A stretch of DNA of 63,735 bases, from positions 1-63,735 of the forward strand of contig BGKB01000258.1 of NCBI GenBank assembly GCA_003116975.1, written 5' to 3'. Numbering within the stretch: position 1 is the first letter of the stretch; each line of letters starts with the position of its first letter. Below the pieces are notes generated by a model, which was given only the letters and a program-made list of their open reading frames with translations, had not been told where the DNA came from and made no database searches. Source of the stretch: Aurantiochytrium sp. KH105 (Eukaryota > Sar > Bigyra > Thraustochytrida > Thraustochytriidae). This document shows positions 1-63,735 of this stretch, piece by piece. Made by a program: the position numbers and the translations under genes.

Positions 1-1844
1 AAGGAAAGAACAACAAAGATGATTCGTCTAAACGTAAACAATTCTCCCTTCCGCGCGTAGCGCGATGGGGAGGAAGAAGTTGGAGTCTCACGCAGCTGCT
101 CGGAGACTGTGGTCGATTGCCTAGTTTGCAAGGGAGTCGAACGATTAGGAAGAGCCCGCTTGCAAATGGCCACCCTGGAGCGGGTAACTCGGAACTCGCA
201 CTGGGTTCGAGTGCTCGGGTGATTCGGGTCTGCTGGCGGACGAGAGCTCGCGTGTGCGCGGCTTCGTGCAGCTTAGACTATGATTCACGCTGTGAATAGC
301 ATGATGAAATGAAATGCGTGGGCTCGTGTAAGAGCAGCATTTAAGGTGATGGAGTAATGTGCTGGGCCTTCGTCAAGGCGACATTATCCAGCAATGCGCT
401 GGGCCTTCGTCAAGGACGGCATTGCCTCACTGACGGAATGATACGCGGGCCTCGTTAAGGCGGCATCATTGCAGTGGGTGCGATCTTGGATCGCACGTGG
501 AATTAGTGCGGCTTTCCCATGGTGTGCACACTTGGTGTCCACACTGGGTGTGCACTTTGGATCTGCTTGAGCGTGGATGCTATAGCAGTTTACCACCTGG
601 TGTCAAGGTGATGGGTAGCTCATCGTGACGAGCATCGTCGATTAACCCTGAACGATTTCACGTGGTCGCTTTGCAGCACGTGTACAAAGGAAATGCATTT
701 TTCGTCTCTTTATTTTGGGAAATGGCAGTAACGTGAGCAGACAGCATCACAGAAGTAGTGAAGTCAACTTGGCACCCATGGGAAGTCTACTGTAAGACTT
801 GCTGTGCCAACAACCATCCAATCTCAGCAGCTACTAGTACGTGTGACATTAAGGTAGGGCCAGCATCGCTCAGAGCACGAACTAGTACGAACAAAGATTT
901 GTGATCATTAAGCTCTTCACTACGTCCTCAAGACGACATTTAAAGTGGGGAGAAACATCAATTTTCCCCACCAGACAGGTTCCTCTCAGCAGGAGCGAAA
1001 CTCTCCAGGCATTCCTAGCGTACTGTTAGGCATACTAGCAATCCATTTGATTCCTTAACTTTATACATTCTTCTTTTCTGTTTCCCTCGTCCCCAAATTG
1101 GAAGGTCTGGGTTACTTGTTTAAACCCAGGTGGGTCGATGTGGCGTTGTTTGCGTCCTGGAAGTTGCTCTCCTGTTTGTAGAGACCTGAACGTCGCTCCT
1201 TTCCCAACCGAAGCGGCTTCGTTTGCTTTTATGGAAGTTGACCGGTAGGATATGCTTCCAAGTCGGCACCGTTACGTTCCGGACGTTTCGAAACAAGCTC
1301 GGTACGGTCCCAGCTGTGGTATATCGACGCGCGTCGACGAACAACGTCGAACGAGGTTGAACCAGCCACTCGCCATCCATCCGACTCGTTCGGCAGAGTG
1401 GCCCGGAGAGCGAGCGCTCTTACGAGCCTGCAAGAAGCTGGCTCATGGGCCGTCCGTGCAAGGGACAAGTGAGTCGGCCGCGAGCATGCCTGACGAATCC
1501 TCTTTGGCCTAGTTCTGCGCAGGCGATAAGATGACAGAAGATTCTATATGCAGCGCTAACGGATTTACTAGAAACCGGAGAGTGGGATATAGTTCAACTT
1601 GCTCGTGCTACCTTCAGGCTGTGAGGCGTCAGCCACAATGGCTCGGCCGGAAGTTGCTTCGGAAGAAGAAAGGCCTTCGCCTTCGTTCTTTTTGCGATGC
1701 AATGAGAATCAATACTGCGGATGTGCGTCAACGGCCCGCAAAGCCACAGCAAAGCGATCGAGGCAGAGATGTTTGAGAGTCCAAACCCAAATCGTGTTGG
1801 ACGCATTGATTGCTACAATTGATTGTTGAACAAAACTAATCAGC
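1..1844. other. Intergenic region upstream of the receptor cluster
   Basis: I see no convincing coding region here. The open frames are short, overlap each other on both strands and have no recognisable domain. A degenerate repeat lies at about 355-475: two copies of a unit reading GCTGGGCCTTCGTCAAGG, then a weaker third copy, each followed by a CATT-containing stretch. A small GGTGTGCAC / GGTGTCCAC repeat lies around 520-555. The 3' part should hold the promoter and 5' leader of the first receptor gene, but I cannot point to a core element. Confidence 0.6.
355..475. repeat. Degenerate short tandem repeat, three units
   Basis: Two units (about 362 and 398) share GCTGGGCCTTCGTCAAGG. A third (about 448) reads GCGGGCCTCGTTAAGGCGG. 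Each is followed by a GGCATT-like stretch. The period is irregular, about 35 to 50 bp. No function is visible. Confidence 0.5.
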
Positions 1845-4298
1845 ATGCTTCACCGATCGAGCTTGGTGACCCGGCGCGTTGGCGTAGTCTTCGTAGCCCT
1901 TGCGTTGCTACTTGCCGCGACGCCTTCGACAGCTCTGCGCACGGACCCGCTCGTCGATTCGTGCGCTCGAGATGAGGCAAACTGCTGCTTCACGGAGTCG
2001 AAATGGCCAAAGCCATCCATGGAATCGCGCTTTCGTTGCGAACCAGACGAGGATGGGAGCTACCCTTGCAGCGTCAGGCTCGCTGTCAGCGACTGGATTG
2101 GGAGCTTTATCAACGTCTACGTTGCCAAGATCTTCATCGAGGAGTTCCTCGGGTATCCCGTCGAGATCACGGCCGATTCCAGCGACTACACGGGGACTGT
2201 CAAGGAGTCAGATACGTACGCTTCGAATGGCACACTGATCGAGCCGAGCGGTATGCGCCGCATGAGCAGCGGAGAGATCGACGTCATTCTTGAATACTGG
2301 CCTTCGGGACATCGAGATAATATTCGCGAGTTCGTGGTCGAGAAGTCTACCATTAAATTGGCAGGCGAAAATGGAATTGAGGGCCGAATCGGATGGTTCC
2401 TGCCCTCATTTGTGGGCGAAGACAATGACCCGGCTCTCGACTACTGGCGTACGCTCACCGACCCGACCAAAGCGAGTCTCTTTCCTCATCCGGCGGCAAC
2501 CGCGGCTTGCTGTCGTTCCAATATGGACCAAGGCGCCAACGCTCCATGTGTCCCGACGGAGGCTCTGGGTGGCACGAAAGTGGCAGATGGAGGCATGGCC
2601 AACGCAACAGCAGAATGCGACGTCTTCTCCGACACGGCGTGGCACGAGATCCCGACCACGGGCGGGCGCTTTCTGGGCGGGAAGCCGACTTGGACGACCC
2701 ATGACGACCAGATTATTCGGAACCTGGGTCTGCCTCTCACTCTCGTCTTGGCAGTGTCGGAGAGCAAGATCATGGAAGAGATCGAGACAGCACATGCATC
2801 GAGAACGCCACTCTTGTTCTATTTCTGGAAGCCGCACGGTGCCTTTCGCATGTACGATCTCGATGACTTTCTGCTGCCGCTCAGCAGCGCGGAATGTCGA
2901 TCGGCGCAGACGTCTGGAGACGCCGACTGCGGGTACCCGATCGAGCTGCTCGCCAAGGCATACTCGGTATCACTGGAACAAAGCAAGCCAGATGTGGCAC
3001 ACTTTGTCGAGTCGATGGTGTTCAACTCGACTGTGCAGCAAGAAGAGATCCACTATGAGCTCTTGGTCAACAGCTCGCGGACGCTTAACGAAGCGGCTTG
3101 TGAGTGGGTCAAGATTAACGAGCAGACCTGGAGGGCCTGGACAGAAAGCGTGGAGAATCGTTATGAAGGTCAAACTTGGCAAGAAGAGATTCTCGAGCCA
3201 ACGGTCATGGCTTGCGACTGCAAACCCGATGGTCTGCGTGATGTCGTGGCCGTGTATGATACTTCTGCATATGCAAAGGACGGCTCTGTGATTATCGAGG
3301 TGGATCCGAGCCCGTGTTCGGAGGCACGTAATGTGTCGCTGTACAAGACCCGCTGGAGCACGATGCTGCTGGAGACCAAGGTACTCAAGGAGGTCCCGTG
3401 CGCTCATGTACCACTTGGGAGCTCGGGTGAGATCATCATTCTGACGCTGGCTTCCATCGCATGGCTCGTGCTCTTGATTTGCCTGGTGTTCGTCGTGGCG
3501 TATCGCAGCCACAAGGCGGTGAAGAGCGCTCGCATCCGTACGCTCATGATTCTCTTGTTTGGCGCAGCGCTGATGAACGGAGCAGAGACGTCTCAAATTG
3601 GCGAGCCAACGCGTGTCAAGTGTGCGATGCGCTTTTCGCTGCTACTCTTTGGCTTCATGTACTTTGTGGGCTCGCTTCTCATCAAGCAGTTCGTCATTGC
3701 TTCGGTGATGAAGCGCGCGCAAAAGTTGAATCGGCGAAAGCAAAGGGGCGGCCAGTTGTTCATGAGGTTTGAGTTTACGATTTGCACGCTCGTGGCTCTC
3801 GCTCTTTTCGCCATCTGGTACGCAGTCGTGGGCTTTGAGCCCGAAGCGGTGGTCGCAGACGTGCTGCTGGACGTCGACGAGCTCGTGTGTCCGACGGACT
3901 CGACGCTGCTGATGCTCATCATTGCCGTGTGCTACTTGCTGATTGTTGTGAGCTGCGTGCTCGCGAGCCAGACGCGAGGTCTTTCGGGGCTGGTGTTCAA
4001 CGAGGGCAAGTTCATGTTGTTTTCAAACTACAATGTGGCTGTGTTGACGGGTCTCTCGCTGTTTGTGACGCTTTCCCCGGGCATGGACGCCTCGCTGAAG
4101 AGCCTGTTCGTTTCATTTTGCATTCTCTTCAGTACGGTGTCGTGCGCGCTTTTGGTGGTTGGCTCGCGCGTGTATGCAGCTGGCTTCAATATCAACGCGA
4201 CGCTTCTCGCCAAGACGGTTGTCACCGCATCAATGAGCGACCAAAGTTCACTCTCAGTAGCTCGCACATCTGTTGCGAGAAGCTCAAAAACCAAGTAA
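1845..4298 (+). CDS. Receptor with glycine-betaine-binding-like ectodomain and class C GPCR 7TM core (paralog 1)
   Basis: Predicted 817-residue plasma-membrane receptor. Residues 1-30 form a signal peptide with a Leu/Ala-rich core. Residues about 55-440 resemble the OpuAC/ProX periplasmic glycine-betaine-binding fold: an Asp-Trp segment near the start, SGEIDVILEYWPSGH, a GIEGRIGWFLPSFV-like stretch, and FYFWKPHGAFRMYDLDDFLLP, the hallmark WxPHxxFxxYDLxxL block. The end also matches (ACEWVKINEQTW). A Cys-rich linker with N-glycosylation sequons follows. Seven hydrophobic segments lie at about 529-780. Class C hallmarks are the TM3 cysteine (RVKCAMRF), the loop-2 cysteine (ELVCPTDS) and FNEGKFMLFSNYN before TM6. 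The likely role is sensing betaine, choline or a similar osmolyte and signalling through G proteins. The ligand is inferred. The nearest neighbour is its near-twin at 5529. The start ATG precedes the signal peptide directly. Confidence 0.88.
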   Translation: MLHRSSLVTRRVGVVFVALALLLAATPSTALRTDPLVDSCARDEANCCFTESKWPKPSMESRFRCEPDEDGSYPCSVRLAVSDWIGSFINVYVAKIFIEEFLGYPVEITADSSDYTGTVKESDTYASNGTLIEPSGMRRMSSGEIDVILEYWPSGHRDNIREFVVEKSTIKLAGENGIEGRIGWFLPSFVGEDNDPALDYWRTLTDPTKASLFPHPAATAACCRSNMDQGANAPCVPTEALGGTKVADGGMANATAECDVFSDTAWHEIPTTGGRFLGGKPTWTTHDDQIIRNLGLPLTLVLAVSESKIMEEIETAHASRTPLLFYFWKPHGAFRMYDLDDFLLPLSSAECRSAQTSGDADCGYPIELLAKAYSVSLEQSKPDVAHFVESMVFNSTVQQEEIHYELLVNSSRTLNEAACEWVKINEQTWRAWTESVENRYEGQTWQEEILEPTVMACDCKPDGLRDVVAVYDTSAYAKDGSVIIEVDPSPCSEARNVSLYKTRWSTMLLETKVLKEVPCAHVPLGSSGEIIILTLASIAWLVLLICLVFVVAYRSHKAVKSARIRTLMILLFGAALMNGAETSQIGEPTRVKCAMRFSLLLFGFMYFVGSLLIKQFVIASVMKRAQKLNRRKQRGGQLFMRFEFTICTLVALALFAIWYAVVGFEPEAVVADVLLDVDELVCPTDSTLLMLIIAVCYLLIVVSCVLASQTRGLSGLVFNEGKFMLFSNYNVAVLTGLSLFVTLSPGMDASLKSLFVSFCILFSTVSCALLVVGSRVYAAGFNINATLLAKTVVTASMSDQSSLSVARTSVARSSKTK

Positions 4299-4960
4299 GC
4301 CTTGCATCATTTGAATGGGCCTGAACATTCTTCTTGCGTTTCATTTCGTAACTATTTCAGAAGAATGTCCTTTATTTGATTCCATTCCGTGTTTTCCCGT
4401 TTAAAATGTGTGCGCCCGATTAGTAGACCAGCAAAGTATTGTCCACACCTGGGAGGCAGGCACCTATGCTTTTGGCGCTCGGGAGCGCAATCTAGCCAAG
4501 GGCTCGATTGCTCGGACCAGGCTTTCGGCTCTGGAACTTGGGCGGTCATGGTTCCTTCCATCTCGGTTATGCGACGTTCCGACCGTTTCAAGGTGCTCGA
4601 CTTTGCTGATCTCTGTATGCCACGGTCTACCATCGGACGAGCTTGCACGAGATCGCCTCCCTCCGTTATCGCACTGCGCGGCGTGTCCTGCGCAGCTGCT
4701 CAAGGGGCCTGGCCATCGGGATCCGATTGACAAACGTGCAAGGCTAGAATGGTTGTTTCTCGCATGCATGGCCTTTCTTTGTGCTCGCCTGAACGGGGAG
4801 AAGACATGGAATCATACAGAGGTCCCATTCGTAGGGACGTGATTTCCTGTTCCCGGCACGGCTGGCGACTCCTTTTGATAAGTTCTTCTGCTGTCTGCTG
4901 CAGGACCCGCTGGAGCCTGGGTCTGACTGTGAACCGGGACAGGCATCGCTGTCCTGTCCA

Positions 4961-5012
4961 AATGGCTGCGGCCGCATGGCTGCGGCCGAATGGCTGCTGC
5001 CGAATGGCTCCA
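4961..5012. repeat. Short tandem repeat, about 13-14 bp unit
   Basis: Four imperfect copies of an ATGGCTGCGGCCGA-type unit in tandem, the last copies reading ATGGCTGCTGCCGA and ATGGCTCC. No coding context. Confidence 0.6.
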
Positions 5013-5096
5013 TCGTACTGAGCATTAGTGTTGCAAGGACGTGCGCCGTAGGCCCGTTCTTCCTTGTCGCCGATACGGAAATTGTAACGGCCTGAT

Positions 5097-5135
5097 TGTC
5101 TATCTGTCTGTCTGTCTGTGTCTCTGTCTGTTTGT
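5097..5135. repeat. CTGT/TCTG microsatellite
   Basis: Imperfect tetranucleotide run of TCTG units in the spacer between the two receptor genes. Confidence 0.75.
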
Positions 5136-5528
5136 TTTGGATTAACGCTTCGGGAAATTGCGACTCGGCGTGCTGTTCGCAACCACGTTGGTCCGCTCGC
5201 TGCTCCAGCGCGCGGTCCGGCGCACGCAAGCAGCGTGGCGCGCGCGATCGACCACAAAAGACTCCAGAGTTTGCATTGCACAATGCGCTCGGTTGTCCTG
5301 CGCTTTGGCCACGTTCGCTGCCTTGACGGAATGAAGCGTGCCACAGTGACGAGCCGCGTATCGATTGATGAATTGATTGCCAAGCGTGGGCGCGCGCGGC
5401 CCCAGCCCATCAAATGTAACATTTAACGGCCCGCTTGTAGGGGCGACGATGCAGAGGTTGGAAGGTAGCCAAGTTGGGACAGCGTGGGTTTTTTCCTGCA
5501 CTGCAAAAGTCTATTGCGCGAGGCGAGT

Positions 5529-7988
5529 ATGCAGCAACGCCTGGCTCAAGCGAGGCGGCGCGGCAGCGGCGTGGCCTTCGTAGTCCTAGCGTTGCTGCTC
5601 GTCGCGAAGCCTGCGACAGCTCTGCGCGTGGACCCGCTCGTTGATTCGTGCGCTCGAGATGAGGCAAACTGCTGCTTCGCGGAGTCGAAATGGCCAAAGC
5701 CATCCATGGAATCGCGCTTTCGTTGCGAACCAGACGAGGATGGGAGCTACCCTTGCAGCGTCAGGCTCGCTGTCAGCGACTGGATTGGGAGCTTTATCAA
5801 CGTCTACGTTGCCAAGATCTTCATCGAGGAGTTCCTCGGGTACCCCGTCGAAATCACGGCCGATTCCAGCGACTACACGGGGACTGTCAAGGAGTCAGAT
5901 ACGTACGCTTCGAATGGCACACTGATCGAGCCGAGCGGTATGCGCCGCATGAGCAGCGGAGAGATCGACGTCATTCTTGAATACTGGCCTTCGGGACATC
6001 GAGATAATATTCGCGAGTTCGTGGTCGAGAAGTCTACCATTAAATTGGCAGGCGAAAATGGAATTGAGGGCCGAATCGGATGGTTCCTGCCCTCATTTGT
6101 GGGCGAAGACAATGACCCGGCTCTCGACTACTGGCGTACGCTCACCGACCCGACCAAAGCGAGTCTCTTTCCTCATCCGGCGGCAACCGCGGCTTGCTGT
6201 CGTTCCGATATGGACCAAGGCGCCAACGCTCCATGTGTCCCGACGGAGGCTCTGGGTGGCACGAAAGTGGCAGATGGAGGCATGGCCAACGCAACAGCAG
6301 AATGCGACGTCTTCTCCGACACGGCGTGGCACGAGATCCCGACCACAGGCGGGCGCTTTCTGGGCGGGAAGCCGACTTGGACGACCCATGACGACCAGAT
6401 CATTCGGAACCTGGGTCTGCCTCTCACTCTCGTCTTGGCAGTGTCGGAGAGCAAGATCATGGAAGAGATCGAGACAGCACATGCATCGAGAACGCCACTC
6501 TTGTTCTATTTCTGGAAGCCGCACGGTGCCTTTCGCATGTACGATCTCGATGACTTTCTGCTGCCGCTCAGCAGCGCGGAATGTCGATCGGCGCAGACGT
6601 CTGGAGACGCCGACTGCGGGTACCCGATCGAGCTGCTCGCCAAGGCATACTCGGTATCACTGGAACAAAGCAAGCCAGATGTGGCACACTTTGTCGAGTC
6701 GATGGTGTTCAACTCGACTGTGCAGCAAGAAGAGATCCACTATGAGCTCTTGGTCAACAGCTCGCGGACGCTTAACGAAGCGGCTTGTGAGTGGGTCAAG
6801 ATTAACGAGCAGACCTGGAGGGCCTGGACAGAAAGCGTGGAGAATCGTTATGAAGGCCAAACTTGGCAAGAAGAGATTCTCGAGCCAACGGTCATGGCTT
6901 GCGACTGCAAGCCCGATGGTCTGCGTGATGTCGTGGCCGTGTATGATACTTCTGCATATGCAGAGGACGGCTCTGTGATTATCGAGGTGGATCCGAACCC
7001 GTGTTCGGAGGCACGTAATGTGTCGCTATACAAGACCCGCTGGAGCACGATGCTGCTGGAGACCGAGGTGCTCAAGGAGATCCAGTGCGCTCATGTACCA
7101 CTTGGGAGCTCGGGTGAGATCATCATTCTGACGCTGGCTTCCATCGCATGGCTCGTGCTCTTGATTTGTCTGGTGTGTGTTGTGGCATTCAGAAAACATG
7201 CAGCTCTTCGCAGCGCGCAGATCAAGACCCTCAACGTTCTTTTGCTCGGCGCAGCGCTGATGAACGGAGCAGAGACGTCTCAGATTGGCGAGCCAACGCG
7301 TGTCAAGTGTGCGATGCGCTTTTCGCTGCTGCTCTTTGGCTTCATGTACTTTGTGGGCTCGCTTCTCATCAAGCAGTATACGATCACCATGGTATTGCGG
7401 CGTACGCGTTACGACCGCCGAAAAGGCTCACGCGGCCAGTTGTTCATGAGGTTTGAGTTTACGATTTGCACGCTCGTTGCTCTTGCTTTTTTCGTCATCT
7501 GGTACGCAGTCGTGGGCTTTGAGCCCGAAGCGGTGGTCGCAGACGTGCTGCTGGACGTCGACGAGCTCGTGTGTCCGACGGACTCGACGCTGCTGATGCT
7601 CATCATTGCAGTGTGCTACTTGTTGATTGTTGTGAGCTGCGTGCTCGCGAGCCAGACGCGAGGTCTTTCGGGGCTGGTGTTCAACGAGGGCAAGTTCATG
7701 TTGTTTTCAAACTACAATGTGGCTGTGTTGACGGGTCTCTCGCTGTTTGTGACGCTTTCCCCGGGCATGGACGCCTCGCTGAAGAGCCTGTTCGTTTCAT
7801 TTTGCATTCTCTTCAGCACGGTGTCGTGCGCGCTTTTGGTGGTTGGCTCGCGCGTGTACGCTGCGAGCTTGAACCTTGACCATGACATGTTTGCCACTAC
7901 GACGACAAGAAGATCAAGGGGGATCTCCAGCACTCCAATAAAACCCAAGCCTGGCCTTGCTTCGAGCTCTGCAATATCGCCTACATAG
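5529..7988 (+). CDS. Receptor with glycine-betaine-binding-like ectodomain and class C GPCR 7TM core (paralog 2)
   Basis: Predicted 819 residues, with the same architecture as paralog 1: signal peptide, OpuAC-like ectodomain, Cys-containing linker and seven helices with the FNEGKFMLFSNYN class C motif. An in-frame ATG also occurs at 5484. I prefer 5529 because it puts the signal peptide at the N-terminus and matches the length of paralog 1. From about 5630 to 7170 it differs from paralog 1 by only about 1% of bases by eye. Three later blocks are sharply different: intracellular loop 1 (about 7178-7245), intracellular loop 2 (about 7379-7438, with a one-codon length change) and the tail from about 7858. 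The tail here is rich in Thr, Ser, Arg and Pro. The predicted role is the same extracellular ligand as paralog 1 with a different cytosolic partner surface. Confidence 0.88.
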   Translation: MQQRLAQARRRGSGVAFVVLALLLVAKPATALRVDPLVDSCARDEANCCFAESKWPKPSMESRFRCEPDEDGSYPCSVRLAVSDWIGSFINVYVAKIFIEEFLGYPVEITADSSDYTGTVKESDTYASNGTLIEPSGMRRMSSGEIDVILEYWPSGHRDNIREFVVEKSTIKLAGENGIEGRIGWFLPSFVGEDNDPALDYWRTLTDPTKASLFPHPAATAACCRSDMDQGANAPCVPTEALGGTKVADGGMANATAECDVFSDTAWHEIPTTGGRFLGGKPTWTTHDDQIIRNLGLPLTLVLAVSESKIMEEIETAHASRTPLLFYFWKPHGAFRMYDLDDFLLPLSSAECRSAQTSGDADCGYPIELLAKAYSVSLEQSKPDVAHFVESMVFNSTVQQEEIHYELLVNSSRTLNEAACEWVKINEQTWRAWTESVENRYEGQTWQEEILEPTVMACDCKPDGLRDVVAVYDTSAYAEDGSVIIEVDPNPCSEARNVSLYKTRWSTMLLETEVLKEIQCAHVPLGSSGEIIILTLASIAWLVLLICLVCVVAFRKHAALRSAQIKTLNVLLLGAALMNGAETSQIGEPTRVKCAMRFSLLLFGFMYFVGSLLIKQYTITMVLRRTRYDRRKGSRGQLFMRFEFTICTLVALAFFVIWYAVVGFEPEAVVADVLLDVDELVCPTDSTLLMLIIAVCYLLIVVSCVLASQTRGLSGLVFNEGKFMLFSNYNVAVLTGLSLFVTLSPGMDASLKSLFVSFCILFSTVSCALLVVGSRVYAASLNLDHDMFATTTTRRSRGISSTPIKPKPGLASSSAISPT

Positions 7989-8456
7989 ATTGGTCAATGT
8001 GTTCATTTTTGTTTTCAGATTCTCTCTGTGTATACACGTCCACAGCATTCGTTGCCGGCATTGCGTCGATTCCGTTCTGCGATGTGCCGGATGACCCAAG
8101 CAAGGCGCAACGCGGCCCGTGCCAATCGGAAGCTCACTCAGGCAGGCTGTGTGTCTTCTGTGTCAGCGTTCCAACCAAACCCAACCCCGCTCGCCCTTTT
8201 CCGCACAGCGCCCCCGACAGCCGCGCTGTGCACATTCTCAACACACACCCTTTGCTTTGCCCAGCACCAACATGGCAACCCGAACCCAACTTGAAGGGAA
8301 ACGAGGAGACTCGAAAGACCGGCACCGCCCCGGGCGAACGGTGAAGTCAAGCGGCCGCACGTTAGAGGACGAACGTCCCTCCCTCCCTACCTCGAAACCT
8401 CCAATCCTTTGGCCCCGCAGCGCGCGCGTGAAGTGCTCTGGCTGCTCGGAGACAAG

Positions 8457-8508
8457 AACCGCAAGAAACGCAAGAAACGCAAGAAACGCAAGAAACGCAA
8501 GAAACGCG
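8457..8508. repeat. AAGAAACGC tandem repeat
   Basis: About five exact copies of the 9-mer CAAGAAACG in tandem. Confidence 0.85.
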
Positions 8509-8889
8509 AGCGGCTGCGGCGGCCGGCCGTCGGCGATCCTCCCTCCGCTGCAGAGTTCATGGCATGTCAGGCGGCCAGAAGAACGAACTTCAAGGCGGGC
8601 CGGCGTGCATGCACGGCGCGGCGAGCGAGCGAGCGAGCGACCAGTGATGCGTGCGTGCGACCTCTGCATGGACAAGTACGGACGGGCGTGTGCGTGCGTG
8701 TCTCGGATCATGAGTTGGACGTACTTTCTTTCTCTCTCTCGCGCACGGCCTCGAGCGGCGACAGCGATAAGAGGCGAAGCGAAGCGATGCGGAGCGACGC
8801 CGCGCCTCTCTCGAGCCACCCGCCGCGGCGGGTTTCTGACCACTTGAGATCGCTCGAGGCCGAGAAAAGATGACGAATGAGGGAGATGC

Positions 8890-8957
8890 CGCACGAGACG
8901 AGACGCGAGACGGGACAAGACGGGACAAGACGAGACGAGACGAGACGAGACGAGACC
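8890..8957. repeat. GAGAC / GGGAC pentamer repeat
   Basis: A run of GAGAC-type pentamers with GGGACAAGAC variants. Purine-rich on the plus strand. Confidence 0.8.
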
Positions 8958-9239
8958 CAGCTGGCCGACGGCGCCCGCAGCCGCCCGCCTGCTCGCCCGC
9001 ACATGCGCGCGTGCGTGCAGTGCTCGCGAGCCTCGCTTGCGCGCTGGCCTCGGCCTCTCCCCGTCTGCGCCAGGGCACAGCTCGATCGATCCTCAGCCAT
9101 CGTTCGCGGGGCGACCGGGGCCGGGCCGCGCGATTTTTTCCGGCCCCTGGCGGGAGGGACCGGGTTTCACGGACGGTCTTGCCAATCTAATCTGGCTGGG
9201 CTTATCTGGCTCAGAGTCCAAGTTTGCATTTCCTTCGTT

Positions 9240-9363
9240 CATGCGTGCGTGCGTGCGTGCGTCCGTTCGTCCTTTCGATCAGGGTGTCAAGGAAGAAGGA
9301 CGCCGCCACGGCCGAGAGCAAGAGCGCGAGCAAGAGCGAGCGAGCGAGCGAGCGAGCAAGCGC
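9240..9363. repeat. GCGT and GAGC tetramer tracts
   Basis: GCGTGCGT tetramers near 9243-9262 and GAGCGAGC tetramers near 9336-9358, separated by non-repetitive sequence. Confidence 0.7.
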
Positions 9364-9487
9364 ACGCGCGCGGCCTGAGCCTGGCGGCGAGCCAGGCGCA
9401 CGCATGCAAGCATGAGCGATGGCTGGCTGCAGCGCCGTAATAATAATAATAACTCGTCAAGGAAGCGAGGTTCTGCGTGCGTATGTC

Positions 9488-9550
9488 CGTGTGTGTGTGC
9501 GCGCGCGCGCGCGCTTGTGTGTGTGTGTTTATTGATTGATTGATTGTTTG
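9488..9550. repeat. GT/GC dinucleotide tract followed by GATT repeats
   Basis: An alternating purine-pyrimidine run (GTGTGTGTGTGCGCGCGCGC then TGTGTGTGTG), of Z-DNA-forming type, followed by TTGATTGATTGATTG. Confidence 0.85.
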
Positions 9551-10684
9551 ATTGATAGTAGTAGGCTTATAGGCCCCTAGTACTAGGCCTGATTGTTTTT
9601 TTTTTCGTTCACGTTATGTGTGTGTGGTGAGATCTCGATGGCGAGCTCGTCGCCAGGCCCTGGAAGCACCCGCGCTGCTCGCGACCTGGCTGGCCGCCAC
9701 TGGCCGCCGCGTGCGGAGTGGCCGCCTCCGGGGCCAGCCCGCGTCTACCCTGGCGGCGGCTTCGAGGCTGCCCGAGCTCGCGCGATCCGAGACCGAGCGA
9801 GCAGGAGCAGTGGCAGCTGCACTGCTGGCTGCAGCACGCAGCAGCAGCGCGGAGGGAAAGAGAAAGTGCGCGCCCGCCGCTTCCAGGTCGCGGTTCCGGT
9901 TCCGGCCGGACCAGAGCCGTTCCTCTTCGTGCTGCTCCCGCGCGGGAGCAGAACCACAGGACGCGCGCGATGGCCGCGAGCTGAGGCCGCCGGCCTGCGC
10001 CGCGTTCATCTTGCGCACGTTCGATCGTTCGATTCGTTCGTTCGTTCGTTGGTCTGTTCGTACGCGCGAGCAGTGACAGTGAGTGCAGTGCAGGTTGTTC
10101 GTTCGCCAAACCCGATCGTTCGCCGGCGATCGTTCGGTCAAGCGCGAGCGCGCGCGAGAAGCCTCCGTTCTGACGGAACGGCGAGCAGAGTTGGATAAAA
10201 TGTATGCCGACGGAAAGTGCTCGTGTCCTTGCGTGCCGTTCGATCCGGTTCGAAGCAGCTCGTTCCTTTGGCTGGCGCTTCATGTGATGCGCTTTCCTCT
10301 ACACTTGCGGCACGCGACGAACTGCGAAAGCGACACTGCGACTGCGCCTTGGTTGACGCAAAGCCGGGTCGCTCGCTCCTGCATGCACGCTCGCTCGCTC
10401 GCTCGCACGCGCATCCGCGCACGCCATCGCACTCCACGCCGGCACGCATGCACGCACGCGTGCGCCGGGCGGGTTCTAGTTGAAACAGCCAAAGCCGGAG
10501 TCGCGAGGCGGCCGCCCCCCGTGAGTGACCTCGCGTCCCGGCCGGTTCCGGCCCGCGCCGCAGCCGTGCCGTTCCTGCGAGCCTTGCCTTGCCTTGCCTT
10601 GCCTCGCGCTGCGCTGTGTGCAGGTGCCGCGCGGTGCTCCGACGGCGGGAGGGAGGGCGCGGCGACAGCGACCAAGAGTGGCGG

Positions 10685-10735
10685 CGGGGCGAGGCGAGGC
10701 GAGGCGAGGCGTCGCGTCGCGTCGCGTCGCGTCGT
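10685..10735. repeat. AGGCG then GTCGC pentamer tracts
   Basis: AGGCG is repeated about four times and runs directly into GTCGC repeated about five times. Confidence 0.8.
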
Positions 10736-10867
10736 GTGCTTTCGGAGCTTGCTTGCTTCAAGTTGTGTTGGTTGCGGCGCCGTCCGCGGGGGTAGATTAG
10801 ATTAGGTTACTATTAGAGTTGGCTGTGGATGCCGTCGCCACCTACACCGAGTTTTCTCACCCCCCGA

Positions 10868-10945
10868 GACCGGTCCGGTCTGGCTTCGCTGCGGGCCCCA
10901 TGTGGGCATGAATCCCCGCTACTATGGGTAGCGGCCCCGATAAGA
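10868..10945. other. Clustered inverted repeats (possible hairpins)
   Basis: GACCGGTCCGGTC near 10869 and CCGCTAC-TATGG-GTAGCGG near 10915-10933 could form stems. I could not match this to a known RNA class, so it is recorded only as structure-prone DNA. Confidence 0.3.
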
Positions 10946-11168
10946 CACATCACGTATGTCCCAGTGACGGCGTTCTGCATGAAGGCGGCAGGAGGGAGGA
11001 AGGGGAAGAAAGGAGGTAAGGAGAGAGGGGAGGAAAGAAAAGCTGCGGCTGCGGAGGGCGCAGGTGTGGGGTCCGTAAGGGGGAGGCGGCTGGAAAAGAA
11101 AAGGGGGAAAAGAAAAGGAGAGTGGAGGAAAGAAAAGGAGAGGAGAAGGAGGCGTGGGAGGAAAGCGC

Positions 11169-11196
11169 AGATAGATCGATCGATCGATCGATCGAT
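11169..11196. repeat. GATC tetranucleotide repeat
   Basis: A run of (ATCG/GATC) units, self-complementary on both strands. Confidence 0.85.
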
Positions 11197-11486
11197 GCTC
11201 GACCGTAAAAAATCGGTCCGAGGCCGCTCGGACATGCCGCTGCAGCTTCAGCTAGCGGCGCTGGCCGGCGAGCGATCGGTCGGCCGCCATGCGAGCCGCC
11301 TGGCGGACGACGCGTAGAAGGTGCATCGAGGTATGCGGGCGGAGCAGGCTGGTAGCTAGTTTCGCCAGGGTTTCTAGATGACCTGGCCTTGGCTGACTAC
11401 CGCTTTTTTTCTTAATTTTTTTTTCTCGATGTAGGATACACCTGTGTGGCGATCGCGATCTTCCGTGGCCGGAGGCGGCAGTCCAC

Positions 11487-11545
11487 CTCCATCCATCCAT
11501 CCATCCCTCCATCCCGTCCATTCCTCCATCCACACCATCCGTCCA
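11487..11545. repeat. CCAT/TCCATCC tract
   Basis: Imperfect TCCATCCATCC repeats. Confidence 0.7.
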
Positions 11546-11633
11546 TTCATCTGCGCAGTGCAGACGCACGACCATCCTCCGTCCATTCGTGCGGCCGTTC
11601 GCGCGTCCGGCCGTTGGCGTCCGAGCGCGCGCG

Positions 11634-11722
11634 AGAGCGCGAGAGATCGAGAGATCGAGATCGAGAGATCGAGATCGAGAGCGAGAGCTAGAGAGCGAGA
11701 GAGCGAGAGCGAGCGAGGCGGT
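11634..11722. repeat. GAGATC / GAGAGC purine-rich repeat
   Basis: Imperfect GAGATC and GAGAGC hexamers with GAGC tetramers. Strongly purine-biased on the plus strand. Confidence 0.75.
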
Positions 11723-12183
11723 GCAGTCTCGCAGCAGCGCCGGAGAGCCAGGAGCGCTCGCCTTCTTTCCCTTCAAGTTGCTCTCCTTTCCTTCCCTTTC
11801 ATTGCTTTCCTTGGCTTGGCTTGGCTTGGCGTTCTATTCCATACGAAAAAGCTGCTCTTTCGCCACCGGTTGCCGCTTCCGTGTTTTTTTTGTTTTCTTT
11901 TCCCGGTTCGACCGCCCCGCAGCCGCCTTTTCTTCCTGCCGCGGCGGCGCGTGCACGACGGGACGCCGGCGGAAGAGCACAGCACGTGCAGTGGCGATCC
12001 GGAGGCGACGCGTGCGAGCAGAGAAAGCTTGCTTGCTCGCCCTCTCTCTCTCTCTCGGTCGCTCGCGCACTTGTAGCAAAACCGCTTCCTCTCTCTCGCT
12101 GCGCTGCGCTGTTGCGTCGGAGCCCTGGGCGAGCGAGAGAAAGCGGGCGACGCGAGGCGAGGCGACGCGAGGCGACGCGCACC

Positions 12184-14571
12184 ATGAGGGCAGCATCGGC
12201 GGCGGCAGCGGCGGCGCTGCTAGTGGTTATGCTGATCGCGAGCGCGACGGCGCAGTTGGCAGATCCGCTCATGTACTCGTGCGCCAAAGATGAGGCCAAC
12301 TGCTGCTTCGACGCCGACTGGGAGAAAAAGGCCGCCTTCAGGTGCGAGCCCGACGAAGACGGCACCTACCCGTGCTCCATTAAAATCTCCATTAGCGCGT
12401 GGGCAGGCAGCTTCGTCAACGTCTACCTGGCCAAGATCTTCATCGAAGAGTTCCTTGGCTACCCCGTCGAAATCACAGCCAACTTTTCTGACTTCTCCGG
12501 AACCGTCGCCGAGCAGAGCACGAACACCACCCCGGGCGTTTGGGAACTCATGGCTTCGGGCGAAATCGACGCCAATCTCGAGTACTGGCCCTCCGGACAC
12601 CAGGCCAACATCCAGGAATACGTCATCGACCAAGGCGTCGCCGTCACAGCGGGACAGAACGGCCTCGAGGGCCGCATCGGATGGTACATCCCCTCGTACA
12701 TGCTGGACACAGACCCGTCCCTTGAATACTGGCGTGAACTCGGTGCCCAGTCTTCCCTCTTTGACGACTCCGCAACTACGCGCCCCTGCTGCATGAAGGA
12801 CATCGAAGACCAGGACGAAAGCCTCCTGCCCTGCATGGCCTCAGTCGAGTACGGCGGCTCCTCTACCGACTACGGCAACTTCAACACCTCCGAGAGTTGT
12901 ACTGACCCAGCCACCCAGAGCGTCACCGTGAACCCCAAGCCCCGCTTCCTCGCCGCCGTCGAGGACTACTCGCAACACGACGCCCAAATCATCAAAAATC
13001 TTGGCCTCGACTTCTCGGTCCAATTCTCCGGTTCCGAGGAGAACTCGGTCCAGGCCGCTCTGGACGCCGACGAGAATGAGACACCCCTGCTCATGTATTT
13101 TTGGGCCCCCCATGGCCTTTTCCAAATGGCCAACTACACTTACGTTCTGCTACCCATCAGTACCCCCGAGTGCGTCGAGGCAGAGGCAAGTGGCAACGCA
13201 GATTGCGGCTACCCCACAGATCTGCTTGCTAAGGCGTACTCGACGGCCTTTGAGGAATCCAAGCCTGATGCCGCGCAGTTCATTACTGCCATGCAGTACG
13301 AGAACAACACGCAGCAAGAAATTATGCTCGCGGCCCTCATGGGAGATTCCCCGCCCTCGCTCCTCAATGTTACCTGCGATTGGGTCAAGACCTACACGTC
13401 CACCTGGGAGACCTGGACGAGCGCTGTAGAGACCCAGTTTGCCAACCAGACCTGGAAGGACGAGGATCTCGAGCCTACCTACGTCGCCTGCCCTTGCAAT
13501 GCCGATGCCACGCGCGACGTCGTCGAGATCTACAGCACCTCGGAATACATTGACGACGGCTACGTCACCATCGACGTCGACCCGAGCCCGTGCACGTCGG
13601 AACGTAGCTACAGCACCTACCGCACGCGCTGGACGACGCGCGAGCTGCCCACGGAAGTATACGAAGTTATCGACTGCGCCTACGTTCCCGAGGCTAGCGT
13701 GGAGCGCAGCGTCATCATCGCGCTTGCCGGTGCCGCCGTCGGCATCAATATTCTCTGCATGCTCGGCGCCTTTATCTTCCGCAACCATGCCGCAGTGCGC
13801 ACCGCGCGCCAAAAGACGCTCATTATCATGCTTGTCGGCGGCTCTCTGCTCAACATCGCGGGTATCTTCGAGATCGGCGTGCCCACTTCGTACAAGTGCG
13901 GCCTCCGCTTCTCTTTTATGCTCTTTGGCTTCTTCAACTTTGTCGGAACTCTTCTCGTCAAGCAGTTTACCATTGTGTCTCTCATGAACAGCAAGTACAT
14001 CATGGACAACCGCCAGACACAGCAGGCTACTTTTTTCCTGCGTTACGAGCTCGTCTCCGCCTTTCTCTTTTGCGGCCTCTGGCTCATCATCTGGACCTTT
14101 GTCGTTGGCTTTGACCCCGTCGCGGAGCAGGCCTCTACTTCGGTCGATGTTGAAGAGTACGTTTGCCCCACCAACACCCCTCTGCTCATGCTCATTATTG
14201 CCCTTTGCTACATCACTGTCGTCATCAGCTGCCTCCTGGCCAACCAGACGCGCAACTTCAAGGGTCTCATCTTCCGCGAGGCAAAGTTCATGCTCTTTTC
14301 CAACTACAACGTGGCCATCCTCACGGCCTTTTGTCTCTTTGTCGTCTTCACTGACGGAATCTCGCCGACGCTCAAGAGCCTCTTCGTCTCCGTCTGTGTT
14401 TTCTTTTGCACCGTCACTTGTGCTCTTCTCGTCGTTGGCACGCGTGTTTACGCCGCGTACCGCAACCTGCCCACGGACAAGATTATGGACACCAGCTCCC
14501 TCGTCGGCGGCTCTATGGTTGGCAGCAGCGAGCACTCGTCGCACGGTGTTAGGGCCGGGGTCGCTTTGTAA
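12184..14571 (+). CDS. Receptor with glycine-betaine-binding-like ectodomain and class C GPCR 7TM core (paralog 3)
   Basis: Predicted 795 residues. The frame is open from 11821, but I start at the ATG at 12184 because it begins a good signal peptide (Ala-rich, ending SATAQ) and aligns with the N-termini of the paralogs. The ectodomain has the same OpuAC-like blocks: ASGEIDANLEYWPSGH, GLEGRIGWYIPSYM and YFWAPHGLFQMANYTYVLLP. Seven helices lie at about 509-765, with the class C motif FREAKFMLFSNYN and paired cysteines (SYKCGLRF, EEYVCPTN). It is clearly diverged from paralogs 1 and 2 throughout. Its loop 1 (FRNHAAVRTARQKTL) is closer to paralog 2 than to paralog 1. Codon use shifts towards C-ending codons. 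Predicted membrane sensor; the ligand is inferred. Confidence 0.88.
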   Translation: MRAASAAAAAALLVVMLIASATAQLADPLMYSCAKDEANCCFDADWEKKAAFRCEPDEDGTYPCSIKISISAWAGSFVNVYLAKIFIEEFLGYPVEITANFSDFSGTVAEQSTNTTPGVWELMASGEIDANLEYWPSGHQANIQEYVIDQGVAVTAGQNGLEGRIGWYIPSYMLDTDPSLEYWRELGAQSSLFDDSATTRPCCMKDIEDQDESLLPCMASVEYGGSSTDYGNFNTSESCTDPATQSVTVNPKPRFLAAVEDYSQHDAQIIKNLGLDFSVQFSGSEENSVQAALDADENETPLLMYFWAPHGLFQMANYTYVLLPISTPECVEAEASGNADCGYPTDLLAKAYSTAFEESKPDAAQFITAMQYENNTQQEIMLAALMGDSPPSLLNVTCDWVKTYTSTWETWTSAVETQFANQTWKDEDLEPTYVACPCNADATRDVVEIYSTSEYIDDGYVTIDVDPSPCTSERSYSTYRTRWTTRELPTEVYEVIDCAYVPEASVERSVIIALAGAAVGINILCMLGAFIFRNHAAVRTARQKTLIIMLVGGSLLNIAGIFEIGVPTSYKCGLRFSFMLFGFFNFVGTLLVKQFTIVSLMNSKYIMDNRQTQQATFFLRYELVSAFLFCGLWLIIWTFVVGFDPVAEQASTSVDVEEYVCPTNTPLLMLIIALCYITVVISCLLANQTRNFKGLIFREAKFMLFSNYNVAILTAFCLFVVFTDGISPTLKSLFVSVCVFFCTVTCALLVVGTRVYAAYRNLPTDKIMDTSSLVGGSMVGSSEHSSHGVRAGVAL

Positions 14572-15258
14572 CTATCAATATCTGTCGTCTTGTGTTCATC
14601 TTTGCTCTGCTTTCGTTATTTCACCTCATACGAGGGCTAAAGGCCCCGCGACATGAAGTGCGTTTGTAGCACGGGACAGTTAAGATTAAAGCGCTCGTAT
14701 CTGTGAATACGCACGGGGCAGAGCTAGCAAAGCAAGGTTCAATTTGCGGATTGCAGTCGGTGCATCTTCAAAGTTGTGGGTTGAGTATTGATCGAGAGGC
14801 CTGAGCTGGGCTTTTTGCCCGAAAAACTTTTAAACACACATACGTCCGAAAAAGGCCGAAAAAGGCAAACTGATTACTTGGAGACGAATCTTTTCTGGCT
14901 GACCACAAGCAGCGTTTAGGAGCAAGATCCTGGCCAAAAGCAGATCCGCATTTCCTCTGCTTCGTCTTACAATTGGCCGGCATTTCTTTTGTCTTCTCGA
15001 GCAAGAACGAAGTCCTCCCTCCACTTCACTGCGACGGACGACGGACAGGCCTGGCTGCCAAGAGCAGCCATCCTGCTCTGCTCTCAAGAGCAGCCACATC
15101 CTGCTCTGCTCTCAAGAGCAACCACCGTTGCTCCCTCCCATTCATTCCCTCATTGTTTTTTTGTTTTTTTTCATTCCTTCATCTCATTCATCCGTCGACC
15201 GACCGACCGGCCGACCGACCACACAAACAAACCCCAATCAACCTGAACGTGGCCAACG
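14572..15258. other. Spacer between receptor paralog 3 and the methyltransferase gene
   Basis: No gene seen. It holds the 3' end of the receptor gene and a 34-nt motif (14634-14667) that recurs at 63209-63242. A direct repeat at about 15060-15122 reads AAGAGCAGCCATCCTGCTCTGCTCTC, then AAGAGCAGCCACATCCTGCTCTGC. A CCGACCGACCGG-type tract lies near 15194-15215, before the first exon of the next gene. Confidence 0.55.
14634..14667 (+). repeat. Dispersed 34-nt motif, copy A
   Basis: Begins GGGCTAAAGG and ends TGAAGTGCGTTTGT. It matches copy B at 63209-63242 at 29 of 34 positions. It contains a small inverted repeat (GGGC/GCCC around a TAAAG loop). It starts 63 nt after the stop codon of receptor paralog 3, so it is probably in the 3' UTR. 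Confidence 0.6.
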
Positions 15259-16170
15259 ATGGCCCACACGGCGGCGTCGGAGACCGAGGCTGGCGAAGTC
15301 TCGCTCGCGCTCGTGCCATTCTCGTGAGTTCGTTCGTTCGTTCGCCCCGCGCCGCGCTGCGCTCCGCCCCGAGCTAACCCTGCCGCCCATGCCGATCGTC
15401 GCCATGACCACGTGCACGCACGTGCCTGCACGCGCCCGCACGTGCTCCCCGCGCGCACGGAGCGCAGCGCCGCGAGCCCGTACCACAACCCGAAGGAGCT
15501 CGAGGAGCGCTTCTTCGACTTCGGCGGCTTCGAGGTGCGCGTGAAGCAGGGCTGGCTGCCCGACGGCAAGGGCGGCACGGAGTTGGGCTTCGGCGCCGCC
15601 GTGTACGAGGCCGCCGTGGTGCTCGCGGACTGGCTGTGCCGCGACGGCGCGCGCGTCCGCGGCCGGCGCGTGCTGGAGCTGGGCGCGGGCGTCGGGCTCG
15701 TGTCCGTGGCCGCGGCCAAGCTGGGCGCGCGCGAGGTGGTCGCCAGCGACGGCGACGCCACCTCGCTGCGGCTCGCGCGCGAGAACTGCGCGCGCAACGG
15801 CGTCGCCGTGGCCTGCCGCCGGCTGCGCTGGGGCGATGCGGACGCGCACCGCGCGCTGGGCGGCTTCGACGTCGTGCTGGGCAGCGACATCGTGGCCAGG
15901 CCCTACCGCGAGCACTTCCCCGCGCTGCGCGAGACGCTGCTGGCGCTCACGCGCCCCGGCGGCGCGCTCATCCTGGCGCAGAAGCCGCGCTGCGCCGAGG
16001 AGCGCGTCTTCTTGGACGGCCTCGCGGCGGACGCCGCCTTCGCGCTCGAGCGCCGCGTCCCGCCGCGCCTGCTGCACGCGGACTTCGAGCGCGAGGACAT
16101 CTCGGTCTGGGTCTTCCGCCGCGCAGACGCTGCGCACGCGCCAGAGGGCGCGGCAGCGGCGTCCTCGTGA
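15259..16170 (+). CDS. METTL21-like (Methyltransf_16) lysine methyltransferase, two exons
   Basis: SAM-dependent methyltransferase, likely modifying lysine on a protein substrate. Model: exons 15259-15323 and 15468-16170, 255 residues, intron 15324-15467. The second exon alone has no ATG before the conserved part. The ATG at 15259 opens a frame that reaches a GTGAGT donor, and joining to GCGCAG at 15467 restores the frame. Motif I is LELGAGVGLVS (about residues 90-100), followed by an acidic strand end (VVASDGD). The later GSDIV plus a Tyr nine to ten residues on is typical of the METTL21/FAM86 group. Length and order fit this family, which has a short leader (ELEERFFDFGGFEV) before the core. 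The METTL21 substrate class cannot be told. An alternative acceptor at 15476 also keeps the frame and removes three residues. Confidence 0.8.
15324..15467 (+). other. GT-AG intron of the methyltransferase gene
   Basis: 144 nt, starting GTGAGT and ending GCGCAG, phase 2. Inferred from frame restoration and from the need for an ATG start. Confidence 0.65.
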
Positions 16171-16203
16171 ACGCGAAGACGAAGAACTTCTTGTAGCCTC
16201 TTG

Positions 16204-16261
16204 GCCCGTAAGCCATCCAGCCCGTAAGCCAGCCCGTAGGCCAGCCAGTAGGCCAGCCAGC
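16204..16261. repeat. CAGCCCGTAGGC 12-mer array, left copy
   Basis: About five imperfect tandem units of CAGCCCGTAGGC/CAGCCAGTAGGC. It abuts the left long direct repeat (16261-17061). A matching array lies at the same edge of the second copy (22302-22364). Confidence 0.75.
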
Positions 16262-17061
16262 GGGACCCGTAAATACCGTCGCGCGTTTGCGGGGGAGAGA
16301 TGGGCGACTGGTTGAATGATTGGGTACAGGCGAGCGGACACCGGAGCGTGTGGCATGCATACAGACGGCGTTGTCGGATGATCTGAGATTTCTTAATTTT
16401 TTGTTTACGATTGGTCGGAACCATTGTTAAAGTTGCGCAAGGACTTGAGAAATTGTGTTGGAGAGAAGCGCCTCATCATGGACTTCCTGACGACGATGCG
16501 GCCGAATACTCGAGTCCACTCGGCATCAAAAGACTCGTGATCCTGGCGGCAGTGACGCAAATCAAGACTCGCCATTCCAAGATCAACAAGTCTGACCGTT
16601 CCGTTTCTTTGGATAGTGACATTGCGCAGTCCCATGTCGCCATGAGTGATGCCAGCTCCGTGCAGCTTATCCAGAAGTGCATGGACTCGAGAGTGCACGG
16701 TATTGAGCCCGACTGACCTCGCCGTTTGCTGCCCGACTTTCGATCCGAGAGAGTGCCCAGTATTGGACATCACAATCATGAAGTAAAAGCCCCCGTCAAT
16801 GGGGAACTCTCCACTGTAATGGACTACAGGGAGCACGCTGCCTTGAAGTGCGCGAGCTGCACCATCGTAGAGACGGGCTTCCTTCACTAGCATACCCATA
16901 AACTCGGTGGCCTGCTCGTTATTGAGATTGTAGCCGGTGTCATACGAAGTCTCGTCGTCTAGATAGAGTGACGCCTTGGCGAAGCAGTCGTTGAAAGTTG
17001 TACCTGCGATTTCGAGGGTGCTGTCCGAAAAGCCAACGCCGTATGCACCATGAAGTCGGAC
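16261..17061. repeat. Long direct repeat, left copy (kinase end of the Crinkler-like gene)
   Basis: Matches 22364-23150 in the same orientation at well over 90% identity by eye, with one 14-nt length difference near 16428-16445. It covers the C-terminal kinase part and the 3' flank of the gene at 16405-18507. Homology ends abruptly near 17061. Confidence 0.85.
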
Positions 17062-18507
17062 TACACTTCCTATGGATGTACAGACGGTCAACACAGCCAG
17101 CAAGTCGTCTCTTTCGGAATTGTCCCCGCCGCTGCCTGTCTGCCGGAATGTCGTTTGTGCCTGACTAGAGGATGCGATGCTGGATTCAAACCTGCTCATG
17201 TTGGGTCCCTTGCTCGAAAATTGATCGGCGTTTTTATCGATCCTGTTTTGGATCGCCTTGTTGTAGGAATCCGAGTCAAGTCCGGACGGGATCAAGGTCT
17301 CGTCCTTCATCACAAGATGAACGAATACGGTCATCGCCTGCAGGAGCGAAACTGGCTGTTCTGCAAAGATACTGCCCATGGTAATATTTCCGGGCCCCGC
17401 GACCGATGCGCTCGCGTCTAGCGCCATGGTAGATGTCCATGGCTCAAATCTCTCGGAATGGTGCAGCGTCGTCTGACCGCGTTCGTCGATATCGAGCTTC
17501 AAAAAGTAGGTGGACTCCCAATTCGATAAGATGCCATAGCGGCATCCAGTCAGCATCATGTAGCTGCACACTTGGGTCACTGGATGTCTCACGGATGCAT
17601 ACGTTTTTCTTCGAGAGCTACCGCGTCCCTCGTAAAATGGTTCCAGCTCACTCCTTTTGTATTCTTCGAACGTGGTTTTGCTTAAGGTCTTGTCCGTTTT
17701 GTATTCGATCATGCAAACCGGGAACGACTCCAAGTAAATTATGCCGTCCGGTTGGCGTGGTGTTTTTGAGACGAAGTCGAAGACACTATAGTTACCTCCG
17801 CTCTGATAACTGAGTTGGACGCTGTTCGGTTCGTTGGTTGTCCTCAAGATATGCTCCGCAGCTTCGTACAGTTTCTTCATGATGTCCACGACACACTGCT
17901 CGGAAGTACCTGGCTTGTAATCGCGGAGGTACACAATTGACTCGGGGAAAGAACTACGTTTTTCTTGAAAGGCGACAAGCCTGCCGACAAATTCTTGCAG
18001 ATCGCTGTGAGAATATGCACATTCATCGAAACTGGCAAAACCCCATGGAACAGCGATGTCGGGGCTGTAGAAATGTGGAATGCTCGTAGTACCCGTACTG
18101 CTCGCATTTATAAAAAACGGAGGGTCGTGTGCCATAAGGTTGCTCCATACAGATACCACCGCCTCCTGTCTCGCTCGAAGTTCCGCGATTTCTTGAGCAA
18201 GCGCCTGTTTTTCCGCATCGTGTGTCTCGGATTTGCGCTTCAAGCCGCGTACTTCTTCGCGGAGTCTAGCTTCAGAAGCTTCCCGTTCTTGTCGGTCCTT
18301 TATTCGTCCCGCCTCAGCATCCAGGTAATCGGCTAAATGATCTGGGATCCATGATGTGTCTCCATCGCTCCTCCTAACAAGCGACTCCAGTTCATCGGAC
18401 GCTTCTGTGATGAGATGATGATCCGAGGGATTGTTTTTCCATTTCTTGATTTGTGCAAAAGTGACATTTTGCACGAAGGTATGTTGCTCATCCTCCAAAT
18501 CGAGCAT
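16405..18507 (-). CDS. Crinkler-like protein: PD-(D/E)XK nuclease-like domain plus kinase-like domain
   Basis: Predicted 700 residues starting at the ATG at 18507; the frame is open further upstream but without an ATG. Residues about 80-140 form a charged coiled coil. About 190-370 hold a restriction-endonuclease-like core with PDGIIYLESFP followed by CMIEYKT, the expected D...ExK pattern. The C-terminal 240 residues look like an APH/fungal-type protein kinase: FAKASLYLDD (lysine strand), VKEARLYDG (helix C glutamate), HGDMGLRNV (catalytic loop) and VDLGMAS in place of DFG. Nuclease plus kinase fusions are known in the transposon-derived Crinkler (CR) effector superfamily of oomycetes, fungi and other eukaryotes. 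No LFLAK header or signal peptide is seen. It lies next to a MULE transposase and a partial second copy, which supports a mobile origin. Function in this organism is unknown. Confidence 0.7.
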   Translation of the reverse strand: MLDLEDEQHTFVQNVTFAQIKKWKNNPSDHHLITEASDELESLVRRSDGDTSWIPDHLADYLDAEAGRIKDRQEREASEARLREEVRGLKRKSETHDAEKQALAQEIAELRARQEAVVSVWSNLMAHDPPFFINASSTGTTSIPHFYSPDIAVPWGFASFDECAYSHSDLQEFVGRLVAFQEKRSSFPESIVYLRDYKPGTSEQCVVDIMKKLYEAAEHILRTTNEPNSVQLSYQSGGNYSVFDFVSKTPRQPDGIIYLESFPVCMIEYKTDKTLSKTTFEEYKRSELEPFYEGRGSSRRKTYASVRHPVTQVCSYMMLTGCRYGILSNWESTYFLKLDIDERGQTTLHHSERFEPWTSTMALDASASVAGPGNITMGSIFAEQPVSLLQAMTVFVHLVMKDETLIPSGLDSDSYNKAIQNRIDKNADQFSSKGPNMSRFESSIASSSQAQTTFRQTGSGGDNSERDDLLAVLTVCTSIGSVVRLHGAYGVGFSDSTLEIAGTTFNDCFAKASLYLDDETSYDTGYNLNNEQATEFMGMLVKEARLYDGAARALQGSVLPVVHYSGEFPIDGGFYFMIVMSNTGHSLGSKVGQQTARSVGLNTVHSRVHALLDKLHGAGITHGDMGLRNVTIQRNGTVRLVDLGMASLDLRHCRQDHESFDAEWTRVFGRIVVRKSMMRRFSPTQFLKSLRNFNNGSDQS

Positions 18508-19368
18508 AGTATCGCGTCGTGGTAGTGCGGCTGCAGCCGCGCGCCCGTCCCCGCACAACGCTTGGTTCGCTGTAGCACCTTTCCTCCCGCCCGGTGCGTT
18601 GTCACTTGCGCACCGACACGCTTTCCCTCGCTCGATCGGGTTCTGCTGACCTGCCCTGTTTTACTCGATGCTGGGCTTGAAAGCAGCCCATACGGGGTTA
18701 GGTTTGGTTCTTCCTACAAGGTTAGGTTTAGGTCACACGGTGTGCGCGCTACTCATTCCGGCATCACGCACGCACGTGCTTGGTTGGCACCGGTGACACG
18801 ATTTTCTGCGGCATCGCGAGATCATAGTACGCACTCTAATGTATTTGTAATGACGGACTTTGGCATTCGCTGCTTATCCCGGCACCATGCACACGTGCAC
18901 TGGCAGAATACAAAGTCGCTTATCCCGGCACCATTACTCTGATAATCCTAGGCTAGGTTGTCCCGGCACAATTACCCTAAGAATTCTAGGCTAGGTTGTC
19001 CCGGCACCATTACCCCATTCTTAGTTAGGCTGTCCCGGCACAATTACCCCATTCTCTGGTCGAGGTTGTCCCGGCACCAAATGATCGAACGAAGCCAGGT
19101 AGGTTGTCCCGGCACCAATGCCCTCGAAACCACGCGCCGCGTAAGTTGGCCAACCGACGGAATTAATTTGGTATTTTTTAGGTATCTACAAACCACCCGG
19201 GTGGATTACCACGCACAAGATAAATGACACGGTAGATGTGGTGGATGGGGGGCTACAGTGTGGGATCTTCATTGGAAATTGAATGAGACCCTGTATTTGG
19301 TGTGGGCGTGGGTGTGGTATTAGATTTTGTAAGGATGTTGGGAGGTGTGGAGCACGGGCGGCTGAAAA
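18508..19368. other. Spacer between the Crinkler-like gene and the transposase remnant
   Basis: No gene. It holds a short stretch of GGTTAGGTTT units near 18696-18732 and the seven-copy TCCCGGCACC array at 18871-19125. Probably non-coding sequence of the transposon island. Confidence 0.55.
18871..19125 (+). repeat. Seven-copy TCCCGGCACC tandem array, about 38-bp period
   Basis: The core TCCCGGCACC/TCCCGGCACA starts at 18877, 18923, 18961, 18999, 19033, 19069 and 19107, giving spacings of 46, 38, 38, 34, 36 and 38. Each core is preceded by GGTTG, GGCTG or GCTTA and usually followed by ATTACCC. The spacers between are degenerate copies, not unique, so this is a subterminal-type satellite and not a CRISPR-like array. 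It lies about 240 bp beyond the 3' end of the transposase remnant and may belong to that element. Confidence 0.8.
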
Positions 19369-21865
19369 TCACCGAGTATTTTGGCCCCCTTGGTGCACCC
19401 TTGGAGAGCCTGAATCAGGACGCCAGGGCTGGCCCCCGTTGGCCGTAGGGGCTTGAGAGGAATGCAGAGCGCTTGGGTAGACTTTTTTGAACCACACATT
19501 TGCGTAAGCGTCGCGTTCTGCATCGTAAATTGACTTGAAATGGTCGTGGTCGCGTATGACAGTCTCATTGATTTTGAACAAGGTCATACTATGAGGAACC
19601 CGAGCAAAGATGCATCTTCGATACTGGTGACGATAGATCTTCGTCTCGTCTAGTTGGAGATTGTCCTTAATGCACGCATTTAGATCCGGCATGTGCTCCT
19701 GGTAAGGCCCATTGAGTAGGTAGCACTCTCCTCGTGGGAGCTGAGAGCGCTCCTGTTCCTCGATTCCCGCAAGAGTCTCATCCGCAAGGCCGCGTTGAGA
19801 CGACATGCAAATACTGAAAGGTAGGCCGCGGCGATGGCGATCTCTGTGCTCCCGGGCAGAGGCAACGAGACGCTCCCGCATAGTTTGATCGCGGATGAGA
19901 GGCTTAAATGACGTGATCTTATTTTTCCATGCGTGAAAGTCGTCCGCGGCGGCTGTTTCCTCATGCTCTGAAGATGAAGCTGACGTGCTCACATCAGCAG
20001 TTTCTCTAGATGCTGTTCCTCGCCGACGTTTCCTTGGCTGCCGCTCCCAACGATTGGTCACGTCGCGTGGAAGGCGTCGAACGTCTTCAGCCGGGTTCAT
20101 ACTGTCGGGATCTAAGTAGCCCTTCTCGATTGTCACCATGGACGCAAGCTCCTCAAAGACGAAATCTATTCAGGCTGCGGCCCGCCGCAATTCGAGCAGA
20201 AGCTTGCGCCTGGCCGGGTCTTCTTCTGGGTGATACCTATGGTGCACGAGGCATTTCTGGCCCCTAGCATTCCTGCACAGGGGACCTAGTACATTCGAGC
20301 GGAAGCACTCAATCTCATGCGCTGCTTTGTTCGCAGCTTCGAGCGTTCGATAGACACCTTGCATGCTTGCCCGCGCGACGGGTGCTAGAGTTGCGTGTTG
20401 ATGAGGGCTGGTCGCATAATCAGGGGCCGCAATTTCCATGGGGTCGCCCTCGGCGCCATCGTCCCAGTCGTCTCCTCCAATAGAATCCGAGTCCACCATG
20501 CTTGTGCTCTGGCGCGGACTCTGGTCAGGAAGATCATCTCGAAGATCACGAACGTCCCTCACCGTCGGGACTGTTGGTTGGTCCTTGCTGATCTGCCACA
20601 TGCAAGGAGGCGCTTTTTCAAGCCCCGCCGTTTGACGGCTTGAACGCAATAATCGCTCCCTCGCACGATCCTCAAGAGTCCTGGGGAGTGTCGATAGCCG
20701 GCGATTCCGGCGAATGCGAAAGTAAACAGTCTTGAGAACAGAGTGCCACGCCTCGCAAATCATGTTGGTCATCCGCATGCGGTCCGTGGCATCAAGGTTG
20801 CCTCGACGATAGGCTGCACTCCAAAGAACCTTTTCCTCATCAGCAAAGTAGTTATCTACGAAGAACTTGAGCGCCTCTTCGTCCGTGTCACGAAGAAGGC
20901 CCTTCACTGCTTCAATCGACTTGACCAGAACCAAGGTAGAGTGCGTCGTGACTGCCTCGTGGGGGAGTATCCAAATTTTTGCTTGCGATCGCGGAATGCT
21001 CTCGCGTCATTGGGGCCTTTCTTCAGCTTGTCCAGCTTTCCGCGAAACGCACGGGGTACGTGCCACGTACAGAACTGAACCGAGACACGCTGCCACATGC
21101 GATGCATGGCAGTGATTGGCCCTTTGGCCATGTCACACATGACACACTGAGGTTTGTAGTCAGGGTCATTGTGGAGGTTGGCAAGGACTGCAAAGACTCG
21201 CTCGCACACGGCGACAGTCTCGTGTCTGATTAGGACGTAGAGAAGCTCAACGCCTGCACCCTTGTCATCAATACCGAAGATCGAGAAGAGCTTGAAGCCC
21301 CTTGCGGTGATCACGTTGTGCGTAGCATCAAAGAGCAGATACTTGCTGTACTTCTGCAGATCTTGAATCATCTGATCACGATTCTGGAGCTTCGTGACTT
21401 GATCACAGAAGCATCGCAGCTCAGGTGGCTCAAGGCCAACTGAGCGATGGCGTCATCCTGATAAATGATTACGAGCTTGGTTGACGAGCCCTTCCCCTTG
21501 ACGGAGAACCTCAAAACAGCATTGTCGTGGACGGCTCGCATGGCCTTGGGGTCGCAGAGAAAGCTAAGCTGCGACGAGATAATGTAATCATGCTCGTCTG
21601 CGTCGACATCGAACGTAGGCCCGTTGTTGTCGACGTTGTCGTCGTCGTCGTAGTCGTCAGCCTTGGAGAAGGCGTCACCCGTGACGCTCGCACGACCGGT
21701 AGCCCACTAACGTGCAGGGGGGGGGGAGTTCGATGGCAAAGCAAACGCAGCGTCATCTATGTTGGTGCATCCAAGCGCTCTCTCGCGAGCGTCAGTAGAC
21801 GCGACGGGCGCGAGAGCCTGCGACGCGACCGTGTAGCCGTCCGCCGTGCTGCTGTCATCACTCAT
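19369..21865 (-). pseudogene. Broken MULE-type (MuDR family) transposase
   Basis: A single transposase-like gene appears to run from an ATG at 21865 to a stop at 19369, broken several times. An in-frame TAG lies at 21707-21709. A frame change is needed near 21430-21445, another near 20930-21010, and an in-frame TGA lies at 20170-20172. The DDE catalytic triad is recognisable across the breaks: LLFDATHNVITARG (first Asp), CVMCDMAKG (second Asp), QFCTWHVPRAF, then TNMICEAWHSVLK (Glu), the usual MULE arrangement. The C-terminal part after the TGA has no known domain. The breaks could be real decay, assembly errors (a run of G at 21719-21728 sits by the first stop) or very short introns. I saw no clear terminal inverted repeats. 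Confidence 0.72.
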
Positions 21866-22286
21866 GCTCTTGAGGACGCAGAAACATGGCCAGCGCGTGT
21901 CGGGGACGGCAAGAAGCGGTCAAAAGCCAAGCGCACGCGTCCTCTCGTGTCCACGCTCGTGCGCGCGCGCGTAGACGTGGACTGACGCGGCGTCGTTGGT
22001 AGAGATCGAATGGCGGTCTGGTGCCGTTGCCTCGCGTTTTTTCCCGTCCCTGCTTGAGCCCTATGAATGCAGCCTCGCTCCAGCAAGCCCCTATCCTACG
22101 CCCCGCCAGCGGCCCCGCAGATCCCCACAGCACGCCACGGGTGACACTGGTCTCGTAAATTGACATGTGAATGTTGGCGCCCGCTGCCGGGAGCTTCCAG
22201 CCCGGCAGGTTCGCTAACGCACCAACTTACTGTTAGTGATTGTGGTTGGGCTCGCAAAGTTGTACCCGCTGGTGCATGGACGGTGG
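21866..22286. other. Spacer beyond the transposase start
   Basis: About 420 bp, nothing supported as a gene. Probably the upstream part of the MULE-type element. Confidence 0.5.
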
Positions 22287-22301
22287 TTAATTTTTTTCGG
22301 C

Positions 22302-22364
22302 TGCCAGTTGGCCAGCCAGTTGGCCAGCCCGTAGGCCAGCCCGTAGGCCAGCCCGTAGGCCAGC
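22302..22364. repeat. CAGCCCGTAGGC 12-mer array, right copy
   Basis: About five units, CAGTTGGC/CAGCCAGTTGGC then CAGCCCGTAGGC three times. It joins directly to the right long direct repeat, as in the left copy at 16204-16261. Confidence 0.75.
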
Positions 22365-23150
22365 GGGACCCGTAAATACCGTCGCGCGTTTGCGGGGGAG
22401 AGATGGGCGACTGGTTGAATGATTGGGTACAGGCGAGCGGACACCGGAGCGTGTGGCATGCATACAGACGGCGTTGTCGGATGATCTGAGATTTATTATA
22501 ATTTGCAATTGGTCAGAACCATTGCGCAAGGACTTGAGAAATTGTGTTGGAGAGAAGCGCCCCATCATGGACTTCCTGACGACGATGCGGCCGAATACTC
22601 GAGTCCACTCGGCATCAAAAGACTCATGATCCTGGCGGCATTGACGCAAGTCAAGACTCACCATTCCAAAATCTACAAGTCTGACCGTTCCGTTTTCTTG
22701 GATATTGACATTGCGGAGTCCCATGTCGCCATGAGTGATACCAGCTCCGTGCAGCTCATCCAGAAGTGCGTGGACTCGCGAGTGCACGGTATTGAGCCCG
22801 ACTGACCTCGCCGTTTGCTGCCCGACTTTCGATCCGCGAGAGTGTCCAGTATTGGGCATCACAATCATGAAGTAAAAGCCCCCGTCAATGGGGAACTCTC
22901 CACTGTAATGGACTACAGGGAGCACGCTGCCTTGAAGTGCGCGAGCTTCACCATCGTAGAGACGGGCTTCCTCCACTAACACGCCCATAAACTCGTTGGC
23001 CTGCTCATTATTGAGATTGTAGCCGGTGTCATACGAAGTCTCGTCGTCTAGATAGAGTGACGCCTTGGCGAAGCAGTCGTGGAAAGTTATACCTGCGATT
23101 TCGAGGGTGCTGTCCGAAAAGCCAACGCCGTTTGCGCCATGAAGTGGGAC
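22364..23150. repeat. Long direct repeat, right copy
   Basis: Matches 16261-17061 in the same orientation. The two copies are about 6.1 kb apart and enclose most of the Crinkler-like gene and the MULE-type remnant. Confidence 0.85.
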
Positions 23151-23989
23151 TGGTTTTTGTGGCTGAATGTTTGCAGGATTTGAGTTTGCTATGCCCCATG
23201 CTATGCTACCATTTGGAGTGGTGTCACACGCCAGCTATGATGCCTCGCGACTTTCCTGAGGTCAAGCTCATCGAGGCGATTATCGAAAGCGAGACATTAC
23301 AGGGATAGCCTTTTGACGATGGGCCAGCTGCTGTGGTCGAGAATATTATGCAACCCAGGTTTGTGTCAAGTGATAAACTACGGGCGCTGGAGCCACGCGT
23401 GATTGAAATGGGACAGCGAGCGTCGAGCGGTGACATTTCCACATGCACTATCGCGATCTTTTCGCCATTTGCAAACGAGGTTCAAGGCAGACCGTATGAA
23501 GAAGGTCAGGCCTCTACATTACAGTATCGAGCCATCTTGACGCGGCGATTTCTATTCTTTTTTCCTTTTGCGCAGAAGTAGAGTATGACACACAATCGAT
23601 AACACATCCACATTCAGAACCCGCTGCGCTGTACTGGCCGTGCCTGCCGGCCGACCGACGACTGGCCAGTCGAATGGCCGGCTTCGTCGCTGACAGGACT
23701 ACCTACGCAAACGACCTCCGCTTCTCACCGCATCTCACCGCAGCAGCCTCGACGATCGATGATCGCAGTCGGCGGTGGTTGGCGACGGCCTCCGCCATCG
23801 CCTCGTCGCGGCCCGGGAAGACATCCTCTTCTTCCTGTACACGCCTCGAGCGCAAGCTTGCGCGACTCAACCTGAGCGAGCGGCAAGGTCTCGCCTGCCT
23901 CCTCCGGCGCCGGTGCGGCGACTGCGACCGCTGCGAAACCGCGCGATCCTCCGCGTCGCTCCGAGTCCGCGAGCCCGACAGCGGTCTCG

Positions 23990-24066
23990 AGAGCGAGGTC
24001 TCGAGAGCGAGTTCTGGCGATGTCTAGAGAGCGAGTTCTGGAAATTTCTAGAGAGCGAGTTCTGTC
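23990..24066. repeat. GAGAGCGAGTTCTGG tandem repeat, about 26-bp unit
   Basis: Three to four copies of a TCTAGAGAGCGAGTTCTGG-type unit, the first ones varied. Confidence 0.75.
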
Positions 24067-24581
24067 TCGCTGATCAAGCGCCAGCGAGGCGCTGGCATCC
24101 CTCGCAACTGCAGCCCGCCGATCCGCCCGGACCGGCCGGCAGACAAGCAAAGAGACAGACGCCACGTCTGCGCCTCCGCGCGAATTCGCGCGTCGCAGTT
24201 CTCGCGCAGAACTGGCGCCAGGGGCGCTCGTCAAGAAGACAAGATTGTCGAGGCTCGTCAAGAAGACAAGAAATCGTCGCGCTCGTCCATCTCCTCCCCC
24301 GAACCCCTCCCCTCTACATACTCGTCGCCCTGCGGCGCAGACGCTGCCTCCGCCTCCGCCCCCGCCGCTCCGCCCTGCCGCGCCGGCGCAGATCGCGCCC
24401 GCGCTTGAGCTTCTTGACGCGCAGCCGAGTCGCCGCCGCCTGCGCGGCCTCTTCGATCTCAGGCCGCAGCGACGAAAGACCCGCCACTGTGGCGCACTGT
24501 GTAGCTGCGGTAGGGCGGTCCTGCCCACAGGGGTGCGTGTGTGCGACTCAACAATAGCACTGGGACGGGGACGGCTCTGTC

Positions 24582-24662
24582 CTATGCGATGCGATGCGAT
24601 GCGATGCGCGATGCGACGCGATGCGATGAATGCGATGCACGCGATGCATGCGATGCGAGGCG
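24582..24662. repeat. GCGAT pentamer repeat
   Basis: Imperfect run of GCGAT/GCGATGCAT units, about 80 bp, 125 bp before the start of the secreted Cys-rich gene. Confidence 0.8.
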
Positions 24663-24787
24663 CGGCAGATCGCGATCGAGCGCGGGAGGCTGAGCTCGCG
24701 GCAGAGACGCAACGAGCGAGCGGCTGCAGACGGCGAGCGGGCGGCAGGGCGTGCAGGGCAGGCGGGCAGGCGGGAGCGACTGCGACG

Positions 24788-25610
24788 ATGGTGAAGCTCG
24801 CGGCGACGGTGCTGGCCGTGGTGGCGGCGGCGGTGGCGGGGCGCGAGACGCTGCGCGTCGGGGCGGGCCAGGTCGAGGCCCTGGGCAGCGCCAAGACGCC
24901 CGTGGCGTGCTGGAAGGACACGTCCACGCGGGGGCCCGCGCACGTGCCCAAGTCCTGCGGCAAGGACCTCGAGCTCTCCGGCCTGCTGTGCTACCCGGCG
25001 TGCCTCGAAGGATACAGGTGAGTTGAGTTGGAGAAAAAAAGAGAGGGAAAAGATCGAAGGCCAGCCTACCCACGAACCACGTGAGAGCAGCCAGAGAAGA
25101 CTGACGCTTGCTTGGTCCGCTTTGGTCCTCCAACCCAACCAAATCTATGTCGTCCCGCATCATCGCAGCGGCGTGGGGCCCATGTGCTGGGAGACATGCA
25201 AAGAGGGAGAGCACGACGCCGGTGTCCTCTGCTACGAAAAGAACAGGACTGTTCACATCAAGCACACGTACGGCCGCGGCACCGGCTCCGTGCCCTCGTG
25301 CGGCGAGGACGAGGACCAAGACTGGTCCTCGCTCGGCTTTTGCTTCCCCAAGTGTCCCGATGACGCCGCCGGCATCGGCCCCGTCTGCTGGGACAAGTGC
25401 ACGGGCAGCTTCCCGGCCGAGGGCGGGCCCCTCTGCTGCAGCTCCGACGAGGTTTGCCACTCTGAGCTCTACAACCTCACCGTCAACCTCCCCATGCACA
25501 TTGCGCAGGCCGTGCTCGACGGCAAGAGCATTCGCAAGGAGATCAAGGACATCAAGGTCATCGTGGACGACATTCTCGGCTATGAGCTGCCTCTATGCCA
25601 CAACACCTAA
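24788..25610 (+). CDS. Secreted cysteine-rich protein, two exons
   Basis: Model: exons 24788-25017 and 25169-25610, 223 residues, intron 25018-25168 (phase 2, GTGAGT to TCGCAG). Residues 1-18 form a hydrophobic signal peptide. The mature part has two rounds of a module: a C..C segment (LLCYPACLEGY, then GFCFPKCPDD) followed by GVGPMCWETC or GIGPVCWDKC. Between them is a Tyr-Gly-Arg-Gly linker (TYGRGTGSVPSC) that resembles the region before the first module. Similar GxGPVCWxxC proteins recur in oomycetes and related protists with no assigned function, as far as I know. The last 55 residues, after a CC pair, are Lys/Ile/Asp-rich. The splice junction regenerates the GYSGVGPMCW motif, which is the main support for the model. 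Confidence 0.75.
25018..25168 (+). other. GT-AG intron of the secreted Cys-rich gene
   Basis: 151 nt, phase 2. The donor follows GATACAG; the acceptor is CATCGCAG. The join restores a repeated Cys module. Confidence 0.75.
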
Positions 25611-26025
25611 GCCGCCGCTGCGCGCACGTGCCCAAAGGATCTGAACTGATCAGCAATACTAGATCGTCTGCGAGCAAGTTCTCTTGCTTTGCTTCGTAGT
25701 ACTACCAAGATAGTATCTTAAGATCTAACGAATGCTAAATTCTCTGCTCAACGAGAATATTCCATGTCTCTGAGCCTCCGCTGCGCTTGAGCAAATACGT
25801 GACAAGGAATGCGACAACTCTTCAAGATGTGAGAGCAAAAAGTAAATTGTATACGAATTAGAGGGAGAGGGGAGGGATTGATTGATTGATTGATTGATTG
25901 AATGATTGAATGGATGGATGGTTTCTCTCCCTTTTTCTCTTTGTCTTGGGAGGGAGGAGAAGAAAAAGAGGAAAAAAAGGGACCGGGGACCCGGCCGGAT
26001 CTGCAACTTTATTTCTTTCTCCAGT
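25611..26025. other. Convergent 3' spacer
   Basis: Lies between the stop of the Cys-rich gene (plus strand) and the stop of Timeless (minus strand). It contains a GATT tetranucleotide run at 25877-25916 and no gene. Confidence 0.65.
25877..25916. repeat. GATT microsatellite
   Basis: GATT repeated about eight times, then GAATGGATGGATGG. Confidence 0.85.
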
Positions 26026-29000
26026 CTAAGGCAAGAGATCCATTGTTGCCGACGTCGTGGCCTCTGCTGCTGCGGCCCGCACCTGCTCCATATCGAATTT
26101 GGCCATCGCTCTGTCAAAAGAAATCTTGTCAATCTCGATCAAAGAGTTCTGGGCTCGCGGCGCCTTCCTGACCTCAGCAAGCGTAGCCGGCAACTTTTCG
26201 CGCACCACAGCCAGTTCGGCCGGCGCAATGTGCCAAAAGTGACATTGCAGGCGCCAACCAAGCTTGCGTAAAAGCTCCTCGCACATTTCCATCCACGCAT
26301 AATGCTCCGCCTTCTCAGGAATGAGAACGCAAGAGTCTGCCGCGATCACGGCTTCGATCCATGCCAGCGCAGCTTCTTGGCCCTTGTTCACGACCTCGAG
26401 CATGGCACGCCTTACAGAGCCCTCGATCCACCCGGCACTCGCTGCCACAGACTCCTCATCCGTTGGTTCCTCGCCCCGGACCGCTGCCTCAAACTCATCG
26501 TCTTCAAGCCGCAGGCGACGGACGAGAGCCTCAATCTCGTCCTCCGAACGTCCGGCTTGCTGGAGCGCCGCTTCGCAGGCCAGCATCTTGTACACGGAAT
26601 CGGGAAAGGCACGAGAGAGGTCTGCGAAGCTGGCCATGACCTGCTTGCGTTCCTCCGCAGACCACGCAGTCGTCGCAAGAGGATTGCGCTCATTCTGTGC
26701 AGTCTTGCGTCGCTTCACGATGCCACTAAAGCCAACATTGTCAAGATCCGCCTCCATCTCGCTCTCGCTGCTGCTGCTGCTACTGGCCTCAAGATCGTTC
26801 TCGGCAACCTTTCGACCACGCCGAGCCGCAGACTTGATTCGCCGCCGCTTGCGAACCGTTTTCGTCACCTTGCGAATAGCACGCTTGCCCTCTTCGTCCG
26901 TCGAGGCCTCCTCTTCAACCTCTTCGTCCTCCTCGTAACTCTCAAAGCCGTCCTCATCGTTGTCGTCGTTGTCGCTATTGTAAAGCGCGCGACGCCTTTC
27001 CTCGCGACGCTTCTCCTTTGCTAGTTTCTTTTGCCGACGCTCCTCGCGACGACGGTCCTCCTCCTCCTCGCGAAGGCGTCGACGCTCGTCGCGAATGCGT
27101 GCGCGGCGATCGTCTGGGTTCTCGTAGTGCCAAAGCATCTGCTCATTCTCGCCCTTGGTCCGCCAAAAGAGAACCTCCGCAAAGGCGAGAGGATTCGAGG
27201 AGGCGTGTGCAAAGAACTCGGCCACAATCGTGCGAAGAGTCTTACACAGATTGGGCCGCGAAGCGCTGTACTCACGGAGTGCACGGCTGTACACGCTAAA
27301 GAGAGTCACGTGCCACAACGCAGGTGAGTTGTTGAAGCGCGCAGCCTCCCCAAAAAACTTGGGCACCACCTTGTCCTGCAAGTAATGCAGCTGCGCCTCG
27401 CTCGCCGACCCTGGCACGCGTGCAGGGTCAATGAGCACACTGAGATTCTCCAAGATACCATTTGTGTTGAAAAGACGCACGATCGAGTCGACCTGCATTT
27501 CGCGCTCGTTATCCTGGGCCAAAAGCCGAGCGCGATGTTCTGCAAGCATGCGCTCTTCCTCGTCGCGTTGCGCCTGCGCAGCAGCCTCATCGTCCTCGTC
27601 CTCATCGTCCTCGCCGGTTCCATTGGCTTCCTCATGCTCGAGAAAGGCGTCCACGCTTGCAAGCGAGTGTGTCTTCATTACGGCCTCCATGTGCCGCCAG
27701 CGATGCAAGAGCATTGCTGGCGTTCGTGTGGCGCCAAAGATGGGACCGAGGGCATCGTCCTTGAGCGTCTTGCGAAAAGCCGCCACGTTGACGCCACTGC
27801 TACCGACGTTGGCCTCGATGTCCTTGACGGCCTCGGCGAGAGCCATCGTCTCTTCGGCGGACCAGGCCTTACCCATGAGACGCGCAGCTGCCGACCTGGT
27901 CTTCTTCTTGCCTCCCTGTTGCCCATCGGCGCCTGGGACGAGCGCTCGCGCGCCGCGACGCTTTCTCCGTACGACCACGTGCTCTTCGTCCATTTGCGAC
28001 ATGATCTGCAGCATCGAAGCGCTCAAGGCGGCCATGTGAGCCATGTTGAGCCACGACGAGGTCGAAGGGTCCCACTGCCGCATGTATCGCGGGACGAGTT
28101 CCCACTGAAACGAGGTGTAAAACACGCTGTTGCGCAGACGTTTGCAAAAGGCGCGGTCCGCATTGTCCTCGCCTGCCTCGCCATCCTCCCCCTCGCGTTC
28201 TTGAAGCATCGTTTCCAGAAGCTGCACCATGGCGCTGAGCATGCGGAGGCAATTTTGCAGTTCGCGAGGACGCTTGTTCGACTCGTGCTGCTCGCAGCTG
28301 CTAATCAGAAACTGAAATGTCCACGCGTCCATCGTGGCCAGGAGCGGCGACTTTTGCCATACAACGTCCTCAAGGCCGCCTTGTGTTTCGAGACGGCGGC
28401 GCTCAAAGCCCATGCAAAACCCAGCAAGCCACACAAATTGGTAATGATCCGTCGGCAACACGCGTTGGTCCTCGCGACGAAAATCCTGCTTGAGAGCTCG
28501 GAAAAGGGGCCCATAGCAGCGCGCGATCACTTCGGTACAGAGATCGCGTTGCACACGACGAAGACGACGGCTCGCAGTCGTGGCGCGCACATCGTTGCCA
28601 ATCACATGGACATCGTTGGCAAGTTGGTCGGCTGCGTCTTTGTCGCGTCGCTGGGTTTTGGTCCTGACGCCCGTCTTTGCGCCAAGAGCGCCACTGGCGC
28701 TGCTGTGCGCGCCGCCCGTGAGCCCAAATGCGCTTCTAACAACACCTTGGCCCATGCCCGTGCCGGTGACTTTGATGTTGCCGCCAAAGCGCGAGTGTCG
28801 CGTCGACAAGGTCTTGTTTGCTTGCACACGCTTCGCTCGCATTTTCAGGTGCAGCGACTTGAGGCGATCAGCGCTCGCCGCAGACGCAGCAGAAATGCCG
28901 CCAGTGTCCGTGGGGGCAGTCGAGGACGAGGACGACACGGCCGTATCGGCAGCCACGCTGGTTTTGGTTTTGCCGGCGCCCTCGCTGGCGGGATTGATGA

Positions 29001-29895
29001 GGTCCTCGGCCTCGGCGCCGCGGAAAATTTGGTAAAAGATCTCGAGAAGAATAAAGTTCCAATCACGGTTGTTTTCCATGCCAACGTACTCGCCAAGAAA
29101 AAGAACCATGTCGATGACGGACTCCTTTTGGAGCATAATGACAAAGTCTTCGTGCAAAGTGAGCAGGTGAGCGTCCCGAAGGGACCCGGACTGCGAGGGC
29201 GCCATGTCTGGCACGGCAACGAGGTTGCGCAAAAACCAGAGCATGAGCTCGACAATGAGTCGGTCCTCCTTTTTTTGTGCGCTGTTTGTCTGTGTTGAAT
29301 TAGCAATGGGCTGCTCGACGAGCCGCAAAAACGCGTGCAGCGCACCTGGTCGCATGAGATCGTACTTGAACTGCTGCAGGTGATAAATGCGCTTGGGACG
29401 AGATTCCTTTTTATCGGCGCTGCCGACGGGCATTGTCAGCTGCACGGCCACCTTGGCGGCCTCAATGAGGAATTTGTCGTGCCTTTCGTGCGTGCAAGAC
29501 TTGGCTAGAGGAATCAAGAAATTGCGAAAGATGCGGAGCTCGCCGAGGAGAAGCGCCGTGTGGTTCTTGTCGACGCGCGTGTCTTCATTGAGCTCCTTGC
29601 GCAGCCGTTTTAGCGACTTGAGGCAGGTCTCATCGTTGCGCACAAAGACGCGTCTCCCCTTCGGGTCAATGCTGCGGTATCACGGACGAACCCATGCGAC
29701 CGATCGTCAGCTTGCTTCTCCATCTTGTCAACGTCTCTAACACCTCTGACTAACTTACCTGAAGGCGCCAAGGCCCGTGCAGAGGTTCATACAGTATGCC
29801 TTGTCCTCTCCGTGCATGGCTGGAGCTGCCATGCGCGTCGCGGGAGGTGCTTTTGTCCTTGGCTTCGTCGTAGTTGCCGCCGACGTCGACGCCAT
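26026..29895 (-). CDS. TIMELESS: Timeless / Tof1 / Swi1 replication fork protection protein
   Basis: Predicted 1260 residues. Model: exon 1 29759-29895, intron 29672-29758, exon 2 26026-29671. Exon 1 supplies YCMNLCTGLGAF, which aligns with the N-terminal CSALG block of animal Timeless. Exon 2 continues with the Timeless N-terminal helical repeats (LKSLKRLRKELNEDTR) and the family signature HSRFGG near residue 335. Two SANT/Myb-like stretches start AWSAEE. The C-terminal Timeless_C segment includes LLRKLGWRLQCHFWHI, equivalent to LLRKLGVR...FWRIP in human. Acidic tracts and a basic RRRIKSAARRGRK segment suggest a nuclear protein. It acts with Tipin at replication forks to keep helicase and polymerase coupled and to support checkpoint signalling. 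The exon 1 ATG at 29895 has a G at +4 and an A at -3; ATG at 29904 is an alternative. Confidence 0.9.
29672..29758 (-). other. GT-AG intron of the Timeless gene
   Basis: 87 nt, phase 2, GTAAGT donor and ACCGCAG acceptor on the minus strand. Joining recovers the conserved N-terminus, which exon 2 alone lacks. Confidence 0.8.
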
Positions 29896-30698
29896 GGTAC
29901 TCATGCTTATGGACCCGGCCTGACTCACCGCCGCCGTCTCACCGCGTGCTGGGCGAATCGGGCGGGCGCAGACCGCAGCTAGCGCTGCCTTCGCCCTCTC
30001 CCTCGCGCGCTCTTGGCTCGCGTCTCCCGCGCGCCGCGAGCGGCAGGCTTGGACGTTTGATTGCTCGACACGAGTGCGAGCGTGGTCGTTAGGTTGGCCC
30101 AACCTGCCTGATGAAAAGGTCCCATGGACACTGACTGACGGTTAACTAGGCCCAGGCCTACTTCTAGGCCTACTACTTTACGCAGCCTGAGAGTTCTCGT
30201 TTCGCTCTCAGGTTCATCGATGCAAGGCCGAGAGAGAGCTCAGGCTGTTACATCGAGGAACGTGTGCTTGACAATAGCGTGCGGGCATAGCTCGTCTCGA
30301 GCACTTTGCACAGCGTTGATGAATCGTAAAAGTTGCACGACGGCACTAAAAAAATAATGGAAAGGCTTGTTCTCGTTAGGCCTAGGTATTTGGTGCGAGG
30401 GAGAAACGAGGATGCGCATTACACACATGCGCGCCGATTGACTGGCAAGTTCTTTGTGTTTCGACCTGACATAATGATCGTCGCTGCGAAATGCTCAGCA
30501 CATGCAACCTGCGCGACACCCATGCGCGCAAGTTGGGAAAGCTCTCCCCCCCCCCCCCCGGATCTGACAAAATGGTGGTCTCGATGAATTAGATTGCCCG
30601 GACGTGGCTTGACTTGACTGTTGACTTTGGACCATTCAACTTTCTAGTATCAATGTTTTGGTTGAACATCGTGAAAGCTTGGGAAAGAGAGGTCTGTC
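29896..30698. other. Spacer between Timeless and the TMEM143-like gene
   Basis: About 800 bp: the upstream region of Timeless and the 3' flank of the TMEM143-like gene, both minus strand. It holds a homopolymer of about 14 C residues at 30546-30559. No gene is supported. Confidence 0.6.
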
Positions 30699-32798
30699 TC
30701 ATGCGGTACGCGTAGCAATTGGTGCCGGCGGAGAAGGTCGAGGCGGGACATTTTCTGGGCCGAGCAACTCAAGCGAGTCGGGCGAAGTAGTGTCCGCATC
30801 GGACCTTGCCTTTTCCTGCAAGAGCGCACGCGTGTCATCACTGCCCGATACGAGCACAAAGTAGCCTGGTCCCGTCGTTTTCACGAGTTCAAGGTCCTCG
30901 AGATCCGTGAGTGCCGGTCGCGGATCGAACATGTGCATGTTGTGTGGATACTTTTGCTCAAAAACGTTCTTGCACTGAGCCACGATGGCGTCCATTGACG
31001 CAGGCGCCCCAAAGCCGTCCTGATGGAGCTCAACGAGCGCCAAATAGACCACGGAAGCCTCCTTGGTGGCTTGATCGAGAGCGTCAAGTCCCGCATAGCC
31101 AATGGTGGCCGATCCCGAGGCCACAATGTTGTCCGTAAAGAAGGCGTTGGTCAGCGAGCTGTAGTAGGCCCATGACATGTACATGCGTGACAGAACGCGC
31201 AAGAGATACGAGCTCGAGGCCACGACTCCTGCCACCCATGCAGGAGAAGCGACAAAATCGTCGGCCAGAACAGGTACCATGACGGCGACGCCAATGACGG
31301 ACATGACGCCGAAGCGAAGACGGTCCATGACGGACATGTAGACTTGCTTTTCCGGAAAGAGCAGCTCGATATCCGCCATGGGCACGTCACGATATTGACG
31401 AATGTGAATGTTGGTTCGGTTCGCGTACTGGTTGACGAGGTCACGCTGGTTGCGCCGAAAGCTCATTGCAGTATCGACGCCAATGACCTTGGGCTCGGCG
31501 GGGCTCGCAATGCGGTAAATGACTACCATGTCCTTGTACGTGACCTCTTGGAGGGTCATGTAGGTGAGGAAGTTCCACGGGTTGAGAGCTTTTTCAGCCA
31601 AGGTGATGCGCGCCGCCATGGCGTGCTCGAGCGCTGCGTCTTTGACGGCGCTGGGGCCGGAGCCAGACTGATCGCCGGCGTCGGAGCTACTCGAGGCGCG
31701 CTGCATGCTCGTGACCGGGTTCGCGGCGACGCTAATGTCGGCGGCAGCCGGATGGTTTGCACGGACGTTTTCAATGTTTGCGGCTGCTCCAGCGTGGGCG
31801 CCCGGGGCCTGGTCGTCGACGGGTGCGGAGGGGAGCTGGACGGCGACATCGACTTTCTTTTGCTCTGGCGCCGATAGCTGCGAGATGCGCATGCGCAGCA
31901 TGCGGTCGAGGACGCCGAGCGTGCCGCGCTGGACCGCGCGCGCGACGCGTGCGGTTTGCGCCACAAAGTTTGAGCTCGAGTCCCCGAGCAGGTCCGCGGA
32001 GCGCTCCATGGAGGCCTTTTGGATCTCGCGCAGCCTTCGCGCCACCGCGACGCTAAATTTGGTGAACTGGCGGTGGAAGATTTGGTACATGAAGAGCGCG
32101 GACCTGCGGATGCCCTCGTCCATTTTTTCGCCGTAAAAGAGTCGCGTCGTCCGGTCCATCCCGACGCCGCGGTGAAAGACGAGCGCGGAGTTGGCCTCTT
32201 TGGGCATTTCCACCTTGCCTTTTGCGTTGTTGCCGCTGGTGGCCCAGGCCGGGTCCTGGTAGAGCTTGTTTGCGACGTTTTGCACGAGTTTGCTGTCGAG
32301 GGCCTTCCACTTGACGCGCGTGGGGATGGAGAAGCTGTAGGAGTTTTCCTTGGCGTAGCTCCACTCGGCGTGGGAGACGAGGTGGTAGCCGCTCCTGCAG
32401 AGGATGTTTGCGAAGGAGTTGAGGAAGCGGTCTTCGTCGACCTTGCCGTTGCCGGGGACCCTGTCCGGGTCCCTGGACGTGAGCGAGGGTTCGAAGCCGT
32501 TTTCGAATCTTTCTCTGAGTTGGTGGGTGTGTCCTAGCATTTTGCTGCCGAGCCTGCCGTCGAGGCGCTTCATGAGGGTCTTGAACTCGTTCCTGCGGTC
32601 GCCGCCGACCCAGGGGACTGCGTCTGCCTCTGCGCGTTCTCGGAGCGCGGGCGGCACGTAGGGCACGAACCTTGTTTCTCCTTCTTCGGTGCGCCGCGTC
32701 ACCGCGGACACGTACCGCCAGGAGAGCAGGTCGAGGAAGACCTCCTTGCGCGTCGCGATCTCGCGGCGCCGCCGCCCGAGGAGCATCTTGCTGGCCAT
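30699..32798 (-). CDS. TMEM143 / DUF3754 family membrane protein
   Basis: Predicted 699 residues. The DUF3754 signature is clear: a segment reading QYRDVPMADIELLFPEKQVY followed by SVMDRLRFGVMSVIGVAVMV, and then a second hydrophobic hairpin ending RVLSRMYMSWAYYSSL, at about residues 465-560. The N-terminal third has FHRGVGMDRTTRLFYGEKMDEGIRR-like features, also typical of TMEM143-type proteins. A low-complexity Ala/Ser/Asp-rich linker lies around 335-400. Animal TMEM143 is reported as mitochondrial; plant relatives are plastid or mitochondrial. The molecular function is unknown. The start ATGGCCAGC has a good context. Its 5' end faces the coiled-coil gene at 33438 across a short region containing an assembly gap. 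Confidence 0.8.
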   Translation of the reverse strand: MASKMLLGRRRREIATRKEVFLDLLSWRYVSAVTRRTEEGETRFVPYVPPALRERAEADAVPWVGGDRRNEFKTLMKRLDGRLGSKMLGHTHQLRERFENGFEPSLTSRDPDRVPGNGKVDEDRFLNSFANILCRSGYHLVSHAEWSYAKENSYSFSIPTRVKWKALDSKLVQNVANKLYQDPAWATSGNNAKGKVEMPKEANSALVFHRGVGMDRTTRLFYGEKMDEGIRRSALFMYQIFHRQFTKFSVAVARRLREIQKASMERSADLLGDSSSNFVAQTARVARAVQRGTLGVLDRMLRMRISQLSAPEQKKVDVAVQLPSAPVDDQAPGAHAGAAANIENVRANHPAAADISVAANPVTSMQRASSSSDAGDQSGSGPSAVKDAALEHAMAARITLAEKALNPWNFLTYMTLQEVTYKDMVVIYRIASPAEPKVIGVDTAMSFRRNQRDLVNQYANRTNIHIRQYRDVPMADIELLFPEKQVYMSVMDRLRFGVMSVIGVAVMVPVLADDFVASPAWVAGVVASSSYLLRVLSRMYMSWAYYSSLTNAFFTDNIVASGSATIGYAGLDALDQATKEASVVYLALVELHQDGFGAPASMDAIVAQCKNVFEQKYPHNMHMFDPRPALTDLEDLELVKTTGPGYFVLVSGSDDTRALLQEKARSDADTTSPDSLELLGPENVPPRPSPPAPIATRTA

Positions 32799-33032
32799 GG
32801 CCGGGCTGGGGCCGGGCTGGGGCCGGGCCGGGCTGGACCGGGTCGAGCCGAGGGAGGGAGGGAGGAAGGGAGGGAGGAAGGGAGGGGCAAGCAGGCGTCG
32901 CGCTGATCCGAGGGCCGAGCCGGGGCCGAGCCAAGCGGCGCGGTTCGATTCCGGGTTTAGATGCCCGTGGTTCTGTCTGACCGTCAGGTATCTTGAGGCT
33001 TTTCTTCGTCATCCATCGACCTCTGTGACGAC

Positions 33033-33076
33033 AAACAAACAAACAAACAAACAAACAAACCAACAAACCAAACCCA
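33033..33076. repeat. CAAA microsatellite
   Basis: ACAA repeated about seven times, then ACCAACAAACC variants. Confidence 0.85.
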
Positions 33077-33403
33077 CGCACCTCTTCTCGCTCTTGCTTG
33101 ATCTGATCTTCCTTCTTCTTAGCTAGCGGTCCTCGTCTTCTCCCTCCATCATCAGAAGCCTCTCCCGTCGTCCAGAACGCGTGGCCCTGGCTCCCCTCGC
33201 CGTCCTCTCCGGCCGGCCGTCACCAGCAGCACCAGCACCAGCACCAGCTGCAGCTTCTTCTCGCGAGGCTCTGCGCTCTTACTCCGTAACCGCCGCCGTT
33301 TCCCCAACCTCCTCTCAACCCCCTCCCGTAACCGCCGCCGTTTCCTCAACCCCCCAACCTCCCCCTCCCTTCCTTCCCCTCCCCGCCACCCATCCGCCCG
33401 CCC

Positions 33404-33435
33404 NNNNNNNNNNNNNNNNNNNNNNNNNNNNNNNN
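33404..33435. other. Run of 32 N (assembly gap)
   Basis: Unknown bases between a C-rich and a G-rich stretch. Its true length is unknown; it interrupts the 5' part of the next gene. Confidence 0.99.
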
Positions 33436-33437
33436 CG

Positions 33438-34202
33438 CGGCCTGCGTGGCGCGCGGCGGCGGCGGCGCGGCGCGGGCTGGCGACGGCGCAGGGCGGCGGC
33501 GGCGAGGAGGAGGAGGGCGAGGAGGCGCGCGAGGCGCGGGTGGCCGCGGAGCTGCGGGCCAAGGCGGAGGGCCTGTTCGCGGAGAAGAAGAAGGCCGAGC
33601 TGGAGAGGTTCGAGAGCGAGCGCGAGGCGTACAAGGCCGAGATGAAGGCGCTGCGCAAGGAGTGGAAGAAGGAGGTGCTCAAGGACGTGCAGGAGAAGCT
33701 GCGCGACCGCGAGAGGCGCGTCGCCAAGGGCCGCGAGAAGCAGCTCGCGGAAGAGCGCGCCTTCCAGGAGGCCAAGGCCAGGGCCCTCGCCGACAGGACC
33801 TCCATCGAGCTCACCGCGCTCGAGGCCTACAGGGAGAACAACGAGGCCCTCCTGCAGGAGCGCCGCGCGAAGAAGATGGAGCGCCGCAAGGAGGTCCTCG
33901 AGAAGCTCAACGCCCGCCAGAAGGAGGTCGAGCGCGAAAAGTCCGCCATGCTCGAGGCCCTCGCGCGCGAGGCCCACTTGTGGTTCACCAAGGAGGACCT
34001 CGACAACGGCACCCTCGACGCCAAGCTCGGCGACCGCCTCGTCAAGGTCCAGCCCATCACCGCCTCCTGGCAGAGCGCTCTGCCCAAGCACCACCACGCA
34101 GACGCGCAGATGTTCATCACCGATGATTCGGACATGATCTTCGACGCTGAGCTCTTTGAGGAGTTCGCGCGCTCCGAGTCCATGAGCGGCCTTCGTCGCT
34201 AA
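33438..34202 (+). CDS. Coiled-coil protein, possibly mitochondrial ribosomal protein mS26; 5' end lost in gap
   Basis: The frame is open from the assembly gap to the stop, 254 codons, with no ATG before residue 70 or so. The true start is therefore upstream of, or inside, the gap. After an Ala/Arg/Gly-rich and then Glu-rich start, residues about 35-190 form a long Lys/Glu/Arg-rich coiled coil. Next come AHLWFTKEDLDNGTLDAKLGD and VKVQPITASWQSALP, then an acidic tail. A long basic coiled coil followed by a W/NFIT-x-E-x-L block is the layout of mitoribosomal mS26 (MRPS26, yeast Pet123), which is why I suggest it. The sequence match is weak. A generic coiled-coil protein is the alternative. Confidence 0.5.
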   Translation, partial: RPAWRAAAAARRGLATAQGGGGEEEEGEEAREARVAAELRAKAEGLFAEKKKAELERFESEREAYKAEMKALRKEWKKEVLKDVQEKLRDRERRVAKGREKQLAEERAFQEAKARALADRTSIELTALEAYRENNEALLQERRAKKMERRKEVLEKLNARQKEVEREKSAMLEALAREAHLWFTKEDLDNGTLDAKLGDRLVKVQPITASWQSALPKHHHADAQMFITDDSDMIFDAELFEEFARSESMSGLRR

Positions 34203-34577
34203 GCGCAGTGCCGGGGCTTTCCTTCCCTTCCCTTCCCTTCCTTTCCTTTCCTGCCTCGTTCGGCCGACGTCCTGGCTTCTTCTCTTCTCTTCTCTTCTCT
34301 TCTCTTCATTGCTTTGCTTAATGCTGCTGCTGCTGCTGTCTGCATGCCATACGGTCAGCGGCCCGCACATCTCATCTCTCTTGCTTGCTTGCTTGCTCGC
34401 TCGCTCGCTCGCTCAGTTTCTTTTGCGGAACGAGAGGGGATATGAACGAATGAATAGGCAGGCGCTCGCTTCGTTCGATCCGCTTCAAATGAGAGAGTCG
34501 AATGAGAAAACGGAAGAGTAACTCTACCTCGTGCGATACATCGCACCAAGCGGCACGTTGTGTACGCGTGCATGCGC

Positions 34578-34612
<35 letters not shown>

Positions 34613-35368
34613 TCAAAATCAACAACGAAAGAAGAAGAAAAGAGAAAGGGTCTTCGCTCTCAAATGAAATCGAGGAAGGAAAAGGAAGAAGGCGCAAGGA
34701 TGCGTTCGTTCGCTCGGTCGCTCACTAGTTAGCAAGCTTGCACGTCAAACGAGCTCCTCTTCTTCGTTCCACCCACTCGACAAATAAAAAGGGGAAAGAG
34801 TGGTGGGGGAGAGAGAAGAAGGGCTGGGCTCTTGCTTGCATCGATGCGGCGGCAACAGAAATGATCAACTTCGTGCGCGCGCGCACACACACATTCACCA
34901 GCTGGACCCTGGGGGCGCAAGCGAAAGCTCGCTCCAACAGCCTTTAACAGTTCCAAAAGCGTAATTGGACCAGGCGGGCCGCAACGGCTGGGTGGTCTCG
35001 CCTCTTTCATTATGTTATACGTTAGCTTGCGAGGCGGCGAGGGAGTGACCTGATTTATGGCCCGATGTCCGTCTTTTATCTCTCGAAAATCAGTCACTTC
35101 CGAGACTGATCGGTTGATATGCTTTGACTGCGCCACCTCTCTCACCGGCAACTTCAATCAATACCAGCAACATCAGCAGCGCAATCATGTCACAAGTCTC
35201 ACACATCTCATGCACGCAAGTAAAACAAAAACACAACAACAGCTAGAAATCTAAGAAAAAGAGAAAAGCAATGCTCACCTTTCTTTCTAAAAGTTCTAAT
35301 GTACACATCAAACACTTTCCACGCGCACGCCATCCTCTCTCATGCCGAAAAAACAAGAAACGAACACC
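34203..35368. other. Convergent 3' spacer with microsatellites
   Basis: Between the coiled-coil gene (plus) and PIKfyve (minus). It holds TTCCC and TTCTC pentamers near 34226-34304, a GCTT/GCTC tract near 34381-34412 and a GATA/GA tract near 34580-34611. No gene is supported. Confidence 0.6.
34580..34611. repeat. GATA then GA microsatellite
   Basis: GATAGATAGATA followed by about ten GA units. Confidence 0.85.
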
Positions 35369-38300
35369 CTACTTGTTCTCTGCATTGCTAACACACGCAC
35401 CATTCGACCCAGGCTTCCCAAAGGAAGGCTGCGGAGGCACCCCGATGAAGTTGCGATCCACAGCACGCAGCAAGCGTGCACGGTAATTGCTTGGCTCAAT
35501 CACCGTCGGCTCGAGCTGACCCGCAATCATGCCGGCACGCTTCACATTCGACTCAATCATCTTGCGATAATTGTAAAGCTGCAAAAAGTCAATAATGCCC
35601 GTCTGCAACACCGGTGCGCTCTCCTCCGCCCCAGACTCCACTCCCTCGTTGCCATCGTCGTCCCCGCCAAGCCCCATTCCCCAGTGATCTTCCGGCGCGC
35701 GGGGACCACGCGCCGGGATCCCGAGGAGCAACGAGTAGTCTACAATTTCATCGTGCTCGAGGAACTCCGTGTCGCGCTCAATGGTCTCGCGGAGCTCGCG
35801 CTTTGCGCTCGGAGTCATCGACAGAGGGACCCCATTCGTGTACGCTCGAAAGTTGCGATCCAAAAGAACCTCACCTTTCTTGGGCGCTGCCACAAGCCGA
35901 TTCCGAAAGTTACCCTTGAGATCGAACTTGGCTTCAAAGACGGCATCCGGAGGGAAAAGGTTCTCCATGACAATGTAATGCGTCTTGGACTGCCGCTCGG
36001 GTGCACTCGGAGGCGGAGGAGGAGGGGGAGAAGGAGCTTGCGAAACCTGAGGAGGAGGAGGAGGAGGAGGAGGAGCTGCAGTCGCGGACGCCCCCCCCTT
36101 CATCTCTGCCTCCGGACCGCCCGAGTCCGCTTTCGACCCATCCGCCGCCACGGACGCCGCACCAGGCCCACTTTCCTTGGTTGCTGCCATGACTGCAGTG
36201 ACCCCGCTGACGCCATCGTCGCCAAGCTTGGCCTTAGTCTGTGGGCCAGATGCACTCGCTCCGGTCTTTTTGCTTGCAGCAACATCCACGCTACTCGCAT
36301 TGCTCCCCACGCTGACACTCGGAGTGAGCAAGCCAGAGGCCGCCCCACCAGAATCATGGCCTGCTGCCAACAACGACGACGAGGTTGCCAACTTGGCAGA
36401 GCCCCTTCGCGGAGTGCTTGCGGTTTTCCCATCCGAAGTCGTCGCCGCCACGCTAGCCGTCGCTGGGCGTACAATTCCAATCTCTCCCTTGGATCGCTTC
36501 GCAGAAATCCCCGTCGCTCCTTCAGTGCTAGCAAGGCCACCCACTGTCGGCGTTAGCCGCGGCAAAGCCTGTGAAAACGAATCGTCGTCCCCCGCACTAG
36601 TAGTAGCATTGGCGGCACTGGCAGTAGTAAACGTCCCGCCTGCATCGTCGCGCGAGTGTCGCAGGCTCAGCGCGTCCAATGCAGAGTCAACGACAGGGTC
36701 CGGCTTGGAGGAGCTCGCCGTGGTCTTAGTCGCTTCCCGAGGCGATGTCTCAGAGCTCGGTGCGCCGCGGTCGGCCCTCTTTGGGCCATCCGTTTCGTGG
36801 ACCTCTGCAACATTCGAGGCGAGCGTGACGCGTCGCTCCGGAGGCAAGGCCCTCACGGGACCTAGAGGAGGCGTCGGCGGCGCCTGCAAGACACGCAGGG
36901 CCTCCTCCGCTCGTGATTCTTGACAAAGACTCTGCCCCGAACCATCTTGCTGTTGCTGCTGGTGCTGCTGTTGCTGCTTACCAAGCAACGGGTGCGGCGT
37001 CGGAGAACCCGTTGGCGAAGGTACATCCGCATGCTGGTGCCGCGGCGTTTGCGAGATCTTGCGCATGTTCAGCTCTTGCGACAAGGCCTGCACAGAGCCA
37101 GCGTCCAAGTCCGCAAGATTTAGTCGCGAGGACACTTTGGAACTCATTTGCTGCACCACGCTCGAAGGCCCTTCCTTGGAAGTCACCGTGTACACACCGA
37201 CAATCTTGAGCAGCGCGCTTGGGAGATGCTTCTCGCTGACATTAGCGAGGTGATTAAAGTAGCTGGGAGCCAGCGAGAGAAACATGTCAAGCTCCTCGGA
37301 AGAGATTGACTTGACGATGAAACGCCCATCGCGGCACTTGAGAAACACGGAGCGAGACTTGCCTCCCGTGGCCCGCCAGTGATCGCACCGCGAGAGTGAC
37401 TCGAGAAAGGTCATCTCCGGATCGAGACGCCCTCCCTTGGCCCGCCGCCAGTTGAGATGCGCCTGCCGCAGCGCGAAAAACTGCAACGGACAGTACACTT
37501 TGACTGAGAAATGCAAGTTGAGCTGCTCCAGCCCATGGGTGTCGCTAAAGTCGAGCGCGAGCGCCGAGCTGCGAGGATCAACGAGCTGCGCTCGCATCAC
37601 CTTGGGCCATCTACCGCCCTGGAAGTTGTCCATTTGATTGCGCTCCTCTGCCAGCGCAAAGAGGCCTTGCCGGTGATCCATCGAGTTCAAAGCATGCGCA
37701 ATCCATGACGTGGGCTCATCGTCGTAGACAAAAACAATACGATTTCCAAAGCCTTCTGGGAGACTGGGTCGTCCGCGCAGCAAAAAGCCCAATGGAAGGT
37801 CCACCGGATCCAGAAGCGAGGCCGATGCGCGGTGTTCGCGCATGGATCGGCTCTTCACGGGGTCACTTGTAGTGCTCAGCGAGTCTTGCGCGTCGAAGAC
37901 GCGGAGTCGTGTCGGGACCGGCAAGGCCCCGCTGCTGCTGGATTTCGGTTTGTGGTGAGGGACGCTCGTAGAGCGCGTGAGATCCAGCGGCGTAGGCGCG
38001 GAATCGCCCCCATCCTCGGAAGAATCGTCCTTCAAATCGCTGTCTGAACAAGTGCGCGGACGCCTTAGGTCCCCGCGCGATGGCACGGAAGGGCTCTGGC
38101 GCGCCTCAGACTCGCGCAGACTCGCCAGTGCCTTGTTCCACTTGTTCACGCTAAGGATTATGTTCCGACGCACGCGGTACAGCTCCAAAACACTTAGCTC
38201 GTGCAAGTGCTCCTCGTCCTTGAGAGAGCCACGAAGCGCTGCCACGCCGTCGCGAACATCTGAAATGAGCTTTTCGGCGCCAGCCAGAGAATACTCTGCC

Positions 38301-40982
38301 TCGGCAATAGCATCCACATAGGGGATAAGTTTCTGGTCCAGAAATGCAGTTTCGACCACGCCGAGCGTGTCGACAAGCTCGTCATGCTTACCTCGGACCG
38401 TCTCCGTGAGCCAACGCTCCGCGTACCTCGGGAGAGGACGTGGCTTCTCCGGGTCCGAGGCATAGAGATTTGTCTCAAAGGGCACAAGCTTTTCGTACTC
38501 GAAGCCCGCAACTTGGCCACGCAGCTCATAATACGTAACGTAGTCCTGAAAGATAGAGTGCTTGCAAGGTGGGGGCAAATGCGTCGAGTCGAACAGAGAC
38601 GAGACATTGCGGGCCTTGTAGAAAAGCTTGAGCTGCAACCACCGCGAAAAGGAAAGACTCTCCGCATCCTTGGAAAGGACCTTGTACTCGGTGGTCGCGT
38701 CGCACTTGAGGCACTCGGACCAGGTGAGGATGGGAAGGTTCTTGATGGGCAGGGCGCGCGATCGACGATTTGACTCCGAATTCTGCAGCCTGCGGATTCC
38801 ACTTGCCACGTACTCTCGTCGAATGTTGGCGAGACTATCGCGCAGCGACGCATGCGTCTCATCGTTCTTGTTGAGAGAGCCCGTGAACACGTACACTCGG
38901 CCTTCGCCCACGCAGTACACTGCGTCGGCAGCGCCAGTGGTTCCCCCAAAGGGTCCACCATCTTCGCCTCCGTCCGAAAAGTCTGTGTTCTGAGGAGCGT
39001 CCGGATCGTCTTCCGAGGCGAGGTTGCCAGCACCTGCAGCTTGCGATCCGCCGGCAAAGTTGTCACCAGTAACGCCGCTGTTGCTCCGGTAAAGCGGCGG
39101 TGTCGAGAGCGACGAGCCAGGGTACCCTGCGGATCCAGAGGGTCCGATACTGCTCGCGTCAGAGGTGGTTTGCTGGCCGGCGGCACGCGTCGCCGAGGCG
39201 ACACTCGAGGCGGCCAAATTGCCCACCGCAATCGTAGAAGACGGCCCAGAGCGCTGTGCGTGGCGCGGGACGTTGGGCGCAGACTTGAAGCAGCGAAAGC
39301 GCAAGTAGTCGCCAAGAGTGAGATCGCTGCCAATGGTGCCAAAGCTGAGATGCTTAAGCTCGGCTGGGTGCATCTGGTCTTTCTCGCAGATGGAGACCTT
39401 GCAAACCTGCATGTGATCTGCCTCGAGCATGGCATCTTCTTGGGTAATGAGAGCGGGTTTCGTGAGACGATCCTCCCCGATAAAGACACCAATGTCTCGG
39501 AAAAGGCGGTTCTGCTGCCGGATCGTGTACGTGGTGGTAATGAGGCTGGTAAGAATAGCCTCCATGTGGCGCAAGGTGGTCGGGCTGGCGCCGCGAAGAC
39601 ACACTGAGGCGCCGAGGCGAGGCGGGCAACCCTCAAAAAACATGAGTGTCTTGCGCGGCGGTCCTCGCTGGTTTCGTGGCGCAATTTGCTCAAATTGTTC
39701 GCCCTTTTGTGCCTCTGTAAGCTTTGTTGAAAAGGTTCGCATGGTCCAGAGCTTGCATGTTCCGCGGGGGTCCCAATCCTCGAGAGTGTCCGAGTTGCTG
39801 GGGAGAATGCTCATGAGGTCAGTATTAGGCAAAAGGTAGGCTCCCGTCAGACGCGAGATGCGTTCGAGCAGACGCATCTGCACGTTGATCACTACGGAGA
39901 CACCGGCCTCGAGCAATAGCTCTTGGGCAATGCGCGAGACGCTGCTGCCCACAACGAGAAGGTCCACACCCATGGAGGTGATCTTGTGCACCACAAGCTC
40001 CATGTAGTGCTGCTCTTGCTCGCGCAGCGTGTCGAGAGAGCTGATGCGACTGCGCTCCCGCGAAAACTCGATCGCGCCCTCGAGAAGCAAAATGCGCGGT
40101 TGCACAATGTGCTGGCGCATGAGACGGTGTACGACGTGCCGTTGGCAAACGACGCCGTTTAGCAGCATGCTCTCGCCAATGCTGCCCCCGGGAATCGAGA
40201 CGAGCTTGCAGTAGCCATCAAAGTCCATGTTGTATGGGCGCACAGCGCTGCAGAATTGCTTGCCAATACGCGTCAGCGTCTGTTTCCACTCGGTCTGCAC
40301 CTCGTCGCTGAGGATGATGCTTGGCCGCTTGTTTCGCAGAGCGCTCACGCGCGAAGCCACAAGCCTTTGCACGGCCTTATCGAGACGTCTGCCGAGAATG
40401 TCTCGCTGGTACCGCGTGACGGCTTCTTTGTCGCCGAGGTTCAAGGCATCGCTGGCTGCGTGAGCTTTGAGCAAACTATCGACAGACTGCATGGGCTCCA
40501 CTAGCGTATTGCGGGATGCGATGCGCTTGAAGCTGTTGCTACGCATCTTTTCGTCGACGGCTTCGTGGCGCTCGCTTGGCTTGCCATCCCAGCTATTGCT
40601 TCTCGCGCGGAGGCCGTGCACGTTTGATCGTTGCAGCGTAGCTCGCTTGCTAAAGCGCGAAGGCCCGAGACGGGCAATGCCGGCTGCTCCGGTTCCGTCG
40701 TCGTCCATGTTAAGAATGTCGACTAGATCCATGGGTTCCAGGAGCCGGCGGCTTGATGCACGGCCCGCAGACTTTGCGAGCGACGGACGCCGTCCATTTC
40801 GGCGCGATTCTGCGGCGTCAGGTGTCGACGGAGCTCTTCCCGGGGGCTCTGTGCCTGTGCCGCCTTGCGTCGCTGCGCGCGCACGACCACTACCATTAAG
40901 TATGGCATTGACTTCGCTGCCTCCAACATGATCACGGTGATATTTTTGATGTCGATGATGACGATCGTCAGCGCCGTCTTCA

Positions 40983-41014
<32 letters not shown>

Positions 41015-41893
41015 GTCAACAAGGAGATGGACTCTGGGTCGAAGCGCGGGGCCTCGACCAAGATTGCCCGCCACGGTTGTTCGGGCGCCCGAAAAATCCT
41101 CGCCAGCAGCAGACGTGGATTGGCTTGCGCCGCGGGCATTCGACGGAGAGGCGGTGGCGCTTACAGCAGTCGTGGTCGGTATTCTTGCCTTGCCTGCGCT
41201 TTCGTCGTCATCATCGTCGTCGTCATCGTCGCCCTGTTGATGTGATGAATCCTGTGCGCGTAGACGATGACTGTGATGTCGCTGGTCCCGGCTGAGACCG
41301 TCTTTGACACGGCGAGCGTAGTTGTAGCATCCATCGCAGACGCGCACTTGACCTGTGAGTCCATAATCGGCGCCGTCGAGGCGTTTTGTTGTGCAGCTGC
41401 CACAGAAGATAAATCCGCACGCACGACAGTGATGACGTCGCAAGAGCATGGTGAAGGGAGCTTCGCAATTGCAGCAGGCTTTGGCAGCGCTATCGTCCAT
41501 CCAAAACAGCTTGGAGTTCCTCCTGTTTCGAAAGACGCTTGGATGTCCTGGCTCGGATTTGTCGGTAGCCCCTGAATGAAGCGCATCTGCGTTGCGAAGA
41601 CCCTCGGTTCTGTTTGTTCCTTCTTCACCGTCTTCGTTGAGCTCAAACACGACGTGCCGTCTGCCCCTCTCGGGAGACTCTTGCCGAGGCGGGGTTCCAG
41701 TCCAGGCGCCTTCCTCGGCGGGGTGCTGGGACCGACGCGATTTCCGTCGCATCAGATTTTCCTTGGCGCCAGCCGTGTCCTTTTGTAATGAGGGGTCGTC
41801 GTGTGTTGACAAGGCAAACGTACTCGCACCGTTCCCGCCGCTGCCGCCGGCGGCAGCATTGGTCAGCAGCGCGCCAAAGCTCTGGTACTCCAT
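35369..41893 (-). CDS. FAB1: PIKfyve/Fab1 phosphatidylinositol-3-phosphate 5-kinase
   Basis: Predicted 2174 residues. It makes PI(3,5)P2 from PI3P on endosomes and lysosome/vacuole membranes. Domains in order: a FYVE zinc finger at about 130-195 (WMDDS, RRHHCRACG, CGSC), acidic poly-Asp stretches, a Cpn60/TCP1-like domain at about 550-760, a Cys-containing middle region of the kind seen in Fab1 proteins (SECLKCDATTEYKVLS; HSIFQDYVTYYELRG), and a C-terminal PIP kinase domain from about 1500. Kinase motifs include FIVKSISSEEL, APSYFNHL, KIVGVYTV, VMENLF, FDLKGNFRNR, VDYSLLLGI and GIIDFLQLYNYRK. Unusually, about 390 residues of Ser/Ala/Thr/Gln/Pro-rich sequence separate KIVGVYTV from VMENLF, which are close together in known family members. 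One continuous frame, no intron seen. The ATG at 41893 gives MEYQSFGALL. Confidence 0.93.
40978..41022. repeat. GTC trinucleotide tract in PIKfyve coding sequence
   Basis: About thirteen GTC (GAC on the coding strand) units encode a poly-Asp stretch. A second, shorter GTC/ATC tract lies at 41200-41232. Confidence 0.85.
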
Positions 41894-43263
41894 CTTCTCT
41901 GCTGTATTCTATCGGAAGGTCCTGTTTGCTCTGTTTCGGCTTCGGCTCAGAGTGATGCCGTCTTCTTCGCTTCGGTTCTCGACGGTCGTTGCAGAGACAC
42001 GTCAGGGTTCTGCACGGCAACCCCCGCGCGCGCGCGAGCGAGCTTCAGAAGCGTCGGCGCCCGATCTCGCACGGGCCAGATGAGCCGACGCCGCGAACGT
42101 ACTTGGGCGAGCGCACTCGCTCTCGAGCGCGCTTGCTTGCTCACGCGCTTGCGTGCTTGCTTACTTCCTTGCTTGCTTGCTTGCTTGCTTGCGTGCGCGA
42201 GAGTGGCAGCCGGCGCTCTCGCCGCTGCGCTCTCTCCGCGCCAGAGCGCGGCGAAGATCGTTGAGGGTCTGGGTATCTCTCCTCCCGGCTTGGCTGCTGC
42301 GGCTGGGTCACTTCTCGTCGGTATACAGTATACCACACTCGCTTAGCTAGACGACCGAGGTCACTCCACTCACTCGCTCACTTACTCAGCCTCAGCACAC
42401 GGAGAAGGGCACGTCAACGAGCTCGGCCTCGACGTTGCCGAGGATGGTTTTCGCGCCGACGCGGGCGTCTTGCATGCTGCGATTAGCCTCTGCTCGACTT
42501 GCCTTTCTCGGCGAAAGGAACGAAACTGGGACGAAGCGCGAGGTCCACCATTTGCGAAAAGCTAGGAACACCTTTGCGCAAAAGCTAGCACCCGCACCGC
42601 TGCTCTTTCAACTTGATTTTTTTTTTAGCGAAAAGAGACCCTCGCGGTACACCACAATCGATCTCTCCCGCGACAGACAAGCTCGGTCTCCCTCCCTGCG
42701 CACCTGCGAGATTCCTCGTGGTCGCCGTCATTTCCTGAGCCCGCAATCCGCCTTTCACCCTTCCCTACGGTACAACATACATGCCCCAGGTCGCCGCTTC
42801 GACGTCTTCCCTCCCCGCTCCGCCTTCGCGTCCCGTCCACCCTCCTGCCCGCCACGCAGCGCTCGCGCTCTCCGAGATCTCGCCCGCCGCGGTCGCGTCC
42901 ACGCAGGCGGGGTCGCGCGCGACTAGTGCGCACTAGTTACGCGACTGCACGGCGCGTGTCGCGTGCGGAGCCTTCTTCTTCTCCTCGCGCGACAGACAAA
43001 CAAACCAAACCCCGAGCGCTCGGCGAGTCCAGGCAGGCCCGCCCGCCCGCGACGCGACGCCCGCGCGAGCCGCGCGCAGGAGCCGCCGCCGCGAGGAGCG
43101 CAGCCGCCGCCGCGGAGCGCAGGAGCCGCCGCGCAGGCGCCGTCCGGGCGCGAGGCGGGTGGCGCAGAGCCCCGGCGAGGAGGGCGAGCTCGAGCAGCAC
43201 AGCGCGAGCAGCGGCCGCGCGAGCAGCGGCAGCGCGAGGGCGACGGGCAGCGGCGCGGGGAAG
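41894..43263. other. Divergent promoter region of PIKfyve and YME1
   Basis: About 1.4 kb shared upstream region. It holds a TTGC tetranucleotide run at 42155-42195 and is GC-rich towards YME1. The YME1 frame is open before 43264, but without an ATG and with composition unlike a presequence. No separate gene is supported. Confidence 0.6.
42155..42195. repeat. TTGC microsatellite
   Basis: CTTGC/TTGC repeated about eight times with two variants. Confidence 0.85.
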
Positions 43264-45555
43264 ATGCTCGGCGCGGGGACGTGGGCCAGGACGCACGCCG
43301 CGGCAGCAGCAGCAGCAGCTGCCGGCGGCGGCGGCCTCGTGCGCAGGGCGGCTCGGCTTCGGGAAGGCGTCTGCGCGGCGAGCAGGGCCCGGACGATTTC
43401 CTCCCGGAGCCGCGGGAGGCTCGAGCGCCTCGAGGACGAGGCCAACATGAGGGTGGCGGACAGCGTCGTGCAGGAGAAGTTCCTGCGCGAGGTCGGCAAG
43501 ATATCGCCGGAAATCGTGCTCCAGCGCTACGAGTCCGGAAGGTTTGCGAGCAACGAGGGCGTCTTCAAGGAGTATCTCAAGGCGCTCGTCGCCACGGGCC
43601 GCCTCGACCGCACGTCCATGGACGACATTATGCGGAACGCGCAAGGCGCAGGCGCCGGCTATGGCCATGCGGCCAGCACCGCCATGCCCGGCGCCGGCGC
43701 CGGAGGCTGGCTCGCCAACGCCACGGGCAGCCACGGCGGAAGCAGCATGGCAGGCGCCAACTACTACGGCGCCATGGGCGGACACGGGTACCAAATGCAT
43801 GCCGCAGGCGCCGCGCCTGGCGCTGGCGCTGGGGCCGGCGCTAGCTCCGGCATGGGCGGGATGTTCTCGAATGCGAACCCGTTCCTGGCAGCACAGCAGG
43901 CTGGGCAGGCCGGCGAGGGCGCCGCGCCCGTGCAGGTGCAAATCGTTGAGGGCAACATGAAGACGCAGTTCTGGCGGATCGCCCGTCTCCTGGCACTCGC
44001 GGGCATCGTCTGGTACGCCTTTGACAACTTCGTCGACGGCAAGGGAATGATGCCCCGCGGACTTTCCGGCGAGGTCAAGGCCTTTGTGGGCGTGACTGGC
44101 AAGACCTTTGAGGATGTAAAGGGCGCCCAGGAGGCCAAGGACGAGCTGCAAGAGATTGTCGAGTACCTCAAGGACCCGACGCGGTTCACGCGTCTCGGAG
44201 GTAAACTGCCCAAGGGTGTCCTGCTGACCGGCCCTCCCGGAACGGGCAAAACCCTGCTGGCAAAGTGCATTGCGGGCGAGGCGGGCGTGCCCTTCTTCCA
44301 TGCCGCCGGCTCCGACTTTGAGGAAATGTACGTGGGCGTCGGTGCGCGTCGCGTGCGTGACCTCTTTGAGGCCGCGAAAAAGGCCAGTCCGTGCATCGTC
44401 TTTATTGATGAGATCGACGCCATCGGGTCAACTCGCGCGCTCAAGGAGCAGCAGGCCCTGAAGATGACGCTCAATCAGCTTCTCGTTGAACTTGATGGTT
44501 TTCGCGACTCGGAGGGCGTCATCATCATCGGTGCGACCAACTTTCCGGACGTTCTCGATCCGGCGCTCGTCCGCCCAGGTCGCTTTGACCGCAACATTGT
44601 CGTCCCGCTCCCCGACCTGCATGACCGAACCGAGATCCTCAAGCTGTATTTGGAAAAGGTCCCGCATGAGGACAACGTGAAGGCACTGGACATTGCGCGC
44701 GGCACGCCCGGTGCGAGCGGCGCCGACCTGTCCAACATTGTGAACGTGGCGGCCCTGCGCGCTGCCAAGATCGGCGCCGAGACCGTGACGACCGAGGACC
44801 TCGAGTACGCCAAGGACAAGGTGCTTATGGGCGCTGAGCGGCGATCAGCCATCATTCCCAAGGAGGTCCGCGAGGTCACAGCGTACCACGAGGGCGGACA
44901 CGCGCTCATGGCGCTCAAGACACCGGCCGCAATGCCCATTCACAAGGCGACCATCATGCCCCGAGGCCAGGCGCTTGGCATGGTGCATCAGCTCCCGGAG
45001 GAGCAGGATATGCTGCAGCGGACGAAGCGGCAAATGCTGGCGGAGCTCGATGTATGCATGGGAGGACGCGCCGCCGAGGAGCTCATTTTTGGCCCCGACT
45101 ACGTCACAAGCGGCGCTTCTTCGGATATTCAAAAGGCTTCGCAAATCGCTCGCGCCATGGTGGAGCGCTACGGTATGGGTAGCAGCGAGGTTGGCGTCGT
45201 CTTTGTGCCAACAGATCGGCAGCCCATCAGCGACGAGACGCGCCAGCGTGTCGACGCCGAGGTCAAGGCTATCTTGAATGCCTCATATGACCGCGCGCGC
45301 AAATTGCTCGGATCAAACAAAAAGGAGCTGCACCGCCTCGCCAAGGCCCTCTTGGATCACGAGAGTCTCACTGCAGAGCACATCCAGCTCGTGATCAAGG
45401 GCAAGCCCCTGCCGGCCTCTGTGCGCCGCATGACCACCATGAAGGAGGACGATGAGGCCGGTGGTGTTGGGGGAGCGAGCGAAACGTCTAAATTAGCGCC
45501 CAAGCAACAGCCAGCGCCACCCGTTGCCGCTCCCGCGGGCAAGGTCGCAACATGA
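43264..45555 (+). CDS. YME1: Mitochondrial i-AAA protease YME1 (FtsH family)
   Basis: Predicted 763 residues. Membrane-anchored ATP-dependent zinc protease of the inner mitochondrial membrane that degrades unfolded or regulated intermembrane-space proteins. Residues 1-50 are Ala/Arg-rich ([13 protein letters not shown], then [11 protein letters not shown]), fitting a mitochondrial presequence. A Gly/Ala/Met-rich stretch follows, then a single transmembrane segment at about 236-256 ([18 protein letters not shown]). AAA module: Walker A GPPGTGKT from residue 323, Walker B IVFIDEID, arginine finger block RPGRFDR. Peptidase: HEGGH with His542, Glu543 and His546, and the distal Asp in [10 protein letters not shown]. 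One transmembrane segment supports the i-AAA (Yme1) type over the two-segment m-AAA (Yta10/Yta12) type. I use the first in-frame ATG. The C-terminal 40 residues are a Pro/Ala/Gln-rich extension. Confidence 0.92.
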
Positions 45556-46053
45556 TTTTCAAAAGTACATTTTGTCGATTGTTGAATGATGATGATTTTA
45601 GACTTGCGCCTTCATTTCGTTTTTCTTTGGGGAAGTCCGATAATGCATTTTTTTTTCAGGCGATGGGAGATTGGATGACGGTGATGGCATCGAACACGTT
45701 GCTGCAACTTGTGTGAGTGAGCGATGCTACAGCGACTCCAGAAAGAAGCGGTCGTTGTTCTGTTCCATTTCGGACCTCAAAGCTGCGAATTTACGTTGAG
45801 TCACTGCTTGAATACCAGTATCAGGGATAGCTACGAGCAACTGACTGTGAAGAATCTCAGAGACACGACTTTTCGTTCACCGATACCCTTTCGTAAGGAA
45901 ATAAAAGATCATCGTTGAAGCCGGCTAGTTGGTTGATAGTTTTTGGTAGTCGAAGGAAGCCTACATCGAAAAGGTCTCACAATCAGCCAGGAAAAAGTTG
46001 GTTCTTTCATTCTCTCACAAAGCCATCTGATCATATTTATTTTTTATATATTG
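45556..46053. other. Convergent 3' spacer
   Basis: Between YME1 (plus) and the Ly6-like gene (minus). AT-richer than its surroundings; no gene seen. Confidence 0.65.
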
Positions 46054-46698
46054 CTATGGCGTTGAAAATGCGAGTGCGATGGCATGCATTATGCACAATG
46101 CCACCAAGAGTACAGGTGCAACGCTCGCGCGCGAGCTCGTATTGCAAAGGTCGTCGGTGCAGCACGTGACGCCGATGCCGGTGTCAGCGGACTGGTTGAG
46201 CGCCTCGCACGTGGAGGCACACCCTCGCACGTGGACTTCTTCGAACCCCCAGACGGCCGATTTGCCGAACCTTGAGTTTTGCGGATGGCGGAATTCGTCG
46301 ACACAAACATCCTGCTCCCCAGAGCATGTCTCGATGCAAAAGTCTGGGTCAGCGCCTGCGTCTGAGCAATTTGCAGTGGGGAGTGCAAGTCCGAGCGTGC
46401 ACTCGGCTGTGGTATTGCAAGCTTCAAAGTTTCTCGCACAGACCCAGGTTGGGGTCCCGGCGTCTGTTTCTGTGCACATTGTGCTTGTGTTGGTGTCGCT
46501 AGCATCACTGCTGCTGCTGCTGCTGCTGCCGCTCGACTCACCCCAATCGAACTCGCACGCGTCCAGAGCGTATGTGCAGCTTGGAAAGCAGTCCTGCTTG
46601 GCTCTGTAGCACCGAAGTCCCTCCGCTTCGCGCACGCCGACACTGACGATGCACGCCAGCGCGACGAGCGTCGCCGCCGCGCGTGATCTCGCGCTCAT
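46054..46698 (-). CDS. GPI-anchored Ly6/uPAR-like (three-finger) cysteine-rich protein
   Basis: Predicted 214 residues. Signal peptide at 1-27 (ending REAEG), then LRCYRAKQDC at the start of the mature chain. About 16 cysteines follow, with a Ser-rich insertion (residues 56-65). The domain ends in GVTCCTDDLCN, the closing signature of the Ly6/uPAR (LU) fold. A small-residue segment (TSSRAS) and a hydrophobic tail of about 20 residues (VAPVLLVALCIMHAIALAF) fit GPI anchoring. LU proteins are mainly known from animals, with secreted toxin-like and receptor-like members. This one looks like a surface coat or receptor protein, not a toxin. The domain is longer than a single LU unit and may be one expanded unit or a degenerate pair. 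Several NxS/T sequons are present. It is divergent from the DZIP1-like gene. Confidence 0.72.
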   Translation of the reverse strand: MSARSRAAATLVALACIVSVGVREAEGLRCYRAKQDCFPSCTYALDACEFDWGESSGSSSSSSSDASDTNTSTMCTETDAGTPTWVCARNFEACNTTAECTLGLALPTANCSDAGADPDFCIETCSGEQDVCVDEFRHPQNSRFGKSAVWGFEEVHVRGCASTCEALNQSADTGIGVTCCTDDLCNTSSRASVAPVLLVALCIMHAIALAFSTP

Positions 46699-47615
46699 AG
46701 CGTCAGTACGCCCCTCGAAGGCGGCGGTCCCTTCGTCCCCTTTCTTTGCCCCCCAAAAAGTCCTCGTCGACGCTCAGAAGCAGAATTTCCCTCGCTCGCT
46801 CGCTCGCTCGCTCGCTAAACCCGAGGCCCGACTGCGCGCGCTGCGCTGCGCGAGGGCGCCGGGCGCGGCTGTCTGCCCGCTGCCGCTGGCGCGGCGGGCT
46901 AGCTGCGAGGCGTCGCGCCCGACCTGGTCGCGCCTTGCGCCATAGAGACGCCATGCAATGTTTCCGTTGAGCTCATCTCACTGGCCGACTGTGAGAGGCA
47001 GCAGCACTCGCACTGCACTGCACTGACGTTGGTGGGCCTTGCGTCCCATCGCCAAGCCCTCGGGCCCGGCCCCGCGCACAATGACATAATCAGCGGCAGC
47101 AGCGTGCAGGCGACCTGCAGCCGCAGCGAAAGCGGCCTATCGAAGAGCCCGCTGGGCCGGCCTCTGAATCGGAGGGGCGGCGACGTGGAGCGGCACGGGC
47201 GTTGAGCGGCCTGATATCACTGTGAGTAAGGTAGTCTCTCTCAGCTTGTTGGGACGCCCGCCAGAGCCGCATCGAGCGAGCCGCTGCGCCGGCGCGCACG
47301 GCCGTTGCCGAGTGGCGGGCGCAGCGTGGGCTGGCGCACGTCCTCGTCCTCGTCCACGCTCACGCTCACATCGACGTACACCCGCGCGCGTGCGCAGCAG
47401 GAGGGGCAGGGCAAGGTTTTATAGACGAGGAGAGGCCCAAACGGCACGAGACAGCACGAGCCCGCGTGAGCGGGAGCGGCAGGGCCAGAATACATTCACG
47501 CTGCAGCAATACGCGTCTCCAAGACAAGAAATCTAGCTAAAGCTCCTTGTTGTCGCTCTCGACGTCGTCATTGCCGCTGTCGCCGTAGAGAGAGAGAGAG
47601 ATAAACAAGAGAGGG
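46699..47615. other. Divergent promoter region of the Ly6-like and DZIP1-like genes
   Basis: About 900 bp, GC-rich. It holds a CGCT tetranucleotide run at about 46790-46816 and short palindrome-rich stretches. No gene is supported. Confidence 0.6.
46788..46816. repeat. CGCT microsatellite
   Basis: CGCT repeated about seven times. Confidence 0.85.
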
Positions 47616-50600
47616 ATGCTGCGAAGAGGGGACTCGCGTGAGGGCTTTGCGGAGGCCGAGGCGTTGCACGAACTGCGCAGCAAAATGAGGCGACAACTTG
47701 GGGAAGGCGAGCGCGAAGTCGCGAGTGAACTCGAGCACGAGGAAGTCGAGGAAGACTGGCTGCAAGCGTTCACCTTTCAACAGAGACACGGCAAGTTGAA
47801 CGTGCGTCGACTTGCGCGGCTAGACCTGATGCAAATTGTCGAAAAGGTAGACGTTGGGGCACTGCAAGAAATGCTCGAAAATATCGCTTTCTGCAACCTC
47901 AAGGTCGGAGACTTGCAAGGCCTTTCGGACCAAAACATTGTCAAAGCCTTTCGCGTTGCGCAGCTCATCATCGAGTATCTTCTCAATCTAGAAAACGCTC
48001 TTTTTGCGCAGGTCGATGCCGCGCGCGCCGACGCTCGGGACGCAAGCGCGGACGCAAACCAGCTCGCCGAGGATAATGGCGTCCTTGCGGACGAAAACGA
48101 TAGGCTGCGCAAAGAAATTCGCCAAAAGCGCAAAGCTCTCGCGACCTTTGAGTACGTGCTGACTGTGCACGGCCCCGGTGGTGCCTCAATGAAGGAAACC
48201 TTGGCAAAGGCGCTTGCGGGGACGCGCGCAGGCGCCGGCCTTGATGCCCCGGGCCTCGAGGCCTCCGTTTGTGGCACTTGTGGAAAGACCTTTAGCTCGC
48301 GGGAGTTTCTTCGACGCCACTGCGCCCGACGCAAGCACACCTTCATGCCCGAAGAGGCGGAAAATCTCGAACCGAATAGGGCAAACGAGGCCTCGACAGA
48401 GGACGCGCTCGAGAAAATGCAGCAAGCTTTACTTGCCGCAGTCAAGGAGCGCGAGTCGGCTGTGCGGGAGGCCATCGAAGAGACGCGTGCGTCTGAACGC
48501 AAAATGCACATCGAGCAGCTCGAAACTCTTAAGGCGGATCGTCGCGCCCACGAAGAGCGCGTAGAAGCTCAATACGAGGCACGTCTCTCGACGCAGCAAC
48601 TCGGTTACGAGCAGCGTATCGCCGGGCTCGAGGCCAAGCTCGAGGTCTTTCGCACCTTGCAATGGACTGCCAGGGAAAGAGAGGACGAAGAGGCCGCCAC
48701 ACGACGGGCGGAGGCACGCAAGCTTCAAGAAGAGCAGCAGAACCGACTTGCCATGCTAGAAAGGGAACTGCAGCATCATCGTGCGCAACAGCTCGAACGC
48801 GCAGCCTCGGACTCGAGTTCAGCTGCGCTCTCCCGCTCGTCATCTCCATCCGTGGTATCCTCGTCAAGCTCGTCCCGCTCGTCGGCGTCTCATCGCGATC
48901 GTCAAGACGACGCGGATTTTGCAACGCAACGCTTTCGGGCGGCGATTGTGGCGAACTTTTGCCGCTCGCTCGCAAGTCTGGTTCGCAATCACAACAAAAT
49001 ACGGTCCGGTCGCGCGTTTGCTCGTCTTCAGGTGCACGCAAGAGACGCCTCGCTCGTCCAAGCCAAGAGAGATCTTGTGCAATCGATCAGCGAGCAAGAG
49101 GCACTGAGTCAAGAAGCACCGGCTTCCCCCAAACAGGCCGTGGCGCGGCACGTCGCCAACATGGTGGGCCCAGACGAACTTGAGGCCAAGCCCATTCATG
49201 AGGCCCTCGTGCAGCAGATCGCTCTGCAGTATTTGCACGCGCAGCGCGAAGACACAATTACCGAGGCCGAGCGAGATGCCATGGCCGAGGCGGAAACTGT
49301 AATTGATGGCAAGGCTGCGATTCTCTCATCGCGGTTCAAAGTCGGTACCCAGTCAATGGATCATGCACCGCTGCCCGAGAAGCCGCACGTTCGTTCTCGC
49401 TGGGACCACAGCGCCGCCGAGATCCACGCTCAGCTCGACGAGGCCCGTAGGCAGTTATACACTCGAATGGCGCGTTTCGACGCTTCACTGCCAGAGCTCG
49501 ACGTCTTGGACGACGAGCAGCGGGTGCATCTCCAACGGCAAATTGAGGTGGCGAGACGCAATCAACCGCAAGGGGGTTTCACAAAGGCCTTGCGTGCTGT
49601 TCAAAAACTCACCAGCAACCTTACAGATGCTTTTTACAAGCCTCCTGCCGCAGAGGATTTGCAGGCATACGAAGATGAGTTTCCTCAACCGCGTGACATT
49701 CTCTTGCGCGACGCAATGGTTCCCATCTCTGAACGGCACAAAGCACAACCGCGGGAGCGCCCCCCGGTCGTGCAGCAGCCTTCGTTTCTCCAACTCCAGG
49801 TTGATCAACCTTTTGCAAGCATTTCATCATCATCATCATCATCATCACCATCACCTTCATTGCGCGACGAAGCAAAGACCTCGTCACCACAATCAGCCGA
49901 GGACGAAAGCGAGGACGAAAGCGAGGACGAAAGCGAGGACGACGGGACCTCTCGCGCTATTGCCTCTTGGGCTGCCAAGAGCCATCAAGGTCGGAGCGAA
50001 GACGACGCAATGCTTGGTCAAGGGGACGAAGACGGCTTGTGGGCTGTCAATCGTGTCCAGACGACGCGAGACTTTGGGGCGACGAGAGACTTTGGTACTG
50101 AGCCTGAAACAACAAGCACCCAGGCTGAAGAAGAATCCGATTCCTCCGAGCCCTCCCCACTTCCTTTGCCTCCGAAACCACAGACTGCACGCGTCCCACG
50201 CCCGCGAAATCTGACGAGCAAGCCCCAGCAAAACCTACGGCCTTTGGAGAGTGCTCAGCTAGAGCAAGTCGAGGTCTCGACTGCGAACGAGTCAATGCAA
50301 GTCTTTCAAAGCCAGCGCGACGTTTCAGGCGACGCCCAGCAAGTGGCTACGAATGCTACGAGTCAAGATCTTTGCGCTACAGAAGAAGACGCCAACGTCT
50401 CGCCTGAAAATTCGTCTTGCTCGATCGCATCCGAGGAAAAAGTCATGATGCATCAGGGCAAGGACGGCAAGCAGCAGGCTAGCGATCGAGATTACTTGAC
50501 TGTCGGCGCAGACTTTGCAAGTGCCACCATGCGTGCTCAGAATGTAGTCATTCGCGACGACGACAATGATACCGCAGAAGATAAAGATGGCTTTGCTGTC

Positions 50601-51425
50601 GAAAAGCAAGCGCAAAGTAAAGAAGATGAAACGGAGGAAGAGGTGGAGGCTCACTCTCTTATTGACGGAAAGGACGCGTCTGTCGGTGAAGGTAAGAAGG
50701 ATAAAGAACTCGACGAAAAGGAGGAAAAGCGCGACCTCGGTGCCAAGGAAGAACAGCGCTTTGCCGACGAAAGCGAGGCTCAAGAACAAGACTTTAGCAG
50801 CGACGAATCTCTCGTGGAGGACGAAACCCAAGGCAACAGTGTACAGGCCAGGGGAGCTACTCCCACGCATGAAGAAATCGACGATGCGAACGGGGAAGAC
50901 GTCAATCTCATTTCTCGTGAAGAGAAGCATCTTTTGAGCGAGAGAAATTTACCGCTTGAAGCATCGCAATCGCAGGCAAACAATTCTGATGATCTTCCAG
51001 CGCGTGTCTCCGCCCGCGATGTGCGAGGAGAAGAGGCCAAAGACGAAGAAGATCAAATGACAAGAGTATCACTTGCGGAGGAGCAAGGGCCTGGATTGAA
51101 AGTTTCTGCGCAGCATTCAGCAGGGAAGGGCGCACGCTTGGCCGAGATAAGCAGCGGCGCAGATGATGCAGAGCACCAAGGGCAAGAGCAAGAAGAGGCA
51201 AAGGACTCGCCGACGATCCATTCCGAAGGCAATGCCAGTCTAGCGTCGCTGCCTCGAAAGTCGTTCGCAGCGCAAGCATCATCACAAGCGGTGGTCGCGA
51301 TTTCCGAGGTGGGCGCCTCGGATCTGGCCGCCATGCGCTGGGACTTCGTCATCGAGTCCTCGTCCGCGTCGCAGCCCTCAGCGTCCGCCCCTGCTGCTGC
51401 TCATGCTGACGATGATCACAAGTAA
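47616..51425 (+). CDS. DZIP1: DZIP1/Iguana-like C2H2 zinc-finger coiled-coil protein
   Basis: Predicted 1269 residues. DZIP1 proteins act at the basal body and transition zone in cilium formation, and in animals in Hedgehog signalling. Residues about 48-135 match the DZIP N-terminal domain: FTFQQRHGKLNVRRLARLDL, then VDVGALQEMLENIAFCNL and FRVAQLIIEYLLNLENALF. A coiled coil follows at about 135-185. A single C2H2 finger starts at Cys219 (CGTCGKTFSSREFLRRH), as in the family. More coiled coil runs from 255 to 400, with Ser-rich and Glu-rich low-complexity sequence after 720, including an exact repeat of acidic EDES units near 49900-49940. The C-terminal 500 residues have no known domain. Intronless. 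The next gene starts 295 bp downstream on the same strand. Confidence 0.78.
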   Translation: MLRRGDSREGFAEAEALHELRSKMRRQLGEGEREVASELEHEEVEEDWLQAFTFQQRHGKLNVRRLARLDLMQIVEKVDVGALQEMLENIAFCNLKVGDLQGLSDQNIVKAFRVAQLIIEYLLNLENALFAQVDAARADARDASADANQLAEDNGVLADENDRLRKEIRQKRKALATFEYVLTVHGPGGASMKETLAKALAGTRAGAGLDAPGLEASVCGTCGKTFSSREFLRRHCARRKHTFMPEEAENLEPNRANEASTEDALEKMQQALLAAVKERESAVREAIEETRASERKMHIEQLETLKADRRAHEERVEAQYEARLSTQQLGYEQRIAGLEAKLEVFRTLQWTAREREDEEAATRRAEARKLQEEQQNRLAMLERELQHHRAQQLERAASDSSSAALSRSSSPSVVSSSSSSRSSASHRDRQDDADFATQRFRAAIVANFCRSLASLVRNHNKIRSGRAFARLQVHARDASLVQAKRDLVQSISEQEALSQEAPASPKQAVARHVANMVGPDELEAKPIHEALVQQIALQYLHAQREDTITEAERDAMAEAETVIDGKAAILSSRFKVGTQSMDHAPLPEKPHVRSRWDHSAAEIHAQLDEARRQLYTRMARFDASLPELDVLDDEQRVHLQRQIEVARRNQPQGGFTKALRAVQKLTSNLTDAFYKPPAAEDLQAYEDEFPQPRDILLRDAMVPISERHKAQPRERPPVVQQPSFLQLQVDQPFASISSSSSSSSPSPSLRDEAKTSSPQSAEDESEDESEDESEDDGTSRAIASWAAKSHQGRSEDDAMLGQGDEDGLWAVNRVQTTRDFGATRDFGTEPETTSTQAEEESDSSEPSPLPLPPKPQTARVPRPRNLTSKPQQNLRPLESAQLEQVEVSTANESMQVFQSQRDVSGDAQQVATNATSQDLCATEEDANVSPENSSCSIASEEKVMMHQGKDGKQQASDRDYLTVGADFASATMRAQNVVIRDDDNDTAEDKDGFAVEKQAQSKEDETEEEVEAHSLIDGKDASVGEGKKDKELDEKEEKRDLGAKEEQRFADESEAQEQDFSSDESLVEDETQGNSVQARGATPTHEEIDDANGEDVNLISREEKHLLSERNLPLEASQSQANNSDDLPARVSARDVRGEEAKDEEDQMTRVSLAEEQGPGLKVSAQHSAGKGARLAEISSGADDAEHQGQEQEEAKDSPTIHSEGNASLASLPRKSFAAQASSQAVVAISEVGASDLAAMRWDFVIESSSASQPSASAPAAAHADDDHK

Positions 51426-51720
51426 AGAAGTCTTTATTACCTAGGCCTACTCGCAAAGCCTTTGTTTCTCTCAGAACAAACAGAAGATAAATGACAAAGA
51501 TAGACCTCCAGCAAAACGAACGCTGGCTCGGCTCGAATGAGTGCATCACGCGGCGCGGCCTGTCTGTTTTGGGTGCCTCGCTTCGGGTGCCTTCCCCTTG
51601 ATTCGCCGATTCCTGCTGCACGCGCCAAAAGTCCAAGTCCGTGGAGCCGCAGCGCGCGGTGCGGCGCGCGGGCGCTCGGGCGCGGCGCGGGGTGGCGCGG
51701 AGCGAGGAGCGAGGAGCGCG

Positions 51721-54700
51721 ATGTCCAGCGGAGGGTCTGCCGTGGCGACGCTCGCCCGTGAAGCGGCGGGGCTCCTGGTGGAGGAGGATGGCGAGGACTG
51801 CGCGCCGCGGAGAGCGGTGACCCTCGCTCGCGCGCTGGAGGCGCTCGCGAGCCATGCGGAGGCCAGCGAGAGGCCGGCGGAGGCCCAGGCCCACCTCTTG
51901 AGCGCGGAGGCAAACCTGCGCGAGGCCATCGCAGTCTTGCAGCCGTACTTTGGGCGGGCCCCGGACCTGCCAGGGCGCGTCCTGCAGCTCGTGGACGCAC
52001 GCGCGGGCCGCGTCGCGCTCGCCGATGCTCACCAGCGCATCAAGGAGGCGCTCGAAAGGTGCAAGCTCGACGCCGATGTGCTGCTCGCGCGAAGTCCGGG
52101 CAAGGCCAAACAAGCAAGCAGGCGCGTGTCGAAACAACGCAGCTCTCGAGACGCCGCGACCGATGTTCTCGACGACTGGGAAGCTGACACCAAAAAGGAC
52201 GCCGAGGAAGACCGCCTCGAGCTCGCAGAGGGCCTAGGGCTTTTGCGCGAGCAGGAAGGTATGAGCAAGAGCAGCCTGGAAATCATCTTGGGCCTGCTCG
52301 AGGAGCAGCCCAGGATCGACACCGGGGCCGTGCTGCAGGGCAACCTTGGGACCCGCAAGGAACGCCGCGCCATGCGGCGGATCGTGGCGAGCCTCGTCGA
52401 GGCGCAAGAGGCAGAAGCTGCAACCTTGCGCTCCGACATGCTCATTGTGGACGATCCCGAGCAAGTACTTGGCGAAGGGCGCTTCACGCAGGTGCTCTCT
52501 GGGATGGCTACGAGGATGTCTGGAAAGGAAGAGCATGTGGAAGTGCGTGTCGCACTGAAACGAGTCCGGCCAGGGTCGTCGAAGAAAAGTCGGCAAAAAC
52601 TTCGAGCGAGGCGTGCGTTGCTCCTGGAGGCCGAGCGCTGGCAGGGGCTTCGACATGAGAACATTGTGCGTTTGTTGGGTACCTGCGTCCTGGACCGGCG
52701 CTTTTACTTGATGATGGATCTTTGCGACATGTCCCTCGAAGACCTACTGTACGAGACTGAAGTCGCCGAGTCGTACGAGCTGAGCGCGGAGGACCGCGAA
52801 GCCATTTTGCGCGGTGTGTCGCGGGGTCTCGCGTATTTGCACGCAAATGCAGTCATCCACCACGACCTCAAGCCGACCAATGTACTCTTGAGCCACGATT
52901 TGGGTCTCGTCAAGCTAGCCAACTTTGGCTTGACGCAGTCAAGCGTCCGTGACAATGGCATTGGGTCACGGTACGGCGATGCAGATGATGAGGTGGAAGA
53001 TGCGAGACGCGGCAAATCACTGTACATGGCTCCGGAGGTCTTGCAGCCGCCGGCACAATGGACATCGTGCGCTGATATCTTTTCCTTGGCAATGATTATG
53101 TGGGAAATGTACCATGGGGAGCCACCTTACGCTCACGTGGAGTCTACTGTAGACCTTGAGGACCAGGTTCTGCGCGGCGAGAGGCCCAAGGTCTCACGCA
53201 AGCGTGGGGGCATTCTGCCGTGGATGCCCGCCGTGATTGAACAATGCTGGGATCACGATGCGCAGCATAGGCCAAGGGCCTCCGAGGTACTGCAATATTT
53301 CTCGACGCGTGGTACCAAGAGCCAGCGACGCTCGGAACGTGTCATTCGAGGTATTGTTTCGGTTTTTACATCTTCTTCCAAGAGTAATGACGATGACGAT
53401 GATGCTGCGTCTGTTGATGGCGCCGTAGAAAAGGCGCCATCACCTGCTGCTGCTGCTGCAGCTGCCTCTGCAGCAAAAGTCGCGACAGCAGCAGCCACTG
53501 CAAAAGGCAAGCAGGAAGACGTCTATGTCGAGGCCGCGGCCGCGGCAGCCACAGCCGCCTCGGCGGCCACTCTCGCTTCCCGCTCATCTGCCCGAAGATC
53601 AATTTCGAGGCGCAGGTCCTCGGCGCCGCGGTCATCCATGGGAGCAAGGACGCAGCAAACGCCTCAGGCAGCCTCATTTACGTCAGCGCTCGCCGCAACA
53701 ATTGCAGCCGCAACTGCGCCGGCAATAGCAGCAGTCTCAACAATCGCGGGAGCGGGAGGAGGCGACACTGCAAGCCCTGATGGGGATGTGAAGAGTGTTG
53801 TTGAGGACCTCAAGAATCGCAAGATGATTATCCAAGCGCGAGGCTTCGCACCGTCGTCGGGGGCCAATGTGCAGTCGATTCGAAGCCTCGTGGAAGCACT
53901 GAAACAGGACTCGGACGTGAGACTGCGCACGCTCGAATCCTTGCACGGTGCGCTCAGGCAGGAGTTCGAGGCGGACGAGGAAACGGAGGTGCTGCGCAAT
54001 GAGGCGAGATCACGAGGCCTGCTTTCTGAACTACATCGCGTCATGGATGGTGATCAGGATATTGAGGTACTCACGAGCGCGCTGTGGGTACTGCGCTATG
54101 CCTTGTCAGGCCCCGGTGCCGAGTCCTCGCGCAAGGCGGCTGTCGATTCGTACCAGCTGGCAGACCTAGCGCAAGGCCTGCTCCAGGTCTACCCAGAAGA
54201 GGCCGGCCTGCAGAGCGCCGCGTGCCGCGTGGTTGGCACCTTTGCGCAATCGTCAAATCGCATTCGCGGTATTCTGGTCCAAGAAATGAGCTTGGGCAAG
54301 GAGCTGCTGGAAGCCATGCGCGCACACCCCGGCGATGCCGATGTGCAAAAGAATGCATGTTTGGCATTGCAGAACCTGTCTTTAAACGACCGTAACAAGG
54401 AGATCCTCGGGCAGGACCTGAACGCGGGGCTAGAGATTCTGACAGCCATGCGGGCGCACGAAAAGGATGGTGATGTGCAAGAATTCGGCTGCGGCGCGCT
54501 GCAGAATCTTGCCTTGGACGAGCAGAACCGAGTCAGGCTGGGCCAGACGCTCGAGGCCGGCGGCGCAGCCTTGGCGGCGATGCGTTCGCACATCGACGAT
54601 GGCGATATCCAGGAGAACGCCTGCGGGCTGTTGTGGAATCTTGCCGCAAACAAGGACAATCGCGTGATTCTGGGCCAAGAGCTCGACGCAGGCCGGACGA

Positions 54701-55443
54701 TCGTCGCAACAATGGAGGCGCACGTGGACGACGGCGAGATCCAGAACTATGCCTGCGCAGCGTTGGGCAGCTTGGCAAGGAACAATCGCAACAAGGAGAT
54801 CTTGGTGCAAGAAGTTGGTTGCGGGCAAAGCATTGCGCAGGCCATGCGCGGACACCCCACAGACGCAGTGGTCCAGGAGATGGCCTGCTGGGCCTTGTGC
54901 AACCTTGCTGACCAGCGCAACGAGGAAATTCTCGTGCAAGAGGTGGGGATCGGTAAGGATGTCATTGCAGCCATGCGTGCGCACCCGGAAGATGTCGAAG
55001 TGCTCAAGTACGCGTGCGGCGCCATTGGTAGCCTTGCCTTTGAGAATGGGCGCAACAAGGTCATTTTCGGGCAAGAACTAAAGGTAGGAAACGACCTTGT
55101 CACGGTGCTTCGCGCTCACCGAGATAATGCCAGAATTGTGGAAATGGTGTGCTGGGCAGTGTGCAACCTGGCGCTCAAGAATACTCGCAACCAGATTATC
55201 TTGGGCCAAGAGGCGGGGCTTGCCAAGGAGCTCGTTGAAGCGATGCGCGTTCATAGCGACGTTTCCACGGTGCAGAAGAAGGCCTGCGGCACGCTATGGA
55301 CACTGGCTAGCAGCCCTGCTGTGAAGCAGGATCTTTTGAGAATGGGTGCCGTCGATGTGATTACTGCTGCGAGTGAAAAGTTTCCAGAGCTTGATTATCC
55401 CAAGGGGCTCTTGGAATTCATGACGGCTGACCCTCAGTCTTAA
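51721..55443 (+). CDS. Kinase-like domain protein with C-terminal armadillo repeats
   Basis: Predicted 1240 residues from the ATG at 51721; the frame is open upstream to 51541 but that part is low-complexity. Residues about 25-125 are helical and faintly resemble an MIT-type helical bundle. A tyrosine-kinase-like (TKL) kinase domain spans about 250-530: glycine loop LGEGRFTQV, Lys280 in VALKRV, catalytic loop HHDLKPTN with Asp382, APE motif as MAPEVLQ, and SCADIFSLAMIMWEM. The DFG motif reads NFG (Asn401 in VKLANFGLT), so the metal-binding Asp is missing and activity may be low or absent. Ala/Ser-rich linker at 550-690. From about 780 to the end come about nine armadillo-type repeats of 44-45 residues (CLALQNLSLNDRNKEILGQ, ACAALGSLARNNRNKEILVQ). 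Likely a scaffold or signalling protein; the partner is unknown. Confidence 0.82.
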   Translation: MSSGGSAVATLAREAAGLLVEEDGEDCAPRRAVTLARALEALASHAEASERPAEAQAHLLSAEANLREAIAVLQPYFGRAPDLPGRVLQLVDARAGRVALADAHQRIKEALERCKLDADVLLARSPGKAKQASRRVSKQRSSRDAATDVLDDWEADTKKDAEEDRLELAEGLGLLREQEGMSKSSLEIILGLLEEQPRIDTGAVLQGNLGTRKERRAMRRIVASLVEAQEAEAATLRSDMLIVDDPEQVLGEGRFTQVLSGMATRMSGKEEHVEVRVALKRVRPGSSKKSRQKLRARRALLLEAERWQGLRHENIVRLLGTCVLDRRFYLMMDLCDMSLEDLLYETEVAESYELSAEDREAILRGVSRGLAYLHANAVIHHDLKPTNVLLSHDLGLVKLANFGLTQSSVRDNGIGSRYGDADDEVEDARRGKSLYMAPEVLQPPAQWTSCADIFSLAMIMWEMYHGEPPYAHVESTVDLEDQVLRGERPKVSRKRGGILPWMPAVIEQCWDHDAQHRPRASEVLQYFSTRGTKSQRRSERVIRGIVSVFTSSSKSNDDDDDAASVDGAVEKAPSPAAAAAAASAAKVATAAATAKGKQEDVYVEAAAAAATAASAATLASRSSARRSISRRRSSAPRSSMGARTQQTPQAASFTSALAATIAAATAPAIAAVSTIAGAGGGDTASPDGDVKSVVEDLKNRKMIIQARGFAPSSGANVQSIRSLVEALKQDSDVRLRTLESLHGALRQEFEADEETEVLRNEARSRGLLSELHRVMDGDQDIEVLTSALWVLRYALSGPGAESSRKAAVDSYQLADLAQGLLQVYPEEAGLQSAACRVVGTFAQSSNRIRGILVQEMSLGKELLEAMRAHPGDADVQKNACLALQNLSLNDRNKEILGQDLNAGLEILTAMRAHEKDGDVQEFGCGALQNLALDEQNRVRLGQTLEAGGAALAAMRSHIDDGDIQENACGLLWNLAANKDNRVILGQELDAGRTIVATMEAHVDDGEIQNYACAALGSLARNNRNKEILVQEVGCGQSIAQAMRGHPTDAVVQEMACWALCNLADQRNEEILVQEVGIGKDVIAAMRAHPEDVEVLKYACGAIGSLAFENGRNKVIFGQELKVGNDLVTVLRAHRDNARIVEMVCWAVCNLALKNTRNQIILGQEAGLAKELVEAMRVHSDVSTVQKKACGTLWTLASSPAVKQDLLRMGAVDVITAASEKFPELDYPKGLLEFMTADPQS

Positions 55444-56660
55444 CACGGAGTTCGCGAGTAAAGTACGTGATCGTCTCCTCATAATCGAAGGCCTCCTGGG
55501 CATCAGACCCATCCGGCTTTGCCTCGATCGGCGCGCGGCCGCGGCAGCGTGCGCGCGACCCCGGGGGAGGACGCCGGCCGGGAGCGCGCGGGCGTGCGGG
55601 GTGTCCCTGCAAAATTGCTTCGGCCCGGCAAAGACCTAATCAGCAGCTAATCATCAGGAAGCATCTTAGGGAACAAGCAGGCAGAACCGGGACCTGCGAG
55701 CCCCTGAGCGTCCGTGCGGGCCTTGCGGGGGCGTAGAAGGCGCGACAAGGCCGGTGGGCGAGCCGCATGAGCGGAGTAGAANAGGCCCGTACACCCGCGG
55801 CGGCACCGCGAGCCCGCCGCACCCCTGCGATCCCCGTCTGCTCCCGCCGTTAGGCGCGCCGCCCTCCCCCTTCTGCTCCGCCCTTCACGCGCCCGCCTGC
55901 CCATATATTATATAGGGCGCCCCGGGGCGCCCGCGGTCTAACTTTGCAACGAGTTGACTTTGCAGACCAAGACTGCGGCAATCGACGTTTCTCGCCGGTG
56001 GGCGAACGGTCGACCAACCGATTCGAAAAAAAAATCAAAGCCGGAGGGGTCTAGGTGCCGATTGGCCTTCGCAAAATCATGTATTTCTCTCGTGGACTCC
56101 GTGTTAAAAAATATATATAAATTGTAGGTAAATGAATGTGCAATTCTTGCATGAAGCCATATGAGCGATGCTCGTTTTCTTTCCGCCTGATTCGAGCAAA
56201 CGTAAAGGAAATTGCGCCACCGCCAGACGCGCACGGATTTGATCAGCAAGATCATGTTGGCTTTTCCGAAGGCAAAGGCGTGATGTCTGCCATCCGATGG
56301 CGAGGAGTCTCGAGTCGGTTTTTTCCTTTTGGAGCGAAAACCCAATCGCAAAAGTTCTAGCATCAACTCACACACGAATTGGGAAGAAAGGGACGAGGTG
56401 CGCGTGGTGAGCGGATGACCTTCTCTCAGATGCCCACTCCCACAAATTTATCGAGCGAGCTTTGTTGTTTTGCAGCGCGTGAACTCGTCGCAGACATATC
56501 TCTCTCTCTCTCCCTCCATCCCGCGGGGCTGCGCTGCGTGCGCCCTTTCGGAGGCACGCTGACAAGAAAATGTGAACGCGACAGTCGCGCATACTTTGTA
56601 TGGGGCCTCGGACCAGCAGATCGGCAACGACTCGGAGGCCGTGAAGCGGGTGAGCAGACG
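55444..56660. other. Spacer between the kinase/ARM gene and ZPR1
   Basis: About 1.2 kb, no gene supported. It has one ambiguous base at 55782 and a TATATTATATAGGGCGCC stretch near 55905. A CT-rich tract (TCTCTCTCTCTC) near 56500 precedes the ZPR1 start. The ZPR1 frame is open upstream of 56661, with other possible starts. Confidence 0.55.
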
Positions 56661-57899
56661 ATGGAAGACCACCCGGACGTGGACAGGTCGGAGGCGCCGT
56701 CACGGGTCGACCTCGCGCAGCTGACGCCCGCGCAGCTTGAGGCGCTCGCACAGGGCGAGGCCGTGGAGTTTGATGCCGCGGAGCTGGAAAATGCGCAGGC
56801 CGGCGCTGACGCGAGCGCGGCCTCCGGCGCCGGCGCGTACAAGGTCTTCAAGGACGAGGATAACCAGCTGGAGCTCGACGACGTGGTCAAGCTCGCAGTT
56901 AGCTGCCTTGAGTGCGGTGCGACGGCAGACTTTCAGAGAGCCGAGCTCAATCTCCCGCGCTTTGGGCGCGCGGAGATCCAGAGCTTTTCCTGCTCAGGGT
57001 GCGGGTACACGTACCGCAAGGTGCGGTCCGTGGACCCGATTCGGACCGCAAATGTGGCCCCGCTCGAGCCAGGTTACGGGCGACGGATTATTCTCAATGT
57101 GCAGGACGAATCAGACCTAAGTCGCGAGGTGCTGCGCTCGGATGACTGCACGTTTCGTGTGCCCGAGCTCGAACTGGAGGTTTCCACTCGTGCAGGAGCT
57201 ATGACCACGGTCGAAGGCTGTCTCCAACATGTAGGTACGAGCCTTCGATTCCTGCGCCTAGCCGATGACGCCCCTGGTGAAGGCGCGAGCGCAACGGGCA
57301 ACATAAAGATGGCAAACGTTGTCGATGCGCGCGTCGAGGCCCTCTTGGACGGCGTCCGGAACGGCACGAGCACATTTCAGCTGATTCTGGAAGACGAGCA
57401 TGATGCTTCCCACATTCAAGTTCTGGAGAACGACTCGCGCGTCTCCTTTGAGGTCTACCTGCTCGATTCCGATTCTGAAGCCGCCGACGAAGAGGCACAT
57501 CCTGCTGTGCTCTGCGGGCTCACGCATGTGGAGCCAGGCGTTGTGCTGGAGGCCATGTATGGCGAGGAGTGGATCCCAAACTGTCGAGTGGTGTCTGTGA
57601 ATGGCTCGGCTGTGTGGGTGGAGCGTGCGGATGACCCCGGAGATGGAAGGTGGCACGCGGGATTGGACGAGGTTCGCGGTTGCGAAGACCCCTCGTGCGG
57701 TTGCCAGCAGCTGCTGGAGATGCCAGGGGCTACTCTCCAGGCCTCAGCTGCTCCCGATATGGAGATGCTCGACTACTTGAACAAGTTTGCCGACCATGTC
57801 GAGGCGCAAGAGGGATCCATCTCCACGCAGCAAAAAAAGCAAATGAATGCGCAAGCCCAAATTGCCCAAGACCTGGATGCGCTGGATCAAATGGACTAG
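56661..57899 (+). CDS. ZPR1: ZPR1-type zinc finger protein with a single ZPR1 module and Tudor-like tail
   Basis: Predicted 412 residues. ZPR1 proteins bind eEF1A and act in its folding, and in animals bind SMN; they are cytosolic and nuclear. One complete module is visible. The zinc finger reads CLECG...CSGCGY (residues about 82-117), and the strand region RIILNVQDESDLSREVLRSD follows. Next come PELELEV, the A-box element TTVEGCLQHVG, and TFQLILEDEHDASHIQ, equivalent to the family FTLILDDPxGNSYIQ block. Standard ZPR1 has two such modules. Here the second is replaced by about 60 residues resembling a Tudor or agenet barrel (VLEAMYGEEWIPNCRVVSV, then AVWVERADD and WHAGLDEVR) and a Gln-rich helical end. 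I chose the ATG at 56661 because the upstream open part is unlike the family. Length is close to other ZPR1 proteins (about 460). Confidence 0.85.
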   Translation: MEDHPDVDRSEAPSRVDLAQLTPAQLEALAQGEAVEFDAAELENAQAGADASAASGAGAYKVFKDEDNQLELDDVVKLAVSCLECGATADFQRAELNLPRFGRAEIQSFSCSGCGYTYRKVRSVDPIRTANVAPLEPGYGRRIILNVQDESDLSREVLRSDDCTFRVPELELEVSTRAGAMTTVEGCLQHVGTSLRFLRLADDAPGEGASATGNIKMANVVDARVEALLDGVRNGTSTFQLILEDEHDASHIQVLENDSRVSFEVYLLDSDSEAADEEAHPAVLCGLTHVEPGVVLEAMYGEEWIPNCRVVSVNGSAVWVERADDPGDGRWHAGLDEVRGCEDPSCGCQQLLEMPGATLQASAAPDMEMLDYLNKFADHVEAQEGSISTQQKKQMNAQAQIAQDLDALDQMD

Positions 57900-58635
57900 T
57901 GGCAGTGGATCATTACTTTTATTACGTTCGAGTGTGGGCATGATCGAGGACAGATTTCTTGAATTATGTAGAGCTCGAAGATCAGAACGAGTCATTTACG
58001 TGATTGGCTCAATCGATACATAATTCGACGATTCACTGCCAGTCACTAATAACTTTTTGGTTACTCGTAAATTAACTGAGATGCGATCGGCTTCGCATAC
58101 AAGACGTGCCAAGTCCGAGTCAGGCACTGCCCTTGTGCCTCTTAAGGCCACCATACGTGTCTATTTTTCGCATTCCTCTTCGGGTGTTGGGACCAAAACG
58201 TTGTGCTCAATTATGGGTTCACTTGCCACAGAAGAAGAAAAAACTTGCCCCTTACAGTGAAGCAAATTCAGACACGCAAGGCAGAGATGTTTAGGATTCT
58301 CGTTTCTGCCGGTAAATCCTATCAAAGACCACATTTTGGAGCTTCCTCAGCACGTTGGGTTGTAGTTGTGTAGTCTTTAATCCCCAAAAAACCGAATTGG
58401 TGCAGCATGATCGGTCAATCTGCAACATCCCTTGAAAAGGAAAGGTCATTATGAACCCCACGTGGCATGTCTTTCCTCAAATCCCAAGGACTTCAACTAC
58501 CGCGCAGCATTACTTTGCTAAATCTCCACTTAGCTGTGCCAGAATCCGATACTATGCCGACATACAAAAGTTGCTTCCAGTTTCAAAATTCGGTTATTAA
58601 AAGCTCGAACTCGAAAAGACTCACAGCACGAATAT

Positions 58636-58705
58636 AAAAAAATTGGGGTCTCGGACGCCCCAATTGCACACAAAAATTGAGGCCTTAGATGCCCCAAGTA
58701 ATGCT
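58636..58705. repeat. Two-copy 33-bp tandem repeat with perfect hairpin
   Basis: Copy 1 contains AATTGGGG (58641-58648) and its exact reverse complement CCCCAATT (58658-58665) around a 9-nt loop. Copy 2 repeats the pattern in decayed form (AAATTGAGGCCTTAGATGCCCCAA). No coding context. Confidence 0.65.
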
Positions 58706-59938
58706 TGTTGGCTGGGGTTCCAAACGTGAACTTCAGTCGCCTCGACATACCAAGAGCACGGTGCTAGATGTTTCATTTTGCTGGAGTATTCCTGAAGATG
58801 CACATCTCTAACCACTGCGCCAAGAGCTCGACGGCAGCAACCTTGCATGGGGATCATGATTTGAGCACGGTCCCAAAGTGGTAGAGAAAGCTGAGGTCAC
58901 GTTTTGATTTGTCTCCCAAATAACAGGAAGACGCATACCTTGGCCCTGAGTCTGCAATGAGTCCAGCCGCCTGTGCATCCTCCGTACGAAGCAGAAAGAA
59001 AGACTAAGGCTGGACGGGGCAGGAGGCGAGGTAGCGAGCGACACACCAGCTTGTAAACAAGGGCACGGGAGTTGAAGTGGAAATTTTACTTTGATGGTAC
59101 TGCGTATGACCGGACTCATCCCTAAATTCTCTGCCGCTGTCCCGAAAAGTCTCGAGTAACTTTTATCTCCAATGCCACCACAGCGGATGAACCAAGGGCA
59201 GAATAGCCTATTTCGGGTAATCTTGAAAAATCTTGAGCGAGATTAAGGAGGGACTCTGTGCACCTGCGAGCATAGCGTCGGTTGCTACTTTTCATTCTTC
59301 GCCTTGCACGTCACTATCAGCAGATTGCACGAGGAGAAACACATGTAATCAGGGGCTAGGGTCACGAGAAGGACAACAACGGCGAGCTCGTCCAGCTCGG
59401 AGAGATCGACAAAGCCGAAATGGTGACGAGCGCAGATGCCATAGCAAGCCCCGATGCGTACAGACTTCGATCTTGAAGGCATGCGAAAGATACGCTCAAA
59501 GGTGCAGCCATCGTCTTGCGCGAAGTAAAAGAGGGAGCATGGCCTTCTTGTTATCGGGGGCGGAGCTCGACATTTGCTGAGGGCGCGAGACACATTTGCT
59601 GAGGGCGACTCGCCAACCCACTCTGGCCGCACGATCGAAACGAGCAAAGACGCCGGAGAAGCGTTGGTCGGTCGGTAGGCAGGCTGGTAGAAAGAGCGCT
59701 GGGCTTGCTACGCCTCTATGCACCAGCGCCTGGTCAAACTCCGACGAAGGTTCCTGGCAGGCACTGCAGCTTCTGGATCAAGTTGGCCAACGTGCTCCAA
59801 GTCGAACGTGGCTCACATCGATCTGCTCTTTCTTTCTTTGCTCACTGCAAGCGCAGCGGCACGGCGTTGGGAGCGCGCAGGATGCATGGCTGGTGCGCCT
59901 CATACCCGCTCGCGCTGGACTGCACCTAAACCCGCTCG

Positions 59939-59971
59939 CACGCACGCTCGCTCGCTCGCTCGCTCGCTCAC
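59939..59971. repeat. CGCT microsatellite
   Basis: CGCT repeated about six times, of the same type as at 46788-46816. Confidence 0.8.
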
Positions 59972-60120
59972 TTGCCGCGCGTGGCCTACCGAAAAAAGAA
60001 AAGAAAAAAGCATTTGTTTATTTTTCATTCACTTCGATTCACTTGAAGCGAATTTTCCCTCGCTGCGTCCTCGGCTGGTTCTGCTTGCTTCTGTTGCAGC
60101 AACTTCCCTCGCCGAGTTGA

Positions 60121-60593
60121 GTGCGAAAGAGTGCGAGCGGACGGGGACAGGGGACGTTGGAGGAAGTGGGGGTGGCCTGCGGACGGCCGTCTGTCACATT
60201 TGAAAGGAGCTTTGTGCAGAATGACATTTTGATTCGAAAACTTGAAGAAACGGACATTGAGGAAGTCAAGGCACTGACTGACACATTCCAATGTGGGGCG
60301 TACGATAGGTAAGCGAAACAAACGGGGTGGCGGTATGTTCCATGAGATAAAAGCGTCTAGGTGCTGACGCTTTGATGTAGACGCCGTAAGGATTGTCAAT
60401 GAAGTGAGATCTGACGAGCTGGACAACGGAAAGGCGATTTCGCACAGATATAGCGACGGCGCCTACCTTGCTTATAAACTAAACTCGGACTCTCTCTGTC
60501 GGGAATGGAGCGATGGCCATGTAAGTAAAAGTGTTGAGAATGTTCATCTATTGCTTTGACTGGCTTGATTGAGAAGGCGGCCGGCCCTAAATG
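60121..60593 (+). CDS. Possible spliced gene fragment, weakly GNAT-like
   Basis: A coding-like stretch ends at 60308 with FQCGAYDR and a strong AG|GTAAGC donor. It contains DILIRKLEETDIEEVKALTD, which resembles the start of a GNAT acetyltransferase. Joining to an AG at 60389-60390 continues in frame with IVNEVRSDELDNG...YLAYKLN and reaches another GTAAGT donor at 60521. A last short exon ending at the TGA at 60591-60593 is possible. No ATG exists in the first frame, so an upstream exon is needed or this is a gene relic. The GNAT call is a weak resemblance only; the C-terminal acetyl-CoA loop is not seen. Confidence 0.33.
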
Positions 60594-62846
60594 ACCCCGA
60601 TGAGTGGTTCTGTATCAAATTTTGAAGATAAGTCTCTGGAATCGGTTGATCGAGTCAAGTGAATAAATGAAGTGTCTTCGCTCGGCTTACGAAGAAGAGA
60701 ATAGCCGACGTGACGATGGCAGAAAACGCAGGTCAGTACGATGAAGCTTCATCGTGATCTGAGGGTCCCAAGTTTACACTGCTGACTCAAGTTGTCTGCG
60801 TGCACCGAGTGGCGCGCAGTAACACTCGTTAGATCATTTGTTGTGCCATTGGGGTGAAGTATAGGTTTTGAGCTTGCTAAATCCTTCGTTATTCGCCTGC
60901 GATTGAAGCAGACTCTCAAGTTTGCCTTTTCTGGCTCAGCGCCACAGTCACTACCACAGCCTCCGCAGTGACAAGAGTTGCCCCTCACTAATAGGGAGGC
61001 AGTGGGTTGTCTGTGGGAGTTGTTTTGCGCCTGGCTGTTGTAGGCTACCTTTCTTGCATGGCCCTCTGCGCGTTGGGTAACGATCGGTCGTTAGGTAGAC
61101 AGACAAACAGCACAAAAGTGGTGGGCGTACAGACTCAATTTGGTGGGCAGCTTTCTGCACGCGGTGGGGCCGAGCGGGCCCCGCGATGCGGAGGGGTGGT
61201 TGCCGGAGGCCCCAATACGTGTCCGCGTATTGGTCGGTGGTTAGGTTGGGCGAGCGTTACGGTTAGTCGGGGAGTGCGCGCTAATTAAGTCCAGTGCTCG
61301 CGGTGGGGGGCGGGGGCGCGCTGCTGACGAGGCGGCAAGGCAAGGCAAGGCAAGGCAAGGCAAGGCAAGGCAAGGCAAGGCAAGGCAAGGCAAGGCAAGG
61401 CAAGGCAAGGCAAGGCAAGGCAAGGCAAGGCGAGGCAAGGCAAGGCAAGGCAAGGCAAGGCAAGGCAAGGCAAGGCAAGGCAAGGCAAGGCAAGGCAAGG
61501 CAAGGCAAGGCGAAGCAAGGCAAGGCGAGGCAAGGCAAGGCAAGGCAAAGCAAAGCCAACCCAAGGTGATGAGCACTGAAAGTGATCTTGACTTTGAAGT
61601 AACGTATCGAGGATAAAGAATGACGCCACCATGGCTGGACGGCATGGACAAGATAATGTCAACCTTTCGCCCATGGAAAGTCTCATCTGAAGCCTTCACA
61701 GTGATCAGTGTGCTATGTGAGGGCAGATTGCAACGTCACGGCAGTGAACATCTTCTAGCCGCGAAGTGTGACCAAATCCCGTGCTCCTCGCCAGCTCCTC
61801 TGCACATCACTTATCCAAGTCTCGGACCTGGCGCCGAGGCAAAGAAGTCCCGTCACGAGCAGACTCGAATCATCCGTAGCCAATCAGCGTTGAACAGAAT
61901 CCATCCTACAGTCCATATTCTCAATATAACGTCAAGCTGCGCCGTTGAGCAGCTCTCTTCAAAGGTGGAAGACACTGTCTTGTAGATTGGCCAGTGAGCC
62001 CAGGGATGTACAATGGCATGCCACGTCCCCTTCTCTCTTCCACGTCAATTCTTTCTCAAGTATTGATCCACACATTCCCAAAGACCTAATGCCAGGCGGG
62101 AAACTGCTATAAGAGAGGTAGACACTCGACGACGAACGTCGGAAGGGCACGATGAAAGAGCATTACGCCGCACGTGCGCAACACGCCGGATCCATTCAGT
62201 GTGTACACCCAAAATATCCTTAGTACAGTCATAGACCTACATAGCAGAAATGGACCAGGGTCACGACCCAGGGACCACTGAGCCGAATAGACCTGGCAGC
62301 GACCAAACCCGATGCCAGAAGCCGGCAGAACCGAAACCCACCAGAATATTGAACTACACCAAAGCTTTCTCCGAGCAGCAGCGTGAGAAGCAATCAGACT
62401 ACCTTCCCGTTCCGTTTCGTGCTAGCCACGAAACGGATTTCTTTTACGTTTATTGAAATCAACTTCTTCTTTCTATTCTTTCAGACCTCTGGGGAATCTC
62501 CGTCAACAATCAAGGGCTTCATGCCCTCCTTTTCGTGCCCTCCTTTTCGTGCCCTCCTTTTCGTACTCTTCTGGATAAAGTGCATCGCGCTTCTCGTCTG
62601 CGAGATAGAGAAAAGGAAGCTTGGCCGGAAGAAGAGAGCCGACGCGAAAGCTTCAGAATCGTTCGGGCTCCGCGAGCAGCGCTTGATCGAGACCTTCCTG
62701 AGCATGACTCGCTGCAGGTAGGAACCTCCTCTTGCTAAGGAAACTGCGATCTTCGCCATCGCCCAGCGCAAGCGTTCAAGTTTCCTCGACGCAAAGATCG
62801 CTCTCACCCTCGACAAACATGTGCCGTCACCTCCGCGATGGTTTGT
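60594..62846. other. Gene-poor region with microsatellite
   Basis: About 2.2 kb. It includes the AAGGC array (listed) and small degenerate repeats (CCTCCTTTTCGTGC three times near 62526-62570). Short open frames here show no domain or conservation that I can recognise. Confidence 0.55.
61333..61557. repeat. AAGGC pentanucleotide microsatellite, about 45 copies
   Basis: Nearly perfect (AAGGC)n over about 220 bp, with a few GAGGC, GAAGC and AAAGC variants, mostly towards the right end. The plus strand is purine-rich. The three frames of the minus strand give Leu-Pro-Cys-type repeat peptides, which I treat as artefacts. Confidence 0.97.
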
Positions 62847-63554
62847 TCATCCAGCCTCACTTTCGTAGAGAAAGTCTCGGCTTAGATTTTTGTATGATAC
62901 TTGTTTTCCCATCCATACGACAAGCGCTTGCATCGCTTGCACTCTAATTGGCAAGTTGCAAGAACCTGTCCCCGGCTCGACCGCACTCGGCAATCTGGTT
63001 ACAGAGGCAATCTCGCCCGACCTCCTACCGCACTCGGCTCTGCCGAAAGCCGACCTTTGAGCGCGCAGAATTCGGTCATGATCTTGGCGGCGTGTGAATT
63101 GACTGGTTTGGCTTGGCGCCCATCGCTCATCGGCGTTTACCTGGCCATTGCCGCGCATCTCCTGACTTTGGAGTGTAGCTTCGGGCATCGCTAAACGCAT
63201 ACCCTGCGGGGCTAAAGCACCCGCGATCTGAAGTGCGTTTTTTCCGATGGAATTGTTTTTTTGATTATATTTGTAGCCGAGGGAGCCGGTCTTGACGAAG
63301 GATGACTTGTAGAAGAAGAAGACTTGGGAGTAGGCCAATGAATAAGAGCTTCCTCGGCGCGGTGTAGCGGCTTCGCCAAAGTCATGAAGCGGTACGTTCT
63401 TGTAGAAATCTTGAATGAGGCGGTCTGCAGTTGATCTGAGTGCGATTGCCTTGTCCTTGTTGCCGTGAGCAGCCTCTTGAAGATATATTGCGGCAGCAAG
63501 CCGCGCTTGGAGGTAATCCTGAACATCGGGCGCCTGGTTCTCATTCGCGTTCAT
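62847..63554 (-). CDS. Hypothetical protein (uncertain)
   Basis: Open frame of 235 codons from the ATG at 63554. The N-terminal part is plausible protein (NENQAPDVQDYLQARLAAAI, then DRLIQDFYKNVPLHDF). The C-terminal half is Arg/Ser-rich and overlaps the dispersed motif at 63209-63242 on the other strand, so it may be spurious. I recognise no domain, signal peptide or membrane segment. The upstream frame is open to about 63650 without another ATG. An intron or a start beyond the window is possible. Confidence 0.25.
   Translation of the reverse strand: MNANENQAPDVQDYLQARLAAAIYLQEAAHGNKDKAIALRSTADRLIQDFYKNVPLHDFGEAATPRRGSSYSLAYSQVFFFYKSSFVKTGSLGYKYNQKNNSIGKNALQIAGALAPQGMRLAMPEATLQSQEMRGNGQVNADERWAPSQTSQFTRRQDHDRILRAQRSAFGRAECGRRSGEIASVTRLPSAVEPGTGSCNLPIRVQAMQALVVWMGKQVSYKNLSRDFLYESEAG
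63209..63242 (+). repeat. Dispersed 34-nt motif, copy B
   Basis: Begins GGGCTAAAGC and ends TGAAGTGCGTTTTT; it matches 14634-14667 at 29 of 34 positions. Here the flanking bases extend the stem to GCGGG/CCCGC around the GCTAAAGCA loop, and a T run follows immediately. Confidence 0.6.
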
Positions 63555-63735
63555 GTAGGTCGAAGCGATGCCCGGGGCAGCAGGTGGCGCCCTTGCTGGC
63601 GACTGGCGAAGCTGATTCTGCACTTGCAAATATCGTAGCACAACTTGCCGAATTCAACCGCGCAGTTCGAGTCTGAAAGTCCGATTGAGTCAAGCGCAGA
63701 ACTATCATTACGGGTCAACGGTCCCGTTACTGTTG

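Follow-up and report, generated by a model that had tools for sequence, protein, structure and literature searches.

A predicted class C receptor family with a betaine-type solute-binding ectodomain in the thraustochytrid Aurantiochytrium sp. KH105

Three tandem genes of Aurantiochytrium sp. KH105 encode proteins in which an OpuAC-type solute-binding ectodomain precedes the seven-helix (7TM) core of class C receptors. They are likely class C receptors with a captured betaine-type flytrap, sensing a quaternary-ammonium osmolyte, their structure, ligand binding and coupling being predicted from sequence. In the usual account of class C receptors, a type I flytrap that binds amino acids was joined long ago to a 7TM core. 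The features lie as follows in the window, i.e. the whole stretch of 63,735 nucleotides that was analysed.

1845..4298, + strand: receptor gene B, protein P0001 of 817 aa (ORF, Pfam, homologues)
1959..3164, + strand: gene B ectodomain, residues 39-440, a solute-binding domain of the type II family that contains a Cys-rich insert (Pfam, profile alignment to 4xz6 and 7yle); cage residues W84, W152, W283, W328 and Y326, plus H156 (column check)
3429..4178, + strand: gene B class C seven-helix domain, about residues 529-778, with the FNEGKFMLFSNYN motif and the C593/C682 pair (Pfam, alignment, PDB sequence matches)
5529..7988, + strand: receptor gene C, protein P0002 of 819 aa, best start ATG at 5529
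5646..6851, + strand: gene C ectodomain, 402 codons, 2 amino-acid differences from gene B
7116..7862, + strand: gene C class C seven-helix domain (Pfam)
12184..14571, + strand: receptor gene D, protein P0004 of 795 aa, best start ATG at 12184
12277..13443, + strand: gene D ectodomain, residues 32-420, with W73, W135, H139, Y262, Y305 and W307
13708..14430, + strand: gene D class C seven-helix domain (Pfam)

All three reading frames are intact from ATG to stop, and gene D is 46-47% identical to B and C at the protein level. From N to C terminus, gene B encodes a hydrophobic signal, the OpuAC-type ectodomain, a Cys-bearing stalk, the class C 7TM and a short C-tail. The Pfam OpuAC domain (PF04069) was found in the three proteins (E 1.1e-16, 1.1e-16 and 3.3e-17; 61.7-63.4 bits, cut-off 21.2), with 7tm_3 (PF00003) C-terminal to it in each case (E 9e-29, 5.5e-27 and 2.8e-18; 67-101.3 bits, cut-off 33.5), gene D having been scanned as model P0003. 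Such a co-occurrence in three of three frames is far above chance, and it bears out the initial annotation, which had read a signal-like start, an OpuAC domain of the type II family and a class C 7TM in each frame. Signal peptides and TM helices were judged by a 19-residue hydropathy window: all three proteins have a hydrophobic N-terminal stretch, followed by seven clusters in P0004 and by six in P0001 and P0002, where TM2 falls short of the threshold.

The sequence motifs first quoted for these proteins are present, as is the cysteine pair of TM3 and extracellular loop 2 (C593/C682 in P0001, C572/C661 in P0004), which does not vary in two family alignments of eight rows each. The TM3 lysine K614 and residues E720 and K722 of the FNEAK-type TM6 motif are likewise invariant across eight family-alignment rows; the TM3 Lys and TM6 Glu of class C receptors have an ionic-lock role. 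A sequence search of the PDB with the 7TM part returned GABBR2 and mGlu4 first. The metazoan mGlu, GABA-B and CaSR receptors share the 7tm_3 core, the Cys pair and a FNEAK-like motif, but carry a type I ANF flytrap, whereas the three receptors gave no Pfam row for the type I domains ANF_receptor or Peripla_BP_6 with an E value of 1 or less. In our view this does not exclude class C membership: the 7TM decides, and the ectodomain differs among published members. The NCD3G cysteine-rich domain also gave no Pfam row in the three receptors, which have a different Cys-bearing stalk instead; GABA-B receptors similarly do without NCD3G.

Contig C34 harbors four receptor genes in tandem, the end of C204 one and C258 three, suggesting that each haplotype of this apparently diploid genome has four. 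The three-gene cluster described at first is thus correct for the window, but probably one gene short of the whole array. A divergent gene combining OpuAC-like and 7tm_3 domains with an EGF-like segment lies on other contigs (C3, C19). An artefactual fusion, whether from contaminating bacterial DNA or from two genes merged into one model, is hardly credible: all eight genomic copies are open frames devoid of inner stops, and TIMELESS, PIP5K and ZPR1 are among the eukaryotic genes of the same contig. In its favor, the public model P0005 (1303 aa) of Hondaea, to which the nearest named protein belongs, looks as if the array had been merged or collapsed in it, so annotation in this array is fragile. 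Against it, both domains are found in six further homologues (P0006-P0010 and P0020), among them an MMETSP transcript annotated as complete. One of the six, the single transcript P0008 of a relative (“complete len:811”) encodes both ectodomain and 7TM, an argument against their being transcribed separately.

The ectodomain sequence led to 4xz6 (TmoX) in the PDB, and its profile to eight matches, all of them betaine-, choline-, TMAO- or DMSP-type binding proteins or an ABC subunit containing one, among which 1r9l (ProX) was matched in its C-terminal lobe only. Profile alignments gave E values of 3.8e-22 for TmoX and 5.7e-13 for DmpX (7yle, taken as DmpX by the fit of residue numbers), and we infer a type II fold from this homology. 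Residues W35, W84, W152 and W202 of DmpX and W102, W177 and W222 of TmoX (W55 of which lies outside the aligned part) align with W84, W152, W283 and W328 of P0001; all four DmpX cage tryptophans are therefore matched, the third position (W283) being Tyr262 in gene D. The N-lobe alignment is weak (18.3 bits with TmoX; 6.6 bits with DmpX, not significant alone), so the assignment of W84 and W152 rests partly on motif fit. Within this limit, the comparison with ProX/OpuAC-type structures proposed in the initial annotation was favorable: the four positions of the OpuAC/class-F aromatic cage are matched by sequence, and the W-x3-H pair that the receptors share with E. coli ProX and bacterial WPSGH-type solute-binding proteins (SBPs) places ProX W65-x3-H69 on W152-x3-H156 by spacing. 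In ProX, H69 is listed as a carboxyl ligand (PMC10087775 Table 2). Among 12 eukaryotic rows, W152 is conserved in 12, W84 in 11 (one row being truncated), W328 in 11 and W283 in 10 (Tyr or Phe in the others), and H156 in 8, with Gln or Met in the other 4. Given these replacements of H156 and the Tyr of gene D at W283, the relatives need not all bind one ligand.

The nearest bacterial sequences are WPSGH-type SBPs of Chloroflexota and Acidimicrobiia, reaching 43% identity in the aligned core. ProX acts with a ProV/ProW-type ABC importer, and WPSGH-type SBPs are partners of such importers, whereas in the receptors the ectodomain and a 7TM belong to one polypeptide; a scan of nine further ORFs of the window gave no row for an ABC permease or for ABC_tran. 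We surveyed the neighborhoods of 80 bacterial loci, the best 80 of 169 relatives, partly picked by the pattern LE[VY]WPSGH, by local tblastn (E 1e-20) with query genes drawn from the same loci and with flanks shortened in 36 of the 80. In raw counts with no random-locus control, a ProV-like ATPase lies near 61 loci, a ProW-like permease near 48, and a choline dehydrogenase near 29 at an identity of at least 65%, plus one at 33%. The three neighboring dehydrogenases scanned all passed the betA equivalog cut-off; such a neighbor is a pointer to choline no less than to betaine. A tblastn search of plasmids gave approximately 24-27% identity among the matches listed. Candidate P0026 was rejected as a bacterial sister, its Cys insert suggesting a eukaryotic exon.

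Cage residues and bacterial gene neighborhood make glycine betaine our best guess for the ligand, with choline second. The osmolyte would enter the ectodomain cleft, where W84, W152, W283 and W328 would grip the cation and H156 the carboxylate; the two lobes would then close on the ligand, the stalk would relay this closure to the 7TM core, and the core would activate one or more of the cellular G-alpha proteins. The genome has 27 of 46 G-alpha matches over the cut-off, and two of its contigs each carry a tandem trio of BCCT transporters. The osmolyte ligand proposed initially therefore stands as a best guess, with its DMSP-like option less likely: DMSP and TMAO rank below glycine betaine because Ile182 occupies the position of the Glu of DmpX (E113) and TmoX (E131), and because the ProX-type carboxylate ligand His156 is present. 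This Ile is found in 10 of the 12 eukaryotic rows. The TmoX residue is numbered E122 in PMC10087775 Table 2 and Glu131 in PMC8918994; position 131 of the 4xz6 sequence is a Glu.

That these are genuine class C GPCRs for another onium or osmolyte (choline, proline betaine, DMSP, TMAO) is quite possible, although we lean against it. The cage reads the methylated onium group only, and DmpX is described as binding DMSP through four Trp and the tyrosine Y200 (PMC10030565), which aligns with Y326 of P0001; the close choline dehydrogenase relatives at 29 loci also favor this reading. Beyond the Glu to Ile difference, it is opposed by the position of TmoX F106, which is His in P0001, and by that of ChoX D45, two residues after the first Trp (PMC10087775 Table 2), which is Gly86 in P0001 when placed by motif, not by alignment. 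We regard as very unlikely an ectodomain that no longer binds ligand and serves as a structural or dimerization module. That such a loss can happen is shown by the C3/C19 paralogue, in which several cage positions have changed (W328 and Y326 to S, H156 to Q, W283 to F); the members of the main family, with overall identities to P0004 of 38-60%, nevertheless retain the cage.

In the trees, the receptor ectodomains group in a single clade (support 99/96), and nine 7TM domains likewise make up one. In one transcript, an ectodomain of this kind is attached to a class C 7TM of another type (AU p 5e-5), and the ectodomain thus seems to have been transferred once between 7TM types. For the C3/C19 receptor, a 7TM origin shared with the family is neither supported nor rejected (AU p 0.55), and its ectodomain groups with the receptors only via a very long branch. 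A grouping of the family 7TM with receptors L018 and L037 (100/100 in the LG+G4+F tree) vanished under a mixture model, where a test of the forced grouping spoke neither for nor against it (AU p 0.31), and we therefore dropped the claim of a direct flytrap replacement in a receptor of that kind. Judged by Pfam on the presumed alleles L017 and L036, respectively, receptors of the L018 kind carry a type I domain, and those of the L037 kind only a type I match below cut-off.

The initial annotation knew of no experimental description of such a receptor; that this kind of receptor was unreported is, as stated, not borne out by the literature. OpuAC was listed in six Glutamate-family GPCRs of the fungus Allomyces macrogynus (AMAG_01750, 04252, 14324, 14326, 15836 and 17562; Krishnan et al. 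2012, PMC3251606), likewise with a PF04069 ectodomain on a class C receptor; these are compared here by description, the accessible text of that paper containing no cage or ligand analysis that we found. In anaerobic gut fungi, type II SBP ectodomains replace the type I flytrap in about half of the class C GPCRs, but are reported to resemble sugar-uptake binding proteins, not betaine or choline ones (PMC5168858, 2016). The idea of an OpuAC-class C fusion is consequently not wholly new (2012 in Allomyces; sugar-type type II domains in gut fungi in 2016). In the open-licence literature, we found the pair of OpuAC and class C 7TM in PMC3251606 only, and nothing on thraustochytrid class C GPCRs or mGluR-like receptors of Aurantiochytrium. 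The other paper retrieved for OpuAC and GPCRs, PMC7952708, deals, going by its title, with residue-pair selection. TmoX and DmpX, class-F substrate-binding proteins with detectable homology to the receptors, are soluble transporter parts lacking a 7TM. A single ancient fusion at the origin of the thraustochytrid and Allomyces receptors, as the shared domain pair might indicate, appears rather unlikely: no row named Allomyces occurs among the homologues listed (the best 120 of 243 in one search, most rows being nameless), and the apparent move of the ectodomain between 7TM types makes separate captures plausible.

Genes B and C have nearly identical ectodomains and divergent ICL1, ICL2 and C-tails. 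In the ectodomain, 52 sites are shared in cis versus none between alleles; in ICL2 and the C-tail, the pattern is reversed (1 cis-shared versus 91 allele-shared sites). Because B and C share a sensor and present different intracellular faces, a single ligand probably acts through them on at least two outputs. Tentatively, and with somewhat less than even confidence, we propose a betaine/choline-sensing GPCR family whose ectodomain is a mobile cassette, present on two distinct class C cores; gene conversion would keep the sensors of neighboring paralogues alike and leave loop 2 and tail different, one osmolyte signal thereby giving several outputs.

If working, a type II betaine-type flytrap on a class C core would mean that this core accepts other flytraps, and the building of receptors from bacterial binding proteins would become directly testable. 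The B/C pair would offer a natural experiment on the specificity of coupling. As marine heterotrophs, thraustochytrids are widespread, and glycine betaine is, according to the title of Jakobsen et al. 2007 (cited in PMC6923395), a principal compatible solute of the Schizochytrium-type ones; for this reason, a betaine sensor could tie osmotic state or decaying algae to behavior.

The window spans the complete contig C258 (63,735 bases), which belongs to a genome assembly of 76 Mb in 367 contigs and harbors three receptor genes:

1845-4298, + strand: gene B, ORF of 817 aa (P0001)
5529-7988, + strand: gene C, ORF of 819 aa (P0002)
12184-14571, + strand: gene D, ORF of 795 aa (P0004)

All three are laid out alike: a hydrophobic start is followed by OpuAC (PF04069), split over two stretches, then by a Cys-bearing stalk and a 7tm_3 domain (PF00003). 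Both domains lie well above the Pfam cut-off in all three ORFs, confirming the fusion of an OpuAC ectodomain to a class C core proposed in the initial annotation. This architecture is certain, and class C membership, judged by the seven-helix domain (7TM), is secure. The ectodomain very likely has a type II fold by homology, and the predicted G-protein coupling is likely. Among named proteins, the closest comes from the thraustochytrid Hondaea fermentalgiana, where it is annotated as “Metabotropic glutamate receptor-like protein B” (89% identity to P0001 over 66% of P0001, 99% to P0004 over 97%); on this basis the source is described as thraustochytrid-like. The public Hondaea model P0005 (1303 aa) seems to merge a B-type ectodomain and first helices with a D-type receptor, and is probably a collapsed tandem array. 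The other ORFs of the contig (nine scanned) are eukaryotic by Pfam, with TIMELESS, FYVE/chaperonin/PIP5K, Dzip-like, ZPR1 and lysine methyltransferase matches, as well as an M41 protease whose N-terminus is Yme1-like. One of 2174 aa (35372-41893, - strand) combines FYVE, chaperonin and PIP5K domains in one chain, an arrangement that we take to resemble PIKfyve kinases.

A protein search identified eight full-length receptor copies in the genome, all free of inner stops: four on contig C34 (minus strand), three on the present contig (C258) and a further one where C204 ends. The DNA of presumed alleles agrees at 94-95% (A 95.1%, B 94.6%, C 93.6%), and the gene D proteins are 98% alike. The simplest reading is two haplotypes, each with four tandem genes A, B, C and D, the window holding B, C and D; the three-gene cluster described initially holds for the window, but the array would count four genes per haplotype, as on C34. 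A divergent gene on contig C3 (L069:1219-5001), with a match on C19, codes for OpuAC-like lobes, an EGF-like segment and a 7tm_3 domain; Pfam gives no OpuAC row for it at E 0.001, and it has lost several of the cage residues.

Genes B and C have nearly the same ectodomain and very different inner faces, with region borders set by us from hydropathy and alignment. On C258 they differ by 6 bases over 402 ectodomain codons (2 amino acids), whereas base differences reach 44% in ICL1, 44% in ICL2 and 58% in the C-tail. The corresponding values in the other haplotype (C34; loci L014 and L015) are 2.2% in the ectodomain, 9% in ICL1, 50% in ICL2 and 59% in the C-tail. Over both haplotypes, 52 ectodomain sites are common to B and C within a haplotype, none to alleles, and 33 are other; for ICL2 and the C-tail these counts are 1, 91 and 18. 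Such site sharing is the mark of gene conversion, which would have homogenised the B and C ectodomains haplotype by haplotype, leaving ICL2 and the C-tail gene-specific and alike between alleles. An assembly artefact seems unlikely because the ICL2 and C-tail split is present in both haplotypes. We infer that selection may have favored distinct coupling of B and C.

A profile of the ectodomain matched eight PDB sequences, each of them either a binding protein of the betaine/choline/TMAO/DMSP type or an ABC subunit that includes one. W35, W84, W152, Y200 and W202 of 7yle, taken as DmpX since its residue numbers agree with the DmpX pocket in PMC10030565, align with P0001 W84, W152, W283, Y326 and W328, and E113 with I182. 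The TmoX pocket residues (PMC8918994; structure 4xz6) W102, F106, E131, W177 and W222 align with W152, H156, I182, W283 and W328, W55 being outside the aligned part. The initial annotation proposed comparing the aromatic cage with ProX and OpuAC structures. The DmpX cage Trp residues, and those of TmoX other than W55, do align; the match is good in the C-terminal lobe (66.9 bits for 4xz6, 44.5 for 7yle) but poor in the N-terminal one (18.3 and 6.6 bits). The E. coli ProX pocket comprises W65, H69 (carboxyl), W140, G141, C142 and W188 (PMC10087775, Table 2), and its W-x3-H is matched by the spacing of W152/H156. Conservation was counted in 12 eukaryotic rows and 193 others, the latter partly pattern-selected for WPSGH. 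W152 is found in 12/12 and 193/193 rows, H156 in 8/12 and 192/193. W328 is found in 11/12 and 164/193 rows, I182 in 10/12 and 193/193, and W283 in 10/12 and 119/193, with Phe in 72 of the 193. The predicted pocket best suits an onium carboxylate, for example glycine betaine; TMAO and DMSP, the latter among the compounds proposed initially, fit less well. A quaternary ammonium ligand is probable, and glycine betaine itself a tentative candidate.

A genome scan found 169 bacterial relatives. The best 80 of these 169 loci, mostly Chloroflexota and Acidimicrobiia by title, are 30-38% identical; L129 and L130, of equal length, range and match, look like one sequence among them. Neighboring genes were sought by local tblastn (E 1e-20, up to 4 kb per side, flanks about full in 44/80 loci) with queries drawn from the same 80 loci, the counts being without a random-locus control. 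A ProV-like ATPase was present in 61/80, a ProW-like permease in 48/80, choline dehydrogenase relatives in 30/80 (29 at ≥65% identity, one at 33%), a sarcosine-oxidase-type protein in 8/80 and an MttB-like protein in 2/80, with at least one of them in 71/80. The three dehydrogenases scanned, from two Acidimicrobiia and one member of the Sva0996 marine group, all passed the betA equivalog cut-off. One ATPase exceeded the proV subfamily cut-off and fell below the ChoV and ProV equivalog ones, and one double permease exceeded the ChoW and ProW cut-offs with its two copies counted together. Near the betaine-type binding protein of L070 (Anaerolineales) lies a methyltransferase (1155-2753, - strand) matching the trimethylamine-corrinoid family below cut-off. 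Among bacterial-type relatives, P0012 (654 aa) carries OpuAC twice in tandem within a single chain, and P0013-P0018 are of similar length; in P0043 a protein-kinase domain precedes the binding domain. P0024, P0027, P0038 and P0111 are listed as joining PF13407 (periplasmic sugar-type binding family) to OpuAC in a single protein.

In a mixture-model tree of 11 receptor-type rows (including homolog P0026 and the C3 receptor) and 40 bacterial rows, the receptor ectodomains form one side of a branch (99/96, bootstrap not quite settled; 0.94-0.98 in earlier FastTree analyses). A Cys-rich insert between the lobes is common to the receptor rows except C3, and absent from the bacterial rows inspected. 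These data fit a single capture from a bacterial choline/betaine-type binding protein, a predicted direction that rests on the tree root and the bacterial spread of the family.

The 7TM domains of nine receptors form one branch (98/97). The ectodomain of the MMETSP transcript P0020 (761 aa) belongs to the same family as theirs (41% identity to homolog P0009); the protein lacks the Cys-bearing stalk and has Gln at the His position of W-x3-H. Its 7TM falls on a different class C branch, together with four receptors that the window's genome encodes (98/96; 37-40% identity); grouping with the other OpuAC receptors was rejected (AU p 5e-5, the group being named after the first tree was seen). If this single record is not a chimera, the ectodomain would have moved between 7TM cores.

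Genome-wide, 7tm_3 has 69 matches, all above cut-off and many in similar-scoring pairs. A published comparison notes that IPR017978 is enriched among thraustochytrid GPCR domains (PMC6050695). We scanned 18 of these 69 proteins with Pfam, including the C3 receptor, most of them truncated about 1.5 kb before the 7TM, and 8/18 show 7tm_3 only. The scan indicates that type I flytraps coexist with type II ones: ANF_receptor or Peripla_BP_6 is above cut-off in 5/18 (L017, L019, L020, L025, L043) and Peripla_BP_6 below it in L036, while PBP_like_2 is at cut-off in L061 and sCache_2 just above in L039 and just below in L045. G-alpha matches number 46, 27 of them above cut-off; clustered G-alpha genes lie on C245 and C314, and one of these carries an in-frame TGA that its presumed alleles share. 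BCCT-type transporters are present, with a tandem array of three on each of two contigs.

The receptors are not a new superfamily. The initial annotation knew of no experimental description of such a receptor; that the kind was unreported is not supported as stated, OpuAC being already listed in six Allomyces Glutamate-family receptors (Krishnan et al. 2012, PMC3251606). About half of gut-fungal class C receptors are described with type II domains of the sugar type, in contrast to the betaine-type cage found here (PMC5168858). The main text of a 2025 choanoflagellate receptor survey (PMC12716839) contains neither “periplasmic” nor “solute-binding”. As far as the literature searches made here show, the new elements are the thraustochytrid family, the betaine-type cage, the bacterial neighborhood, the mosaic paralogs and the pairing with a second 7TM.
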